From the NCBI RefSeq assembly GCF_963678975.1, contig NC_089274.1, positions 17,005,633-17,069,632 of the forward strand: a stretch of 64,000 nt of DNA, in the 5' to 3' direction. The translations under genes were made by a program, and so were the position numbers. This DNA comes from Dysidea avara (Eukaryota; Porifera; Demospongiae; Dictyoceratida; Dysideidae). This document shows, one piece after another, positions 1 through 64,000 of this stretch. The notes beneath the pieces were generated by a model that saw only the letters and a program-made list of their open reading frames with translations, did no database searches and had not been told where the DNA came from. The first letter of the stretch is position 1, and every line of letters begins with the position of its first letter.

Positions 1-600
1 GGTTGGTATCACATGCCAGTCTCCACTTTTGAAAAGATTATGCTCAACCTTGAACCTTATATTGCAATTCCGCGCAAGACAACAAACTGCTCACCTTCAA
101 ACTATACTTGCATCGATGCAGGGGGATGCCTTGAAGTCCAGGGTGATTGTAATGCTGAATTCTGAGCAGTGTTAGATGGCGATTTACCTTTAAAAGGGCC
201 ATATTTCCATCGTAATCCAACATCAATCGTCCTCCAATCAAAAAACACATGGCAAAATCGAAATCAGCATATACGGTTTGCCCAGAACCACTTTCTTCGT
301 CCTCATCAGCAGCAGATTCACGCGGAAACACTCAGAAACTTCGGCTATCACAGGTGCCACATTCTTCCAATTAGAATTACGTACGCAATTATTTGTATGG
401 GCTCCCTATGGGGATTTTTTTTTTCTCAAACTTTGATTTGCTGTATTTCAATAAATACCGCATGGATTTTAATCCAGTAAAGTGCAATACAAAGTACGAA
501 GCATTGGCTACTATTTAATGGAACGGCAACTTGTGAAACGTTTATTGAAGGTGTATAATTTAAGTAGCAAAAATATGTGTGAAAAATTGGTAGGTTGGAA
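1..600. other. No confident gene; weak open frame on minus strand near 190-331
   Basis: A minus-strand open frame (about 44-331) includes the acidic run ADEDEESGSGQ and ADFDFAMCFLIGG, and has a donor-like AAG|gtaaat near 187. I do not recognise it and see no convincing partner exon. It may be chance. Confidence 0.2.
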
Positions 601-860
601 ATCGCTACTCTAATAGAGCAGTCACTCTAATAAAGTGGTCAGTGTGTAGCGAGCTATGTAAGGATTTTTATGTAGTTTATCAGCTAGAAATGGTAGCTGG
701 TGAGGTGGAAAGCTCTTGTCAGTTGGTTGTGACCTTTTTTTTTTGTTTTTTTTTTGGTCTCACCTTACCAAACTATAGAAATAAGTCTGGGTCAGCTCAG
801 CGGAGCCCCCCCTCATATCAACTACTTCCTCCGCCGCTGGTTGACGAGAAACAAGCAATA
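596..860 (+). repeat. Fragment of the GGCGGATCC-ended MITE family
   Basis: The stretch from CTCTAATAGAGCAGTCAC through GTAAGGATTTTTATGTA to GGTCTCACCTTACCAAAC closely matches the inside of the complete copy at 2939-3256. Its own inverted ends are not seen, so it is truncated. Confidence 0.65.
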
Positions 861-1460
861 TAATAATGATGGCCTAACCATCTTGATATTGCTATGGAAC
901 ACTAGATTGTAATTTAGTTATGTCCTTGTTTCATTTATTAATTTTTGTAATTCTCTTGCCATATGTTTGTACTGTGCATTTTGCATGTATAGTCACATTT
1001 GTCCGAGATGATGGTTTTTTTTTCTAGCTAATTTAGTTTAAAAATAAGTATATTAGGGGCAATACAACATCATGGGTAACTTTTCCAATCATTTATCATT
1101 CTTTGAATTTCCTTGTATTGGTACTAAATTCATTATTGTGAAGTTTAACCCATTTGACCTTGTGTGATAATAACTCTTGTCCATAGCTACAAGTCCATTC
1201 AGATTTTTATAAGTCATAACTAGATCCATTCTTATTATATAGTGAACTTGGCAAATTGAGTCTCTGAAGTCTTTCAGTATATTGCAGATCACACAGGGAG
1301 AGTATACCTTTGGTATACAGCTCTGCTCTTACTTAACTGATTCTAGCTTGCAAATATCCAAATGGTAGAACAGTATAGTTATCATCATCATCACTATGTA
1401 GGTAATACTGCCTATTGGAAAATTGATGACAGTTTGAGGAGTTTAAGAATGACAGCCATA
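860..1460. other. No gene seen
   Basis: AT-rich sequence with short homopolymers; nothing recognisable on either strand. Confidence 0.4.
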
Positions 1461-1462
1461 TA

Positions 1463-2100
1463 TCACACCACTGCAGGGACTGAATTTATATCGCTCTGGA
1501 GGATGTTGTAGGATGTTGTAGGATGTAATGGGATGATAGATCTTTGTATCATCAGCAAAGATGCCAGTGTAATTTTGGACACAGCATTAACATAGATAAT
1601 GAATAAAGTGGGACCATACAAGGACACTACCCTGGGGAACCCTACTGGTAACTGGTGACCATTCAGAAGAGGTTCCACTAGCCAGGGGCGGATCCAGAGT
1701 TTGGAAAGGGAGGGGGTGCACTTTGCTGAATAGTTAAAGACCAAAAAAAATAAATAAATAAAATTGACAAAAATAATGGCTGTCCTTTACCAAGTGTATA
1801 TACTATAAAGTATATAAAGATCCTTATTAAGATCCTCATCATAGCTTCATAGTTAAGCTACACTTCCTCATGAACACTCTGACTGCTTTATTAGAGTGAT
1901 TGGTGATTGACTGCTCTATTAGAGTATCTCGATCTTATATACATTTTTAAAAGGGAGGTGGGAGCACGTGCCTTCTGTGCCCTCCCCCACCTGAATCCGC
2001 CACTGCTAGCAACAAATCTTTTCCTTCTGTTTGATAGGAAATTAATAATCCAGTTTAATACCATACCTGTCAGTCCATAAGATTGTAATTTTGACAATAA
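1463..2100 (-). pseudogene. LINE reverse transcriptase fragment, split by a MITE
   Basis: On the minus strand, KLQSYGLTGMVLNWIINFLS near 2097-2030 is the reverse-transcriptase segment before the conserved [11 protein letters not shown] block. That block continues at 1680-1600 as VTSRVPQGSVL in a shifted frame. The two halves are separated only by the MITE at 1683-2005. Short fossil with stops and frameshifts. Confidence 0.75.
1683..2005. mobile_element. MITE with CAGGGGCGGATCCAG-type inverted ends
   Basis: The left end reads CAGGGGCGGATCCAG and the right end is its imperfect inverse (CTGAATCCGCCACTG). CTAGC is duplicated on both sides (1678-1682, 2006-2010). It sits inside a reverse-transcriptase fossil, whose coding sequence reads through if the element and one CTAGC are removed. 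The interior carries TCTATTAGAGTATCTCGATC, a motif repeated across the window. Confidence 0.8.
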
Positions 2101-2938
2101 GCGTTTGTGTGGAACCTTACAAATGCCCTTTGAAAGTGGAGGTACACCACATCAATATATGCACCATTATCAATGTATCTTGTCCAATGCTCCATGTATA
2201 TATGCCAACTGTTCTCTTCTCTTTACCTATATTAGCTTTTTGAGTGAATCCAGCTTATTTTTGGAGTCAAAATACAACAGTCCCAGCACCAATGGGTGGT
2301 AACATGTTTGTTAGTAGCAAATGCATGGATTTATAAAATAATTTCATAATCAAATAACCTATCAAGCTACATGGGTTCAGATACATAGTTTTGTGATTCC
2401 TGGCATTCACTGGCTGGGTATTCCCACATTGAGGAACTGATTTAGAAACGCATGCAGGCAGCTAGGAAAAGTGACCTTTCTTTAGAGGTTTCGAGCTGAT
2501 ATATTTATTTTATATACCAACAATGTTATTTTACTTGATTCACTATTCGTATGGTAACTCATACAGTGTCTCTTTCCACTATTGTGATTTGGCTCTACCT
2601 TCTTGGTGATCGAAGGTGAGTACTATGCTAGATTATAATAAACTGTACGATAATCATAATAATGCAGTCTTTGGAAATTGCATCCTTTCAAGTGAGAACT
2701 GCTTGCATTTAAGGTCAATTGAGTGCCACTACAATTATCATAAAGTATAGTATACAGATGTATCTAACATACATGGCTGATGGGCAATAAAAAGAGATTG
2801 AATGGGCAAGGGGAAGGTCTATAATATTTCCTATAAGGCTCACACAATTTTGCAGAATGCGACAAAAAAATCTTATAACTTGCAATGAATCCACCCCATC
2901 ACTACACTGAAAGGAAAACCATGTTTGATGCTCAGTAG
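2100..2938. other. No gene seen
   Basis: AT-rich intergenic sequence. The minus strand at 2100-2300 may extend the LINE debris, but no clear protein match is visible. Confidence 0.35.
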
Positions 2939-3256
2939 CAGAGGTGGATACAGTGGGGGGAGGTCAAAGGGGGCTCTTGACCCCCCTCCAAAAATTTTTA
3001 GTATATATACCAAGATCAAGATACTCTAATAGAGTAGCCATTCTAATAAAGCAGTCACAATATTAGAGCAGTGTGTAGCAAGCTATGTAAGGATTTTTAT
3101 GTACTTTATCAGTGATAAATGCCTAGTTGGTGAGGTGGGTAGCTATTTTCAGCTAGCCGTGACCATTTTTTTTGGTCTCACTTTACCAAACCAGACAATG
3201 TAGTGTCTCAGAGTTCATTTTTGACCCCCCTTTCCATAAGTCTGGATCCGCCCCTG
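2939..3256. mobile_element. MITE with CAGGGGCGGATCCAG-type inverted ends, second copy
   Basis: Ends CAGAGGTGGATACAG and CTGGATCCGCCCCTG are inverted repeats. Flanks CTCAGTAG and TTCAGTAG agree at 7 of 8 bases, as expected for a hAT-type 8-bp target duplication. The interior matches 596-860. Confidence 0.8.
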
Positions 3257-3696
3257 TTCAGTAGGTTGGTCAATCTCTTGTACATTTGAATCCCATAGTT
3301 TAGCAATAGTAAAATCAATGGTGTGAAATGAGAATGTTCATTCAATGTCTCTAACTTCTGTTCATATTCCCTTTGTTATCTCTTCTTAAATCTATTTTAT
3401 TAAGACTCTACAGCAAAAGTGCTAGGACTCCCGGTCTTAAAATTGTTACAAAAGGTAGGCATTGGTTTGAAGAGCACTATGTTAGCTGCATCAACCCCTC
3501 CCCCCACCCAATCTGGTATTTCAAAACTGAAAAGGTACATACATAAGTAGGTATATATAGAACCTCTGCAGCAGGGTCTAGAGATAAAGCCCCTTGATAG
3601 AGTGAACATGTTTTGTGTACTAAAACACACACAAACAATATTTATACCATCATAATAATATGTACAATTCATAATATGTATAATTCATTGCAAGTT

Positions 3697-3810
3697 TTAA
3701 CAACACTTTGATGATCTTTCATGGCCAGTGTCGCGAAGCTTAATACTTGTGCGGTTCCTATTCAAAGTCTGTACCACAGGTTCTTGATGAGTACGGGTCA
3801 GCTGATGAAC
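3697..3810 (-). CDS. Gene A exon 7: prenylated C-terminal tail
   Basis: A canonical acceptor (ctctcacag) precedes 37 codons that start VHQLTRTHQEPVVQ, include NRNRTSIKL and stop directly after CysCys. The same tail motif (VH.L....EPVV....RNR.TSI) closes genes B and C, so this is certainly a family exon. It belongs to gene A by strand, phase and order, since no other family exons lie between. If it is not gene A's own, it would be an orphan exon. Confidence 0.75.
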   Translation of the reverse strand, partial: VHQLTRTHQEPVVQTLNRNRTSIKLRDTGHERSSKCC

Positions 3811-6800
3811 CTGTGAGAGAAAAATGCTGTAGAGTACTGTATTTCACAAAAATGTTTTGTTTTCCATCTCAGTTAATATTATTGATGTTTTGCACTGCAC
3901 AATATACTAATAACAGATATATAAAACTATTATAAGATCATGCAATGCTTCCCTAACACTCTTTGCACTATTATCTGACTTGAGTACAGCATGGCACAGT
4001 TTGAAATAATTGGCAGTGTGAATTATTCGTGCCATGCCAAGCCAGGCCTAGCCCGGCACAACAAGGCCAGCACGGGTTGGCCCAGGATAGGATGCAATGT
4101 TACTTATTTTGGGACATTCAACTTGGGTTAACAATAATAATTGACTTTGGGCAGGATTTTCTACTCACTAAAAGCATTTTACAATGTGGCTATGATGTAC
4201 TGTACTTCCAATAGACTCGTGATAATTACTTTCTGGTGAAGCATTGGTATTCCTGGAAAAATGAGCACCCATTGGTTAAATACTGTGGACATTATCAGAC
4301 CCGACACCATCTTTGCATAGTGCTTATCTACTTAGCACGATACAGAAAATTATAGACCACAAATATAAGAAAAATTAAGTTTGATTAGGGGTCATAGAAC
4401 TTGCATAGCAAACGACGATAAACAGCTGGGCTAGCATTACACAGGATACCTGCACAATCACCCTAGAATGATCTATATTTACTAAATTTCTTATGAAAGT
4501 AATACCTAATTCTATTTTATGCATATTAAATAGCTGGCCTAGACGTGCACTCGACCAAATTTATCAGAGCACACTTCTAAGTTAGAAGTTGTGTTTGTCT
4601 TCAAAGCAAAGGTGGTAACCAAAAATGGCTTCAATGATGCTAACATCAATAAAATATAGGCTGCACACAGCTGTGCCATTTTGGTCTGGAAATAATTTTG
4701 CTTTTGCATTTGAGATCCCCATTCACTTTAACCTGCCATTTTATCTTGTCTGTAAACATACATAATGGAATTGGTCATGTTTTATGTGTTATATTAATTA
4801 TACTCGCATCACAACAATATTTGCTATTCTGATTTGCAGTAAGCTTTATCGAGACGTGATTGCTCTATAAAAGCATTTCTATAACCCATTGTGGGTGATC
4901 ATGCACAGCAGGTAATGCAAAGGAGCTATTGATAAAAGGTTGCCTGTTGAGTTGAGGGTAACAAATTACTAATGTAACATGTTCCATAGTATAGTACAGT
5001 CATCCACAGTATTTTCGTTTAAGAAAAGACTTGATTAACATTGGCAACAGTTTTGTTTGACTTTTTGCAATAGATTTATATTAGGACTTGGTATACAAGT
5101 ATAAGGAAAAAATAGGAATTTTAAGGATCATAAAGCCCTAAATCATCTGAAGGCAGTCAGTCAGTCAGTCAATCAGTCAGCACTACTGTAAATTGACACC
5201 TTGAACTGTCAGTGAAGATAAATGGGACACAAAGGGGACAAGAATGAGTGCATTGTACATATATATTATATAGTTATACAACGGCCACGAGTGCACGTTG
5301 TATAACTGTTATGTACCACTCACCTAATAGGTGGGGAGAGTCTCACATGACAGCTGTAACACTTATAAAGGCCAGGTTTCTAACATCGATTGTGGGTAAC
5401 CAAGCCGAACGTTGCGATGACGTTCCCCCTGCAGTACTGCAGCCACCTGAGATGTTGTATAAGCTAGTACGCTATGGGTTATATCACTAACCTGCATTCG
5501 CTGTTCGACTCTCATCATGTAGTGCTCAGCATGCCATACAGACTAAGCACCAGACTAATTGCCATAGTGATTCTCTTGAGCGAAAAAAGCAGCTAAATAG
5601 ACGGTTTAAGTAAACAAAACCTAACTACTAAACGATACTAGTCTATAATTCTTACTATTCACACTGGCTAAACTCAAATCTGGTGGCATGACAAAACTGG
5701 TTACCACAATTGAACGTAAAGGTTAGTATTATTTAGAATATGTTTGTTTTATTGAGTCATTGTCGAAGTGGACTACTACAGGTTAAGATGGCACCAGACT
5801 AGTAAGGTGTATAAGTACGTTTATATATATATGTAGACTAGAGTTGTGGCCACCCGCGTTGGCTTTTTCGATCGCCATTGGCTACTTGTAAACATTATAC
5901 GGTGACGTTATGGCCCACAATCGACCTTTACATGTCAGGCTATAAAAGAATTCGAGTGATCTGTGAAGTGTCTTTCCACCTATTAGGTGAGGTGTCGTAG
6001 TGGTCTTCGCCACCGGCACTTGTGCTATGCTGCACAAAACCGCAGTCAGTGCAATATCTGTATATTGCACTGCGGTCGGTGCATTATAACTTATAATGCA
6101 CTCGTTGTGGTCTACAAAACCGCAACCAGTGCGTCATAAGTTATAATGCACTCGCTGCGGTCTGCAGCAGTGCAATATACAAATTATGGCTCGGGCGGTG
6201 CCTTTGAACTGCCCACGCAGAGTGGTACATATATATATATATATGTACAGTGGCATGGCAAAAGGCACCTGTCAAGCTGAAGCGACATCAAACAGTAAGC
6301 CTGTAGCCATAGCCATACACTTCTCTGAAGGCATTAGTCGGTCAGTTAGTCAGTAGAAAATTCCACTAATTTAAAATTTTCATAGCAACCTATTGAGTCA
6401 TACTGAAGGCACTTTTGGGCTTGGTCAATGGTTATACCTCACCAATACTGACAATATAACTGCTATCCAAATGCAGTAACAGGTTTAGGGTTTATTTTTT
6501 AGTTGCATTTTTTTTGTGACTCAAGAAATACAGATTTGCTATACCGTACGGAGGGAAACTTTGGAGGGGGGAAAAGTTGGCAAATCAGGCAAAATATCAC
6601 TGTTGGCAAAACAAAATTTGTGAATTGTTAGCAAAGCGCACACGCTATTGAATTAATTAGATCACTATCCGCTGTGCCTGAAGCGAGAACCGGAGTGCCA
6701 CGCCTCTCATAGTCAGCGGTTAGGCGCCTGGAGTCAGCTACCAACTAAAAGGTAATACTATATAGACAGTAGATCTACACCCTCTGGAATAGTGAATATC

Positions 6801-9800
6801 ATACTTAATATGGTACGACTCGCTACTTGTCACACCATGCGACAAGTAGCGAGACTCGCACCCATTTCGAGGTGCACCTCGAATGAAGTTTGAGGATACC
6901 ACATGTACAGTAACTAGCTAGGGTAGTCGAGGCAGGCTTGGCTCTAGCGTAATGACTGGCCCACTATCTCTTGGTCAAGTAGAAAATTGATTAGTTTGAG
7001 GCTTGGTTTGCTACGCCACCAAAATATTTGGATGGGGAAAATTTGGCAAATTCATGGTCATTCGCCAAATTTTAACAGCGTCAAAGTTTCCCTCCATACG
7101 GTACTCATTTGTTGCTTAGTAATTCTACAGGAAGAAGGTAACAATATTCATTGAGAATTCAGCCCTGAAAAACATCTCAAATTTCAAAGCTGAACCACAT
7201 TGTGGCAATTAATCTATATAGCTGAGGTTGAGACTATTGAGAAACAAGGAACCAACAGACTGCATGGGAATCCATAAGTCATTGCAATAGTTGCAATTGG
7301 AAACATATAGAAAATTCTTGATATCACAAGAGAACATGACTCCTACAACAGATAATCATATAGTGCATAAGCACAAGCAAGGAGGAAAGAGATACACATG
7401 CCTTGGATTTAAGCATTTTGCATAGGAAATTTAGATGCTGATACCATTTTGAATTGTCATTCAAATGTGGTGACACTGATTTATGAAAATCTCTCATTCT
7501 AGCAAAAAGAGAAATGAGAGCTGTTCATGAAAATGCATCTGGATGTCAATGCTCTGGCAGGGAATGTGCTTCTGCTATTGAGATATTCACTATAAAGTGA
7601 AAGAAGAACCATGATCATAAATGACTAGAATGGCATAATTTGCAGTATTTTACGGTGCAGTTCACATACAAACCTGCTGTGTCACATTTGCTTCATGACT
7701 TGAAAGTAACATCATTCATTGATGTTCAAGATTAAGAAAGCTTGCACCTTTATTCTTTCCATCAATAGTACACAGTATCTATGACTCCTTGGTATCGGAA
7801 CATTTAGACACATCATCTCATTTAACTACTATGTCATGGAAAGCTAGCTTTCTTTCTAATTTAAAAACAGTACACTGGTCTTGCTCTTTATTCCCTACAG
7901 TATGTCCTATGGATGCTGGATTTGATTGCAAGAAAGACAGGGAGTAATGCTAAGTACTTTGGATGAAAGAGAAGAGAAAAACGATTCGAAGTGTTGAGAA
8001 GTTTTAATATTCATAACTGACAAACTATGGAACTTTAGAACAGGAAGAAAAAAACAAAAAAAAAAACAGCAAGCAGGAACACCAATACAGTCAATGGTTA
8101 AAGGAAGACATTAATATGCAGGTATCTGAAAATGTATATTGTTTGAAAGAGTTCATCTGAAGTAATGTCCGTTCCTCTACAATTATGCTAAACTTTATTT
8201 ATATTCCTGTGATCATTGGCAGTATGGTTACCAAGGTGTTCAGTTTATCATCCACTGTAAATCTATTATTTATTACACAACATCTGTCTACATGTCAGTT
8301 GAACTACATATTGATGTAATTAAGATATTTAGCTAGTAAGTCAATAACAAAAATATGTAAAGTGGTCAATGGCTTCTTGCAATAATTAAATCATTGTCTT
8401 TATAGGCTTCAGTGTAAGAGGGTAATTTTCAAGTTTTAGCTATAACACTTGTTGTTTTCCACAATAGAATGTAACTCGCCTTCATGTACAACTTTTACGT
8501 GGTGTTGTATTCTTTGAATTTAGCTCATTACATTGGGTAAATAGTAATATTATTTCAAGTCAGTAGCCAGTAAATGGAATAGTCTTGACTGCTGTTATTT
8601 TGGCCAAAATAGTGGCAACTGATGAATATTTGCTTTATGTAATTGAAATAACCATACAAACCCAAATACATGCATGGACTCAGTTATACGGTACGTACGC
8701 TCAAACACAAAATTGTTCTGTGAGAGTGCAAGCGATTAAAAAAACTCACTAATTAAAGGGCGTGGCACCTGTTTCGTTTGTGAGTATTCATCCCAAATAC
8801 TCACAAGTAAAATGGGTGCCACGTCCTTTAATTAGTAAGTTTTTAATTGCTTGCTCTCTTGCGAGATGTCGTTGCATTAGAGCGGTACCGTATGCTGGGT
8901 AATTTATTTCAAGTATAATTCTAACAAAATTGTTAGAAATTTTACACCTGAGTAGGGATCATAGAAATAAAAGCAATGAAACAAGGGAGGTCATCTATAC
9001 CTACAGCTTTACTAGTGCACATTTAATTCCTACTTCAGTCATATGAAGGGGTAGTTCTATGTGTAATCAAGAATACATAATAAAAATATTAATATTTTAT
9101 TATGTACTCTTGGTGTAATTAATCTGTGATCTACAGTGGTTTATTCTACCCTTAAATGGGTAGGAATTTAATTTATAATACTGTGTTTCAGAAATAAATA
9201 TTTAATGTGTCATATACCATAAGGGTGACTTTCCAAAATCGGTCACAATTGCCTATTTAGCTAGAATAGGATAGCATTAACTGCATGGGTACCTGGCTTT
9301 TAGAAGTAGCATAACACCAACTAGTTTTCTCTGCACTTGTTTATCAACATGATTTATTACTGGTGAACTAGTGCATACCACATCAAAGGAAAGAATTATT
9401 TCAGATTAGTGCATGACTGAATGAGTACCCTAACTAACAATTACTGAAAAGCAAAGTGGTTAATATGTTCCACCTGTTAAACAGCGTTACAAGCACACAA
9501 TAGTACGAGAAGTTCATTGTACAAATTACAGACAATTCTCAAAGAAGCCATTACCATGCTACACATGAATTGACACCTACACAGTAGTGGAGAAAGAAAT
9601 TTTTCACAACAATAACTAAGATAAGTCCATAACGTAGGCACATCATGGACAGTGAAGAATAGGGTTTGCCATAATCAGTGATTGAAGGTATCAGTTAGTT
9701 GGTTACTACAAAATAAAAAATTGAAGTAAGTTGCCAGAACATTATAGTCACTGTGAAGGCATGTTTGGGCCTGATTATGTCTAACCAATACGGTCAGCGC

Positions 9801-12800
9801 TGTGTTTACACACTGCAAAAACCAACGTGACATTCCGCTTATGGGCACTTATTTAGACCACTATAATGAAATCATGGGAGCCTGGAACAATGGCATCAAG
9901 TAGGAAACTGTAAACAGCTAGTAAGAATGAAAGGCAGAGTGTGCATTAGCACAATTGTGTTCTAGAGATGCTAATGTCTTTTATCAGCTGTTAATCCCTT
10001 ACTACAATCAAGAGTTCATAATGAACCCTTACTATATACAATGTGGTTGATAAGAAACTGTGTGGGCTCCTGCATCAAAGCGTTGAATTATTTCACGTTG
10101 AATTATTTCACGTGATACAGGGTTTCTTTTAGTAATTTAATTGTTCTTTGATATTGCATCTAGAGAACTACTGAAACTAAACTGAGCTGGTATGGCAGTT
10201 ATGTGAGGGCTGGCCCAGTTCAAGTTCGGTGCATGTTTTAGACTGTAGTAAAAACTGAGATAAATTATTGGACTAGGCCAGCACATGGTACGAGGTAATT
10301 AAGTGTGAATGCAGTGCAAGTCATCATGAACAAAAAGTGAGGCTGGTTTATAAGTGATGTTTTATGGCAATTAAAGTTCAAACATTAGCTGTCCCTGGTT
10401 ACTACGTAAATGGCAGAATTTTACTTTTCAGTCTAAATAGCCCGTTATACCTCATGTTTCACTGTTGCAAGCTGTGATTTTTTTTAAAAAAATTGGTTAC
10501 GTAAGCAATTTTACCACCAAATCAACTGTATCTAGGCCATAGTTGAAAACAATGTCATGCCAACTTTTAATTGGTCTTCAAGATCATTAATAGGAAACAA
10601 GTACACACACAATTTTTTTTGGAATTTTCAACTAGAGTAGGGACCATAGCACATCAATAAAAAGTACTGAAACAGAACTTGTTTGTTAACTTTTTTTTTT
10701 TGTAAAATAAAATTGTTATGACTGGTGAACCCACGCATACTGCATCAAAAGAAAGAAATGGCACCACACGCCCTAGCTATCAATTATCGTCTGAAAAGTG
10801 AAGTATCCATTACGCTTCTTTGTCAGTTATGTTCAACCCGTTATACAGCATTGGGAATCAAGAACTGTTTGAATAGCACCACTGCAATCAAAGTAGCCAC
10901 AATGAAAAATACAGATAATTTCCATTACGAAGAGAAGCCATCAAGTGCTACCGCCAAATCAACACTTTACACTGTTTGCAAAAATGAATGGGACACAAAG
11001 GAGGACACTGGTAAGTCCATGAAGAATGCATTGTATGTACTGTGGTATGCCAAAAGGCACCTCTTGGGACAAAGCGATGCCAAACAGTAAAATAATCAAG
11101 CCAATAGCCTAAGCTGTTATTGAGTTGCGCTTGTCTAAATGCATCAGTCAGTCAGTCAGTTAGTAGAAAATTCCATTTAATAATTTAAAAAAAAAATCAT
11201 AGCAACTTGTTGATATTGTTTCAGGTTGACCTGAAGGCTTGTTTGGGCCTAACCAATACTGCTGCATCATCATCAGGGAAAGTAAGACTGGTTTTTGAGT
11301 GATGTTTTTTCATGGGCCAAAGGTGGTCCCTACTATACAGTACTATTGTACTGTCCTAGGCTTCTATAAAACTAACCTTACAGCCAAAAGTTTGCTTTAG
11401 AGTTATAGTGTGCTTTTTACTTTGTAGAGTGAAGACACACTTTAAATGATTGCAACCCACACAAGTATTGTAATGCCTACAATTCCCCCCTGTAGTCAAT
11501 AATGTTACCATAAAAATGATTACACATACAATTATTCAACATATTAATCCTTCATCTTTAATTAGTAGACAAAGTCATTCTATGAGTGCTCACAGTAAAT
11601 TCTGCTGTTACAGCAGTGAATAATGTGCTTACCGTAAATGGGGAATATGTCACATACTAGGCAAAAGTTTCGCAGTTAAGGTTTATCAATACTATTAGGA
11701 GTAGAATATTTGTGGTAAAATTTTGTTTAAAATTGTGTAATTAACATGTAGTAAAATTATTTCCTTTCAGTGGGAAAACTTTCACAAATTGTTTTGAAAC
11801 TGTGCAAAAAAACTAAACTTCCCCTGCTTACGGTACATTGAATTGTCCAGCACTACACTATCCTCAAAAGACTCTACATGTCTTATAATGTCTTTGACTT
11901 CGTTTGACTATTGATTAACAATTAATTGACCAGATGGTAATGCAGCTTGGATTGCTAACATTGTTCAGGCATTCTTTCTTTCTTGCAAAATTTGTTCAAT
12001 AAGCCAAAAATAGCAGGAGGACTGTATTAGTTTCTCAACTAGCTAGTAGCACATTTGTGCAATATTATATGGTCCATATTGTGCCCACCACTGTATATGT
12101 TTAACTAGTGAGGTATACACATACATATTAACACAAAGCAAAATTAATTAATCGCTACATTCACAAAACAACAGTGTTATACTGATACCTTTATGGCACC
12201 TTTGCGTGCAATATTGGTTAGTGGTATAATCAAGCTCAAACACTTTCAATAGGTTGCTATGGAATTTTAAATATTTTTCATTTAGCAGAATTTTCTACTG
12301 AGTGACTGACTGATTGACTGACTTACTATTCCCTTCAGACAAGTGCAACTCAATAGCAGCTATCTTGTTGAACATCTATAAGTAAGCTCATATTAAGATT
12401 GGTATCATAAAAAGCAATATATACTAGTTGTTGTGAGTTGAAATTACTTTCAGTGTGTATTTCCTAATGACCAGTCACACCACATATGACAGTTGCACAT
12501 TCAGTATTAATTTTCTGCTCCATAATTTTATATTCACGGGTTTCCACTTTGGCATGACAACAAGTTATTATGGTAATTACTCTTAATGATGGAAGCCATC
12601 TGGATATGTGTGCCTATGTTTCCCTTTTCAACATATGATGGATGTTTCCCTTTTCACATATGATGGTATCAGCTGGTAAGTAGTATTTCCACTAGGCAGA
12701 GTAAGATTGTGGTGTCACTTGGTGCAATACACAATGCATGGATATGCAAGAGTGGGAGACTTGTTGGGAAGAGCCTCATTCAGAAAGCAAACAATTTAGA

Positions 12801-15800
12801 ATTATACACTGATTTGTTTTTTAATCTCCACAAAAATCCTGCTCAAGTTTTTGAAAACAAGGGGGACCTACACAATTGGTCTCTTTCCAAGAATTTACAG
12901 CAAATTAATAGTAGATGAATGCATAGAGTACCTGCTACTTATGTGGAAGTCACACAAAGTGGGGTGCCACAATCTAACCATGGTATACTTTGTACAAGCC
13001 CCAGACTAACATGCATAACTGTAGATGAGACTTCACAAACTGTATGGTCTCTACCAATGCTACTTATTTATGATCAAACAGCCGGACAATTACCTGACAA
13101 AACTGAACTGAGTGAACTACTAATGGTACGTATATGCTTGTCAGATAAGCACCTGTTATAACCTTGAAGACAAGCATAATTGATTATTTGAAAGCGTGTA
13201 TCTACCAAGAAATCTCTAGGAAAAAGAGAAGGCTGCTATATGCCACCTAAAATATAGTTCAGATTCAAAATATTTAACAGCTGCAACTTTCTTTGCTTCA
13301 CTGCTATGATCCCTATAATTCTAAATACACTTTCCATATATTGAGTTACAGGCATCAGTTAGTAGATTGTCAGTAGAACATTCTCTTAAAACTTATTGTA
13401 AGTATCCATTATGAATATGTGACCCACTGAGCGAAAACCAGACGTTTTGCAAAATTATAATTTGCCATAACACTGTATTGAAATACACTTATCCATGCTA
13501 CATGAAAAATTTATGCACGCTTTAATCGCATTTGTACACACTGAAATTAGGCTCAAATTAATAATAACTATACATCATTGGATTTGCCTGTTTATGGAGA
13601 GTAAGAAAATATTCATTTCGTGTTTGCACAGCAAAAGGATACGCGAGTTATGGGCATTTGTTTACGATGCGGAAAACGACATCCACCGTCATCATTTCTT
13701 AGTTGGAATGGCCTTCTTCTTTGTCAACACGAAGGAGTACAGGGAAAGCACTATACCATGCTTGATTTCCCAGTTCATGGTGCACAGATTGAGCCAAGTC
13801 CCATCTTTGTAGCTTGTTTTAATCGTGAGTTATGATCGATTATCTAAGCGCCTGTAATTGTGACCAGGTTTTACAAAACCGATCCAAATCGCACATCAGG
13901 CAAAATCAAAACTAAGACTACCAGTGGATAGCCACACTATCGTACTACTAGTTTTGATACTCAGTACTACTCAAACTACTCAAGGCTGGTTTTTTAACAC
14001 ACATCTTTTCTGGGTGGTGTAGAGATCTTGAATGGCAGCATCTTTGTAGCTTGTTTTAATCGTGAGTTATGATCGATTATCTAAGCGCCTGTAATTGTGA
14101 CCAGGTTTTACAAAACCGATCCAAATCGCACATCAGGCAAAATCAAAACTAAGACTACCAGTGGATAGCCACACTATCGTACTACTAGTTTTGATACTCA
14201 GTACTACTCAAACTACTCGAGGCTGGTTTTTTTAACACACATCTTTTCTGGGTGGTGTAGAGATCTTGAATGGCAGTATCTGGCCTTGTGAAGGGTCTGG
14301 CTTGGCAAGAATCAGTGATATACTGGTGGATAGCTTGATAATGTTGGCCAGATGTTTTTTTTCTGTTGATTTTGTTACATATCAGCCGCTAAGGAGCCAG
14401 CACAGCCCTGTAATCTCATGTCTGGACTCCAATCGTGGTCTGCCTCCATTTTGAAATCTATCTCTTGCCCTCCCCGCCACCCCCCATCCCTTTGTGAGCA
14501 CTCATGATACTGCTTCACTCGTCCAACTGCTCAGATTTTCTATCTTATTTGGTATGAAACTCTGCAAACAGCTACAAGTACTGGAAGTGGTCTGAAAGGT
14601 AATAGATTGATGCATCTTTTGTGTAATTTTCATATGTGTGCTTGCTATCCTTGGCAAGTTATGCTGACTTGAATTCTTTAAAACCGTTAATCTCGAAACT
14701 TCTAATGTGTGATTTGGATCGTTTTTCCAAAATCCAGTCACAATTTGTTTCTCATATTGTTGCTGTACAAATCGAGTTTATCATTGTTCCAACTGTCTAG
14801 AGTTATAACTCCAAGACCATTCATAATAAAAGGCTAAAACTAGGGCTGTCCACTCTTTTGTTACTATAGATTACAGAGATGTAATAAAATAGAATTTGAG
14901 GAATGTGTGAAAATGGTTGGCTTTTGCTTGGCGGGTCACATATATGTTTGGGCTTGATAATGCCCAAGTAATTCTGTCAAGTATAACAAGGCTGGTTTCT
15001 TTTTTTTTGTGTGGGAAAAGTAATTCATACTTTTTTGGGAAGATTTCAATTAGTAATAACTGTGCCTCGGTTGGACCTCACTGGCTATGGTACTACCTTT
15101 AGTGCAACTGTACTATAATAATATATGTAAGCATTAGTCTTGTCCCCAGCCACATATGAGATCGATCACGTGAAGGTCGTCTGGAGACATTAGTCCAACT
15201 TCTTGGCCCAGGAAGTGTATAATAATAAAGTATATACCTGAAAAACTAGCTTAGTAGTTGTCTAAAATTCTTCTTTGTTGATGATTATTATTGTTTAAGA
15301 TCTTCATACATCAAGTTGCAATTGGCATTTGTTAGTTACTCCAGCAAGTTTTTATAAAGGAACACTCCTTTTAACAGTTGGAAAGTTTATTCATTTGAAT
15401 GTAAGCATGAATAAGTACAACAAGTACGTTTGTAGCAATATTCCTCAAGGGCCAAGAAAGTGGACCAAAGTCACCAGACGACCTTTGCATGATCGAATAT
15501 TTGGGCAGCTGGGGACGAGACCATGCAAGTACTTTGATTACAAAACATGCAGCCTTTAACATACACTGCATTCATAACAAACCCAAAATGGTCAGGGAAA
15601 CTGATGAATATAATATATTCACTAATAGTAATATAATTTTCAACCACCATGTAAAATTTGATCTCTGTGAAACCTAACTCTGACCACTATAGCTACTTAG
15701 ACCTGTAAACAGGCAATCCAGTACAAACATCTGGTTCTGTTTAGTCAACAGTGAACTTCTCTTAACAAACTCCCCGACACAACAATAACAAGGACAAAGA

Positions 15801-18800
15801 TTTTGGTCCTGACTCATTGTTACCTCTGAAAGAGGAATATTATAGCAAATATAGGCCTAAATTTATGGGTAACAAAGTGTCCACTGTAAAGAGGTTCGTT
15901 CCACTGTACTTGCAGCATGGTTTCAGGGTAGAGAGTAATGACTGCATGCAAATGGGCTTGATAGAAATAAATTCCAGGCCATAATTCAAGGTAATATGGT
16001 AGATAAGTTTATGCATCCTTGATTTCATGAATGCATGAGATAGCATCATCCAGAAGCCAACCATCCTAACAACGGAGATTTACCAACTGCTACTAGAATG
16101 TCATTAATGCTGGCTATAATATGAAAGTGAAGGGCTTAAAGTTCTACTCTGGTTGTTTAGACTTTTATAAATCAACTCCAAATTAACTTGCTCAAGTATC
16201 AACCATGTTTACACATGGCTTACGTAAAAGTACTTCCAATAATTCATTGGCCTACTTAGGCTATGCTGAATCTATGTCAACAAGTGCATTCTTTTGGCAT
16301 TGTGTACTTTGGCACTTCAGTTTAGCTTAACTGTGATCACACTAGTCAAATGAGAATCCAACAAATCTTGTCCCTCTTATATTTTCATGTACATATTAAA
16401 TATATCAGAGAAGACTCTACAATTTACACTGTCAGTACAGTGAAAATAGCCAATTGTTTATTACCATATATAGTAACATCCAGATAGACATTAAGGTGGT
16501 CCTTCTTGGAATGCTGGGAAGTGTTGAACCACACACTTACCTTCTTTACCATAAAATGTATGGCTTCCTGTATTCCCTTTCCTGTCTTGGCAGAGGTCTC
16601 AAAGTATCCTATAAATCCATGGTCCTTGCTGAACTGTTCTCCATCAAGCTGTCCATGGTCCACCTAACTCATGTAACACGAGTGGATACACAGCCCACTG
16701 AATTGACATTTACCTTGTTGGCTATTAACACAACGGGAATGGGGTCACCATTAGTCAGATAAACAGTATCGTCAATTTCTTCCTTCCATTGTAGACAATG
16801 TTCCATAGACTTCTTATCAGTGACATCATAAACCACCAATGCGCCTACTGCATCTCTGTAATAAGCCTAATGGTATTGAGTAACTTACTATCATGTACAT
16901 AGGAAGCTACAAAGGTACCTTGGTGATTGACTTGTATCTTTCTTGACCTATTGGTATAAATATACAATACAGAAAACTTCTCTTAAAGGACACTCCTAAT
17001 GAAGGACATAATAGAGTCCATATTACAAGATTTTGGTACACGTATATTACCTCCAGACATTTTTCTACCTCTGAAAGCTGAAAATCATTATAATATACAA
17101 GTAGAAGGAAAATTTAGGAATTTCAAAGTTGAAAGTAGTGAAACAAGGGAATAGCTAAAAAGTAGTGAAACAAGAGAGGTTTCCTATACCTGCAGATATA
17201 TACTAGCGGACCCCTATATGTACTTCAGCCTGAATTGGGGATCAAATATCCACTAGTATATCTGCAATTCCCTTGTTAGCTATTTTCTTGTTTCACTACT
17301 TTGATCAACTTTAAAATTCCTAAAAATTCCTTAAAATTCCTTCTACTTGTTTGTTTACTTTTTAAATAATATAATTATGACTAATGAACCTGTGCATACT
17401 GCATCAAAAGGGAGAATGATGTCAGGCATGCTAATTTTGCATCTGAATGTGCACCCAAACTATCAGTTAGCTATTACTGAAAAGCGAAGTCCCATTACAC
17501 TTCATTTTTAGCCATGTTCAGCCCATTATACATGTAGCATTACAGATAAAGAACAGTACAAGAAACACTTCCAGAATTAGTCCAGTCATTCTACAGAAAA
17601 TATCAATTTTTGTTATGTATGATAGTCAGCAGAGAAGAAGTTGTATGTGCTACAGCAAATCGACACCTTATCCCGTCAGTGAAAAGAAATGGGATGCAAA
17701 GCAACACAAAGGCAAGTCCATGATGGGTGCATTGTATATACACTGCAGTATGCCAAAAAGCACCAGTCAGGCTGAAGCGATGTCTAACAGTGAAAAAAGC
17801 AGCCCCATAGCCTTAGTGGTTGTTGAGTTACACTTGTCTGAAGGCATCAGGCAGTTAGTTAGTCAGTCAATTAGTAGAAAATTCTGCTTAAAAAAAAACA
17901 ATCTTATACTGCCAAGGCACCATGAAGGTATTGTGAGGCTGGTTTTGGAGTGACGTTTTTGGCCAGAAAATCCCAAATCTTCATGATTCCTAATATACAG
18001 CACTATCATACTGTGAAATGTACCTAACATTCTGTGTCTCAAAGTGATTTAACATAATGTGGGAAATTCCAACTGTACTTGAAAACACATACATACACAA
18101 CTAGTTACCTGCAGTGTCCCATAGGTGTAACTTGTATTTTGTGTCGTAACAAGTTAATTCTGTTGAATGGAAATCAAGCGGAATCTGTATGTAATTCACA
18201 AACTAAGGGATAGCTACAAATCTAAGTAGAGAAACTCACAGTTGGTCGATATGCGATAGAAAACTTATCATAAATGTATTGATTGAGCAGTGATGTCTTG
18301 CCAGTACTGGAGTCCCCAACGATCACAATCTTCAGTATCAGACAGTCAGATTTTATCTGATCAACACTTTGTCTTGATTTCAGCTCCTTAGGCTAACAAT
18401 GTATGCATTTACAATGACTTAAACATACAAACACGACTAACTTTATCGATATAATTATTTAATCCATCTTGAAGGCTACCGTTAGTCTGATGCTGTTGAT
18501 TTGATTCAAAACTAATAGACCGCACCTTGGTAAAACATGGAGAAACTGGACTGGGGTAATCTTCAGATTGCGACTTCACAAAGGTTGTATCAACAGTTGG
18601 ATCAGAAAACTTCTTTCTAGGGTTAACTCTATGGGAAATGTGAGCAGATCTTTCACGGAATGGTGAGAATGGTCGTGATGGTGCAGCGTCTGGCGTCATT
18701 ACCACAATGGGTGGCAGGCTTACACCACTATAGTCAGAAGGTAAAGAAAACTGTATGTTTATTCCAACGGACTGTTCAAGTGAGCGTTCATGTTCCGCAT

Positions 18801-19530
18801 TGTCAAGCACAAAAACATTAGCCCCGTCACCATCAACTTCATCATCAGTGCTAATATCAGTTGCAACACTACCAACACTTGTCTTTTTTGTAACCACAAC
18901 TCCATTGCCATTCCTACTTCTCCACAACGTATCTCTATATAGCAGAAAATCTGGGCTATGTGAGGGGCTCATTTGAGAATTCAGTTCTCCATTCTGCTGT
19001 TTTAGTGGTGCAGGAGAGTCAAAACTGCTGCTACGACGTTTAACAGAAAGGTGGGTGGCCATCCTAGCCTGAGCGCCTAACGAGGTAGATCTACCGGTCG
19101 TATCATCATCCTCATCTTCATCCTCCATTTCAATTAAGTGAAGGTTCTCGGCGATTAGCACATCTACGGCGTCTTCGTAAGCCTTGTCAAGTTTGTCTAA
19201 GAGTACGCATTGTCCAGTTTTCTTTAGAGCTCGCCTCAAATACCGCATTCCTTTGTAGCAGCCCTTGCCAGGGATTATGCTAGTTACTAGTAAACTCTTT
19301 CTGGTGAGCTCAGTGTTATAGTTGTTCTGAAGTTTTTCATTCTCCAGCCGCGTTAGTGCACCAATCGAGTACAACTGCAATACGGTTTCGAATAAGTTTA
19401 TCTGTTCCAGTATCTCAATCGTAGATATCTGCTTAAGTGCCTTGTCAGCAGCTGCATCGGATTTGAACTTTCGGTGAGGTCGTGACGGTGAAGGTGACGG
19501 TGACGGTGACAAGCTGCGAGATGAAGACAT
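3697..19530 (-). CDS. Gene A: CARD-like domain fused to a Rab32-like GTPase (complete, 7 exons)
   Basis: Exons, in minus-strand order: 19530-18442, 18392-18240, 18184-18109, 16947-16919, 16866-16714, 16663-16541, 3810-3697. Together they give 1737 nt, 578 residues plus stop. Every junction is GT-AG and phases match (0,0,1,0,0,0). The start is the first Met after an in-frame TAG 51 bases upstream. Residues 28-128 form a CARD-like domain; 130-363 are an acidic, Ser-rich linker; 364-541 are a Rab domain with P-loop GDSSTGKT (389-396), switch I Thr414, WDTAGQE (436-442), NKVD (499-502) and ETSAK (522-526). The tail ends in CysCys, a Rab geranylgeranylation signal, so membrane attachment is expected. 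The run NGDPIPVVLIANK and FSKDHGF.GYFETSAK resembles Rab32/Rab38. All GTP-binding motifs are intact, so it should bind and hydrolyse GTP. The last exon lies 12.7 kb away and is the least certain part. Confidence 0.85.
3811..5155. other. Gene A last intron, 3' part; no further exon seen
   Basis: No family exon was found here. A segment near 4605-4650 (GGTGGTAACC, GATGCTAACATCAAT) resembles part of the repeat at 52230-52320, so it is probably repeat debris. Confidence 0.4.
5155..6480 (+). repeat. R1 repeat copy interrupted by a foldback insertion
   Basis: R1 landmarks are the (CAGT)n run, ATTGACACC...AAATGGGACACAAAG, then GGCAAAAGGCACC, AAGCGACATC and CAGTTAGTCAGTAGAAAATT. Here the two halves (about 5155-5255 and 6240-6480) are separated by about 980 bp of unrelated foldback sequence. 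Confidence 0.7.
5255..6238. mobile_element. Foldback element inserted in R1
   Basis: The left arm has CTCACCTAATAGGTGG and, further in, GATTGTGGG; the right arm near 5915-5995 carries the inverse of both in the same order. The interior at 6040-6180 holds repeated CGCAGTC/AGTGCAATAT hairpins. It is bounded by TACATATATAT-type sequence. No transposase frame is seen. Confidence 0.6.
6542..7093. mobile_element. MITE with TACCGTACGGAGGGAAAC inverted ends
   Basis: The left end TACCGTACGGAGGGAAACTT is mirrored at the right end by AGTTTCCCTCCATACGGTA. Internal arms share ATTTGGCAAA-like sequence. A short hairpin (CGCTACTTGTC / GACAAGTAGCG) and a palindrome (TTCGAGGTGCACCTCGAA) lie in the middle. Confidence 0.8.
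7094..8685. other. No gene seen (gene A last intron)
   Basis: About 1.6 kb of AT-rich unique-looking sequence without a recognisable exon, repeat end or RNA gene. Confidence 0.4.
8686..8893. mobile_element. Palindromic MITE with ATACGGTAC ends
   Basis: Nearly the whole element is an imperfect palindrome. The left arm contains ACTAATTAAAGGGCGTGGCAC, and the right arm has the inverse with one changed base. Ends are ATACGGTACGTACGC and its partner GCGGTACCGTAT. Confidence 0.8.
8940..9810 (+). repeat. R1 copy, diverged, with partial palindromic head
   Basis: The head (GGGATCATAGAAATAA, AATGAAACAAGGGAGGT) matches the heads at 17090 and 59750. The body from about 9350 has TGGTGAACTAGTGCATAC, later ATCAGTTAGTTGG and AGGCATGTTTGGGCCT. 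Much diverged; no open frame. Confidence 0.6.
9811..10600. other. No gene seen
   Basis: Gene A intron. A short echo of the R1 3' end (GTGAGGCTGGTTTATAAGTG) near 10340 is the only thing recognised. Confidence 0.4.
10610..11345 (+). repeat. R1 copy with an open frame and a consensus splice donor
   Basis: The head ACTAGAGTAGGGACCATAGC is followed by GGTGAACCCACGCATAC, GGTATGCCAAAAGGCACC, the (CAGT)n run with GTAGAAAATTCC, and the end near GTCCCTACTATACAG. An open frame at 10725-11090 includes NEWDTKEDTGKS. CTG|GTAAGT at 11010/11011 fits a 5' splice site. No known protein is recognised, so this is treated as repeat. Confidence 0.75.
11630..11835. mobile_element. Small MITE with TACCGTAA inverted ends
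   Basis: The left end is TACCGTAAATGGGGAA and the right end, inverted, is TACCGTAAGCAGGGGAA. Interior arms around CAAAAGTTTCG / GAAAGTTTTCCC are only loosely complementary. Confidence 0.65.
12190..12365 (-). repeat. Partial R1 copy, minus strand
   Basis: GAATTTTCTACTGAGTGACTG and CTTCAGACAAGTGCAACTCAA are the inverse of the R1 (CAGT)n region and its flanks. Preceding TCAATAGGTTGCTATGG is the inverse of R1's CATAGCAACCTATTG. Confidence 0.7.
12366..13415. other. No recognised gene; short open frames 12709-13161
   Basis: Two plus-strand open frames of 69 and 80 codons abut at 12918/12919. The second holds VEVTQSGVPQSNHGILC and SLPMLLIYDQTAG. I do not recognise either; they may be remnants of a mobile-element protein or chance. 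Confidence 0.25.
13416..14942. mobile_element. TIR element with TATGTGACCC ends and an internal tandem duplication
   Basis: The left end TATGTGACCCACTGAGCGAA is matched, inverted, by TTGCTTGGCGGGTCACATA at the right. No transposase frame is seen, so it is non-autonomous. The ends resemble those of the MITE at 32422-32665 (ATATGTGACC). Confidence 0.7.
13802..14276 (+). repeat. Two tandem copies of a 237-bp unit
   Basis: The block from CATCTTTGTAGCTTG to AGATCTTGAATGGCAG occurs twice back to back (13802-14038, 14039-14276). The copies differ by a few bases, including one T in a T run, so the duplication is recent. Confidence 0.95.
14943..16540. other. No gene seen; possible MITE debris near 15660-15905
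   Basis: Gene A last intron. CTGTGAAACC at 15666 and TTCCACTGTAC at 15898 recall the ACAGTGGAACC-ended MITEs found at 23768 and 27090, but the pair is imperfect. Short open frames at 15329-15571 and 15840-16064 are unrecognised. Confidence 0.35.
16541..18392 (-). CDS. Gene A exons 2-6: Rab GTPase core
   Basis: The five exons are 153, 76, 29, 153 and 123 nt, matching gene B exactly in size and phase. They carry the P-loop exon, the exon ending inside WDTAG, the 29-nt QERYKSITK mini-exon, the exon ending in ANK and the exon starting VDHG and containing ETSAK. Introns are 55, 1161, 52 and 50 bp; the 1161-bp one holds a copy of repeat family R1. Switch I reads YRPT-IPLDF where most Rabs have PTIG, so the usual Gly is Pro, while the magnesium-binding Thr is kept. 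Confidence 0.9.
17090..18010 (+). repeat. R1 copy with palindromic head, in gene A intron 3
   Basis: The head (17090-17345) is an imperfect palindrome: AGTAGTGAAACAAGAGAGG on one arm and GTTTCACTACTTTG on the other. The body shows TGAACCTGTGCATACTGC, AAATGGGATGCAAAG, TATGCCAAAAAGCACC and a (CAGT)n-like run. Lies wholly inside the 1161-bp intron. Confidence 0.75.
18442..19530 (-). CDS. Gene A exon 1: CARD-like domain and linker
   Basis: This exon has 363 codons and ends at a phase-0 donor (AAA|gttagt). After an SP-rich start (residues 7-16), residues 28-128 carry death-fold hallmarks: LFETVLQLYS, then GALTRLENEKLQ, RKSLLVTSIIPGKG and LRRALKKTGQ, the last resembling the CARD helix 5-6 pattern (AL..TGQ..L). 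An acidic run (EDEDEDDD, 136-143) follows, then a Ser-rich linker. A segment at 256-304 (NIQF, D.SG, LP, RS.HISH..NP) is also present in gene B. A DED rather than a CARD is possible; the helix pattern looks more like CARD. The 49-bp intron that follows makes a separate gene very unlikely. Confidence 0.85.
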
Positions 19531-20270
19531 TTCCTTAACTGTTATAATCTGCGGTCTGTTAATATCATCATGCCGTAGCTACTTAGTTGTATGGTTTCCT
19601 ATCACGTGATGCTATCCTGACATTGTATCGACATTTTATGATGACGAGCCCTCGTATGACAGAGACCCTTGCAGAGACCTCAACCTGTAAAGTGCACTAG
19701 GAGTGAGACGTGAGGTTAAAATGAGTGAGATTTGCTTACTTATGCGTGAGGTCTCGTCTTAGTAGAAAAATTCCTGTAAAAATTGCAAAATTCGCAACTT
19801 TCCGGCTTTGGCTATTTTCAGTTATGGACTACTTCAGCCATTAGAGCACTGTTTAGTGTTTTTCCAAGAAGTTTGAAGTGAAAGCAATGCGTGAGATGGA
19901 AAACCATGTGTGAGACAGCAATCCAATGAGATAACTTGTTGAGGCCCATATTTAAGATAATTTGTTGAGGCCCATATTTAAGATAACTTGTTTTTGCCGT
20001 TTATTATGTACTGTTTTATTCCTAAAAAAACAAAAAAACAATCCAATGAGTGTGTCGCACGCGTAATGCGTGAGAGTTGAGGTGTCTGCGTATGATGACT
20101 TCCTGCCAGGAATCTGCTCACCTTAGGGATACGGATACGGATACGAGGTGAAAATACCGCGAGATATGATATCATCAATGCTCCTCTCGGTTTCTAAGTG
20201 TTTTATGGAAGTTCGAGGAGGTGAAACGATTAAGGTATGTTTCTGTGCTATATAGCTAGCTTTTTGCTTC
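19531..20270. other. Upstream region of gene A; short tandem duplication
   Basis: Contains the presumed gene A promoter, but no TATA or other element stands out. GTTGAGGCCCATATTTAAGA occurs twice in a row (about 19938-19985). GATACG is repeated near 20130. Confidence 0.4.
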
Positions 20271-20273
20271 CAA

Positions 20274-20640
20274 TTGTCTAGATGTTACCAGCTTCATGAA
20301 CGTGAAAAAAGACGGGCATATGATGAACGTGTTAGAGAGGTTGAGAGAGCTTGCTTTTCACCATTGGTGTTTGCAGCTACTGGTGACATGGGGCCCACTA
20401 CTACAACAGTTTTTAGGAAGCTTGTTTCAATGTTGGCTGAGAAGCGCAGCATTAATTACAGCAAATGCTTATTCTGGCTGCGATGTAGGGTTTGTTTTTC
20501 ATTGTTAAAATCTGCAGTGATGTGTTTGAGGGGTCATCGCTCTTCAGTTTGCCGTCCATCAACTAGTAATATTGATCTAGCCTACTCTGAGGGTCGCTTG
20601 GAGTCTGGCGGCCTTGTTTGATTACTGGTATTTCCAGCTG
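20274..20640 (+). pseudogene. C-terminal fragment of a mobile-element protein (fossil)
   Basis: An open frame of 115 codons reads LHEREKRRAYDERVREVE, then SPLVFAATGDMGPTTTTVF, MLAEKRS, WLRCRVCFSLL and RGHRSS. From memory this pattern recurs at the end of long mobile-element ORFs in cnidarian and sponge genomes. The element class is not certain, and the upstream part is absent. Confidence 0.55.
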
Positions 20641-23600
20641 TCCAGCACTTTAACACCTAGTGCTGGGGGTGGTGGCAAGGGCAGTCCATCTAGCCCGGGA
20701 AAAAAAAAGAAAGCTATATAGAATGGCTGACCAGCTTTATTTTCCCCATATTGATAAAAGCGAGATCGAGGAGTCCTTCACTTGGCTGGAAATTTATATT
20801 TTTTATTTTATTTCAGAATGATGCTGTCTCCTTGTTTAAACAACAATTTTTTAAAAAGTGAAAATTAGATTAAATCAGAAATCTGGAATTCATGTGGAAC
20901 GTCAAATGACGGTTCAGTGGTATAATAGCTGAGCCAGTGAATCACTAATAAACTAGCTAGGTACGTAATTGTACTCAGGTGAATCCATACCGTGTGTATA
21001 GGATTTGTCAAATCAAGCATTTTCAGGCGGTCAACATTAATTTTTTTCAAAACACTGGTTAAGGCCACTCCAAATGAGACTAGTAGTTTCCCGTCCTGAT
21101 GTTTTCGTTATTCAGTGCGGGCGGGAGGCTTATTTTCATTATTTATTATCAGGCTTGTTGTAATCACTTACCAGATTTAATCATTACAATTACCCAAAAT
21201 TTGGTAATGATTAGTAATTAATTACAATTACAATTACAACAAGCCTGTTCATTATTAAAGGTGTGACTGCTCTATCAGAGTATCTTGATCTTGAGAGGAT
21301 TTCAAGGTCATGAAAATGGCTTCTTTGCAAGCTAGCAACCACCAGAACCATTCATTTTTAGGTTTCATTGTGCTTTTTAGCAATGCAAAATAAAAGGCTC
21401 CATGAGAAGTTTCCAGAAAGCAGCACAGGAAGTGGTTTTGGAAAAATAATGACAATAATGACATGTAATGCGGGTGCCCAGACGTGATGCAGGTGGAGGA
21501 CGGGGAAACTACAGTCGGCCTAAACCTTAAAAATTAAGAATTATGCAATCTAATATCTGTTTAATATCTTTTTCGAAACCTCAGCTTAGTTAGGCTGATC
21601 ATAAAATCTCATCATTCCTTGTCCAATGCAAAATGTATGTATTTTACACTACATACAAAAACACTAACTTACAACCTTTAACTCACAAAATCTCTAGCAC
21701 ACCATACAACAAAAAGCCATTGAATTTCTCTATCCAATGCCATGCAACCGTACGAATGGGAAAATGATGCCATGGCGACAGTTATTTACTGCTGAAGATG
21801 ACAATATGTGCTCCATACATGAACCTATTGGAAAATTTAATTATCTCGGTGGGAAAATCCCAATTTACAAGTTGTTATCCTCAACCAAATTCTCTAAATT
21901 TGGTATCATTCTATGCATGAAGGATGCTAATAAGACGCTGACTGTACAAATTGTTAAATGGGTTAGTTTACAGAGATATGTTTAAAAACGTGTTTTTGTG
22001 AGCATTCTGAATATGTAAATTTTGCAGTATTTCACCTTGTTTAGAAGACGGTGTTATTTTATATGAAACAGGCGTAACCTATTCAGAAATCCGCAATATC
22101 TTACAAAAGTTTTGATATGCTTTTTAAGTTCAGTGCATGTGCCAGCAGGTTTGTTACAGCGTGGCACAGTTTGAAACCACATATGCCTGTGATGACCCAC
22201 TGTGGAGAAGAAAAGTGTTATAAAAACTACATGGAGTACTACTGCTGGCAACCCTAGGTCCATAACAATCCTGTCATTTTGACAAAATTGATAATAACTA
22301 ACCAACAAGCCACTTTGACAGGGAGTTGAAAGGTGAGAAATTATTATTATTGTTGTTGTGCAGACCTCAAAAAAGAGTAAGTTGCTAGGCTGTACTTGAA
22401 TTGGTAGATGTATAGATTTAAAGTTTCAATATGTTTACTATTGAGCACTCCTCAATACATTTTCTATTAATTTTATTTGTCAAGTTTTTTAAGCATGATA
22501 TGATTGGTCATTTTAATTGCACTGTATCTAATATGAATGTATGAATGAAGTAAATAAAAGTTTGGTGCTTATATCAAAATTTCACTTAGCTGCTCTACTA
22601 CTACTACAGTAGTTAACCAATTTACCTGAAATTTTTACTGCACGTTGAGCTCTATGCAGTGCATCTTCAGTGCAAAATTAGAATTGTGTAGTTTAGCTGC
22701 TACAACTGTCTGGTAATTAATACATCCAGTAATTGGTCAATTACTCTACTAACACTGCATGAACACCACTTGTTCTTACAAACAACTTTGTTCAACAGTG
22801 ACATACTGACCTATACCTGATAGCTACTGCATGCAGCTATGGAGAGAGATAACAATCTTGTATGAAGGTGAGAGCAATGAAAACTGAAGTGAAGAGAAGC
22901 AGGTTAGCTAGAGCATAGACAAGCTGATAAATGGTGAAGCTACACCAGCTGCACTATTAAACACCTTAGTATTATAGTTGTAGAATGTACATGGTTATGC
23001 TTATAACCACATGCAGTGTTTATGGCTAGCTACCGTATTTACTTAGCTGGCAACTAAATTTATCCATCAATGTATCATGCAACCAATAAATGAACAGTAT
23101 GTTATATTATGTAGTAGCATGAATATCAGTTTCTTATGTACCTATAGCCCTATGAAAAGACTTCTAGAACTAAGTGACATCATCTTTATTCTTCAGCACA
23201 TCCAGAGAAATCTATATAGCTGATTAGCTGTAAATAATAACATCTATATGACTAGCAGACTCAGTTTCATAGTTACAAAAGTAGTAATGTTCAAGATACT
23301 CTAATGGAACGAATTTGCAACACTAACTGTAACTGCTCCGTGACTGTTTCAATGAAAATCACTCAGGAAAAACAGCAATTTGTATACAAAAAATTATAAA
23401 ATGTCTACATTAAATTTATAAAATACCTATGGAGCCCTGTTCATATATAGTGCACCATAAAGCCTGGATCTATCCTGGACTGATTAGTAATGTGGTGTTG
23501 ATAACAGGCAAATTGAATATATTTTTCTGGTGATGCATACCATTCTAATTAGACACACTCTTTCTTGTTGGCCTACTTGATGATCACAGTTTTTGTAAAA

Positions 23601-23767
23601 CCTACTGTCATTTGTTTTACACAGCTAAGTACAAGAGCATACATACATGTGATCCAATGGTTATTGGATGTTATTCATATAGACACAACTATAATTTGGT
23701 TGCTGTACACGGAAAATAAAGCACTTATTTCTTTATATGACATTTTAGTTCTAAACATACGGTGGTA
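20641..23767. other. No confident gene
   Basis: AT-rich intergenic sequence. A MITE-internal motif (CTCTATCAGAGTATCTTGATC) occurs near 21275 and AATTACAATTACAATTACAA near 21215. Short open frames (for example 21737-21985) are unrecognised and lack splice support. Confidence 0.35.
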
Positions 23768-23922
23768 TACAGTGAAACCTGTCTGTTAAAGCCAAAATTA
23801 ATTTTCTGACCATTGAAATAAGGAAGTGGGTGGCATTAAGCAGGTCACCGAGACCTTGTACACAATTGGGATTTTTACAATAGATAGGTATACAGTGATC
23901 TGGTTAGACAGGTTCCACTGTA
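23768..23922. mobile_element. MITE with TACAGTGRAACC ends
   Basis: The left end TACAGTGAAACCTGTCTG is mirrored by AGACAGGTTCCACTGTA at the right. Same class of ends as the copy at 27090-27241. Confidence 0.75.
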
Positions 23923-26172
23923 CTAACAGTACTATATACGTATCTTATCTCCGTAATATACAGTATTATAATCCAAAGGGACGTGCAACTAATAAGAGAG
24001 AAAGGTGAGAAGGCAGCTGCAGGTATGCAATTCTTTGTACTAGATCTTGACAGTTTACTGAAATTAGTAAAATACAGAACTCTGCATGAAAGAGGAGCCA
24101 CAACAGAAGGAGTTATGGGATGAACAAGTATATCACAAGATGAATGGGTTATAATGACCTTACATTAACATGTTGTGAGGTACACTGTAATTAAAGAACA
24201 AGTATACAGTGCGTCTTACAACAATTTTTATGTAAGTTTTCAATAAAGCAGTCAGAATTGTTTGGTACATCCACGACTACTCCAATAGAGCAGTGCTCCT
24301 GTATCTTCCTCTTTGCAATTTTCTTGTGTGTCTATGCAGCATGAACTCTCAAAGCTCTGATGCAAGTGCTATACGACAACCAAAGTGACCCAGGGGAGAC
24401 CCCCTATTAACAAACCTGAATAATATGTGTTAGTTTAACAGTCAATAAAAAGTATAGAGTCTTATCGCCATATTTCTAGCCCTCAAAAGATTTTTATGAG
24501 TCTATATAATTATAGACATCTGAATGGAGAAGGCTTCAGGGAAATGCCGTTTTATAGCTTTATAGCCATTTTTTGCATATTGGATGTGTATTGTAACTAT
24601 TGGCTTCAGGCTTCTTGTCAAACAATGGTTTCTCTCACTTTGCATGTATGTATACACCATTTAAGTTTTAACCCTTTTTTTTTTAATTTGAGCAAATAAA
24701 GTGTGGTGAAGATAAAATTCAGCAGACAAGGCTGCCCTAATAGAACAGTCACTGAATTGTAAAAGGGACTGCCTTGAAAAAAACAAAAAAACTGGCTATG
24801 CAAAGAGACTGTATGATTGTGCCCCTAAAGACTTGTATGAATGTGTAACAATATTAATAAAGCATTCATAAACAGGCTACAGTCTATGAACTTTCATGTT
24901 TCAATCTTCCTTGGTAAAGAATGTTGCTGTTTTAAGTAGTGTAAAATACAAAGGGATTTCCTGAAACACCCGGGAACCCCAAAGTTCAATACATTTGAAC
25001 ATAGGAGACATTGTCAAGGGGGCAAGAAATTTTAAGGTAAAATAGTGTTTATTCCACTAAGAGGAGAAGAATAGAACTCTAGTGCACAAATTATATTCAT
25101 TTGCATAACTTTGTTTGGGATATACACTTTCTAAGACTCTAGTTGGATATCTTCTCAGAATTTTTTTTTAAATCAGTCCCCTCCTAGGTTGAATTTGGGA
25201 GCATTTTTGATTAGCTAACAACAAAGTGTATGCTTTGCAAGGCATATAAAAATTAGATAGCCTGTCTGAGATAAAACCTGTTTGATGGTAAATCAAAAAT
25301 AAAGTGATATTGTTATAAATAGAATTGTGACTGTTCTATTAGAGTAGTGACTGCTCTTTTAGAGTATCTCGATCTTGGCGCACAAGAATTTCAAACTGAT
25401 TTCCCTTCTAGCTCACTTTCTTCACAGTGTACAGTTTATAACTGTTGTACTTATGAATGCATGATTCCAGTTTCTGGTGTCAATATAGTCCTGTAGGTCC
25501 AAGAGAAGGGCCAGAGGAGGGGTTAATCCCCTCTTGGCCCAACCTCAGATCCGCCTATACATTTGAAGCCATTTCATAGAGACTTTATGTGCAGTAACAA
25601 AGTATTTGATTTTCATGATCTTCCAGCAGCTGATTTGTATGCATGTCTTACATGTGCACGTGTACATATACATTCATATGTGTGTACAGTATGTCTTAGC
25701 CCACTTATAGTGAAGGAAATTGTATACGTAATGCAAGAGTTTTTAAATTAATTAGTAGATCCTAAACTAAGGACTTTGAAAATACACTGTTTAGAGTTAT
25801 AATAAAACACCTTGACTATAGATACATGGATTGAGTATGTTACTTATCAACGTTGCTGTTTTTTGTTTGTTTGTTTGTTTTTTGAATGGAGGCTGAAGTG
25901 GTTTGGGCACACAGATTGTGTACAAAAAATGACCATTCTATATGAGCCAAGAAAGATATGATGAGGTAATGTATATGCCTGAAATATTACAGTATCAGTT
26001 ATAAGTTGTGCATGTTCCAGCACAGCTGGAGACAAATACTAAGGTGTTGTGGAATTTTTCTAGAGGCAGATGATGTCATCAGTTTTGTGGGGCTATTGGC
26101 CTGTTGTTAGCCTAAGTACCCTGTTGCCATTGTACACTAGTCAGCTTTCAAGCTTACGTATCTACCTGAGAT
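23923..26172. other. No gene; MITE-family debris at 25320-25560
   Basis: TCTTTTAGAGTATCTCGATC near 25355 and CAGATCCGCC near 25547 suggest a decayed member of the GGCGGATCC family. Otherwise AT-rich, unrecognised. Confidence 0.4.
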
Positions 26173-26659
26173 CAGTGTTGGGCAAGTTACTTTGTAAAAG
26201 TAACTAGTTACATATTACTTGCAACTGAACTATTTAGTTACAGTTACATATTACCCATAAAATAAAGTAACTAATATTACATATTATATTACTGTGTCCA
26301 CAGCCTTAAGCTGTCACGAGTGAAACTACCACCTTATCACGTGACATGATTGTGTTGCTGGACAATGTGCAAATCTTGGTTATAAGTAAGAAGCTGGTGA
26401 ATATGGCTTCATTCAGTAGGCCTCATTACTTCGTTGTGGCTAGGCGTTACTCAGAAGATAACTAACGAGATTAGTAACTTCGTTACTTGCAGTAATAATA
26501 TTATGTAATATTAGACTCGTTACAGTAACTATATTACTTAGGTAACGCGTTACATTTGTAAGTAAAGTAACTTGAGTTATATTACCTGTTTTTATAGCAT
26601 ACTTCGTTATAGTTACCACAAAAGTAATAATATTACATAACGCGTTACTCCCAACACTG
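26173..26659. mobile_element. hAT-type MITE with CAGTGTTGGG ends and 8-bp target duplication
   Basis: Ends are CAGTGTTGGGCAAGTTACTT and the inverse AACGCGTTACTCCCAACACTG (slightly diverged). CCTGAGAT occurs directly on both sides (26165-26172, 26660-26667), a perfect 8-bp duplication typical of hAT transposition. The interior is rich in GTTACnnnTAAC motifs. It lies just downstream of gene B's stop. Confidence 0.92.
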
Positions 26660-26788
26660 CCTGAGATTCTGTGTATACACATCCTATTCTGCAGTTACTA
26701 GAAAGTGAGCATTAAATATAAACACATGTACTGCAAATAAAAAGGTCAAATACACATTATCAAGAGTTAAAATTTTATATAATTCTTA

Positions 26789-26911
26789 TCAGTTTTTACA
26801 GCATTTTTTCTCTTTACTGTCATTATTAAAGTGTAACATGATACTCGTGGAACGATTTCTATATAATGTTTGTACAACGGGTTCTTTGTGGACACAGGAC
26901 AGCGCATGAAC
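26789..26911 (-). CDS. Gene B exon 7: C-terminal tail with CCKN
   Basis: The acceptor ctgttgcag precedes 40 codons beginning VHALSCVHKEPVVQ, with YRNRSTSIM, then a Lys/Glu patch and CCKN before TGA. Two adjacent cysteines near the C-terminus are the usual Rab geranylgeranylation site. This tail is the hypervariable region in most Rabs but is conserved among these paralogues. Confidence 0.88.
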   Translation of the reverse strand, partial: VHALSCVHKEPVVQTLYRNRSTSIMLHFNNDSKEKKCCKN

Positions 26912-29095
26912 CTGCAACAGTAAAACAAGGTAACAATTGCAATAATTGAAATAGGATATGATAGATAGTGCTTCATTATGTATACCTTAAATGGCATAAC
27001 AATGGTTGTATACCCATATTCGTGCATGCTGTGCAGTAACACTATGCAAGATATAAAATGTCCTGAAGTTCAAGTATGTATGTAAGTAATACAGTGGAAT
27101 CCCTCTAAGCTGGACACCATTGGTTTTGTCCTTTGAAAGGAGGTGTCCTTAGTTCAGGAGTATAATTATTATGAACTAGTACGGGACCCAGACAGATGTC
27201 CTTTATAAAAAGATTCTCCACAATTCAGGGTTTCCACTGTAAATTTTTATTAGTATTAGAATTACAGTTACAGTTATACTACATATATGGTATTATGATG
27301 GTCAAGCTGGTATGCAGGGGAGTTTCTTAACCACCCACCTTTTTCACCAAAAAATGTACAGCTGCTTGGATTCCTTGTCCAGTTTTAGCTGATGTCTCAA
27401 AGTATCCCACAAACCCATGGTCCTTGCTGAACTGCTCTCCATCAAGGTGCCCACAATCCATCTAAACCATAGTGTACAGATGGTGCAAATTCAATGACAT
27501 CATTTTTTATGTTTGCTGGTAACCTTGTTGGCTATTAAGACCACAGGAATGGGGTCTCCATTTACTAGTCTCACAACATCATCAATTTCTTTCTTCCATT
27601 GTGAGCTGTGCTCTAAGGACCTCATATCAGTGACATCATAAACCACAAATGCTCCCACAGCGTCTCGGTAGTATGCCTAACAATGCCATCATGCTGTACA
27701 TAGACACTCTATATAGCCAACACTTTTTGTTACCTACCGTAGTTACTGCTTTAAATCTTTCTTGACCTACACGTACATGCATGATAATTACAATAATATA
27801 ATCTGGCATTATGTTACAACAATTACCTGCAGTGTCCCACAAGTGTAGTTTGTATTTCTTGTTGTAGCACTCTAATTCTGCTGATTGAAAGTCAACCAGG
27901 GTCTATGTGATACAATGATCAAGTGATAGATAAAAGTATAGCTTACTGTTGGGTCATATACAATGGAAAATTTGCCACTGACATATCGGTATAGTAGTGA
28001 TGTCTTTCCTGTGCTGGAGTCCCCAACAATTACAAACTTAAGTACTAGTGATTCACACTCTAATTGATTAATGCTGTGAAGCGATGTCAGTGTGCCAATC
28101 TGTAATTATTGCATTTAATACTGTACAATTGTTTGAATAAGATCACAACTCACTTTGTTGTTGTCTTCTCTCATACTTTTCTCTGTTGACATCTGTGAGA
28201 GTAACTGTTCTTCCTCGAATATCTCATTCACTAAAGCACTGGGAGCAGATGACTTTGCTCTTTCTGGTACTTTGTAAATATAAGGATTGGACTGGTGAGA
28301 AATGTGCCCAGATCTCTGACGGTAAGGTGTCAATTGAACAGAGGGTAAACGGTTACCACTAAGATCCTCAGACATACGAAACTGAATGTTTACTTCAAAT
28401 GACGGTATACATAAGGAAGTTGGTTGCTGCTGCTTTTGCACTATGGTATCAAGTAAAATACCACCATCATCATCACCAGAACTAGTCGTAATGCTTCTTC
28501 TACTCATGTTACCACTTGGAGTTCTTTCTCTGCTAGCTGTAGTATTACAACTGTCTTCGTGTATTCCACCATCTCTGTACATATTCAGACTCAGGTGTTC
28601 TGAAGTAATGCTTGCATGGCAGACACTGCTACAACTAGCAGTAGCAACAGAATCAACACGAGGTATCACCTGAGAAGACTGGTCCGCACCTGTTGTTTCA
28701 TTTGACCAAGGACCCTGACGGATTCTGAGGTTCTTAGCAATCAACTCATCTACCGCGCCTTCATAGGCCTTGTCGAGTTTGTTTAAGATTGGACGTTGCC
28801 CAGTTTTCTTCAAAGCTCTCCTCAACATTCGCATTCCTCTGTAAAGACCTTTACCAGGGATGATGCTAGTTAATAATAAACTCTTTCGACGAAGTTCAAC
28901 GGTATGGACGTTCTGGAGTTGTTGATATTCTAGCGACGTTAGTCCTCCTTCTGTCGAGTATAGATGAAGCACAGTTTCAAACAGGTCCAGTTGTTCTAAC
29001 ATCTCCATAGAGGAAACTTGTTTGAGCGCCTTACCAGCTGCTTCATCACATTTAAACTTTTGCTTCGATTTTTTGTGGCACAGGGTCTGGGACAT
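26789..29095 (-). CDS. Gene B: CARD-like domain fused to a Rab32-like GTPase (complete, 7 exons)
   Basis: Exons: 29095-28154, 28099-27947, 27902-27827, 27766-27738, 27676-27524, 27461-27339, 26911-26789. Together 1599 nt, 532 residues plus stop, all GT-AG. The ATG is the first after an in-frame upstream TGA. Residues 17-122 are the CARD-like domain, 123-314 a Ser/Thr-rich linker, 315-492 the Rab domain: P-loop GDSSTGKT (340-347), WDTAGQE (387-393), NKMD (450-453), ETSAK (473-477). The tail ends CCKN, a CCXX prenylation box. Introns are 44-62 bp except the last (427 bp), which holds a MITE. It is the tandem neighbour of gene A on the same strand, about 7.3 kb upstream of A's start. Function is inferred: a GTP-switched, membrane-bound protein with a death-fold adaptor end. 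Confidence 0.92.
27090..27241. mobile_element. MITE with TACAGTGGAA ends in gene B intron 6
   Basis: The left end TACAGTGGAATCCCTCT is mirrored by GGGTTTCCACTGTA. It explains why this intron is 427 bp while the other gene B introns are 44-62 bp. Confidence 0.75.
27339..28099 (-). CDS. Gene B exons 2-6: Rab GTPase core
   Basis: The exons are 153, 76, 29, 153 and 123 nt, the same sizes as in gene A. The core reads VIVGDSSTGKTSLL, YDPT-TLVDF at switch I, LHLWDTAGQERF, AYYRDAVGAFVVYDVTD, QWKKEIDDVVRLVNGDPIP, then VLIANKMD, FSKDHGFVGYFETSAKTG. In the ETSAK exon I count 33 of 41 residues identical to gene A. All five G motifs are present, with the catalytic Gln at 392. Confidence 0.92.
28154..29095 (-). 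CDS. Gene B exon 1: CARD-like domain and linker
   Basis: This exon has 314 codons and ends at a phase-0 donor (AAA|gtgagt), 54 bp before the P-loop exon. The CARD-like part aligns with gene A almost without gaps: GKALKQVSSMEMLEQLDLF, GGLTSLEYQQLQN, RRKSLLLTSIIPGKG, LRRALKKTGQ, LDKAYEGAVDELIA. The linker is unlike gene A except at 234-271 (VNIQF, D.SG, LP, TP, RSGHISH..NP), which is conserved and may be a binding motif. Confidence 0.88.
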
Positions 29096-29560
29096 CAGGG
29101 TCCTCGCATCAAGTAAAATCCCCTTTCACGCAGATAGCTACTAGGTCAGTAAGTGATCTTTGCGCTTCTGCATAGGTCTACGCTCAGACTTCTCTTTATA
29201 CTTAGATTCTATAATTTCATGATGCGTTTCCACTCGACGCGTACGTCATTATTATGGTTACATATGATTACGCCATTATTAGAATGCACGTGTTTAGTCA
29301 CGTGAGAGAACTATAGATACATATTCATTACGTCATTATTATGGCTGTTATCATGACGTCATAATATTATGGTTACCCATAGATAGTAGAGGGCGCTAAT
29401 ACTACCTAAAGAACCTAGTTTGGGGTTACATTGGGTTCAGTTTTAGTTTCTCATCCAGCAGCCACCTCCCAAAAAGGAAAACACCCCAGCAACTATGGAG
29501 ATAGTATTGTGTGGTGGCTGTTCTATTAGAGTATTTGACTGACTGCTCTATTCTATTAGA
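29096..29560. other. Upstream region of gene B
   Basis: Presumed promoter of gene B. ACGTCATTATTATGG-like motifs recur at 29246, 29330 and 29355, and resemble CRE/ATF cores (ACGTCA), but no function can be claimed. Confidence 0.35.
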
Positions 29561-29647
29561 GTATTATTATTATTATTATTGGTAATACTGTGCAGACCTC
29601 TACTAGAGTATAGTGCACAGGTTACAACATACATACAAGTATACAAA

Positions 29648-32421
29648 TTAAATAATTGCTAGTTTTTGTTTGAACTGATCAATATCATTGGAGTCAATCA
29701 CATTTTGGGGTAGATCATTCCAGATTTTGATTGCCGAAGGGAAAAAGGAGTACATATAAGAATCAATCCGTGTCATTGGTTGCATAAATCTCATATTATG
29801 ACCTCTGGTACTATGTACAGTGGTAATGGGTGTCAGAAACAGATTTGCTGGGATATCAACAAGGTGGTTAATTATTTTAAACATCATTATGGCTTTCAGT
29901 TCATCTCTGCATCGCACAAGTGTAGGCCAATTAAGGTCTGTAAGCATTTGTGTGACGCTAGCGTAACGGGAGTAGTTGCTGGTCACAAATCTAGTTGCTT
30001 GTCGTTGTGTTCTCTCAATCATATCAACTTATCCCTCTTAGTATGAGGTGCCCAGACAACAGTTGCATACTCTACAATTGGCTTAACCATTGCTTTGTAC
30101 AACCTATCTTTAATTGTTGGTGTACAATTGTGGAGGATACGCTGAAGAAAACCTTTAGTTCTGTTAGCCTTGGAAGTTATTTGTTTTATGTGTTCTGACC
30201 AGGATAGATTTTGGCTTATTGTTACACCCAAGTATTTGGCATGGTTGACTTCCTTGATTGGTTTATTTTGAATATTATACTGAGCTAGTATTGTGTGTTT
30301 CTTGTTAGCTATCCTAAGAAATTTGCATTTTTGTGGGTTAAACACCATTTTCCAATCGTCTGCCTATTTTCCCAGTAAGTCTAAATCCTTCTACAACTGA
30401 TTGCAGTCCTGTTCTGTGCAAATGGTGGCATAAAGTAACACATCGTCAGCATATAACTTGATTTTGGATGATATGTTATTTGGTAAATCATTTATGAAAC
30501 AGAGAAACAAAAGTGGAGCAAGGACAGTACCTTGAGGTGCACCAGAGGTAACTGCTGTTAAGTGGCTCTGTTGACCTTCAACCACCACACACTGAGATCT
30601 CTGCAGTACAAAGTCTTTAATCCAGTCAAGTAAATTACCTTGGATACCATAATGGTGGAGTTTATGGAACAGGTGTTGATGGGACACTTTGTCAAATGCT
30701 TTTGAAAAATCTAGTAGTCCGACATCGGTTTGATTATTGTTATTTAAGCTTTCGGCAAAGTCATTGATTGTCAATAGTAGCTGAGTTTCACATGAGCGAC
30801 CTTGTCTAAATACATGTTGTTGATCACACAGAAGATTATATTTAGCAAAACGGGAGTAAATATGTGAATACACAACGTGCTCTAACAGCTTTGAACAGAT
30901 ACATGTTAATGAAACAGGCCTATAATTGCTAGGAAGAGAACGATCACCCTTTTTAAAGAGTGGTACAATATTTGCCCTTTTCCAATCTAAAGGTAGCGAA
31001 CATTGTTGTAATGAGGCTTGAAAAATGAAGGCTAGGGAGGGAGAAATAATTTCTCTAGTTTCTTTCAGTAGACGGGCTGGTATTCCATCAGGTCCACAAG
31101 CTTTATGGATATCCAAAGATTGCAGCAGCTCAGAAACACCATTAGTGTCAACTATGATAGGGTTTATGTCCGGTGCAGATCGGACATGTAACTCTGGAGG
31201 AGTCTCTGTTGTAATTGGAGTAAATGCTGATGTAAAGTACTCTTTGAGTGTTTGTGTTTTGACTAAGCTATCATTGATTACAACATCATTAACCTTTAAT
31301 GGTGCCACACCACAGTGGTCTTTCTTTTGACTCTTGATGTAAGTCCAAAGCTTTTTTGACACAGAACCATTTGAATCAACTAGCCCTTCACTATAATCAT
31401 TGTAAGCTTTACGACATTCCTGTTGAACTTTGTGTTTAAAACTACGATAAGCATCCCAGTGATGATTACAATTTGAGCGCCTGGCTAAGTTGTAAAGTCG
31501 TTGTTTTTTACGAGATAAGCGCTTAATGTGAGAGGTCACCCATGGTTGCTTTGTATTAGTGGAAGAAAGCTTAGATGGTACTTGAGCTAAGCACTTGAAG
31601 CACATTTGTTTGAATTCATTCCATAACACCTCCACTGGTGTGGACAAAGAGTATTTACTTAAAAAATCATCACTAAATTGACTTATGATTTCTTTTATAA
31701 CTACCATATCTGCTCTATGCCAAAGAAATGACTTCCTTTTGGTGGGCTGCTGGTGAGTGATTGTAACAGAAGATTCAGTTAAAATAGCCTCAAGGTCACT
31801 AATGCCTGCAACAGGATTGCAACTGTGTATAAGGGATGGTCTGTTGGTAATGAACACATCTAGAGTATTGTGTCTTCTGGTAGGGAAATCAACTACTTGC
31901 GAGAAGCCATATTCCTGCACAAAATTAATCATAGTGTCACATACAGCAAGGGGGTATGCAGCACCATCTGTACAACCATTAACCCAATCAATGTTTGGTA
32001 AATTGAGATCCCCAACCAGCCAGATAGGAGAGTTGGAATAAGTTGTTGTTATAGGTTTGAAAAAAGGTCACATAAACTTTCAACACTACAAATATCTTTA
32101 TTAGGAGGTCTGTAGAAAGAACAAATAATTAAGTTTTGGTTGTTTAATGTAATCTCACAAATTACTGCTTCATTGTCATGGTCAAAACTTAATTCCTGGT
32201 ATTGCGGCAAGCTAACAGTACTCCTCCATACCCATCAGATCTATCCTTCCTGAAAACATGATATCCTTCAGGGCAAAAATTCGCTGCTTAAAACATCAGG
32301 TGTCAGCCATGTCTCAGAAACTGCTACAATGTCTGGTTTATATTCATCCATAAGTGCACAGAAAGAAGCTCTCTTTGATAAAATACTTTGGCTATTTAGG
32401 AAAATCAGCTTGAAGGAGCTT
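29648..32421 (-). pseudogene. L-alpha ORF2: endonuclease and reverse transcriptase, broken
   Basis: Endonuclease parts: NSQSILSKRASF, PDIVAVSETWLTPD, ICSFYRPPN, VGDLNLPNIDW, then SGISDLEA-type sequence. Reverse-transcriptase parts (31932-30391): LPLDWKRANIVPLFKKGD, SNYRPVSLTCICSKLLEH, LLDFSKAFDKVSHQ, SGAPQGTVLAPLLF and LYADDVLLYA, which holds the catalytic Asp pair. C-terminal part 30348-29648: HAKYLGVTIS, KPIVEYATVVWAPHT, NWPTL..RRDELK-like region. Stops and frame changes split it into at least four pieces. Confidence 0.9.
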
Positions 32422-32665
32422 ATATGTGACCGGATTTGCGAAAAAGGGTCTTCCACACACATCCAATTCTATGAACTTGGAAGACCATAACGTTGTGTTC
32501 AAGAAAGATACAATTCTGAAATTTTTTCCATGCATTACCTTGTGGTGGTACTCACTACTGCCTAAATATCAAGGCAATAACTTTTTCCAATCTGAAGTTA
32601 TGAATTATCAAAGTTAGTAAATTGGATGTGTGTGGAAGACCCCTTTTGCAAATCCGGTCACATAT
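32422..32665. mobile_element. MITE with ATATGTGACCGGATTTGC ends inside L-alpha
   Basis: Long, nearly exact inverted arms: ATGTGACCGGATTTGCGAAA, TCTTCCACACACATCCAATT on the left and their inverses on the right (TGGATGTGTGTGGAAGACC, TTTGCAAATCCGGTCACAT). It sits at the start of ORF2 and supplies a false N-terminus to the downstream frame. Confidence 0.9.
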
Positions 32666-32759
32666 TATGTATAGGGGGCTCTACTGATTGTGCATTAATT
32701 GTTTGCTCACTGTTAGTGTGTAAAACTTTGGAATCAGCACAGAAAGTAACCGAAGCTAG

Positions 32760-33672
32760 TCAATTCTGCCGGGTTTCTGAGGGCTGTGGGTGATTAATAT
32801 TGGGTTGAGATTTGCTTCCTTTGTTGCTGTGATAAGGACGTTTGGTTACAATAACTCCATTCCGAATTGTTAGGTTAGGCTCATTTGCAGCTTTTCTATG
32901 TTTCAATTCCTCAACTAGTTGCTTGTGCTTAGCTCTTTGGTACTTTGTCATGTCTACTGAGATGTAAACATTGTTAAACTCTTCATGGCGCCTCAGAAAA
33001 TACGATCGTGATGTGATAAATTCTTTGTCATCAACATCTTCAAGGGAAAGGAGTAGCGGTCTATGTTTGTTTTCGATTTGTCTACCAAGCCGTCTAAGTG
33101 AGACTACATCAGCATCCAGCTTAAAAACTGTACTGCAGATGTCAGTGAAGTGCTTCTTGTCATCTGATGTTTCAGGAAGATTATAAACAATCAAATTACA
33201 CCTTCTACGCTCCATGTCAGCTAATTCATTAGCAATGTCTTGTGCAGAAGAAGCAGGTCGTGGTACTGATGAGACTGAATTGAAGCACTATTGATGGTTT
33301 CTGATGTGGTGGTTATCTGTTGCTTTAGATTGTTGTTTGAGCTGCAAAGGTCATCAATTTTGGCAGAAACCTCTTTTACAGTTTCATTGAGCTTTGCTTC
33401 AACCTTTTCAAGTCTCGAAGTCGGTTCATTTTGGACGTTAACAGCTTTCACAGATTTGAAAATCATTTGCTTGAACTGTGATTGGCAGGAGTTTAGCTTA
33501 CCTTTAACACTTGAAGTAAACGACACTAATAATTTGTATTGATCTGCACTAATCCCATCACATTCAGCATGTACCCATACACCACAGAGATCACACTGGA
33601 CCGCCTGACCTTGTTTACCACTTTCTGTGCAACGCTGAGTACAGTGCCCACAAATATCACCTGAGAGATTTG
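32760..33672 (-). pseudogene. L-alpha ORF1: PHD finger, coiled coil, RNA-binding-like domain
   Basis: CGHC..RC......QCDLCGVW.HAEC (33655-33555) is a PHD-type zinc finger. A coiled-coil-like stretch follows (SRLEKVEAKLNETVKEVSAK). After a 1-base frameshift near 33280 comes RRRCNLIVYNLPE, and LDADVVSLRRLGRQ, RPLLLSLE, the usual LINE ORF1 RRM-like region. The N-terminal 36 codons lie on the other side of L-beta (34873-34765). Confidence 0.8.
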
Positions 33673-34757
33673 ATTATGATTATGATTATGATTACAGTAC
33701 CGGTAAAGGCACAGCCTGTATACCGGATCTGCACACAATAGTACAATTAACCATTATACAAAAGTAAATCTCGACTCAAATAAGTAATTATCTAATAAGG
33801 ATTTAAAATTATTTACAGAATTTACGTTGACTACAACTGCAGGCAAAGCGTTCCAATCATTAATTAACCTATTAAAAAATATTTTGATCGACAGTTTAAT
33901 CTTGAGTAACATTTGAAAAGCTTAAACTGATGTCCCCTTGTAATGGTGGTATCGGAGTAGGTATATAGAGTGGAAAAATCTGAATTAAAATAGTTATTGA
34001 TAATCTTGTAAGTAGTATCATATCACCTCTATGACGCCTGTGAGCCAAGGATGGTAGCTGTAGCGCTGCTAGTCTCTCTTCATACGGTTTATCTCTTAAT
34101 GATGGCAATAAACGTGTAGCCCTACGTTGGACTTTCTCCACTTTCCTTTGATCAAGTACAAAGAAAGGCCCCATACTGCGTTACCATATTCAAGTGTTGG
34201 ACGTACAAAAACTGTAAATAATTTAGTCAACACATCAGAATTTAAATAATCAAAAGATTTCTTAATTAATCCTAGTAATCGATTTGCTTTTACAGCAACC
34301 TCTGTGGTATGCAGGTGGAACTTAAGTAGGTGGTCCAAAATAATGCCCAAGTCTTTGTAAGAATCAATATTGTCAATAACTGTTCCATCCAAATAATATG
34401 GCCCATAGTGATGCATCGGTCCAAGGCGCATATGCTTGCACTTCAAGATATTGAACTTAAGTTGCCAACGAATTGACCATTCATAAAGTAAGTCCAAATC
34501 ATGTTGTAGTACTGAATAATCCTCACTAGTTCGTACAACACGGAAAATCTTAGTGTCGTCAGCAAACCATATACACGGGACTTGATACAACTGAAGGTAA
34601 GTCCGGCATTGACAAACATCGTGAATAAGATGGGACCCAACACTGAACCCTGTGGGACTCCACTTGTAACAGGAATGGAATTAGATTTCTTTCCATTAAG
34701 CACTACTTCTTGTGTTCTGTCCTTAAGAAAATCTTTTATCCACTGTAGCATCTTACC
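33673..34757 (-). mobile_element. LINE L-beta: 5'-truncated element nested in L-alpha ORF1
   Basis: AGATTTG is duplicated at 33666-33672 and 34758-34764, marking the target site. The minus strand reads, 5' to 3', [78 protein letters not shown], then an (ATAATC)n tail. Only the 3' half of the reverse transcriptase is present, as usual for incomplete target-primed insertion. Two or three frameshifts. Confidence 0.92.
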
Positions 34758-34873
34758 AGATTTGTTAACACTCCTTTTTCTGGCGAATCATCAGGCCGCT
34801 TTCTCTTCACTTGTCCTGCAGGTGTCTTTTGTAAGGACTCGGCAGTTGTCTGGGGTGATTGTGAAGTCTCCAT

Positions 34874-35505
34874 AGCACGTTCACTGGTATGTGACAGTTT
34901 CAGCGGGTGACCACGGGTTCAGTTCTTCTCCGTAGCAAATCATTAACCTGAATGTAGAGAGAATCACCAGGTGGGTTGATAGGAAGATGAGCCTATTCGA
35001 ATCAAGGACGCGAGAGGGAAATGGTCGCAAACCACTCGCATCAGCAATTAATATTAAATCAAACTGTCTAAATGTAAGATGATGAGTTTAAAAAGAGAAT
35101 TAGACTATGGTACGTATCTCGATCTTGTATGAGTACAATATGAAATAACTAGCATATCCCATGCATGGACACACTTAGCCAGCTAAGGATATTTTACAAA
35201 TGCAAGCACTTGGTCTAGTGTATGCTATTCATTAGGTCCATAATTATTTGCTGTATAGCTATACTAGCTATTCAACTATAATACGCTTATTACTTTGGTG
35301 GGCCCTCCCTTAATACCCGATAACAACATGGCTCATCAGTTCAGCACTATTGATTCCAAGGGAAATCATACAATTCAATTCAGATGCAGACAACTTTTGT
35401 GAGTTGTTTTTGTATCTGCTTTACCAGTTATAGGCACTGGAGGGCGAACACTGGAGGCAAAGCCTGTACGAGGTGCTTACCACGAGCCCGGGAACCTAAG
35501 CGAAA
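34874..35505. other. Between L-alpha and L-gamma; possible LINE ends
   Basis: Probably includes L-alpha's 5' untranslated region. GGCAAAGCCTGTACGAGG near 35455 resembles the 3' untranslated ends of L-beta and L-gamma, so a third short LINE end may be here. Confidence 0.4.
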
Positions 35506-35510
35506 ATCGT

Positions 35511-38500
35511 ATATTATTATGATTATGATTATGATTACTGATACAGATAAAGGCAAAACCTGTTGTATACCCGATCAATGCATTACTAAATTAAATCTAA
35601 AATTTAATGAATAATTATCCAACAGCGATTTAAATGTGTTGATTGAACTACTTTCTACAACAGAGGTAGGTAAACTGTTCCAATCATTAATCACTCTGTT
35701 CATAAAGTAATTTGATCTGCATAGTATTAAATCTTGAATGTTGCTTGAACAGTTTAAACTGGTGCCCCCTGGTAGAAGTAGTAGTGGAGTAGGTGTATAG
35801 ATTAGTAAAGTCAGAGCTGAAGTAGTCGTTAAGAATTTTGTATAGAAAAATTAAATCACCCTTCTGGCACCTATACAACAGTGATGGTAAGGATAGTAGT
35901 GACAGCCTCTCGAATTTGTCATGTAATGATGGGAGGAGACGGGTTCTCTGATCAAGGGTAAATAGTGGTCCCCAAATGGCATTACCGTATTCCAAGATGG
36001 GTCGAACTAGTATGGTAAACAACTTAGACAACATATCCAAGTCAAGATATTCAAAGGATCTCTTGATCATGCCAAGTATTTGGTTAGCTTTGGTTGTAAC
36101 TTTAGCAGTATGATCATGGAACTTAAGCTTGTCATCAAAGAGAATTCCAAGGTCATTGTGGGATGTAACTGTGTCAATTGGAATTCCATTAAGGTAATAG
36201 AAGCCATGATGGTGAGTTGGGCCAAAATGGAGATGCTTACATTTGGAGATGTTAAATTTCAATTGCCAGAGTTGTGACCATCTGTAAAGGCGATATAAGT
36301 CATTCTGTAATGTAACCTTGTCTTCTTCATTTCTTTCACATGGAAAATCTTTGTATCATCTGCAAACATGAACACAGGGCTATAGACACAATTGAAGGAA
36401 TGTCATTAACAAACATAGTGAAAAGTGAAGGGCCTAACACAGATCCTTGAGGGACACCGCTGGAGACCGAGACTTATATCCATTCAATACAATTTGCTGT
36501 TTTCTGTTAGACAAGAAGTTCTTAATTCATTCTAAGAGATTGCCGTGAATGCCAAAAGAAGTTAACTTTTGTAATAAACGTTGGTGTAGGACAGTATCAA
36601 ACGTTTTCTGAAATTTTAAGTAGATTACATCAACACAATAGCCATCCATTATCCAAATGCTGAGTAAGGTAATCCAATACCTGCAATAACTGGGTAGAAC
36701 ATGATCTTCCCGGCATAAAGCCAAATTGATAAGGAGAAATTAGATTGTTTGTAAATAGATGACTAAGTATTGTATTATTGTATTGTATTAATGCTTTACA
36801 ATGACCAGCACTGAAGGTCTGCAGCAACATGTGCTGCAGCAACATGTGCTGCAGCCTTAGGATTACCTAACCTAATTTCAAGGACTTAGACTTATGACTT
36901 ATAGCTGAAAAGGTGTAACAGAAAAGGGGCCAAAGTAAGGAAAAAAAATCCCTCCAACCCCAGGAATCGAACTGCAGGTCACCCAATGTCTAGTCGGGGC
37001 CACACTCAGTCTCCTCCAGGAGGGATGGATTTTCTTCCTTAATCCTAAAGTATGTGATATTTAACTATAGACTCCATCAGCTTACTGAAGATGGACGTTA
37101 AACTTACTGGTCTGTAATTACTAGCAAGATTCTGTGGACCTTTCTTATGAATTGGTGTTACATTGGCACACTTCCAGTCTGTTGGTAAAGTACCACTGCT
37201 ATATGACTTGTTGAATAAAATGGAGAATTGCACTGAAATAAATTCACTTACAGATTTAATTATGGATATAGGCCAACCATCTGGTCCAGGGGATTTGTTA
37301 TTTTGCAAATTCATTAGTTTGTCATAGACAACTGCAGGGGTGATTTCAATAGAGTCAGCAATAAGAGGAGAACTAGCTGAGTCAACTGTAGGAATTGTGG
37401 TGGTGTCCTCACAAGTAAAAACAGTTGAGAAATAGTCATTAAAAAGAGTTGCCATTTCAGGGTCAGCGCACACTGTGGAACCATTAGAGGTAAGCAGTTC
37501 ATTAATGCTAGGACGTATCTTTGTTCTCGAATTAATGTATCACCAAAATATTTTTGGTCTAGACTTCACACCTTCTACTAAACTCTTTTCAAAATCCTTT
37601 CTAAGATTACGAGTTAGGTTTCTAAATTGGTTGTTAATTGATTTAAAGTTGGATAGATCATCAGAGGAACGAGTTAAGAGACACTTCTTCCATAACTGGT
37701 TTTTCTTCCTTTTCAAACAAAACACTTCGGAGTTACAATACAGGTTTTTCTTTTCTTTCTGCTTGTAGGTGGGAACACATTTATCAAAGACATCCTGAAA
37801 AATGGGTAACCAAGCATCATTGGTATTAAGAGAATCAAGAATGGACACCCAGTCAATATCACTACGAAATTGTTTCATTAGGTAAATATTTGCTGCTCTG
37901 GTATTATACTTAATGTTATCAGTCTTCTTAGGCTCTGAGTAACACAATACATCAAATTGTATACAAATGTGGTCACTGTTGCCCAATGGTGGAAGATAGG
38001 ATAGATTATTAATCATGTCTTGCTCATTTGTAAAAACTAAATCCAATAAGCTTGGAGACTTATCTTGCCTAACCCTTGTAGGTTCGGTAACATGTTGGAA
38101 TAAGAATAAGTCATCTACTGAGTCAAGAAATGGTGTGATATGGCAATTAGTGGTGGAACTGGAAAGATCTGACCAAGAGACTTCTTTGAAGTTAAAGTCC
38201 CCACAAATTAATAAATGAGTTATAATTGCTAAGTTCGGTGAAAAGATCACAAAAGGATAAGACACTAGTACTGAGAGGGCTTGAAGGACTACGGTAAATA
38301 GAACCAACTAACAATGAATCAGATCCCCAGAGTTTCACACTGACTCATACGTGATCCTTAAAAACAGATAGGCTAAAAAACACTTGACAAGTTTGCAGCT
38401 TTTTAGAAACAAATATTCCTACTCCACGTATATTAGATGTAAGGGGACTGTAATCATCGGGATCAAAATTTAGGTAGAAAGAATAATCTGAAAGTATGAA

Positions 38501-38765
38501 TAAGGATAAATTAATGACAAAATTGGGGTGCTTTGGGAAGCATTTCGGTAATGATGATAATGTCAGGGGGTGAATGCCTGTAATTTGAGCTGAATGAAGG
38601 TCTCGCTTATTTAAAAACTGATCAGCATTTGTGTATAAAACTCTTAACTTATTATTACCTACTGTTACTGAAGCACTAACAACACCATCATCAGGAAGAC
38701 TGATTGGAATTCTGCCATGGCTAGTCAAAGCCTGAAAAGCAGATATGAAAGTTCTGTGTTAGTTT
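35511..38765 (-). mobile_element. LINE L-gamma: near full-length ORF2, broken
   Basis: On the minus strand from about 38728: endonuclease (VLYTNADQFLNKRDL, then ICGDFNFKEVSWSDL, LGNSDHICIQFDV), reverse transcriptase (NNKSPGPDGWP, LPTDWKCANVTPIHKKG, SNYRPVSLTSIFSKLME, FGFMPGRSCSTQLLQVLDYL, KFQKTFDTVLHQRLL), C-terminus (LKFNISKCKHLHFG, ILEYGNAIWGP) and an (ATAATC)n tail at 35511-35538. The tail and 3' end closely match L-beta, so they belong to one family. Frameshifts and an insertion at 36856-37050 inactivate it. ORF1 is missing. Confidence 0.88.
36856..37050 (-). mobile_element. SINE-like insertion in L-gamma with tRNA-type B box
   Basis: Within the reverse-transcriptase frame there is about 190 bp of unrelated DNA. 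Its minus strand has GCAGTTCGATTCCTGGGG, a good polymerase III B box, preceded by GACTAGACATTGGGTGACC. The borders CTTAGGATTA and TAATCCTAAAG are inverted, which is unusual for a SINE. A tandem CAGCAACATGTGCTG repeat adjoins at 36817-36850. Confidence 0.6.
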
Positions 38766-38819
38766 AACACTTTCTGGAGCATCAACAACCACTGAGGCAC
38801 CAATGGTGAGTACTTGAGT

Positions 38820-39034
38820 ACTATCGTATAGCTACGTAAAAAAAAATTGAGGTGGAAAATTTCCCGGCGTAGATCACCTTTCACCTACAAAAATTTTCCT
38901 CCATGCAATTATGCAAATAATTATAACTGCCTATACTACAAAAGTTTTCCTCTGAATCTTGCCATATATAGGTCTAGTCGTTCATCTATGAAAGTTTTCT
39001 ACCTCGAAACTTTTTACGTATACAGTAGCTATAG
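38820..39034. mobile_element. MITE with CTAYRTAGCTACGTAAAAA-like ends
   Basis: The left CTATCGTATAGCTACGTAAA pairs with the right end TTTACGTATACAGTAGCTATAG. Inner arms share GAGGTGGAAAATTTCC versus GAGGTAGAAAACTTTC when inverted, and CCTACAAAAATTTTCC lies within. Confidence 0.65.
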
Positions 39035-40106
39035 TATATATTAGAATTAATATTTATGCACTATAGCATTGGTAGTGGTACCATGACTTACGTTGACCAG
39101 CCTATAGGTGCTAACACAGCATCTGCTTGCTGCTGTTGCTGCTTGCCATGCTGCTGCATGCTGCTGGGGTGTGGTGTATGACCCCAATGACCCCAGGAGT
39201 GGAAAAAATTACTAAGTGCAGTGGAATTCTCTTAAAGGACTATCTGAATTAGAAAGACTTGTTGTTGAAGCAAAAGTTTATGCAAACACTTGAGTTTTAC
39301 CCTCGGTGTATGAGTGCCAAAAAAACCTAAAATGAGTAGTTTATTTGTACAAGTGTATGAGTACATTCTGCAATTTATATGGCTTATAAAATAATGAGAT
39401 AACCCACCCACTCACATGTGCATGGTATTCTATGAGAAACTGATGAGAAACAGGTTAGTGGCCTTATAGCTAGGGTTAGGGTTTGGGGGTTCAGCCATGT
39501 ATATTTGAATTCATTAATATAGGCGGCTATACATTTAACTAAAATCCAGGGTTCCACCAGCTATAGCAGCAGTGCATGGTTAAGCCCCTGACCACAAGGG
39601 ATGTTCTGGGGTGACACCAGTTACCCAAGACCATCCTTTGATGCATTACAACAAGTGACGAGAATTCTTTTCTTTTTGCATTTTTATGTTAAAGCCATGC
39701 ATTAAGTCACAAAAAACATCAGATCTCTCTTCCCCCTTCCCCAATCACCCACGCACTTTTATACCTCATATTTCCCAAGTACCATTTCCTCCATTTTCTC
39801 TGCAAATAAACTAGGCCTATTTAGTTTTAGATAGTCAGTCGTTCAGTTTCATTTACATGTATAACATCAGCTAAGGCCACTCCATATAAATTATCTGCTT
39901 CCCATCCTGAATGTGCGCCTAGTTTAACAATGACTTTGAAAAAACTTCATACTACCCCTGTAAGTCCACATCCGAACATATAGTCATCTATTACCTTCAG
40001 CATGCACCTGACAACAACTATAATCATATCACACCCATGCCGTGACATCCATGCATATAGCTACTTTATAGCATGTAATGGACACATTTCATAATAATGA
40101 AAAATT
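39035..40106. other. No gene; CTG/TGC-rich patch
   Basis: A short trinucleotide-rich run (TGCTGCTGTTGCTGC and GCTGCTGCATGCTGC) lies at 39125-39165. The rest is unrecognised. Confidence 0.4.
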
Positions 40107-40629
40107 CAACCGTCACCCCTAGCAACCTAAATTTTACATTATTTGTAGGTGTCAATGTCTTAAGTCACTTCTCCAAGTTTTAAAAGGATAGCATAAATAA
40201 GTCATGAGATATGACATTTTGAAGTTGCAATTTTCCTATACATTGTCAATGAGAGGGGCAACAGTTGCCCCTTCTCAGTAATCACACAAATCATGGGATT
40301 CAAGGTGTAGTATCTATGCCGGGTCATATCTTATGACCTATATATACACTATCCATTTAAAACTTGGAGAGATTATTGTTGACATTCATACCTACAAATT
40401 ATGAGATATATGTACTTTTGAATTTTTGGTTTTTGCATACGCCATTGAAATAGCTACCTCATTTTTGTAATTGCCCAGAAGGGGCAACTGTAGCCCTCTC
40501 ACATTGATATGTATGGAAAAACCATAAATTTCAAAATGTCATATCTTATGACATATAGTCTAGCTATATGCTATATCCTTGAGAAGTTACTTTAGACGTT
40601 GAAATTCAGGTTGCTAAGGGCAACGGTTA
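40107..40629. mobile_element. Foldback element with about 200-bp inverted arms
   Basis: Ends CAACCGTCACCCCTAGCAACC and GGTTGCTAAGGGCAACGGTTA are inverted. Arms contain ATGACATTTTGAA / TTCAAAATGTCATATC and AGAGGGGCAACAGTTGCCCC / AGAAGGGGCAACTGTAGCC. No coding frame. Confidence 0.85.
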
Positions 40630-41760
40630 TTGCTATAATGCTGTAAAGGAATATTGAAGTAGTAATAAACTGCAGTAATCTTGCGTATACCCATAAAAGG
40701 CTGCAATACTACCGGCCGGGGGGGATTCCACTGTCTTCCCCGTTATGTACAAGAAATTTTGTTTTGTTTTTTAGTGGTTTATATCGTCGTAGTATAGTAG
40801 TAGTAGTGAACGTCATGATAATGACAACATACAGGAATAGCTATATAGCTACAGGAGGCCTAGACTCAGGGGTACACAACTACCTGAAACACAGGTAGCT
40901 GGATCCAGCCTGGCAAGACAAAACCGTAAAACTATACTCAATAGCTATAGGTGTAGCTAATAGCAGCATAACCACAAATTTTGAAAGATGAATTTCTCAA
41001 ATCGTTGATGCATGGCAGGCCGAAGATATATAGCTAATGATCCGCACCAGGTGATAGTCACTGAGCAAGCATCCGCGCTTTCTGTGGCCTCGGCTTTTGA
41101 CACCGTGAGCCAGGGAAGACCGAGAAGTTACAGCATTTCTTCGTTATAGAGTTGCAGTCTCGGTCGCAGTTTAATAGCTCAGGGGATGCAGAGCACCCAT
41201 GCAGGCCCATATTTTTAGAGCCGCGTGATTGAGCGAAGAAGCAACGCCGGCAACAAACAGCGGTCACGTTTCTGAAGGTACCGGATGATAGCCCACCAGC
41301 CCCTGTCACTGTCCAGTACACGTACGGAGTGGAGAAGCGCCATTACGGTCCGGTCTGTCAAGGCACAAATGGTCCGGCCAGACCATTTGTGCTTACATAA
41401 CAGGTCCCTCCGGACCACCCATGTCAGTGCATAAATGGTCCGGGCTGAACATAAACGGTCTGCCTCCAGTCTGCATGCATGCACCCGCTAATTATGCTGG
41501 CGTGAATTTTGCAGCTTAGCTAAGCTATATTTATCTGAAGCATTATATGGTTGATGCTACAACGTAAATATTAAATCTTTGCTCACAACGTAGTTCCTGA
41601 GAATGCATGCCGCGGAATATAAAAATCAACCGCGACACTATAGAAATTGATTAATAACTCTAATAGAACAGTCAAAGATCAAGGAGAATGCGGAACGATT
41701 TCATTAAAGCATGTTATTTTGTAAAATAACTTTGATACTTTGGCTGGTACCTATTATCTA
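40630..41760. other. No gene; GGTCCGG palindromes near 41350-41460
   Basis: AAATGGTCCGGCCAGACCATTT and related CATAAATGGTCCGGGCTG sequences occur here and again near 43410 and 45690. The minus-strand open frames at 41058-41484 run through them and are not recognisable proteins. Confidence 0.4.
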
Positions 41761-42710
41761 TTATTGAGACCCAAATATCAGCGTGATGTTGACTCCATTT
41801 ATTATCAATCTTCCCTTTCTAATTAGTCTAACGCTCAACTTCACTAAATGTGTACATTTTCCCTTCAAATCTACTTCCAACACTAGATATCTTATTTCTA
41901 CTACTGAAGTGCAGTGTCATGAGACCCAAAAAGACTTAGGAGTGATACTCTCCAGTGACTTGAAGTGAACCAATCATTACAATTTTATAATATCCAATGC
42001 ATACAAATCATTGGGACTGATACGGCATACATTTTGTTTGTACATTTTTGTTCCAATCACTTCCATCAGCTAAAGCAAACTTGTATACTACTTTAGTTCG
42101 TCCCCACCTCACTTACTGCATGCTCACAGTTATGGTGACCATACCTCATTAAGGATATTATGTGCTTTGAGTGTATTCAGCGTCGAGTGACAAAATACAT
42201 TTCAAATAACTATGATACTAATTATAAATCCAGGCTACTTGAACTCAGACTCCTACCTCTAATGTATATCTTCGAGATCCTATTTTATTTGTGATCAAGT
42301 CACCTACACAAAATTTTGACATTAACAACTATAATATTATCACATTCTCTCAAGGACACACTGGATCTTCTACATGCAGCAAACTTAGTCATCTCGTACT
42401 AATAATCTAAATAGAAACTCCTATTTTCATCGCCTGCCTTGCTTGTGGAATGCCTTTCCAGCAATTGATACCAACCTCTCCATTGTAAACAAAACTAAAG
42501 GATTTCACTTTGTAGATCATCTCGATGATTAAAACCACTGTACCAACTTTATTTATATCCATGTAGCAGATGACATGAACTGCCACCACCTATTAACTTT
42601 CAGACATTAAAAGTATAAGTTAATTAAAATGCTTTATAATTACTGTATATTTACTGCATGGGACCTATGGCAACTTGCCATAAAGCAATAATAAATAAAT
42701 AAATAAATAT
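41760..42710 (+). pseudogene. LINE reverse transcriptase C-terminal fragment
   Basis: LNFTKCVHFPFKS followed by TQKDLGVILSSDLK is the segment after the YADD box; further shifted frames give a VRPHLTYC-like region near 42095 and CIQRRVTKYISNNYD near 42175. It ends in an (AAAT)n tail at 42687-42707. Many frame breaks. Confidence 0.75.
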
Positions 42711-43600
42711 TCCAAAGAAGCTACTTGTGCATTACCATACTATGGGACTCCTAAAATGCATAATTAGAATTGTAGCTATGCAATCAATAGCCCCCTTTTT
42801 TTTTCAAGGTATATGTAGCTATCATGATGAAATTTTAGTTTCTACATGCAAACCATGCAGTTTACCATTATAGCTAAATGTGCATACACTAATGCAGCTC
42901 TTTGTCAGGTTTCATGTTTACACAAAGTTAATAGTGTCAGGCAATAGCTTATACATCTATCTGCAAAAGACATAATAAACCATATCTATACTCATTTCTT
43001 ATCCAACCAACATATAATTTGGATGTCATAATGTGAGGCTACTTTCAGTAGTTTATTTGAGTAGCTGCTATATATTCAGTACTGAATATTTACCAGACTG
43101 CTGTATGGTGACTGTTCTATCTCAGTCTTGATTTTATAATACTGTAGTGTACAATTATTGATGCCCAGGCCTGGGACCCAAGTGGTCCGGGTTCTGCCTA
43201 CGCCTCTGTCAAATAGACATGGCTGAAACCATGTATGGTAATAGCTATAATTATGTTATGTATAGCTATAGCAATTGTTTTTGTCACTCAGTATAGCTAT
43301 TAATTTAATATTAAATCACGACAAGTAGTAAGTCTAGTGATGAGTGGCTTAGCTTTAACATTGACATTTATAACCCAGACCAGTTTTGCTCGGGTAGGAC
43401 CATCTTTGTTGTCATAGCTGGTCCGGCCGGATCATTTATAATGGCCGGTAGCCTCCAGTTGAGCTAGTGGACCATCAGTATACTGTACCCTAAAGATTTT
43501 ATTAATTGTACATCCGTTATTCTATACCTGTATGCAGTACTGTAAAGTTATAATCAATCAATCATTTATGTCGAACATAACAACACTTTAGCATTCTTAC
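42711..43600. other. No gene seen
   Basis: AT-rich, with a GGTCCGG motif near 43195 and 43430. Nothing else recognised. Confidence 0.4.
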
Positions 43601-43619
43601 GAAGAAACTGATCTGAAAC

Positions 43620-43755
43620 ACTGTCACTAAAGAGTTAAGCCGCTAGATGCCTACAAGATATTTGTTCTACCAATTTTAAACTATGCTGCGACAGTTTGGT
43701 CCCCACACACACAATACTACATCAATAAGCTAGAAGCTGTTCAGAAACCATTACC
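43620..43755 (+). pseudogene. LINE C-terminal fragment, upstream half of a split element
   Basis: YKIFVLPILNYAATVWSPHT and INKLEAVQK match the region just before the RRAARFV block of LINE ORF2. The expected continuation is found at 45260 (NERAARFIVSDYRR), so one element may have been split by the intervening 1.5 kb. Confidence 0.7.
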
Positions 43756-43756
43756 T

Positions 43757-45245
43757 TTGAGTGTACAGTGATGGTCATGGGTAAAGTCTTGCAAAACTCC
43801 CTAATATAACGCACGCTTTTGAATAATCTTTGCCTGTGTATTGTGATTTGCTTTGCCATGCTGTACTGTCATGTTATGTACTCTGTGTGTGTGTACGTGT
43901 ACGTACGTGCACACAAATATAATAATGTTTTAAATTAATGTAATATGTCTTTAATAGGGTAAGATCTTGAGAAAACTACCGATGGCTCTTGAACTTTTAT
44001 TTTTAATGCTATGTGTACAAATTTAATATAATGATGTAATCACGTGATGTAAAACACTACTTTTTGTAGTTGGGGGAAGGGCTGATTAAGGGGAGGGGGG
44101 GCACAATGTATATATGGTACTGTTGTTCAACCAGCTGATGATGTAGCTATATCTAGGATACTCTGCTGATGAATCTCTGTATGTTCATCAGCCAATGAAC
44201 ACTTATAAAGTCCTACTTGTTTTTTTTTTTTAACTAAAAAGGCGCGGGTTTCAGCTAACTATACTACCTGAACTTTTCTATCCAAAGAGTGCTGAATAGC
44301 TGTGTTTAGTTGGATTGCGGTCCGGAACGTTATCTGATATTTCCCGCCTTCATCCTTATCATAGTGTAAAGGATCTATGTCCTTATTAACAATCGCAGCA
44401 GGCGAGCAAGAAGTTGATGCTAACTAGTATTCTTTCAAGATGGTAAATTGAATATAATCACGTGTGTGAGTGAGTGAGTGAGTGAATGAGTGAGTGAGTG
44501 AGTGAGTGAGTGAGTGAGTGAGTGAGTGAGTGAGTGAGTGAGTGAGTGAGTGAGTGAGTGAGTGAGTGAGTGAGTGAGTGAGTGAGTGAGTGAGTGAGTG
44601 AGTGAGTGAGTGAGTGAGTGAGTGAGTGAGTGAGTGAGTGAACGAATGAGTGAGAGAAAGGGAGCGGGAAGGAAGGAGCGAGTGTGTGAGCTAGAGAGCA
44701 AGATTGCTAGTTAGCTAGTTAGTATGTGAGAGTGTGTGGTTGAATGTAGGGGGATTCCCCTCATTATGGTGTGTACAAGCTAATCACGTGCCTGTTCTAA
44801 TCTGGAAAGTGTTAAACATCGTGTTTTGTAATTTTTCAATTTCTTATCCAGGCTTGATTATGTTGTTAATTGAAAATTGTGGTTTTAAAAATGCAAGTAA
44901 CTATGTCAATATCTAATCAGTCATATTGAATATTATTTTGATGTTTAAGTGACCACTGTGTGGATTAGAGGTTATTTGGAGCTTTAAGTGTGTTTGCCTA
45001 AAAGCAATGCTCTATTATAGTTTCAACCCATACAAATTGTATTGCAATTACAGTGTTTTTTATTAATTAAATTGCCAGGGGTAAACAGCACAAATATTCT
45101 AGTTTTGTAATGCTAAACCAAATAATATTAGGTGGTTGATAACTTTAGAGGTTATTTAACAGCCACAGTCTATTCACTGGTGTGCTATGTTGCCTTATAT
45201 TTACATTCCCATATGTCTGCAATACATTTTTTCTCTCTTGAATTT
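43757..45245. mobile_element. Possible insertion between two LINE halves
   Basis: Near the borders, CATTACC...TGGTCATG on the left (43748-43780) and its inverse on the right (CATGACCATTGA...GGTAATG, 45253-45275) are inverted repeats. No transposase is seen. The long GTGA array lies inside. Confidence 0.45.
44463..44640. repeat. (GTGA)n microsatellite, about 178 bp
   Basis: About 44 nearly perfect GTGA units with one GTGAATGA interruption near the start. All three minus-strand frames are open in parts (Leu-Thr-His-Ser repeats), but this is a simple repeat. Confidence 0.98.
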
Positions 45246-45259
45246 CAGCCTCATGACCA

Positions 45260-45640
45260 TTGATTGTTGGTAATGAACGTGCCGCTCGTTTTATTGTGTC
45301 AGATTACCGCAGATTAAGTAGTATATCACATATCCTAAATTCATTAAAGTTAAAATCCATAGTGTACCACCATACAAGGCTTCGTCTCTTGATGTTCTAC
45401 AAGAGCTTCCTATCCCCAGTTATATTGCAAGATGTTTACGAGGAACCAGGATAAGTTCATCAAACCATCTGCTACTGTTGATGCATACAAATTTAGTTTT
45501 TATCCAAGATCAATTACCCTATGGAATCAACTACCAATCAATGATATTTTTTCCCTAAATGATTTTGATAGTGTTCTTCAATCAACACTGACACATTCAA
45601 TGAAAAACAGTAATTAATAATCTAAAGACATTGTTTTTAT
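45260..45640 (+). pseudogene. LINE ORF2 extreme C-terminus
   Basis: NERAARFIVSDYRRLSS, then a 1-base shift, then ATVDAYKFSFYPRSITLWNQ and NDFDSVLQ: the usual end of CR1/L2-type ORF2 (Y.FSF.PR.I..WN.LP). Downstream half of the split element above. Confidence 0.8.
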
Positions 45641-45899
45641 ACTCAAATTTGTGAGTTTTACAATCATAAATATATTATATGTTATGAGGTCCAGCCGGAC
45701 CGTTTATGTACCCGGACCAAATATTTTGTTACAGGTCGCCATTGTATGTTTAAACCATGTCAATGTCAGTATTTGCGTACATGGCAATGTTTGGACAGCG
45801 AAGTCGACAAAGCACATGAATCAAGGACAACACACAGAACTCGTCGAATGAACTCCAAAGTGGGTGTGCTCTCCGATTCAGGTCAGTATAAACTAGCTA

Positions 45900-48800
45900 T
45901 ACTGGTACCGTATCAGTAGGCGAGGAAAGCATGAAAAGGTAGAGGCAAAACTTGATGAAATTGTACATGAAGTATGGTCCATAGCAAAACAATTCAATCA
46001 TTACCAAGCAATGCTATGGCGGTTAAAACTAAGTTGAGCAAAGTGGTTCAAGAGTTTGGTACAAGGCTGGATAGCCATTGTAAATCAACTGAAGCAATGC
46101 CTACAAAGGTCCCTGATCTTGCCACTACAATTGTGAATGTCACTTCATCCTTGGCTATGGAACAGAGGGAAAGGGAAGGCGTCAGCTAAGTCTAATCCTT
46201 CATAATGTACCTAAATCTAAATCCCCTGATCCTAATGCAAGAAGAAAAAAAAGATATTGACTTTGCTCAATTGACGTTTTCAGATGTGTTGGGTATTTCT
46301 GTTAATATTACTAATGTAGTCAGACTTGGAAAGAAAGTCGTCGAGACAGGCTTCTCAAGATTTCTGTAGAATCTCTGGATCAGAAGAAAAGGAAAACCCA
46401 GATCACATCCACAAACTTTTCATAACACCTGACTTAACCCCCTCAGAACAAAAGGAGAACAAGGATTTAAGGCTTAAACTTGCACAAATGAATAATAAGA
46501 ATGAAAGGAAATATAAAATAAAAAACAGACAGATAGTGCTGAGGGGGGATTAGATCTACCCTTATGCACTGATAATAACCACACTAACCCATCAAATGAT
46601 TGCTCTTTCTCATCCCCTGGTATAGTCACACAAATCAGTCATTGATTAATAGAAATAATTATAAATCACATATTACTTATACTACTGATATGAATAATGT
46701 GAATATTCTTAGCCTAAATTGCCGTAGCATACGTAGTGTATGTAAACAAGGAAGATTATTGGCACTTATAGAGGAGCACAATGTTGGTATCATAATTGGT
46801 TGTGAATCACACATTGACCAATCATTTCCTTCTTCAGAAATATTTCCTCCTAATTTCACAATTTATCGGAAAGATAGATCAGTTGGTGGTGGTAGTGTTT
46901 TTCTGTGTATAGTAACTCTCTAAATATGTTAGAACAAGCTAATTTAGAAGTGGAGGCAGAGCTTGTCTGGGCAAAAAGGAAGGCAATCAGTGTATATATG
47001 CTCTTTTTATGGACCTCCCAACAATTCCCTGAATTCCCTTCTCCAATTACGTCGATCACTAAACTAACTTGTCAGTGAAGTGATCTTTCCTTTTATAATT
47101 TTAGCTGACGATTTTAATCTACCCGATATTACATGGAGTGTTGGACATGGTTGTATTAACCCCAGCCCAGCCTATGGAGTTGATGTCAATACATATTTTT
47201 TAGATATCATATATGATCTAGAGCAGCTGGTGGGTGACCCTACTAGAAAAGATCGCATACTTGACTTAGTTATTACTACACAACCCGAAATGCTTAAGGA
47301 TGTTTCTATTGATCCTGGAATGTCTGACCATGAAGCTATTACAATTTATTTTGCAAGCTATTCATTCTCATATCCCAAACAAACAAACTCTCCTACTCAT
47401 TGGGATGCTTATTGCAAACTTAGAAATCTCATCAATAAAAAGTTGGGAAAGCCCATACTGAATACCAAAGCCATCTATTTGATAACTCATTTGCTGGAAA
47501 CAGAAGGCAGTTCTGGAAATATGTTTGATCCAAACATAAAGAAAAATGTGGCATACCATCCCTGTCCGTTGGAGGAATTCAACACAGCAACCCAAAGGAA
47601 AAGGCTAACGTTCTTAATAATTATTTTACATCAGTCTTTACTAATGAAAATCTATCTTCAATTCCTAATGTACATAGTCGTAATATTCCTACTATGCCTC
47701 CAATTTCATTTGTCTATACTGCTGGAATAGAATCACTTCTTTTCAACCTTGATACTACGAAAGCTTCAGGACCTGATCATGTTCCTTCTTATGTATTGAA
47801 ACATTGTGCTCACGAAATAGCTCCAATACTTAAAGTTGTCTTTAAATAATCTTTGAACAGTGGTAATCTTCCTATGGATTGGTTGATTGTGAATATAACT
47901 CCTGTATTCAAAAAAGGTGTGCATAATGACCCCTCCAACTACAGGCCTATATCATTAACATCTATTTGTTGTAAAACACTTGAGCATATTATATTTCACT
48001 CTATCATGGAACATCTCAATAGTAACAATATTATAATTGATAACCAGGATGGATTTAGATCTGGCCACCCATGCCAAACGCAACTTGTTTCACTGGTTGA
48101 GGATATCACATATGCTCTAGACAATCATCTCCAGGTTGATTTCTGCTTCTGTCTTATCGGGTGTCCCACAGGGAACAGTTTTAGGACCATTGATGTTTCT
48201 TATTTATCATTGTATTAATGACATTTCAGAACAAGTATCATCTCCATTACGTCTATTTGCTGACGACTGTTTACTATTTTGGATAATCCGCACAGAAACT
48301 GATGCACAACAACTGTAATCAGATCTAGACTGTTTATCTCAATGGGCTGAAATCTGGCAAATGTCTTTCAACTTTACTAAATGTGTGGTCATGAAATGCA
48401 GCAAGTCACCATCTATCATCTCTTTTAACTATTCACTTAATGGGCATGTATTAGACACAAAAACTGAACACACTTACCTGGGGATGTGACACAACAGTAT
48501 GTCATGGGCTTCTCATATAAACAGCATTGTTAATAAAGCTTCCAGGACACTAAATTTTTAAAGCGAAACTTATCAAACAGTTCTCAAAAAGTCAAAAAAT
48601 CTGCATACTTTACAATTGTTCATCCCATTTTAGAATACGCATCTGTTGTTTGGGACCCTTACCAGCAAGTACATATCAACTCATTGGAAAAATACAGAAG
48701 AGAAGTGCAAGATGGGTATGTAACAACTATAGCACATATAGTAGTGTAACTACTATGATAGAATCTCTAAATTGGGTTACTCTAAGAAAACGCCGTAAGA

Positions 48801-49190
48801 TTTCTAGATTATCCTTCTTTCATGATATTGTATACAAAGCTAGTGTAGTAAATATGCCACCACATTTTCTGAGGACAACTAGACACACTTGCCACCACCA
48901 TCCACTTCATTTTATCCACCCAAGCACAAACACCACAGCATATCGAAATAGCTACTTCCCAACAACTATCATTGATTGGAACTCATTATCGACCTCATTA
49001 ATTGAAATGACTGATAAGAAATTATTTCTAGATAACATTTGTAGCTAACTAATCATTTGTAAATAGCTAATTGTACATATGTTCTCCCCTTGTAAATCCC
49101 CCCCCCCCCCCCCCCCCCCCTTGTAATTTTTCCTCCTGGGTATAATCAGTGAACACTGCATGCCCTGTAATAATAAAGATAAAGATAAAG
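45900..49190 (+). mobile_element. LINE L-delta, plus strand, decayed
   Basis: ORF1 remnants run 45900-46560, with SLILHNVPKSKSPD and VRLGKKVVE in shifted frames. Endonuclease: ILSLNCRSIRSVCKQGRLLA, IGCESHIDQSF, LADDFNLPDITWS, DPGMSDHEAI. Reverse transcriptase: LPMDWLIVNITPVFKKGV, SNYRPISLTSICCKTLEH, FRSGHPCQTQLVSLVEDITY; a deletion joins this directly to [17 protein letters not shown] and [10 protein letters not shown], so the DFSKAFD block is missing. C-terminus 48650-49048. A run of 23 C (49098-49120) and a (GATAAA)n tail end it. Confidence 0.88.
47853..48318 (+). pseudogene. L-delta reverse transcriptase with internal deletion
   Basis: The frame runs from SGNLPMDW through GHPCQTQLVSLVEDI to LDNHLQVDF, then a shifted frame continues [12 protein letters not shown]. 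The region that normally holds the first catalytic Asp (DFSKAFD) is gone, so this copy could not polymerise even if translated. Confidence 0.85.
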
Positions 49191-49489
49191 CACATGGGAA
49201 TTAAAAGTTTCACGAATGGCAGCGATACACCAGAGGAAAAGTTCGCGAGCTAAACCATAAACTTAGCCAGCTAAATTGCTGCATATCATTTGGCAAAATA
49301 AATTCTGGTGAATTCAAGCTAAAAAGATGCTAATCTCAGGCGCTAAGAGTGATTACTTACTTAGAGTTCCTATGGATACATACTGGAAAGCCTTCAGAAA
49401 TGTATATGTCCCCTGCAAGCCGGCTCAAGTTCAGTTTCTGTACAGCTATGTGTAAATCTGTAGCTACCTCACTTCTGCAAAGCAACATA

Positions 49490-49705
49490 GCTAAACATGA
49501 AACTGACAAGGAGAAAACATCCTGTCAGACTCAGTGTTCTAGCGTTAATCGGATGGCTACAGGTTTGAGGTCCAATCATGGATTTTTTCTCCTATCTACA
49601 CTTTTTCAAACACACTTATGTAGCAACTTTAAACAGGCTGTAGGGCCAGGTGTCCTACAGACCTTCAGCACTTAATTGTGCTGTAAAGCCTTAATAATAA
49701 ACAAA
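49490..49705 (+). mobile_element. SINE-like unit, first copy
   Basis: GAGAAAACATCCTG, a tRNA-like region with B box GGTTTGAGGTCCAATC at 49562-49577, TTTTTTCTCCT, then GCAGGCTGTAGG.CCAGGTGTCCTACAG (hairpin), CTTCAGCACTT and a tail rich in AATAA. Shares order and sequence with 51281-51515. Confidence 0.75.
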
Positions 49706-49714
49706 AATAACTAT

Positions 49715-50475
49715 ATGTGTTGATTGATTGATTGATTTGTGACTGGGATGGGAAGCTTATTGCTGATATAATCCCAGGGAGCTGAAACATCACAGCTCCA
49801 GTAAAACAATGTACAATAACTAATAGGTACAAGTATGAGTATAGGTCCAGTGTTGGTTGTCATTGAAAATGTAAGTAATCATTGAGTGAATCATGTTCAA
49901 TAATTTTTCGGTGCATGGGGTAATTTGTTCCAATCTCGGATGGTCTTAGGGAAGAAGCTCATCTGAAAATATGCCATGGCACTGCGAAGTGGAGAGGATG
50001 GAATTGGCAGGTGTTATAAGCAGAGGTAAGTGGACTGTACTGAGGTGGTACGTTGATGGATGAATTCGTTTTTACAATATTATAAAACTGATAAGCCTAC
50101 TGTTAAAATGGTGCTGTTCTAGAGTAGGCCAATTTAATGCCAATGTCATGTCTGAAACACTGCTTGTCAATCAATAGTTTTCCATCATAGATTTATAAAC
50201 CCCAGATACCTGGGGTTTATAAATCTATGCTTTCATTACCCATCTTGCTGCCCTTCGTCGGATCTTCTCAATATTATCAATTATATATTTCTGGTGGGGG
50301 TTCCATATAATTGAGGCATATTCAAGTACTGGTCTTACTAAAGTAAAATAAGCTGATTCTTTGACTTCTTTAGTACACTTGTGTAGCGTAAGTCTTATGC
50401 TTACAATTTCTAAGGCATGCTCAGAGATATAGTAAACTGTGGGGGTTGAAGCAGGTGATCTGGTACAAGTCATTG
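49715..50475 (-). pseudogene. LINE C-terminal fragment with (AATC)n tail
   Basis: On the minus strand: TLVRPVLEYASIIWNPHQ, IDNIEKIRRRAARWVM, then degraded sequence to an (AATC)n tail at 49718-49736. The fragment before it (50473-50380) is degraded. Confidence 0.8.
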
Positions 50476-50479
50476 ATAC

Positions 50480-51145
50480 TCATCCATATGAGTTTTACTT
50501 GGCGGGTTAACTTAAGAGGCAGATTTGTAGGGGCTAAATTTGCAAAACTTTTCTAACGCATATATATATAATTTTCCTTGTCTATATGGTATATACTCAG
50601 TCAGAGAACTCATACATAGCTTCTATAATAGACCAAGAGCTAATGCCACAGTAGGAAGGATTAATTCAAAGGAAATGAAAGGTATGTGTTAGTTTACTAC
50701 TGATTGTGGGGTTTAAAATGCATACAACATTCTGGCTACTACTTGAAATAGAATTGTTGACCAGAATTACTCAAGATTCAAAAGTGTAATTAAAACCAAT
50801 TTAGGGTTGGCTATTTTGTTGGACCTGCATTATTAAGATGGACTGCAAATGCAATTGGTATAAGCCCTTTCGTTTGAACTTTAGTGCTGCTTATATACAT
50901 CAATGACTGATGATTAATAAGCATAATATTATTATTGTAGGCATGGCTCCACATAAGCCCACAGACATATAGACATGCATTTTTTCATGTTGTTCATAAT
51001 TTGAAACTGCAATTCGGACTTTAGCCTGCTTAGTCTTGTCCTCCACTTCCTTGGGCTGGCATTTGTGGATTTGGAATTCTATATTATAACCTACTCTGTG
51101 AGTGCATGCACTTATATTGCCATCTGCATCGCATTCGTGATAAAA
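50480..51145. other. No gene seen
   Basis: AT-rich; a short open frame on the minus strand (50900-51163) is unrecognised. Confidence 0.35.
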
Positions 51146-51149
51146 TCTT

Positions 51150-51195
51150 TTGACCTTCAGCACTTGTGCTGTAAAGCTTTAATAAATTAACTAGA
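51150..51195 (+). mobile_element. SINE 3' end fragment
   Basis: CTTCAGCACTTGTGCTGTAA followed by AGCTTTAATAAATTAA is the 3' end of the SINE-like family seen at 49490 and 51281. Confidence 0.7.
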
Positions 51196-51280
51196 GTCCA
51201 TTTGGTTCTACTTGGGGTACTTAGAGATAATGAGTCACTCTCTAGAATTCCTATGGATATAAATACATGAAAATATCAAG

Positions 51281-51515
51281 GAGAAAACATCCTGACCGCC
51301 TGGTAGACTCCTGTAAGCGTTCGAGCGTAAACCGGGTGGCTGCAGGTTCGAGGCTACCTAGGTCCAGTCATGGATTTTTTCTCCTTTCTGCAACTTTTCA
51401 AACACACCTTAAGTAGTTAATGTCTTAGTGTCTAATGTCTTTGAGCAGGCTGTAGGACCAGGTGTCCTACAGACCTTCAGCACTTGTGCTGTAAAGCATT
51501 AATAAATAAATAATA
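51281..51515 (+). mobile_element. SINE-like unit, best-preserved copy
   Basis: An A-box-like region (TGGTAGACTCCTGTAAGCG) and B box GGTTCGAGGCT (51345-51355) support a tRNA origin. The body holds the GCTGTAGGACCAGGTGTCC hairpin, CAGCACTTGTGCTGTAAAGC and an (AATA)n tail at 51498-51515. Confidence 0.8.
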
Positions 51516-52112
51516 AAAAATCTGGGTTTGACCCAGATATTCTATAAAGTTGATTAGACCCACTGACCTGGACAAAATGTGACATTTCAATCCTGTCAGG
51601 CATACATAGTCAGTGGTATTTGGATTTGGATTTTATTACTGTGTAAGACAGCTGTATAGCTGGTACAACACTGGGGGAATGCAACTGCCCAACCCCAAAT
51701 AATAGACACAATACATTCTAAAATTGTATGATTGTTAGATTATCTTAAGTGTTTGGTCCAGACGCTAGTCATGGCTATTATATGTTATACCAGCATTTTA
51801 TGAAATGGAAAGGTTAAATTTCCTATAATTGTGCATGTTTGTCCCTCCTTTACCACTCATGTTGACACTCCATTAATAAATGCAATGGATGGTACTTGGT
51901 GCAGTTTGTTGTGAATTGGGAATCCTTTTGGTTATGGTAATCATCAACTTACATATTTTACTAATAGGATGTTTCTTAAATTGTGGTTATCACATATGAC
52001 ATACAAAAACGGTGCTACCTTGACTATCGCTTTTATAAAGGGCAGGATTTTCATTCTTGTACAGTTAGCTATATGGGCAAAGACTATCGCATTAACTTCT
52101 GGGACACTGCTG

Positions 52113-53340
52113 GTAAGAGGTGCACATGTATACACTGTTGTTATTTTGATCTATACCAAAAACACCCTATAGCTGTGAAAAAAGGTGTGGGCCCCAAAAA
52201 AAACTAGGTTGAAAGAACATATGAAATCAAAGGTGGTAATGGCCGAAATGATGCTAATGTCAATGACATGCAACATGATTGACATTAGCACAATTGCAGC
52301 CATTTCTTGGCCACCACCTTTCACAACTTCTTTCACCCTGGCTTTTTGGGACTTCACCCTGTTTTTCACAGCTTGGCTGTTTTGGTTTAGATGTCACTCC
52401 TCTTTGTAATATAAAACCTGAAACCAGCCATTAGCTGGCTTTGGGACTGATTTTTTACTTGTTTTTAAACCAGGCGTGCACCCACAACAGAGGCCTGCTG
52501 TGGGCGTGCGCCTGCAGTGGTTTGCTGAAATAGTTTTCCAAAAAAATGTGTGTATGTTTGTATGTATATAATTATGTATGTATATTTTTTTGTCATTCCG
52601 CACCCACGTGAACAAAACCTTTGTCAGCCTTTATGTGAGGAATACAGCCTGTATTAAACTTCCAGGCAGGTAAGCTTTGGTTAATGCATGCCAGTTAATA
52701 AAGTCTTACTACCTTAGTTAATATGTGTGTATATTTAATTGTCTAATTTTTGTGTGTATTTTGTGTGCTTTTTTGTACTCAGGCATGGAAGAATGGCTAT
52801 GCCAAATGTCATGAGTTCAAGCAAAATCACCGGTTTGAAATGAAGGCATTTCCCAATGGGCTGCACAGGCGTCAACCAGCCAAAAAACAACAGAGGCTAC
52901 TGGGTATAAGGAATTTCTTTTGAGTTGAAAGGGGGAGGGGCATGTCTATACATAAACTAAGAGCAGCTTTGCCTGGAGAACTTGCATAAGAAAATGCTAT
53001 AGACAAACTATAAAATAGTTTAGATATTTTGTGCATTATTAGTGGGTTAGAGTGGTTTGTTCGAGCATAGATAATATACCCCCCTGGATTGGAAACTGCA
53101 CCATGCGCCCATATAGACTTTGTACAAAAACCAGTATCCTTATGCCTGTTTCATACCTCAACAGAAGTTAATCCTATTACAGCCGAACAGTGGTATTAGC
53201 GTAAGGTGAATGACTTGTGGGGTTGTTATGATAATTGTTTTGGTAGTTTGACCACTTCGCATAACTTTGGTTAGAAGTCTTACGATGGCAGATTATGTGC
53301 TGTGGGGGAAGCACATTTAGATAGAAAAATGAAGAGTGAT
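52113..53340. other. Gene D intron, first part; palindrome at 52230-52320
   Basis: GGTGGTAATGGCCGAAATG, then GATGCTAATGTCAAT and an inverse arm ending GGCCACCACC form a hairpin of about 90 bp, with a related copy near 4605. Otherwise no recognised feature. Confidence 0.45.
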
Positions 53341-54430
53341 TTGTAACTTAATTCTCTACAGAGTGACTTGGCACAACTGAACTTGCCTACAGGGTAACTT
53401 GTAATGTAGCTAAACTCTCTACTGGTGACTTGCAATGTAGCTGAATTCTCTACAGCAAGACTTATATTAAGCTGAACTCTTTACTGTGTGACTTAAAATG
53501 TGGCTGAAGTCTCTACAGGAAGACTTGTGGTGTAGCTGAACTCTCTATTGGGTTACTTGTAATGTAGCTGTACTCTCTACATGAGTGACTTGTTACATAG
53601 CTCTACTCTCTCTACAGGTAATATAGCTGAATTAACTTTCTACAGGGAGACTTGTAATGCAGCTGAACATTCTACAGGGTGACTCAACCTCTCTATTAGG
53701 TGACTTGTAATGTAGCTGAACTCTACAAGGAGACCTACAGGGTGACTTTTTGTTTGTAGCTGTACTCTTTACAGGGTTACTTTTTTGTAACTGAACTCTC
53801 TACAGGGTGACTTGTTATACAGCTGAAATCTCTACAGAGTGACTTGTTTGTAGCTGAACACTCTTAAAAAGTAGTCAAACTCTTTACAGAGTGACTTGAA
53901 ATGTGTAGCTGAACTCTCTACTGGGTGACTTGTTCATAGCTTAACTGTCTACAGGGTGACTTGCTGGTAGCTTAAACGTTCTACAGGGTATAGTACATTT
54001 GCGTTCACTTGAACCTTTTTTAATTTGGACCTTCTTTATTTGCCAAATAACTTGCCAACTCAATAAGGTATGAATTTCAAATTTGTACCATTTGGAAGCC
54101 CATGTTATGAAGCTATAAAAATTCTGCTGTACATTGCTATTGAATCCTGTTTGACTGCATAGTTCTGTGAATATATTTGTGGTAAACCCAAGGAAGCCAG
54201 ATCATGCATTTTCAATCGACAGTTAGTGCATTTTGGTTACATAATAACTGTCTACCCACTGGTTGATCTAATTTACAAAGCCTTTGATTTTTATTCAGCT
54301 ATAGGAAGTCCAAGTGAACGCGAACGTACTATAGTCGATCTCTCAACAGGGTGACTTGAATTCTCTACAGAGTGACTTGTAATATACCATAGCTGAATGC
54401 TCTAATAGAATATGTAGCTGACTGCTCTGA
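53341..54430 (+). repeat. Minisatellite, unit about 30 bp (CTCTACAGGGTGACTTG core)
   Basis: Some twenty or more imperfect units of the kind TAGCTGAACTCTCTACAGG plus GTGACTTGTAATG. The array is split by a MITE at 53991-54332 and resumes beyond it. Reverse-complement units reappear inside gene D's exon at 55590-55690. Confidence 0.92.
53991..54332. mobile_element. MITE with TAGTACRTTYGCGTTCACTTG ends inside the minisatellite
   Basis: The left end TAGTACATTTGCGTTCACTT is inverted at the right as AAGTGAACGCGAACGTACTA (after CC). Satellite units continue on both sides, so the element inserted after the array formed. Confidence 0.88.
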
Positions 54431-55164
54431 TAGGGTAACTGTACTATTATTTTGATCGTGCACTTGCTACAGGTAGTTGGTTGATTATTCTTTCCACTGA
54501 ATGGCCTTTCTAAGATAATTGATCTGTTTACTTTTCAATTTTCAACTCATCCGCTTTGACAGTTTGTCTGACAATGAAATTAATTGATTTTATTCATGAA
54601 ACTAGATCATGTGCCTGATACACATGGTTGGTGTTTTTATTATAACTCAATGGTGTTTATCTTGATTCTACCAAAATGCACTCCTACAATGGTTAACTTA
54701 TCTACAAACCCATTTTCAATCCTTGAAGCAATTTACCCCATAGCCATGACAAAAAAATTGCACATAACTCTTTTGTTTTAATCTTATCTGTATGAAAATT
54801 GGTTGTAAATGTGCTGTATGATGCTGCTACAGCCCTCTTAATTTGAAGTAAATGACTGAAGTATGAGCATGACTATTTTTCAAAGTGGTGGGTGAACAGA
54901 AATACAATACGAAGACAATAAGACAATCTTCAAAGACGCATATCTCAGTGATGGCTAGGCAGATTCAGCTCAAATTTGGTATAGAAGGTGCCCCACCCAG
55001 ATGTTTCCACAACAAAATTTCCATTCAGGGACTATAGAGCTACGGATGCATGAAAACGGCATTTCTTGGTTCCTGTACTGTCTGATGTGTGCCCACACCA
55101 GCTGTACTCTGCTGCATGACACATTACTGTGTGTATTGATATGAGTAATTTTAAATTGGTGTAG
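54431..55164. other. Gene D intron, remainder; no exon seen
   Basis: A short open frame at 54584-54781 is unrecognised. No P-loop or switch exon is present here. Confidence 0.4.
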
Positions 55165-55457
55165 GACAAGAAAGATTTGTGCACGATCAACGAAAGTCAC
55201 TGAATGGGGTAAGTCACAATGGTGTATTATATCTTTGTTACATTCCCTCCTTTATATACAGTCATTTTTTTAAAACTCATCAGCGGCCTTCATAGTATAT
55301 GACTATTGTAAGCCAGAAACACTAAATTGTGTGCCAGAGTGGAAAGAAATAATTGATTTTATGGTACGACAGAGAAATGGTGACCCTATTCTGTTTTGTT
55401 CTTGCTAACAAGGTACATATTATTCAGCTACGTTAGCATATTTGCTTTCCTTGTAAG

Positions 55458-55727
55458 TGTGATGTGGGCTGCTCTGACATTAATGTTGAAAATTTCTGTC
55501 AAACTTTTGGCTTTGCTGGATACTTCAAGTGCTCAGCCAAGAAATTCAATCAACTACAAACAGATAACCCTACAGGGAGTTCAGCCAGAAACAAGTCACC
55601 CTGTAGAAAGAATCCTGTAGAGAGTTCATCTACAAGCAAATCACCCTGTAGAGAGTTCAGCTACATTTCAAGTCACCCAGTAGAGAGAATGGGAATGGAT
55701 ACAGCAGTAAAGACTATGGTAAAGAAG
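55458..55727 (+). CDS. Gene D G5-region exon with in-frame minisatellite insertion
   Basis: The equivalent exon in genes A-C has 41 codons; this one has 90. The extra 49 codons sit between the SAK motif and TAVKTMVKK and come from about three units of a minisatellite (CAAGTCACCCTGTAGAG type), read as SPCR/PVES-like repeats. The reverse complement of the same unit forms the array at 53341-54430 in this gene's intron. The frame is kept from acceptor to donor. Confidence 0.75.
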
Positions 55728-55916
55728 GTATTTATTACTTCATGTAGCAACCACACAGTACATGGCACTGTTTTCTGTAGGTGTTGGAACAAGGTCCTGA
55801 GGTGCCAGAGACTTGTGTTGTTCCTGCAGAAGACATTGTTATTGGTTACCAGTATCATTCTGCAAGCTCATCGACTAAAGGATGCTGTTCATGAACATTT
55901 TTAAATACACTACATC

Positions 55917-55937
55917 ACACACACACACGCATGCACG

Positions 55938-55970
<33 letters not shown>
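55917..55970. repeat. (CA)n microsatellite after gene D stop
   Basis: About 54 bp of CA with two GCACGC-like interruptions, starting 23 bases after the GCCS stop codon. Confidence 0.95.
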
Positions 55971-56452
55971 CATGGAACATTATGCAATTGATTTCTGTCC
56001 ATACAAAATTTTGCTGATTTTAATTAAAATTTGAATGCATTGTATAAGTGCATTGCACACTGTTCTAGAAAACTACATGTCTCATTTAGCTCGCTGAAGC
56101 ATTAACTTACATGCACATAATTTTACATGTAGTTATAATTAATTTGAGAGAGAACACCGTCAATGATAAAGTTGATAATAAATATGATAGCAATGTTAAT
56201 GCGAGTCCTCAGACACATGCGACCACGGATATGGTCCAAAAGAGCCTACATGCATGGGCATGGCAAGGGTGTGTATAAATATAAAAATGAAGTAGACAGT
56301 TACATAAAAAGTTATGGTTAATATTAGCTGGATCCAACCACTCTATAAAATTCCTAGCCAAAAATATCCTCTCGGAGGCTAGGGAACTTTTATAGGCATC
56401 ATCTAAACATATTGTAACTGATGACTTGGAGATCGGTAATAGAGTTAGAAAG

Positions 56453-57047
56453 TAGGGCTGAAACAGATATCCGTATTATCCGGATATCCGGATAATAATT
56501 TACCATCCGGATAGTACTTTGAAGCCAAGCGGATAGTAATAACTTAAAGCCATTTATCTGTCCAACTTTCTCATCACTAGATGAATCAATTTTCATCATG
56601 GAGAGTTAGCTAAGCTAGATTATGTGAAGTTAACAGCAGCCTGGTAAGTTAATCAGTTTGCTCGCGACCACGCCCATCGCTAAATTACGAAGCGAGGCTG
56701 TGAATGTTGCTGAAGAAGTTGTAACAGAATAGTTATTGCCTTATAAAGAGTTCTTTACGACTAGTTGTACCTGGAAAAGTCTTGTAGCAACTGCTACATC
56801 TTGTATTCATGTTTTCTCCAGCTGCCAATCTTGTTACAGACGGTGCAAAGTAACACTGTAACATTACCACAAACCTTTTGCTATCATGTTAATGTTTGTT
56901 TGCTTCTAGTACTAGTAAAACAAGGATGTTTACAATAAACTATAAAATGTTTCTATAGCAAGTGATGATGTCACTATCCGTAGGATATCCGGATAGGTTT
57001 TGTTCAGGATATCCGGATAGTAAAAGTTGCTATCCGTTTCAGCCCTA
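56453..57047. mobile_element. hAT-type MITE with TAGGGCTGAAAC ends and 8-bp target duplication
   Basis: Ends TAGGGCTGAAACAGATATCC and GGATAG...TATCCGTTTCAGCCCTA are inverted. TTAGAAAG flanks it on both sides (56445-56452, 57048-57055), a perfect 8-bp duplication. The sub-terminal sequence is rich in GGATATCCGGATA palindromes. No transposase. Confidence 0.93.
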
Positions 57048-57059
57048 TTAGAAAGTCAG

Positions 57060-57430
57060 AAAATTTCCAATGGAGGCTTCATTAATTATGTCACAGCTAT
57101 TATACCAGCAAGCAGCAAGAGTAAATAATAATAAACTCTTGATACTGGTGTTAGTCATGATCACTGCTGGGTGTGCCGTATAAGACTGTTACACCCCATT
57201 ACAATTTAGGCAGTTGCAAACTAAGTTGATTCTTATAAGTATCCATTTTATCCAAGTGCCATTAGACTTTCGAACGGCTTGCCAACTAACACAGTGACAT
57301 CCACCATACAGCCTTGAAATATTCAAAAGCAAATTACATTTAACTACCTTAATTACTTAATAAATTATTTTCTTTCTTTTTTGTACGGTATATACTCTAT
57401 CTTGAGTTTGTTCAGTAATAATAATAAATT
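57060..57430 (+). pseudogene. LINE 3' end fragment
   Basis: PFYPSAIRLSNGLPTNTV followed by PLEIFKSKLHLT is the classic end of CR1-type ORF2 (FYPSAIRLWN.LP). It ends in an (AAT)n tail near 57417. Confidence 0.75.
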
Positions 57431-58220
57431 TAATTTAATACTGTGATTGCTATATTGCATAACTACACCTTTTCATGACATGAACCACAATCAACATAGC
57501 TATATAAAAAAATAGTGTGGTGGTGTTGACGGTCAGATGGCAACATGTGCCAACTGCCCATTACTTACACCTACTAGATAACTTAGAAACCAAGTCACGT
57601 GATTAATTTGAATGATATATTTTATTTAAATTAATATAGTGTATGAGAGTGTTACTACTTCAAGTGAATATGTGATCCGATATTGGAAAACCATCCTTTT
57701 CTACACATGCAAAAATTGCAGAAAAACTTAATTGAAAATTTCAGCAATTTTTTAAACTAATTTTTTTGCACATTTGGATAAAGCAACTATTAAGCCTTTT
57801 TGCTGTGAAGTTTTACATCCAAAGCTTCTTTTTGCTAGGAGATATGGGTGATTTTATCAGACCATGTAATGATTTCACAATGCGTGGGACACCAATTAAT
57901 TTGGTGATTTGTAAAGGTGATGAAATGGTTAAAACTAATGATACTTACTTGTATGCCAACTTGATGGTGATTTATATTTTGAAACCTCAGCCAAAAATGG
58001 AAAGGGTTTCAAACAAGCTATTTACTTCAAGGTGGAAATAGTACTGTATTCAATGAACTGTGTGAACCATAATACAATGTATTAATTATCAGCTATTTAT
58101 ATTGCTGCTTGTGCACGCAAAAGCTCTTTTATTGGTGCTACATTATCATCATGCAGTATGGTAGTACTGCATGTATAGTAGTACTGTATGGTAGTACTGT
58201 ATGGTAGTACTGTATATTAG
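57431..58220. other. No recognised gene; TAGTACTGTATGG tandem run at 58150-58215
   Basis: A plus-strand open frame at 57766-58041 (contains GDMGDFIRPCNDFTMRGTPI) is not recognised. ATATGTGATCCGATATTGG near 57668 resembles a TIR of the ATATGTGACC family, without a clear partner. Four to five imperfect GGTAGTACTGTAT units follow. Confidence 0.35.
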
Positions 58221-58224
58221 GGAT

Positions 58225-58800
58225 CATGGAGGTTTGCGGTTTTCTAGCCAAAAATATCACCCAAAAGCAGCTTCACAAATACCATTCTGGTACCTTGGCA
58301 GTATAACCAAGCCCAAAATTGCTTTTGGTGTGACCTAAATGCTTCCAATAAATTGCTACACAAGCTTAAAAAAGTTAGTCAATGGAATTTTCTACTGACT
58401 GACTAACTGCCTGCCTGCCTGCCTGCCTGCCTGATACCTTCAGACAAGCGCAACTTGATAACAGCTAAGGCTACTGGCTTGATTTTTTTTCACTGTTCGA
58501 CATCGCTTCAGCCCACAGGTGCCTTTTGGCATACCGCAGTGTGTGCATGTACAGATCATGGACGTCCTCTTTTGTGTCCCATTTCTTTTTGCTGACAGCC
58601 CAAGGTGTCAATTCGTGGTAGTACGATGGCTTCCCTATGTTTGTAAATGGGAATCATCCTGATCAGGGATTGAATACATCGACTAGTATGTGTAGGCGAA
58701 CTCCTGTAATCCCTAATCAAACTTATTTTTCTCCATATTTGTAGGTATAGCTGCTGTAACACTCACATGGCTTCTGTTTTTATCAGAGTTCCACTGTGCA
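58225..58800 (-). repeat. R1 copy, minus strand
   Basis: Inverse R1 landmarks: GGAATTTTCTACTGACTGAC, a (GCCT)n-modified run, TTCAGACAAGCGCAACTTGA, GCTTCAGCCC, GGTGCCTTTTGGCATACC, TTTTGTGTCCCATTTC. Confidence 0.8.
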
Positions 58801-58924
58801 TACAAGTATGTGAGGTTGAACAACTGAAACAGCATTAAACACAAAGACACAAAAGGAAATTACAAACCTAATACTCAATGTTAAGCATTCAATTAGCAAA
58901 TAAACATGTATCCAATTAGCCTGC

Positions 58925-59270
58925 CCCTCCTGTACATGTCAGACTGAAGCAATGTCGAACAGTGAAAAAATCAAGCCTGTGTCCTTAGCTGTTATTGAGT
59001 TACGCTTGTCAGAAGGAAATGGTTAATCAGTCAGTCAGCCAGCCAGTCAGTCAGGTACAGTAGCAGAAAATTTAACTAAATATACTTTTTTATTTTCGTA
59101 GCAACCTTTTGGAAACATTTCAGGCCATACTGAAAGCACTATTGGGCTTAGTTATACCTAACCAATACTGCTAAGGCGCCATGAAGGTATTGTGAGGCTG
59201 GTTATAGGGTGATATATTTGGCCAGAAAAGCCCAAATCTTCATGATCCCTAATATATGGTACTACCAAGA
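58925..59270 (+). repeat. R1 copy, plus strand, 5' truncated
   Basis: CAGACTGAAGCAATGTCGAA, then TTAGCTGTTATTGAGTTACG, CAGTCAGTCAGCCAGCCAG, GTAGCAACCTTTTGG and ATGAAGGTATTGTGAGGCTG. It faces the preceding minus copy, giving a large inverted pair. Confidence 0.8.
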
Positions 59271-59404
59271 GTTAATATCCTTCTCCTATATTATGAACTC
59301 TTGGTACTACTGTACTGTATGATAAGACACAATACAATTACTTAGAGAGACCTTGTGGTTACATCATACTTAGGCCAGCTTCTATGGATTAAAGGATTTA
59401 GGAG

Positions 59405-59960
59405 TACACTAGTTTGTGCCATAGATGTATTTTGGATATAGCACATTGTGTATACATGCCTTTTGGCATACTGCACTAAGTACATTGCATGATTTACCTG
59501 TATCCTCCTTTGTGTCCCATTTATCTTTTCTGACAGTGTGAGGTGTCGATTTGTGGTGAGGCTGCATGATGGCTTCCCTACATTTAATGGGAATCGTCCG
59601 AGTTTTCCGCTGTGACTGGATTGATTGCAGAGGTTCTTCTCCAGTGTTCTTTGGTTGTAATGTTATGTAGCATAGCTGAAATTCCTTTTGTTCTAATGGG
59701 TTCACCATGCATGCAGTAAAAACGAAAACACACAAGTATAAGAAAAAATTAAAAATTTAAGTTCGATCAGGATCATAGAAATAAGTAATGAAACAAGGGA
59801 GGTTGCCAACGCCTGAAGAATTACTAGTGGACATTTAATCTCTAATTCAGTCATGGGTACTGACTGAACTGAGTAGGGATTTAATGTCCACTAGTATATC
59901 TTCAGGCATAGGTGACCTCCTTGTTTCACTACTTTTTTCTATATATGATCCCTAATCAAA
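59405..59960 (-). repeat. R1 copy, minus strand, with palindromic head
   Basis: The body (59405-59750) includes TGCCTTTTGGCATACTGC and TTTGTGTCCCATTTATC. The head (59755-59955) is a palindrome: AGTAATGAAACAAGGGAGGT against ACCTCCTTGTTTCACTACTT. The open frame through the body again reads KDKWDTKEDTGKS. Confidence 0.8.
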
Positions 59961-60757
59961 CGTAATTTTGTTTAGATACTTTCACTGTCTGTATGCAACA
60001 TCTATAGCAATACAGTGTATGGATTGATATATCACTATACTTCAACTTTAACAAAGATGCATAATATATAGGACATGCTGGCATGTGAATAATTTTGACT
60101 TTTATAGTTTTTTAAATAAAATTAGCTTTTTATATAGGAAGTGACTAATACACTGACTGTAAAACTTAATGTCATGTGAACGTTGTACTCTTTCTGAGTC
60201 TAGTTGCAATATACAAAACTGCTCTATACACACAAATGTAATGTTTCATCTGCACAAAAATGTCTTAAAGGTCACCAAAGGCAAATTGTTTAATGGCACC
60301 AATTCAAAAACACTGATAAATTTCATGCATGAGAAGCACTGGAAAGTTCATATACAAAAAAACTACAAAATATCCAATTTTGGTGCTATGCCACTTAATA
60401 CTGAGTAGTGCATACTTATTAGATCAATTTACATGATGGGGCAGGTCATGCATTTGCATATAGACATAAGTCAGGTACCAATTCTACATACTTCAGGCAC
60501 TATAATACTATATAGAATTGTGTTAGCTAATTCATTCAGATTTTGTGTTTTGACAACTCCAATATCCAAGAATATTTACTTAGCACAGTTCATTCCTATA
60601 TAGAGTCTGCAAGTTAATGCTATTTTGCAATGATTATGCATCATATGCATGGAGAACATATAGTGGTAAATATTTAAATATCACATTATTGATTAGCATA
60701 ATATACACACCAAAATAATTTTCAATAGCTATTATAGTAAATAGCTCTTGCCAATTC
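59961..60757. other. No recognised gene downstream of gene C
   Basis: Gene C 3' flank on the minus strand. A short plus-strand open frame (60169-60408) is unrecognised. Confidence 0.35.
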
Positions 60758-63700
60758 TCATGTTGTTAAACAGCATTTTGTTTCTTTTTCAATACTGCTA
60801 AGGGATTGCCTAGGGAAATCCAATTTGATACTTGTGGATCGATTCCTGTTATATATTGGCACCACAGGCTCTTTATAGATGTAAGACAGTTCATGAACCT
60901 GTAACAAAAAGTAATGCAGTGATGTAAAGAAGAGATTATAAAGTAACTGACTACTACACTTGCCTCTAATGCAATGTATGCGTAGCTGCACCCTATCTAT
61001 TTTAAACATACATTTTAAGTATTTTACAATGGGAGCTTATATGTTGCGCTAATCAAAAGATCATAAATATTGATCCAAAAAGTTTCATCGTGATGAAGAA
61101 AGTAGTTTGGTAGTATACCCTCAAAGTGACCCTAACCATTTCTATCAGATCACGAAATTTGAAAAAAGCAAATTTTCTTCTATCATGTATGCTTTCAGCA
61201 AAGTGAACTCGGAAAAGGCTGACCAGCTGCATGCAATTCTCAAGTTTTAAAATAAGCATTACCGATGAAAGAAGAATGGTCTTATCATTCTTTTACTAGA
61301 TTCCCTGAATGCATTATATCTAATTGCTTTGTCAAAAGAATCAAATGTCAGGAGAGGTAACATTCACAGCCGCAGTGAAATGTAGCTATAATAATGCTTA
61401 TGCCTACTCCGCTTTTGACCACAGCGTTATTTTGTCAATAGTATATGCTGGCATACAAATTGTTTGCATGCAAGAGTTCATAACATTTGTATTAAGGAGA
61501 GTGCATAAATATATAGAAAGTAACTCACAAAAGCAGTGCTGCAGACAAAAATTAATATTAAAACCTTTGCAAAGGCTTTAGTCACCATATTAATTTTCTG
61601 TATAGCTACTCTGTGGTAAGATAAAAGTTGAATATATGCAAAGTGATGCCTTCATATCAGTTTAACACAATGAGATATTGATACTCTACTTATCAGTGGC
61701 AGAGTGTTAATTTTGTATGGGTTATACTGGCAGTTAGACACTCTCCCTCAAACAAATATTACGCATTCTTGGTATTTAGTGAAAAACAGCTAAGCTGTAA
61801 AAAAGGATGTACTTTTGAGATTTTTGAAGGCTCTATACTAGCTGTAAAGCAAGATTTGAGAGAGCTATCATGTAGTGTTTGGGAATTTTGTGACCACAAG
61901 GGAAGTTTTAAGGTAATCACAAGGGAAGTTTTAAGGTTACCACAAGGGAATTTTGTGACCACACACCTTTTTCACCATGAAGCGTACAGCTTCTCGGATT
62001 CCTTGTCCAGTTTTAGCCGATGTCTCAAAATAGCCTGTAAAACCATGGTCTTTACTAAACTGCTCCCCATCAAGTTTTCCACGGTCCACCTATAAAGACT
62101 TTCAATGGCAATTTATTTGGCTTGACCCATATTACTTTGTTGGCTATCAACACCACTGGTATTGGGTCATCATTCTCCAGTCGTACAACATCGTCAACTT
62201 CATCCTTCCACTGCAAGCTATGCTCTAAAGATTTTTCATCAGTGACATCATAAACTACGAATGCCCCCACAGCACCTCTGTAGTAGGCCTAATGATAATA
62301 TATATACATATATATATATATATATGTATATGTATACAAGTACACAGAAAAATTTTGAGTTTCATCTAGAGTAGGCCCGGACCATAGCACATCAATAAAA
62401 AGTACTGAAACAAAAGTTGGAGTAGTGCACGATATTAAATCACAGTAAAACAATAAGAAGTGTTATATCCCTACTGTGCATTTCCATTATGGTATCTTGA
62501 GCACAGTAGGGATATAACACTTCTTATTATATTACTGTGATTTACAATATTGTGCACTATTCCAACTTATTTCAGTACTTTTTATCAATGTGCTATGGTC
62601 TGGGCCTACTCTAGTTGAAATTCCAAAATTTTTTGTGTACTTGTTTGTTAACTTTTTAATAAATAATTATTATGACTGGTGAACCCACGCATACTGAATT
62701 TGAAAGGGTAGCACTAATTTCACAACGCTTGATGCCTTTTGTGACTTTAACTTAAACCCTAACCCTAACTTTGGACTACTGATCATGAGAAATCATTCTT
62801 TAGATAGTAGAGGGAATTTTAGCGCCTCTATACTATCTTGAAACCTCGTGAAACCAATTGTGGTATAACATATTAATATAGACGCGTGGGGGCACCCACG
62901 GGCATGAAGTGTTGTGAAATTAGTGTAAACCCTGCAACCCACACATACCGAAAGGGTTGGTTTCACGCGCCCCAGTTATATAAATTATTGTCTGAAAAGT
63001 GAAATATCCATTACTTGTTGGCTATGTTCAACCCGTTACACAGCAGTATGAATCAAAAACTGTTTTAAAAACACCTCTGCAATCGAAATAGCCACTATGA
63101 AAAATACGGACAATTTTTGTTACGAAGGGAAGCCATCATGTGCTACCACCAAATCGACACTTTTCGCTATCAGCAAAGATGAATGGGACACAAAAGAGGA
63201 CACTGGTAAGTCCATGAAGAATGCATTGTACGTACTGCGGTATGCCAAAAGGCACCTCTCGGGCTGAAGAGACATCGAACAGTGAAAAAATCAAGCTTGT
63301 AGCCTTAGCTGTTATCAAGTTATGCTTGTCTGAAGGCATCAGGCAGTCAGTCAGGCAGTCAGTAGAAATTCCATTGAATAAAAATTTTTTAAATTCCGTA
63401 GCAACTTTTTGAAAGCGTTTCGGGTCGATCTGAAAGTTTGTTTGGGCTTAGTTTTACATAACCAATATTGCCTCATCATCGTCTGGGAAAATTGAGGCTA
63501 TTTTTTGGGTGATGTTATTTCGTGGGCCACACCTACTCCTTTGTGGTCCCTACTATACACTACTATTGTAGTGTATGATAAATTATTTTAAAATTCCGTA
63601 GCAACTTGTTGAAAGCGTTTTGGGTCAATCTAAAAGCTTGTTTGGGCTTAGTTTTACCTAACCAATACTGCCTCATTGTTGTCGGGGAAAAATTGAGGGT

Positions 63701-63974
63701 GAAGTTATTTCATGGAACATGCCTACTCCTTTTTGGTCCCTACTATACAGTACTATCGTACTGTATTATATATATATATATATTTATACAAACCTTCTCA
63801 TTACCTTGGTTAACGCCTTGAACCTTTCTTGACCTATGTATGCGTACACATATAAGGTTATGTGGCTGCACATGATGCATTCCAGTGAATATATATACCT
63901 GCTGTGTCCCACAGGTGCAATTTATAGTTTGTTTTGCGACACTCTAATTCTGCTGTATGGAAGTCAAGTAGTGT
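60758..63974 (-). CDS. Gene C: Rab32-like GTPase, 3' part of a third family member (5' end beyond window)
   Basis: Exons: 63974-63899, 63833-63805, 62288-62136, 62089-61967, 60898-60758, giving 173 residues plus stop from the exon-3 equivalent onward. Visible parts are TLLDF, LHLWDTAG, QERFKALTK, AYYRGAVGAFVVYDVTDEKS, NDDPIPVVLIANKVD, FSKDHGFTGYFETSAKTG and a tail ending KCCLTT (CCXXX prenylation type). Sizes and phases of exons 3-6 equal genes A and B. The ETSAK exon matches gene A at 34 of 41 residues. The P-loop exon and any CARD exon would lie to the right of 64000. Intron 4 (1516 bp) is filled by a long palindrome and an R1 copy. The frame is intact throughout what is visible. Confidence 0.9.
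60899..61966. other. Gene C intron 6; no repeat end identified
   Basis: 1068 bp between the ETSAK exon and the tail exon. GGGAAGTTTTAAGGTAATCA and GGGAAGTTTTAAGGTTACCA are a short tandem duplication at 61900-61942. Confidence 0.45.
62355..62640. repeat. Near-perfect palindrome of about 280 bp (R1 head)
   Basis: AAGAAGTGTTATATCCCTAC on the left arm is followed, past a loop of about 35 bases, by GTAGGGATATAACACTTCTT. Pairing extends outward through AGTACTGAAACAAAAGTTGG / CCAACTTATTTCAGTACTTT and CATAGCACAT / ATGTGCTATGG to ACTCTAGTTGAAAT at the edge. Confidence 0.92.
62641..63590 (+). repeat. R1 copy in gene C intron 4
   Basis: GGTGAACCCACGCATACTG, AAATCGACAC, ATGAATGGGACACAAAAGAG, CTG|GTAAGT at 63205/63206, GGTATGCCAAAAGGCACC, AGTCAGTCAGGCAGTCAGTA and GGTCCCTACTATACAC. 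It is interrupted by a smaller MITE at 62712-62925. Confidence 0.85.
62712..62925. mobile_element. MITE with CACTAATTTCACAAC ends inside R1
   Basis: The left CACTAATTTCACAACGCTTG and the right GAAGTGTTGTGAAATTAGTG are inverted. The interior has GATAGTAGAGGGAATTTTAG / GCGCCTCTATACTATC arms and three CCCTAA units. Confidence 0.85.
63389..63770 (+). repeat. Tandem duplication of the R1 3' end, about 200 bp unit
   Basis: TTCCGTAGCAACTTTTTGAA to GGTCCCTACTATACAC is repeated as TTCCGTAGCAACTTGTTGAA to GGTCCCTACTATACAG. The second copy is slightly shorter, with small deletions. Confidence 0.85.
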
Positions 63975-64000
63975 CTGTGTAGTTTATGACAAATATGAAT

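Follow-up and report, generated by a model that had tools for sequence, protein, structure and literature searches.

A small gene family of the sponge Dysidea avara joins a CARD and a Rab32-type GTPase in one protein. We found no earlier description of such a protein; the original prediction likewise knew of no CARD-Rab family, and none is described in the literature that we searched. From an N-terminal CARD (~110 aa) the protein continues through a linker of 130-230 aa to an intact GTPase of the Rab32 branch with a Cys-Cys tail, and its identity as a CARD joined to a Rab32-like GTPase is almost certain.

Four genes lie in tandem in the order D (left flank), A, B and C; positions are those of the window, the whole 64,000-nt stretch of D. 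avara DNA that was analysed, and the start of C, with its CARD exon and P-loop exon, lies to the right of it (Table 1). Genes A and B, both on the minus strand, had been regarded as two independent copies; because the array holds four genes, they are paralogs instead. Exons 3-6 are 76, 29, 153 and 123 nt long in all four copies, which is more than chance. The introns between exons 1 and 2 of A and B measure exactly the claimed 49 and 54 bp, are in phase 0 on both sides and have GT-AG borders. Gene A, however, does not stop at 16541 as had been thought: this position is an exon end, and the last exon (3810-3697), beyond a 12,730-bp intron, encodes the KCC end with the anticipated CC tail. NCBI protein P0003 is identical to our model of A, including this exon. 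The CC tail claimed for B was right as to the cysteine pair but not as to the terminus, which reads KCCKN. Neither Rfam nor a tRNA scan matched anything in the window.

Table 1. Features of genes A, B and C in the window
Feature	Positions	Strand	Evidence
Gene A exon 1: start ATG, CARD, ~230-aa low-complexity linker with RERSAHIS motif	18442..19530	-	identical to NCBI P0003
Gene A CARD (exon 1, residues 22-130)	19141..19467	-	AF2 pLDDT 93.6 on window 19141-19476; CARDs top-ranked; family HHalign
Gene A intron 1, 49 bp, phase 0	18393..18441	-	
Gene A exon 2: P-loop (G1), without Met ahead	18240..18392	-	
Gene A exon 3: switch region to WDTAG (G3)	18109..18184	-	
Gene A exon 4: QER...	16919..16947	-	
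Gene A exon 5: up to ...LIANK (G4)	16714..16866	-	
Gene A exon 6: VD of NKVD, ETSAK (G5)	16541..16663	-	
Gene A exon 7: C-terminal tail, ends SSKCC; outside the range of the original prediction	3697..3810	-	matches NCBI protein
Gene B exon 1: CARD and linker (RQRSGHIS motif)	28154..29095	-	
Gene B CARD (exon 1)	28721..29056	-	62-70% identity to CARD of A; row in alignment used for fold
Gene B intron 1, 54 bp, phase 0	28100..28153	-	
Gene B exons 2-6 (28099-27947, 27902-27827, 27766-27738, 27676-27524, 27461-27339): Rab32-like G domain	27339..28099	-	
Gene B exon 7: tail, ends KKCCKN	26789..26911	-	
Gene C, part in window, exons 3-7 (63974-63899, 63833-63805, 62288-62136, 62089-61967, 60898-60758): Rab32-like, ends KCCLTT	60758..64000	-	

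The Rab is complete, as had been predicted, with all five G motifs intact in A-D (in A and B, GDSSTGKT; the switch-I PT; WDTAGQE; NKVD or NKMD, across a splice; and ETSAK). The nine PDB sequences that best matched the GTPase of gene A were Rab32, Rab38 or Rab7L1 (Rab29), the ninth leading the next Rab by 18 bits. By these matches the GTPase half appears closest to Rab32/38/29 among Rabs, in agreement with its original assignment as Rab32-like. Rab32 itself ends in a C-terminal Cys-Cys; ordinary Rab32s are not known to carry an N-terminal CARD or a linker of 130-230 aa. The cysteines predicted to be geranylgeranylated lie in the tails CC (A), CCKN (B), CCLTT (C) and CCLSSA (D), the last two of which we take to be less canonical for prenylation. 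Ras was the best Pfam match of P0003 and P0004 (1.4e-44 and 5.8e-44), the Roc profile matched more weakly, and these searches returned neither an EF-hand nor a COR domain at E up to 1 and no GBP among the matches. Both the CARD and the Rab domain are under purifying selection (dN/dS of 0.08-0.18 and 0.05-0.16, respectively, in six pairs with dS of 0.8-3.0). The linkers are only 22-41% identical between paralogs where aligned, and their composition suggests disorder.

CARDs usually reach membranes via a transmembrane anchor, as in MAVS, or depend on STAND ATPases such as Apaf-1 and the NLRs for their assembly. With a CARD built into a Rab, a death-fold signal would instead take its input from membrane identity and a GTP cycle. 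We propose, with confidence that is evenly divided, that these proteins form a GTP-switched, membrane-tethered platform for death-fold signalling. The tail would be geranylgeranylated by the Rab machinery and a Rab32-type exchange factor would load GTP, whereupon the protein would dock on endolysosomal or lysosome-related membranes. Docking would concentrate and expose the CARDs, which may then attract further CARD proteins (caspases, NLRCs or adaptors) to the site or nucleate their assembly, such that nucleotide state and membrane identity would gate a local signal; the four-copy array with its diverged linkers may provide versions with different triggers or partners. The whole explanation, protein identity and platform mechanism together, could equally well prove right or wrong. 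If the proteins work as their anatomy suggests, this sponge can turn on death-fold signalling at a chosen membrane. As Rab32 is reported to control an antimicrobial pathway in macrophages (PMC7810368), the fusion suggests that a vesicle-borne defence and CARD signalling are directly connected in a sponge. More tentatively, and with less confidence than in the platform itself, the genes may represent a hitherto undescribed class of signalosome seeds: prenylated, GTP-gated CARD proteins in which Rab membrane identity controls death-fold assembly. The class would have multiplied and diverged in D. avara and its relatives (A-D, G and the divergent E and F), acting alongside NLRs in cell-autonomous defence against, or as gatekeepers of, intracellular microbes or symbionts.

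The CARD could instead serve trafficking only, as an oligomerisation or autoinhibitory module that clusters the Rab in membrane domains, and play no part in signalling for death or immunity. This is rather unlikely but has some merit: the GTPase half is better conserved between paralogs than the CARD (74-80% versus 60-73% identity), P0021, a Rab32-like D. avara paralog, has a long N-extension without a CARD, and there are precedents for large Rabs that carry additional domains at the N-terminus (Klopper et al. 2012). Against it, potential CARD partners are plentiful, with a CARD match in 149 of the 150 exons scored out of 331 candidates, and 20 NLRC genes in the published annotation (PMC12909245). 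A second possibility, which we consider improbable, is that the protein acts as a membrane-bound sink for CARD partners and dampens death-fold signals, much as CARD-only inhibitors do. The same anatomy would serve such a decoy, and tandem expansion with diverged linkers would fit the buffering of many NLRCs; a decoy, however, could do without a full nucleotide switch, whereas every G motif is preserved in 4/4 genes.

It is very doubtful that the CARD exon and the Rab are separate genes falsely joined, or joined in rare transcripts only. Retention of the first intron would yield a stand-alone CARD-linker protein, read-through adding 10-21 residues before a stop; NCBI labels its models isoform X2, so that other isoforms exist; and exon 2 of gene D has a Met ahead of the P-loop. 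However, a phase-0 intron of 40-66 bp is kept in the gene models of all four copies, and in A, B and C an in-frame stop lies 3-9 nt upstream of exon 2 with no Met before the P-loop. As the NCBI protein equals our model of A and the Rab exons of A, B and C lack an in-frame upstream Met, the claim that this is not a mis-joined pair holds. In addition, of nine homologous exon-1 ORFs distinct from the D. avara copies, seven continue into [K/E]-V-S, the sequence expected if a conserved donor is read through.

The N-domain had been called CARD-like, and the motifs cited for this (IIPGKG... and RRALKKTGQ) are present in A and B. Pfam misses it, yielding no CARD match up to E = 10 for A and B and none for the 7 rows of alignment A3 (A-D included), but a confident fold prediction, structure searches and profile comparison give CARD. 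The CARD is a six-helix death fold with a split or kinked helix 1; the AF2 model has predicted helices at 7-16 and 20-23, followed by five more (pLDDT 93.6; two of the five models of this run reached only ~75). CARDs rank first in structure searches with this model, those of RAIDD, Apaf-1 and caspase-9 being among the best matches (14-28% identity in those alignments); the best Foldseek E-value was 0.073, with none under 0.001. An initial run with 6 rows reached a pLDDT of 54.5 and gave mixed helical matches, with no CARD among 50 rows; this model and its comparison were set aside because of their low confidence. The proposed check against CARD, DED, DD and PYD profiles gave no CARD match in Pfam but did so with HHalign, in which the family profile matched CARD at 29.4, 40.3 and 60.2 as profiles grew, versus 19.5 at most for DED, DD, PYD, globin and EF-hand; none of 1,000 column shuffles reached 29.4. 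Single members (B 14.0, A 16.3, C 22.1 and D 23.7) all fell within the shuffle range, and a 12-row profile (29.5) gave no gain over 7 rows. The relatives E and F score 20.8 and 22.0 bits against a PF00619 cut-off of 23.9, which is a detection threshold and not a property of the fold. The RAIDD CARD came top in a PDB sequence search of the N-domain (E 0.19) and fifth, after designed proteins, in a two-row search (0.74). The profile link to CARD is moderate in strength when direct and strong via relatives in the same genome. Given the fold ranking, the profile controls and these transitive sequence links, an unrelated helical bundle is scarcely credible.

Known systems share parts of this architecture. 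Zebrafish Gbp3 and Gbp4 also carry GTPase and CARD in a single polypeptide, and Gbp4 reportedly needs its GTPase activity for caspase-1 activation and its CARD to reach the Asc speck (PMC4932187); theirs, however, is a GBP-type GTPase with a C-terminal CARD, whereas the sponge proteins have a small Rab32-branch GTPase and an N-terminal CARD. Rab44 and Rab45, large Rab GTPases in a paper that counts three Rabs with an additional domain, have an extra N-terminal pair of EF-hand motifs rather than a CARD (PMC3425129). AP-GTPase/Roco proteins such as DAPK1 place a Ras-like GTPase switch in apoptosis proteins, with a COR domain (PMC8195603); the sponge proteins have a CARD as their death-fold domain and couple it to a Rab that bears C-terminal cysteines. 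The D. avara NLRCs, an expanded set in the same species, have an N-terminal CARD with NACHT and LRR in place of the Rab, and the whole words 'rab' and 'gtpase' are absent from the main text of the paper describing them (PMC12909245). By Pfam domain count, the published genome has 39 CARD genes (PMC12909245); such counts can miss divergent CARDs in new architectures. The CARDs of RAIDD, Apaf-1 and caspase-9 have partner domains other than a Rab, and the sponge N-domain lies below Pfam CARD detection.

A wider search of 1011 candidates gave 266 long proteins whose Rab is similar (E up to 1e-20). Pfam found no CARD among the 120 matches listed, a weak negative because Pfam misses P0003 and P0004 too. 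Six were inspected, namely four carrying two GTPase domains or fragments of them, an ankyrin-Rab32 protein (P0022) and P0021, and none matched the CARD family profile. Comparison by eye of partial coordinate lists of CARD and Ras exons revealed no adjoining pair, which says little because A-G are missing from these lists too. Five CARD-linker exons on C10 have no Rab exon within ~1.5 kb on either side, nor does a 4-kb stretch at one of them. Four Rab32-like loci lie to the right of the array, and two of them were inspected: each has an N-terminal exon that is probably of low complexity, and the 3.0-3.5 kb covered showed no CARD. With the CARD-less P0021, they indicate that this Rab lineage can do without the CARD. 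In E and F, Rab exons lie 2-6 kb downstream of the CARD exon, with a retroelement between them in E, and fusion is putative. In G, the phases of the CARD-like and Rab exons fit, and a separate start is possible because an in-frame Met lies upstream of the P-loop exon. Its CARD-like exon matches the 7-row profile with a probability of only 6% and has SpoIVA_C as its best Pfam match (8.2e-4, below the cut-off of that family); its GTPase has Rab32, Rab38 or Rab7L1 as its nine best PDB sequence matches.

The window covers positions 17005633-17069632 of contig C3 in the 550-Mb assembly of Dysidea avara (Porifera, Demospongiae, Dictyoceratida). Genes A to D form a tandem array of CARD-Rab32-like paralogs, and two NCBI proteins of this species match the window and its left flank. 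Our models give each gene seven exons, with exon 1 encoding an N-terminal domain and linker, exons 2 to 6 the GTPase and exon 7 the tail. Exons 3 to 6 have the same lengths in all four genes (76, 29, 153 and 123 nt), and the phase 0 intron between exons 1 and 2 measures 40 bp in D, 49 bp in A, 54 bp in B and 66 bp in C; for gene D, the NCBI model places the exon 2 acceptor 15 nt later than ours. The gene range of the original prediction leaves out the last exon of gene A, which lies 12,730 bp away and encodes the SSKCC end.

Locations of the array genes and of gene G, outside the array
Gene	Position	Strand	Content
A	window 19530-3697	minus	gene model
B	window 29095-26789	minus	gene model
C	window 60758-64000 (most of gene; rest continues right of window)	minus	gene model
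D	left flank of window	minus	gene model
G	contig C3, 19.41 Mb	plus	CARD-like exon, P-loop exon, further exons

Several observations indicate that CARD and Rab are parts of one protein. The NCBI protein of gene A (P0003, 578 aa) is letter-for-letter identical to our model. Genes A, B and C each carry an in-frame stop 3 to 9 nt upstream of exon 2 and lack a Met ahead of the P-loop in the Rab exon, so that their Rab cannot start alone; gene D has one such Met. Ten homologous exon-1 ORFs were found, one of which (P0009) is gene C itself; seven of the nine others (P0002, P0005-P0008, P0010 and P0011) finish with a [K/E]-V-S read-through, the pattern predicted for a conserved donor. Comparisons among A to D show purifying selection on both CARD and Rab, with linker identity of only 22-41%. 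An R-x-R-S-x-H-I-S motif (window 18634-18657, minus strand, in A) is conserved in all four otherwise diverged linkers, and R-x-R-S-x-H-I-[S/C/F] occurs in 8 of the 10 exon-1 ORFs, gene C included; our guess is that it resembles a kinase or adaptor docking site.

The N-terminal domain is linked to CARD through its relatives. A whole-genome search with that of gene B matched A to D and two weak places on contig C14 (E = 9e-4 and 0.0028), genes E and F. Pfam CARD matches E at 3.9e-4 and F at 1.7e-4, both slightly below the curated cut-off. A genome search with F recovers A, C, B and D (E = 5.7e-5 to 0.018) and four places shared with the Pfam CARD search list. In HHalign profile comparisons, the family-to-CARD score rises to 40.3 (probability 93%) once E and F join the profile and to 60.2 (97%), within the range of true CARDs, after further addition of five exons from contig C10 and gene G. 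Against DED, DD, PYD, globin and EF-hand, this enlarged profile scores at most 19.5 each. Two of the five C10 exons match Pfam CARD (1e-4 and 0.0018); three do not. For the GTPase of gene A, the top nine PDB sequences are Rab32, Rab38 and Rab7L1 (148 to 128 bits), followed by Rab7 at 110 bits. All four genes have complete G motifs and retain the switch-II Gln and switch-I Thr, and the tails in the array are CC, CCKN, CCLTT and CCLSSA. The predicted pairing of a CARD with a Rab32-like GTPase is upheld, with the gene range corrected.

The architecture may extend beyond the array. In gene G, the CARD-like exon has a phase-0 donor and the P-loop exon a compatible acceptor; the joined GTPase product matches Rab32 best among PDB sequences (88 bits; the top-scoring Rab of any other branch reaches 63) and terminates in NNKCC. 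Its CARD-like exon reaches a probability of 88% to the enlarged family, 62% to human CARDs and 6% to a 7-row family profile, and a Pfam search yields no CARD. E and F are candidate fusions, each with a CARD exon and a divergent Rab downstream on the same strand; among PDB sequences, the Rab of F comes closest to Rab26, Rab11B and Rab27A rather than to Rab32, and numerous other Rabs score only a few bits apart. The five C10 exons (3.50-3.95 Mb, minus strand) are CARD-linker exons in the style of array exon 1, each with a [K/E/R]-V-S read-through close to its end, like sequence past a donor; a search reaching about 1.5 kb to each side, and a 4-kb stretch at one of them, showed no Rab exon. In P0021, a 424-aa Rab32-like paralog of D. 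avara encoded on another contig, the N-extension is long but has no CARD. Four more Rab32-like exon matches lie right of gene C (C3:17105909-17136976, minus strand); the two loci inspected showed no CARD within the 3.0-3.5 kb taken. These observations suggest a base plan that may consist of a Rab32-like gene whose first exon is long and of low complexity, the CARD having been gained or lost in a subset.

We propose a signalling mechanism from knowledge of the two families. Rab loading and prenylation would put the protein on Rab32-type membranes, where clustering would expose the CARDs and recruit or seed CARD partners. Potential partners are present, as the published annotation of D. avara reports 39 CARD genes and 20 CARD-NACHT-LRR genes (PMC12909245) and at least 149 genome exons match Pfam CARD at E <=0.01 (150 scored of 331 candidates). 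Zebrafish Gbp4 likewise combines GTPase and CARD; its activation of caspase-1 is reported to require GTPase activity, and its own CARD is required for reaching the Asc speck (PMC4932187). Antimicrobial activity of Rab32-BLOC-3 has been reported in macrophages (PMC7810368), and in the sponge Amphimedon a death-fold adaptor proved supersaturable by DAmFRET assay (PMC13012725). A genome-wide Rab survey of 2012 counts three Rabs that carry an extra domain; Rab44 and Rab45, which have EF hands, are among them (PMC3425129). Our full-text search of open-licence literature on CARD or death-fold and Rab or small GTPase found no CARD-Rab family. CARD-Rab is a new architecture in which both kinds of domain were already known.

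Other elements lie amid the array. Three stretches at window 52025-55891 (plus strand) have 73-91% identity to P0021, a second Rab32-like gene type; one carries an in-frame stop (SFF*NSSAAF) and the last ends SSTKGCCS, and the region is likely a decayed copy. Another short Rab32-like G5 fragment, YFETSAKNGKGFKQAIYFKVE, lies at 57975-58037 (plus strand). Non-LTR retrotransposon-type reverse transcriptase and endonuclease pieces occur at 30391-32067 and 37540-38307 (both minus) and at 47068-47730 (plus). In another eukaryote, the EukProt protein P0022 is an ankyrin-repeat-Rab32-like fusion; VARP, a Rab32 effector, likewise binds via ankyrin repeats (PMC4059916).
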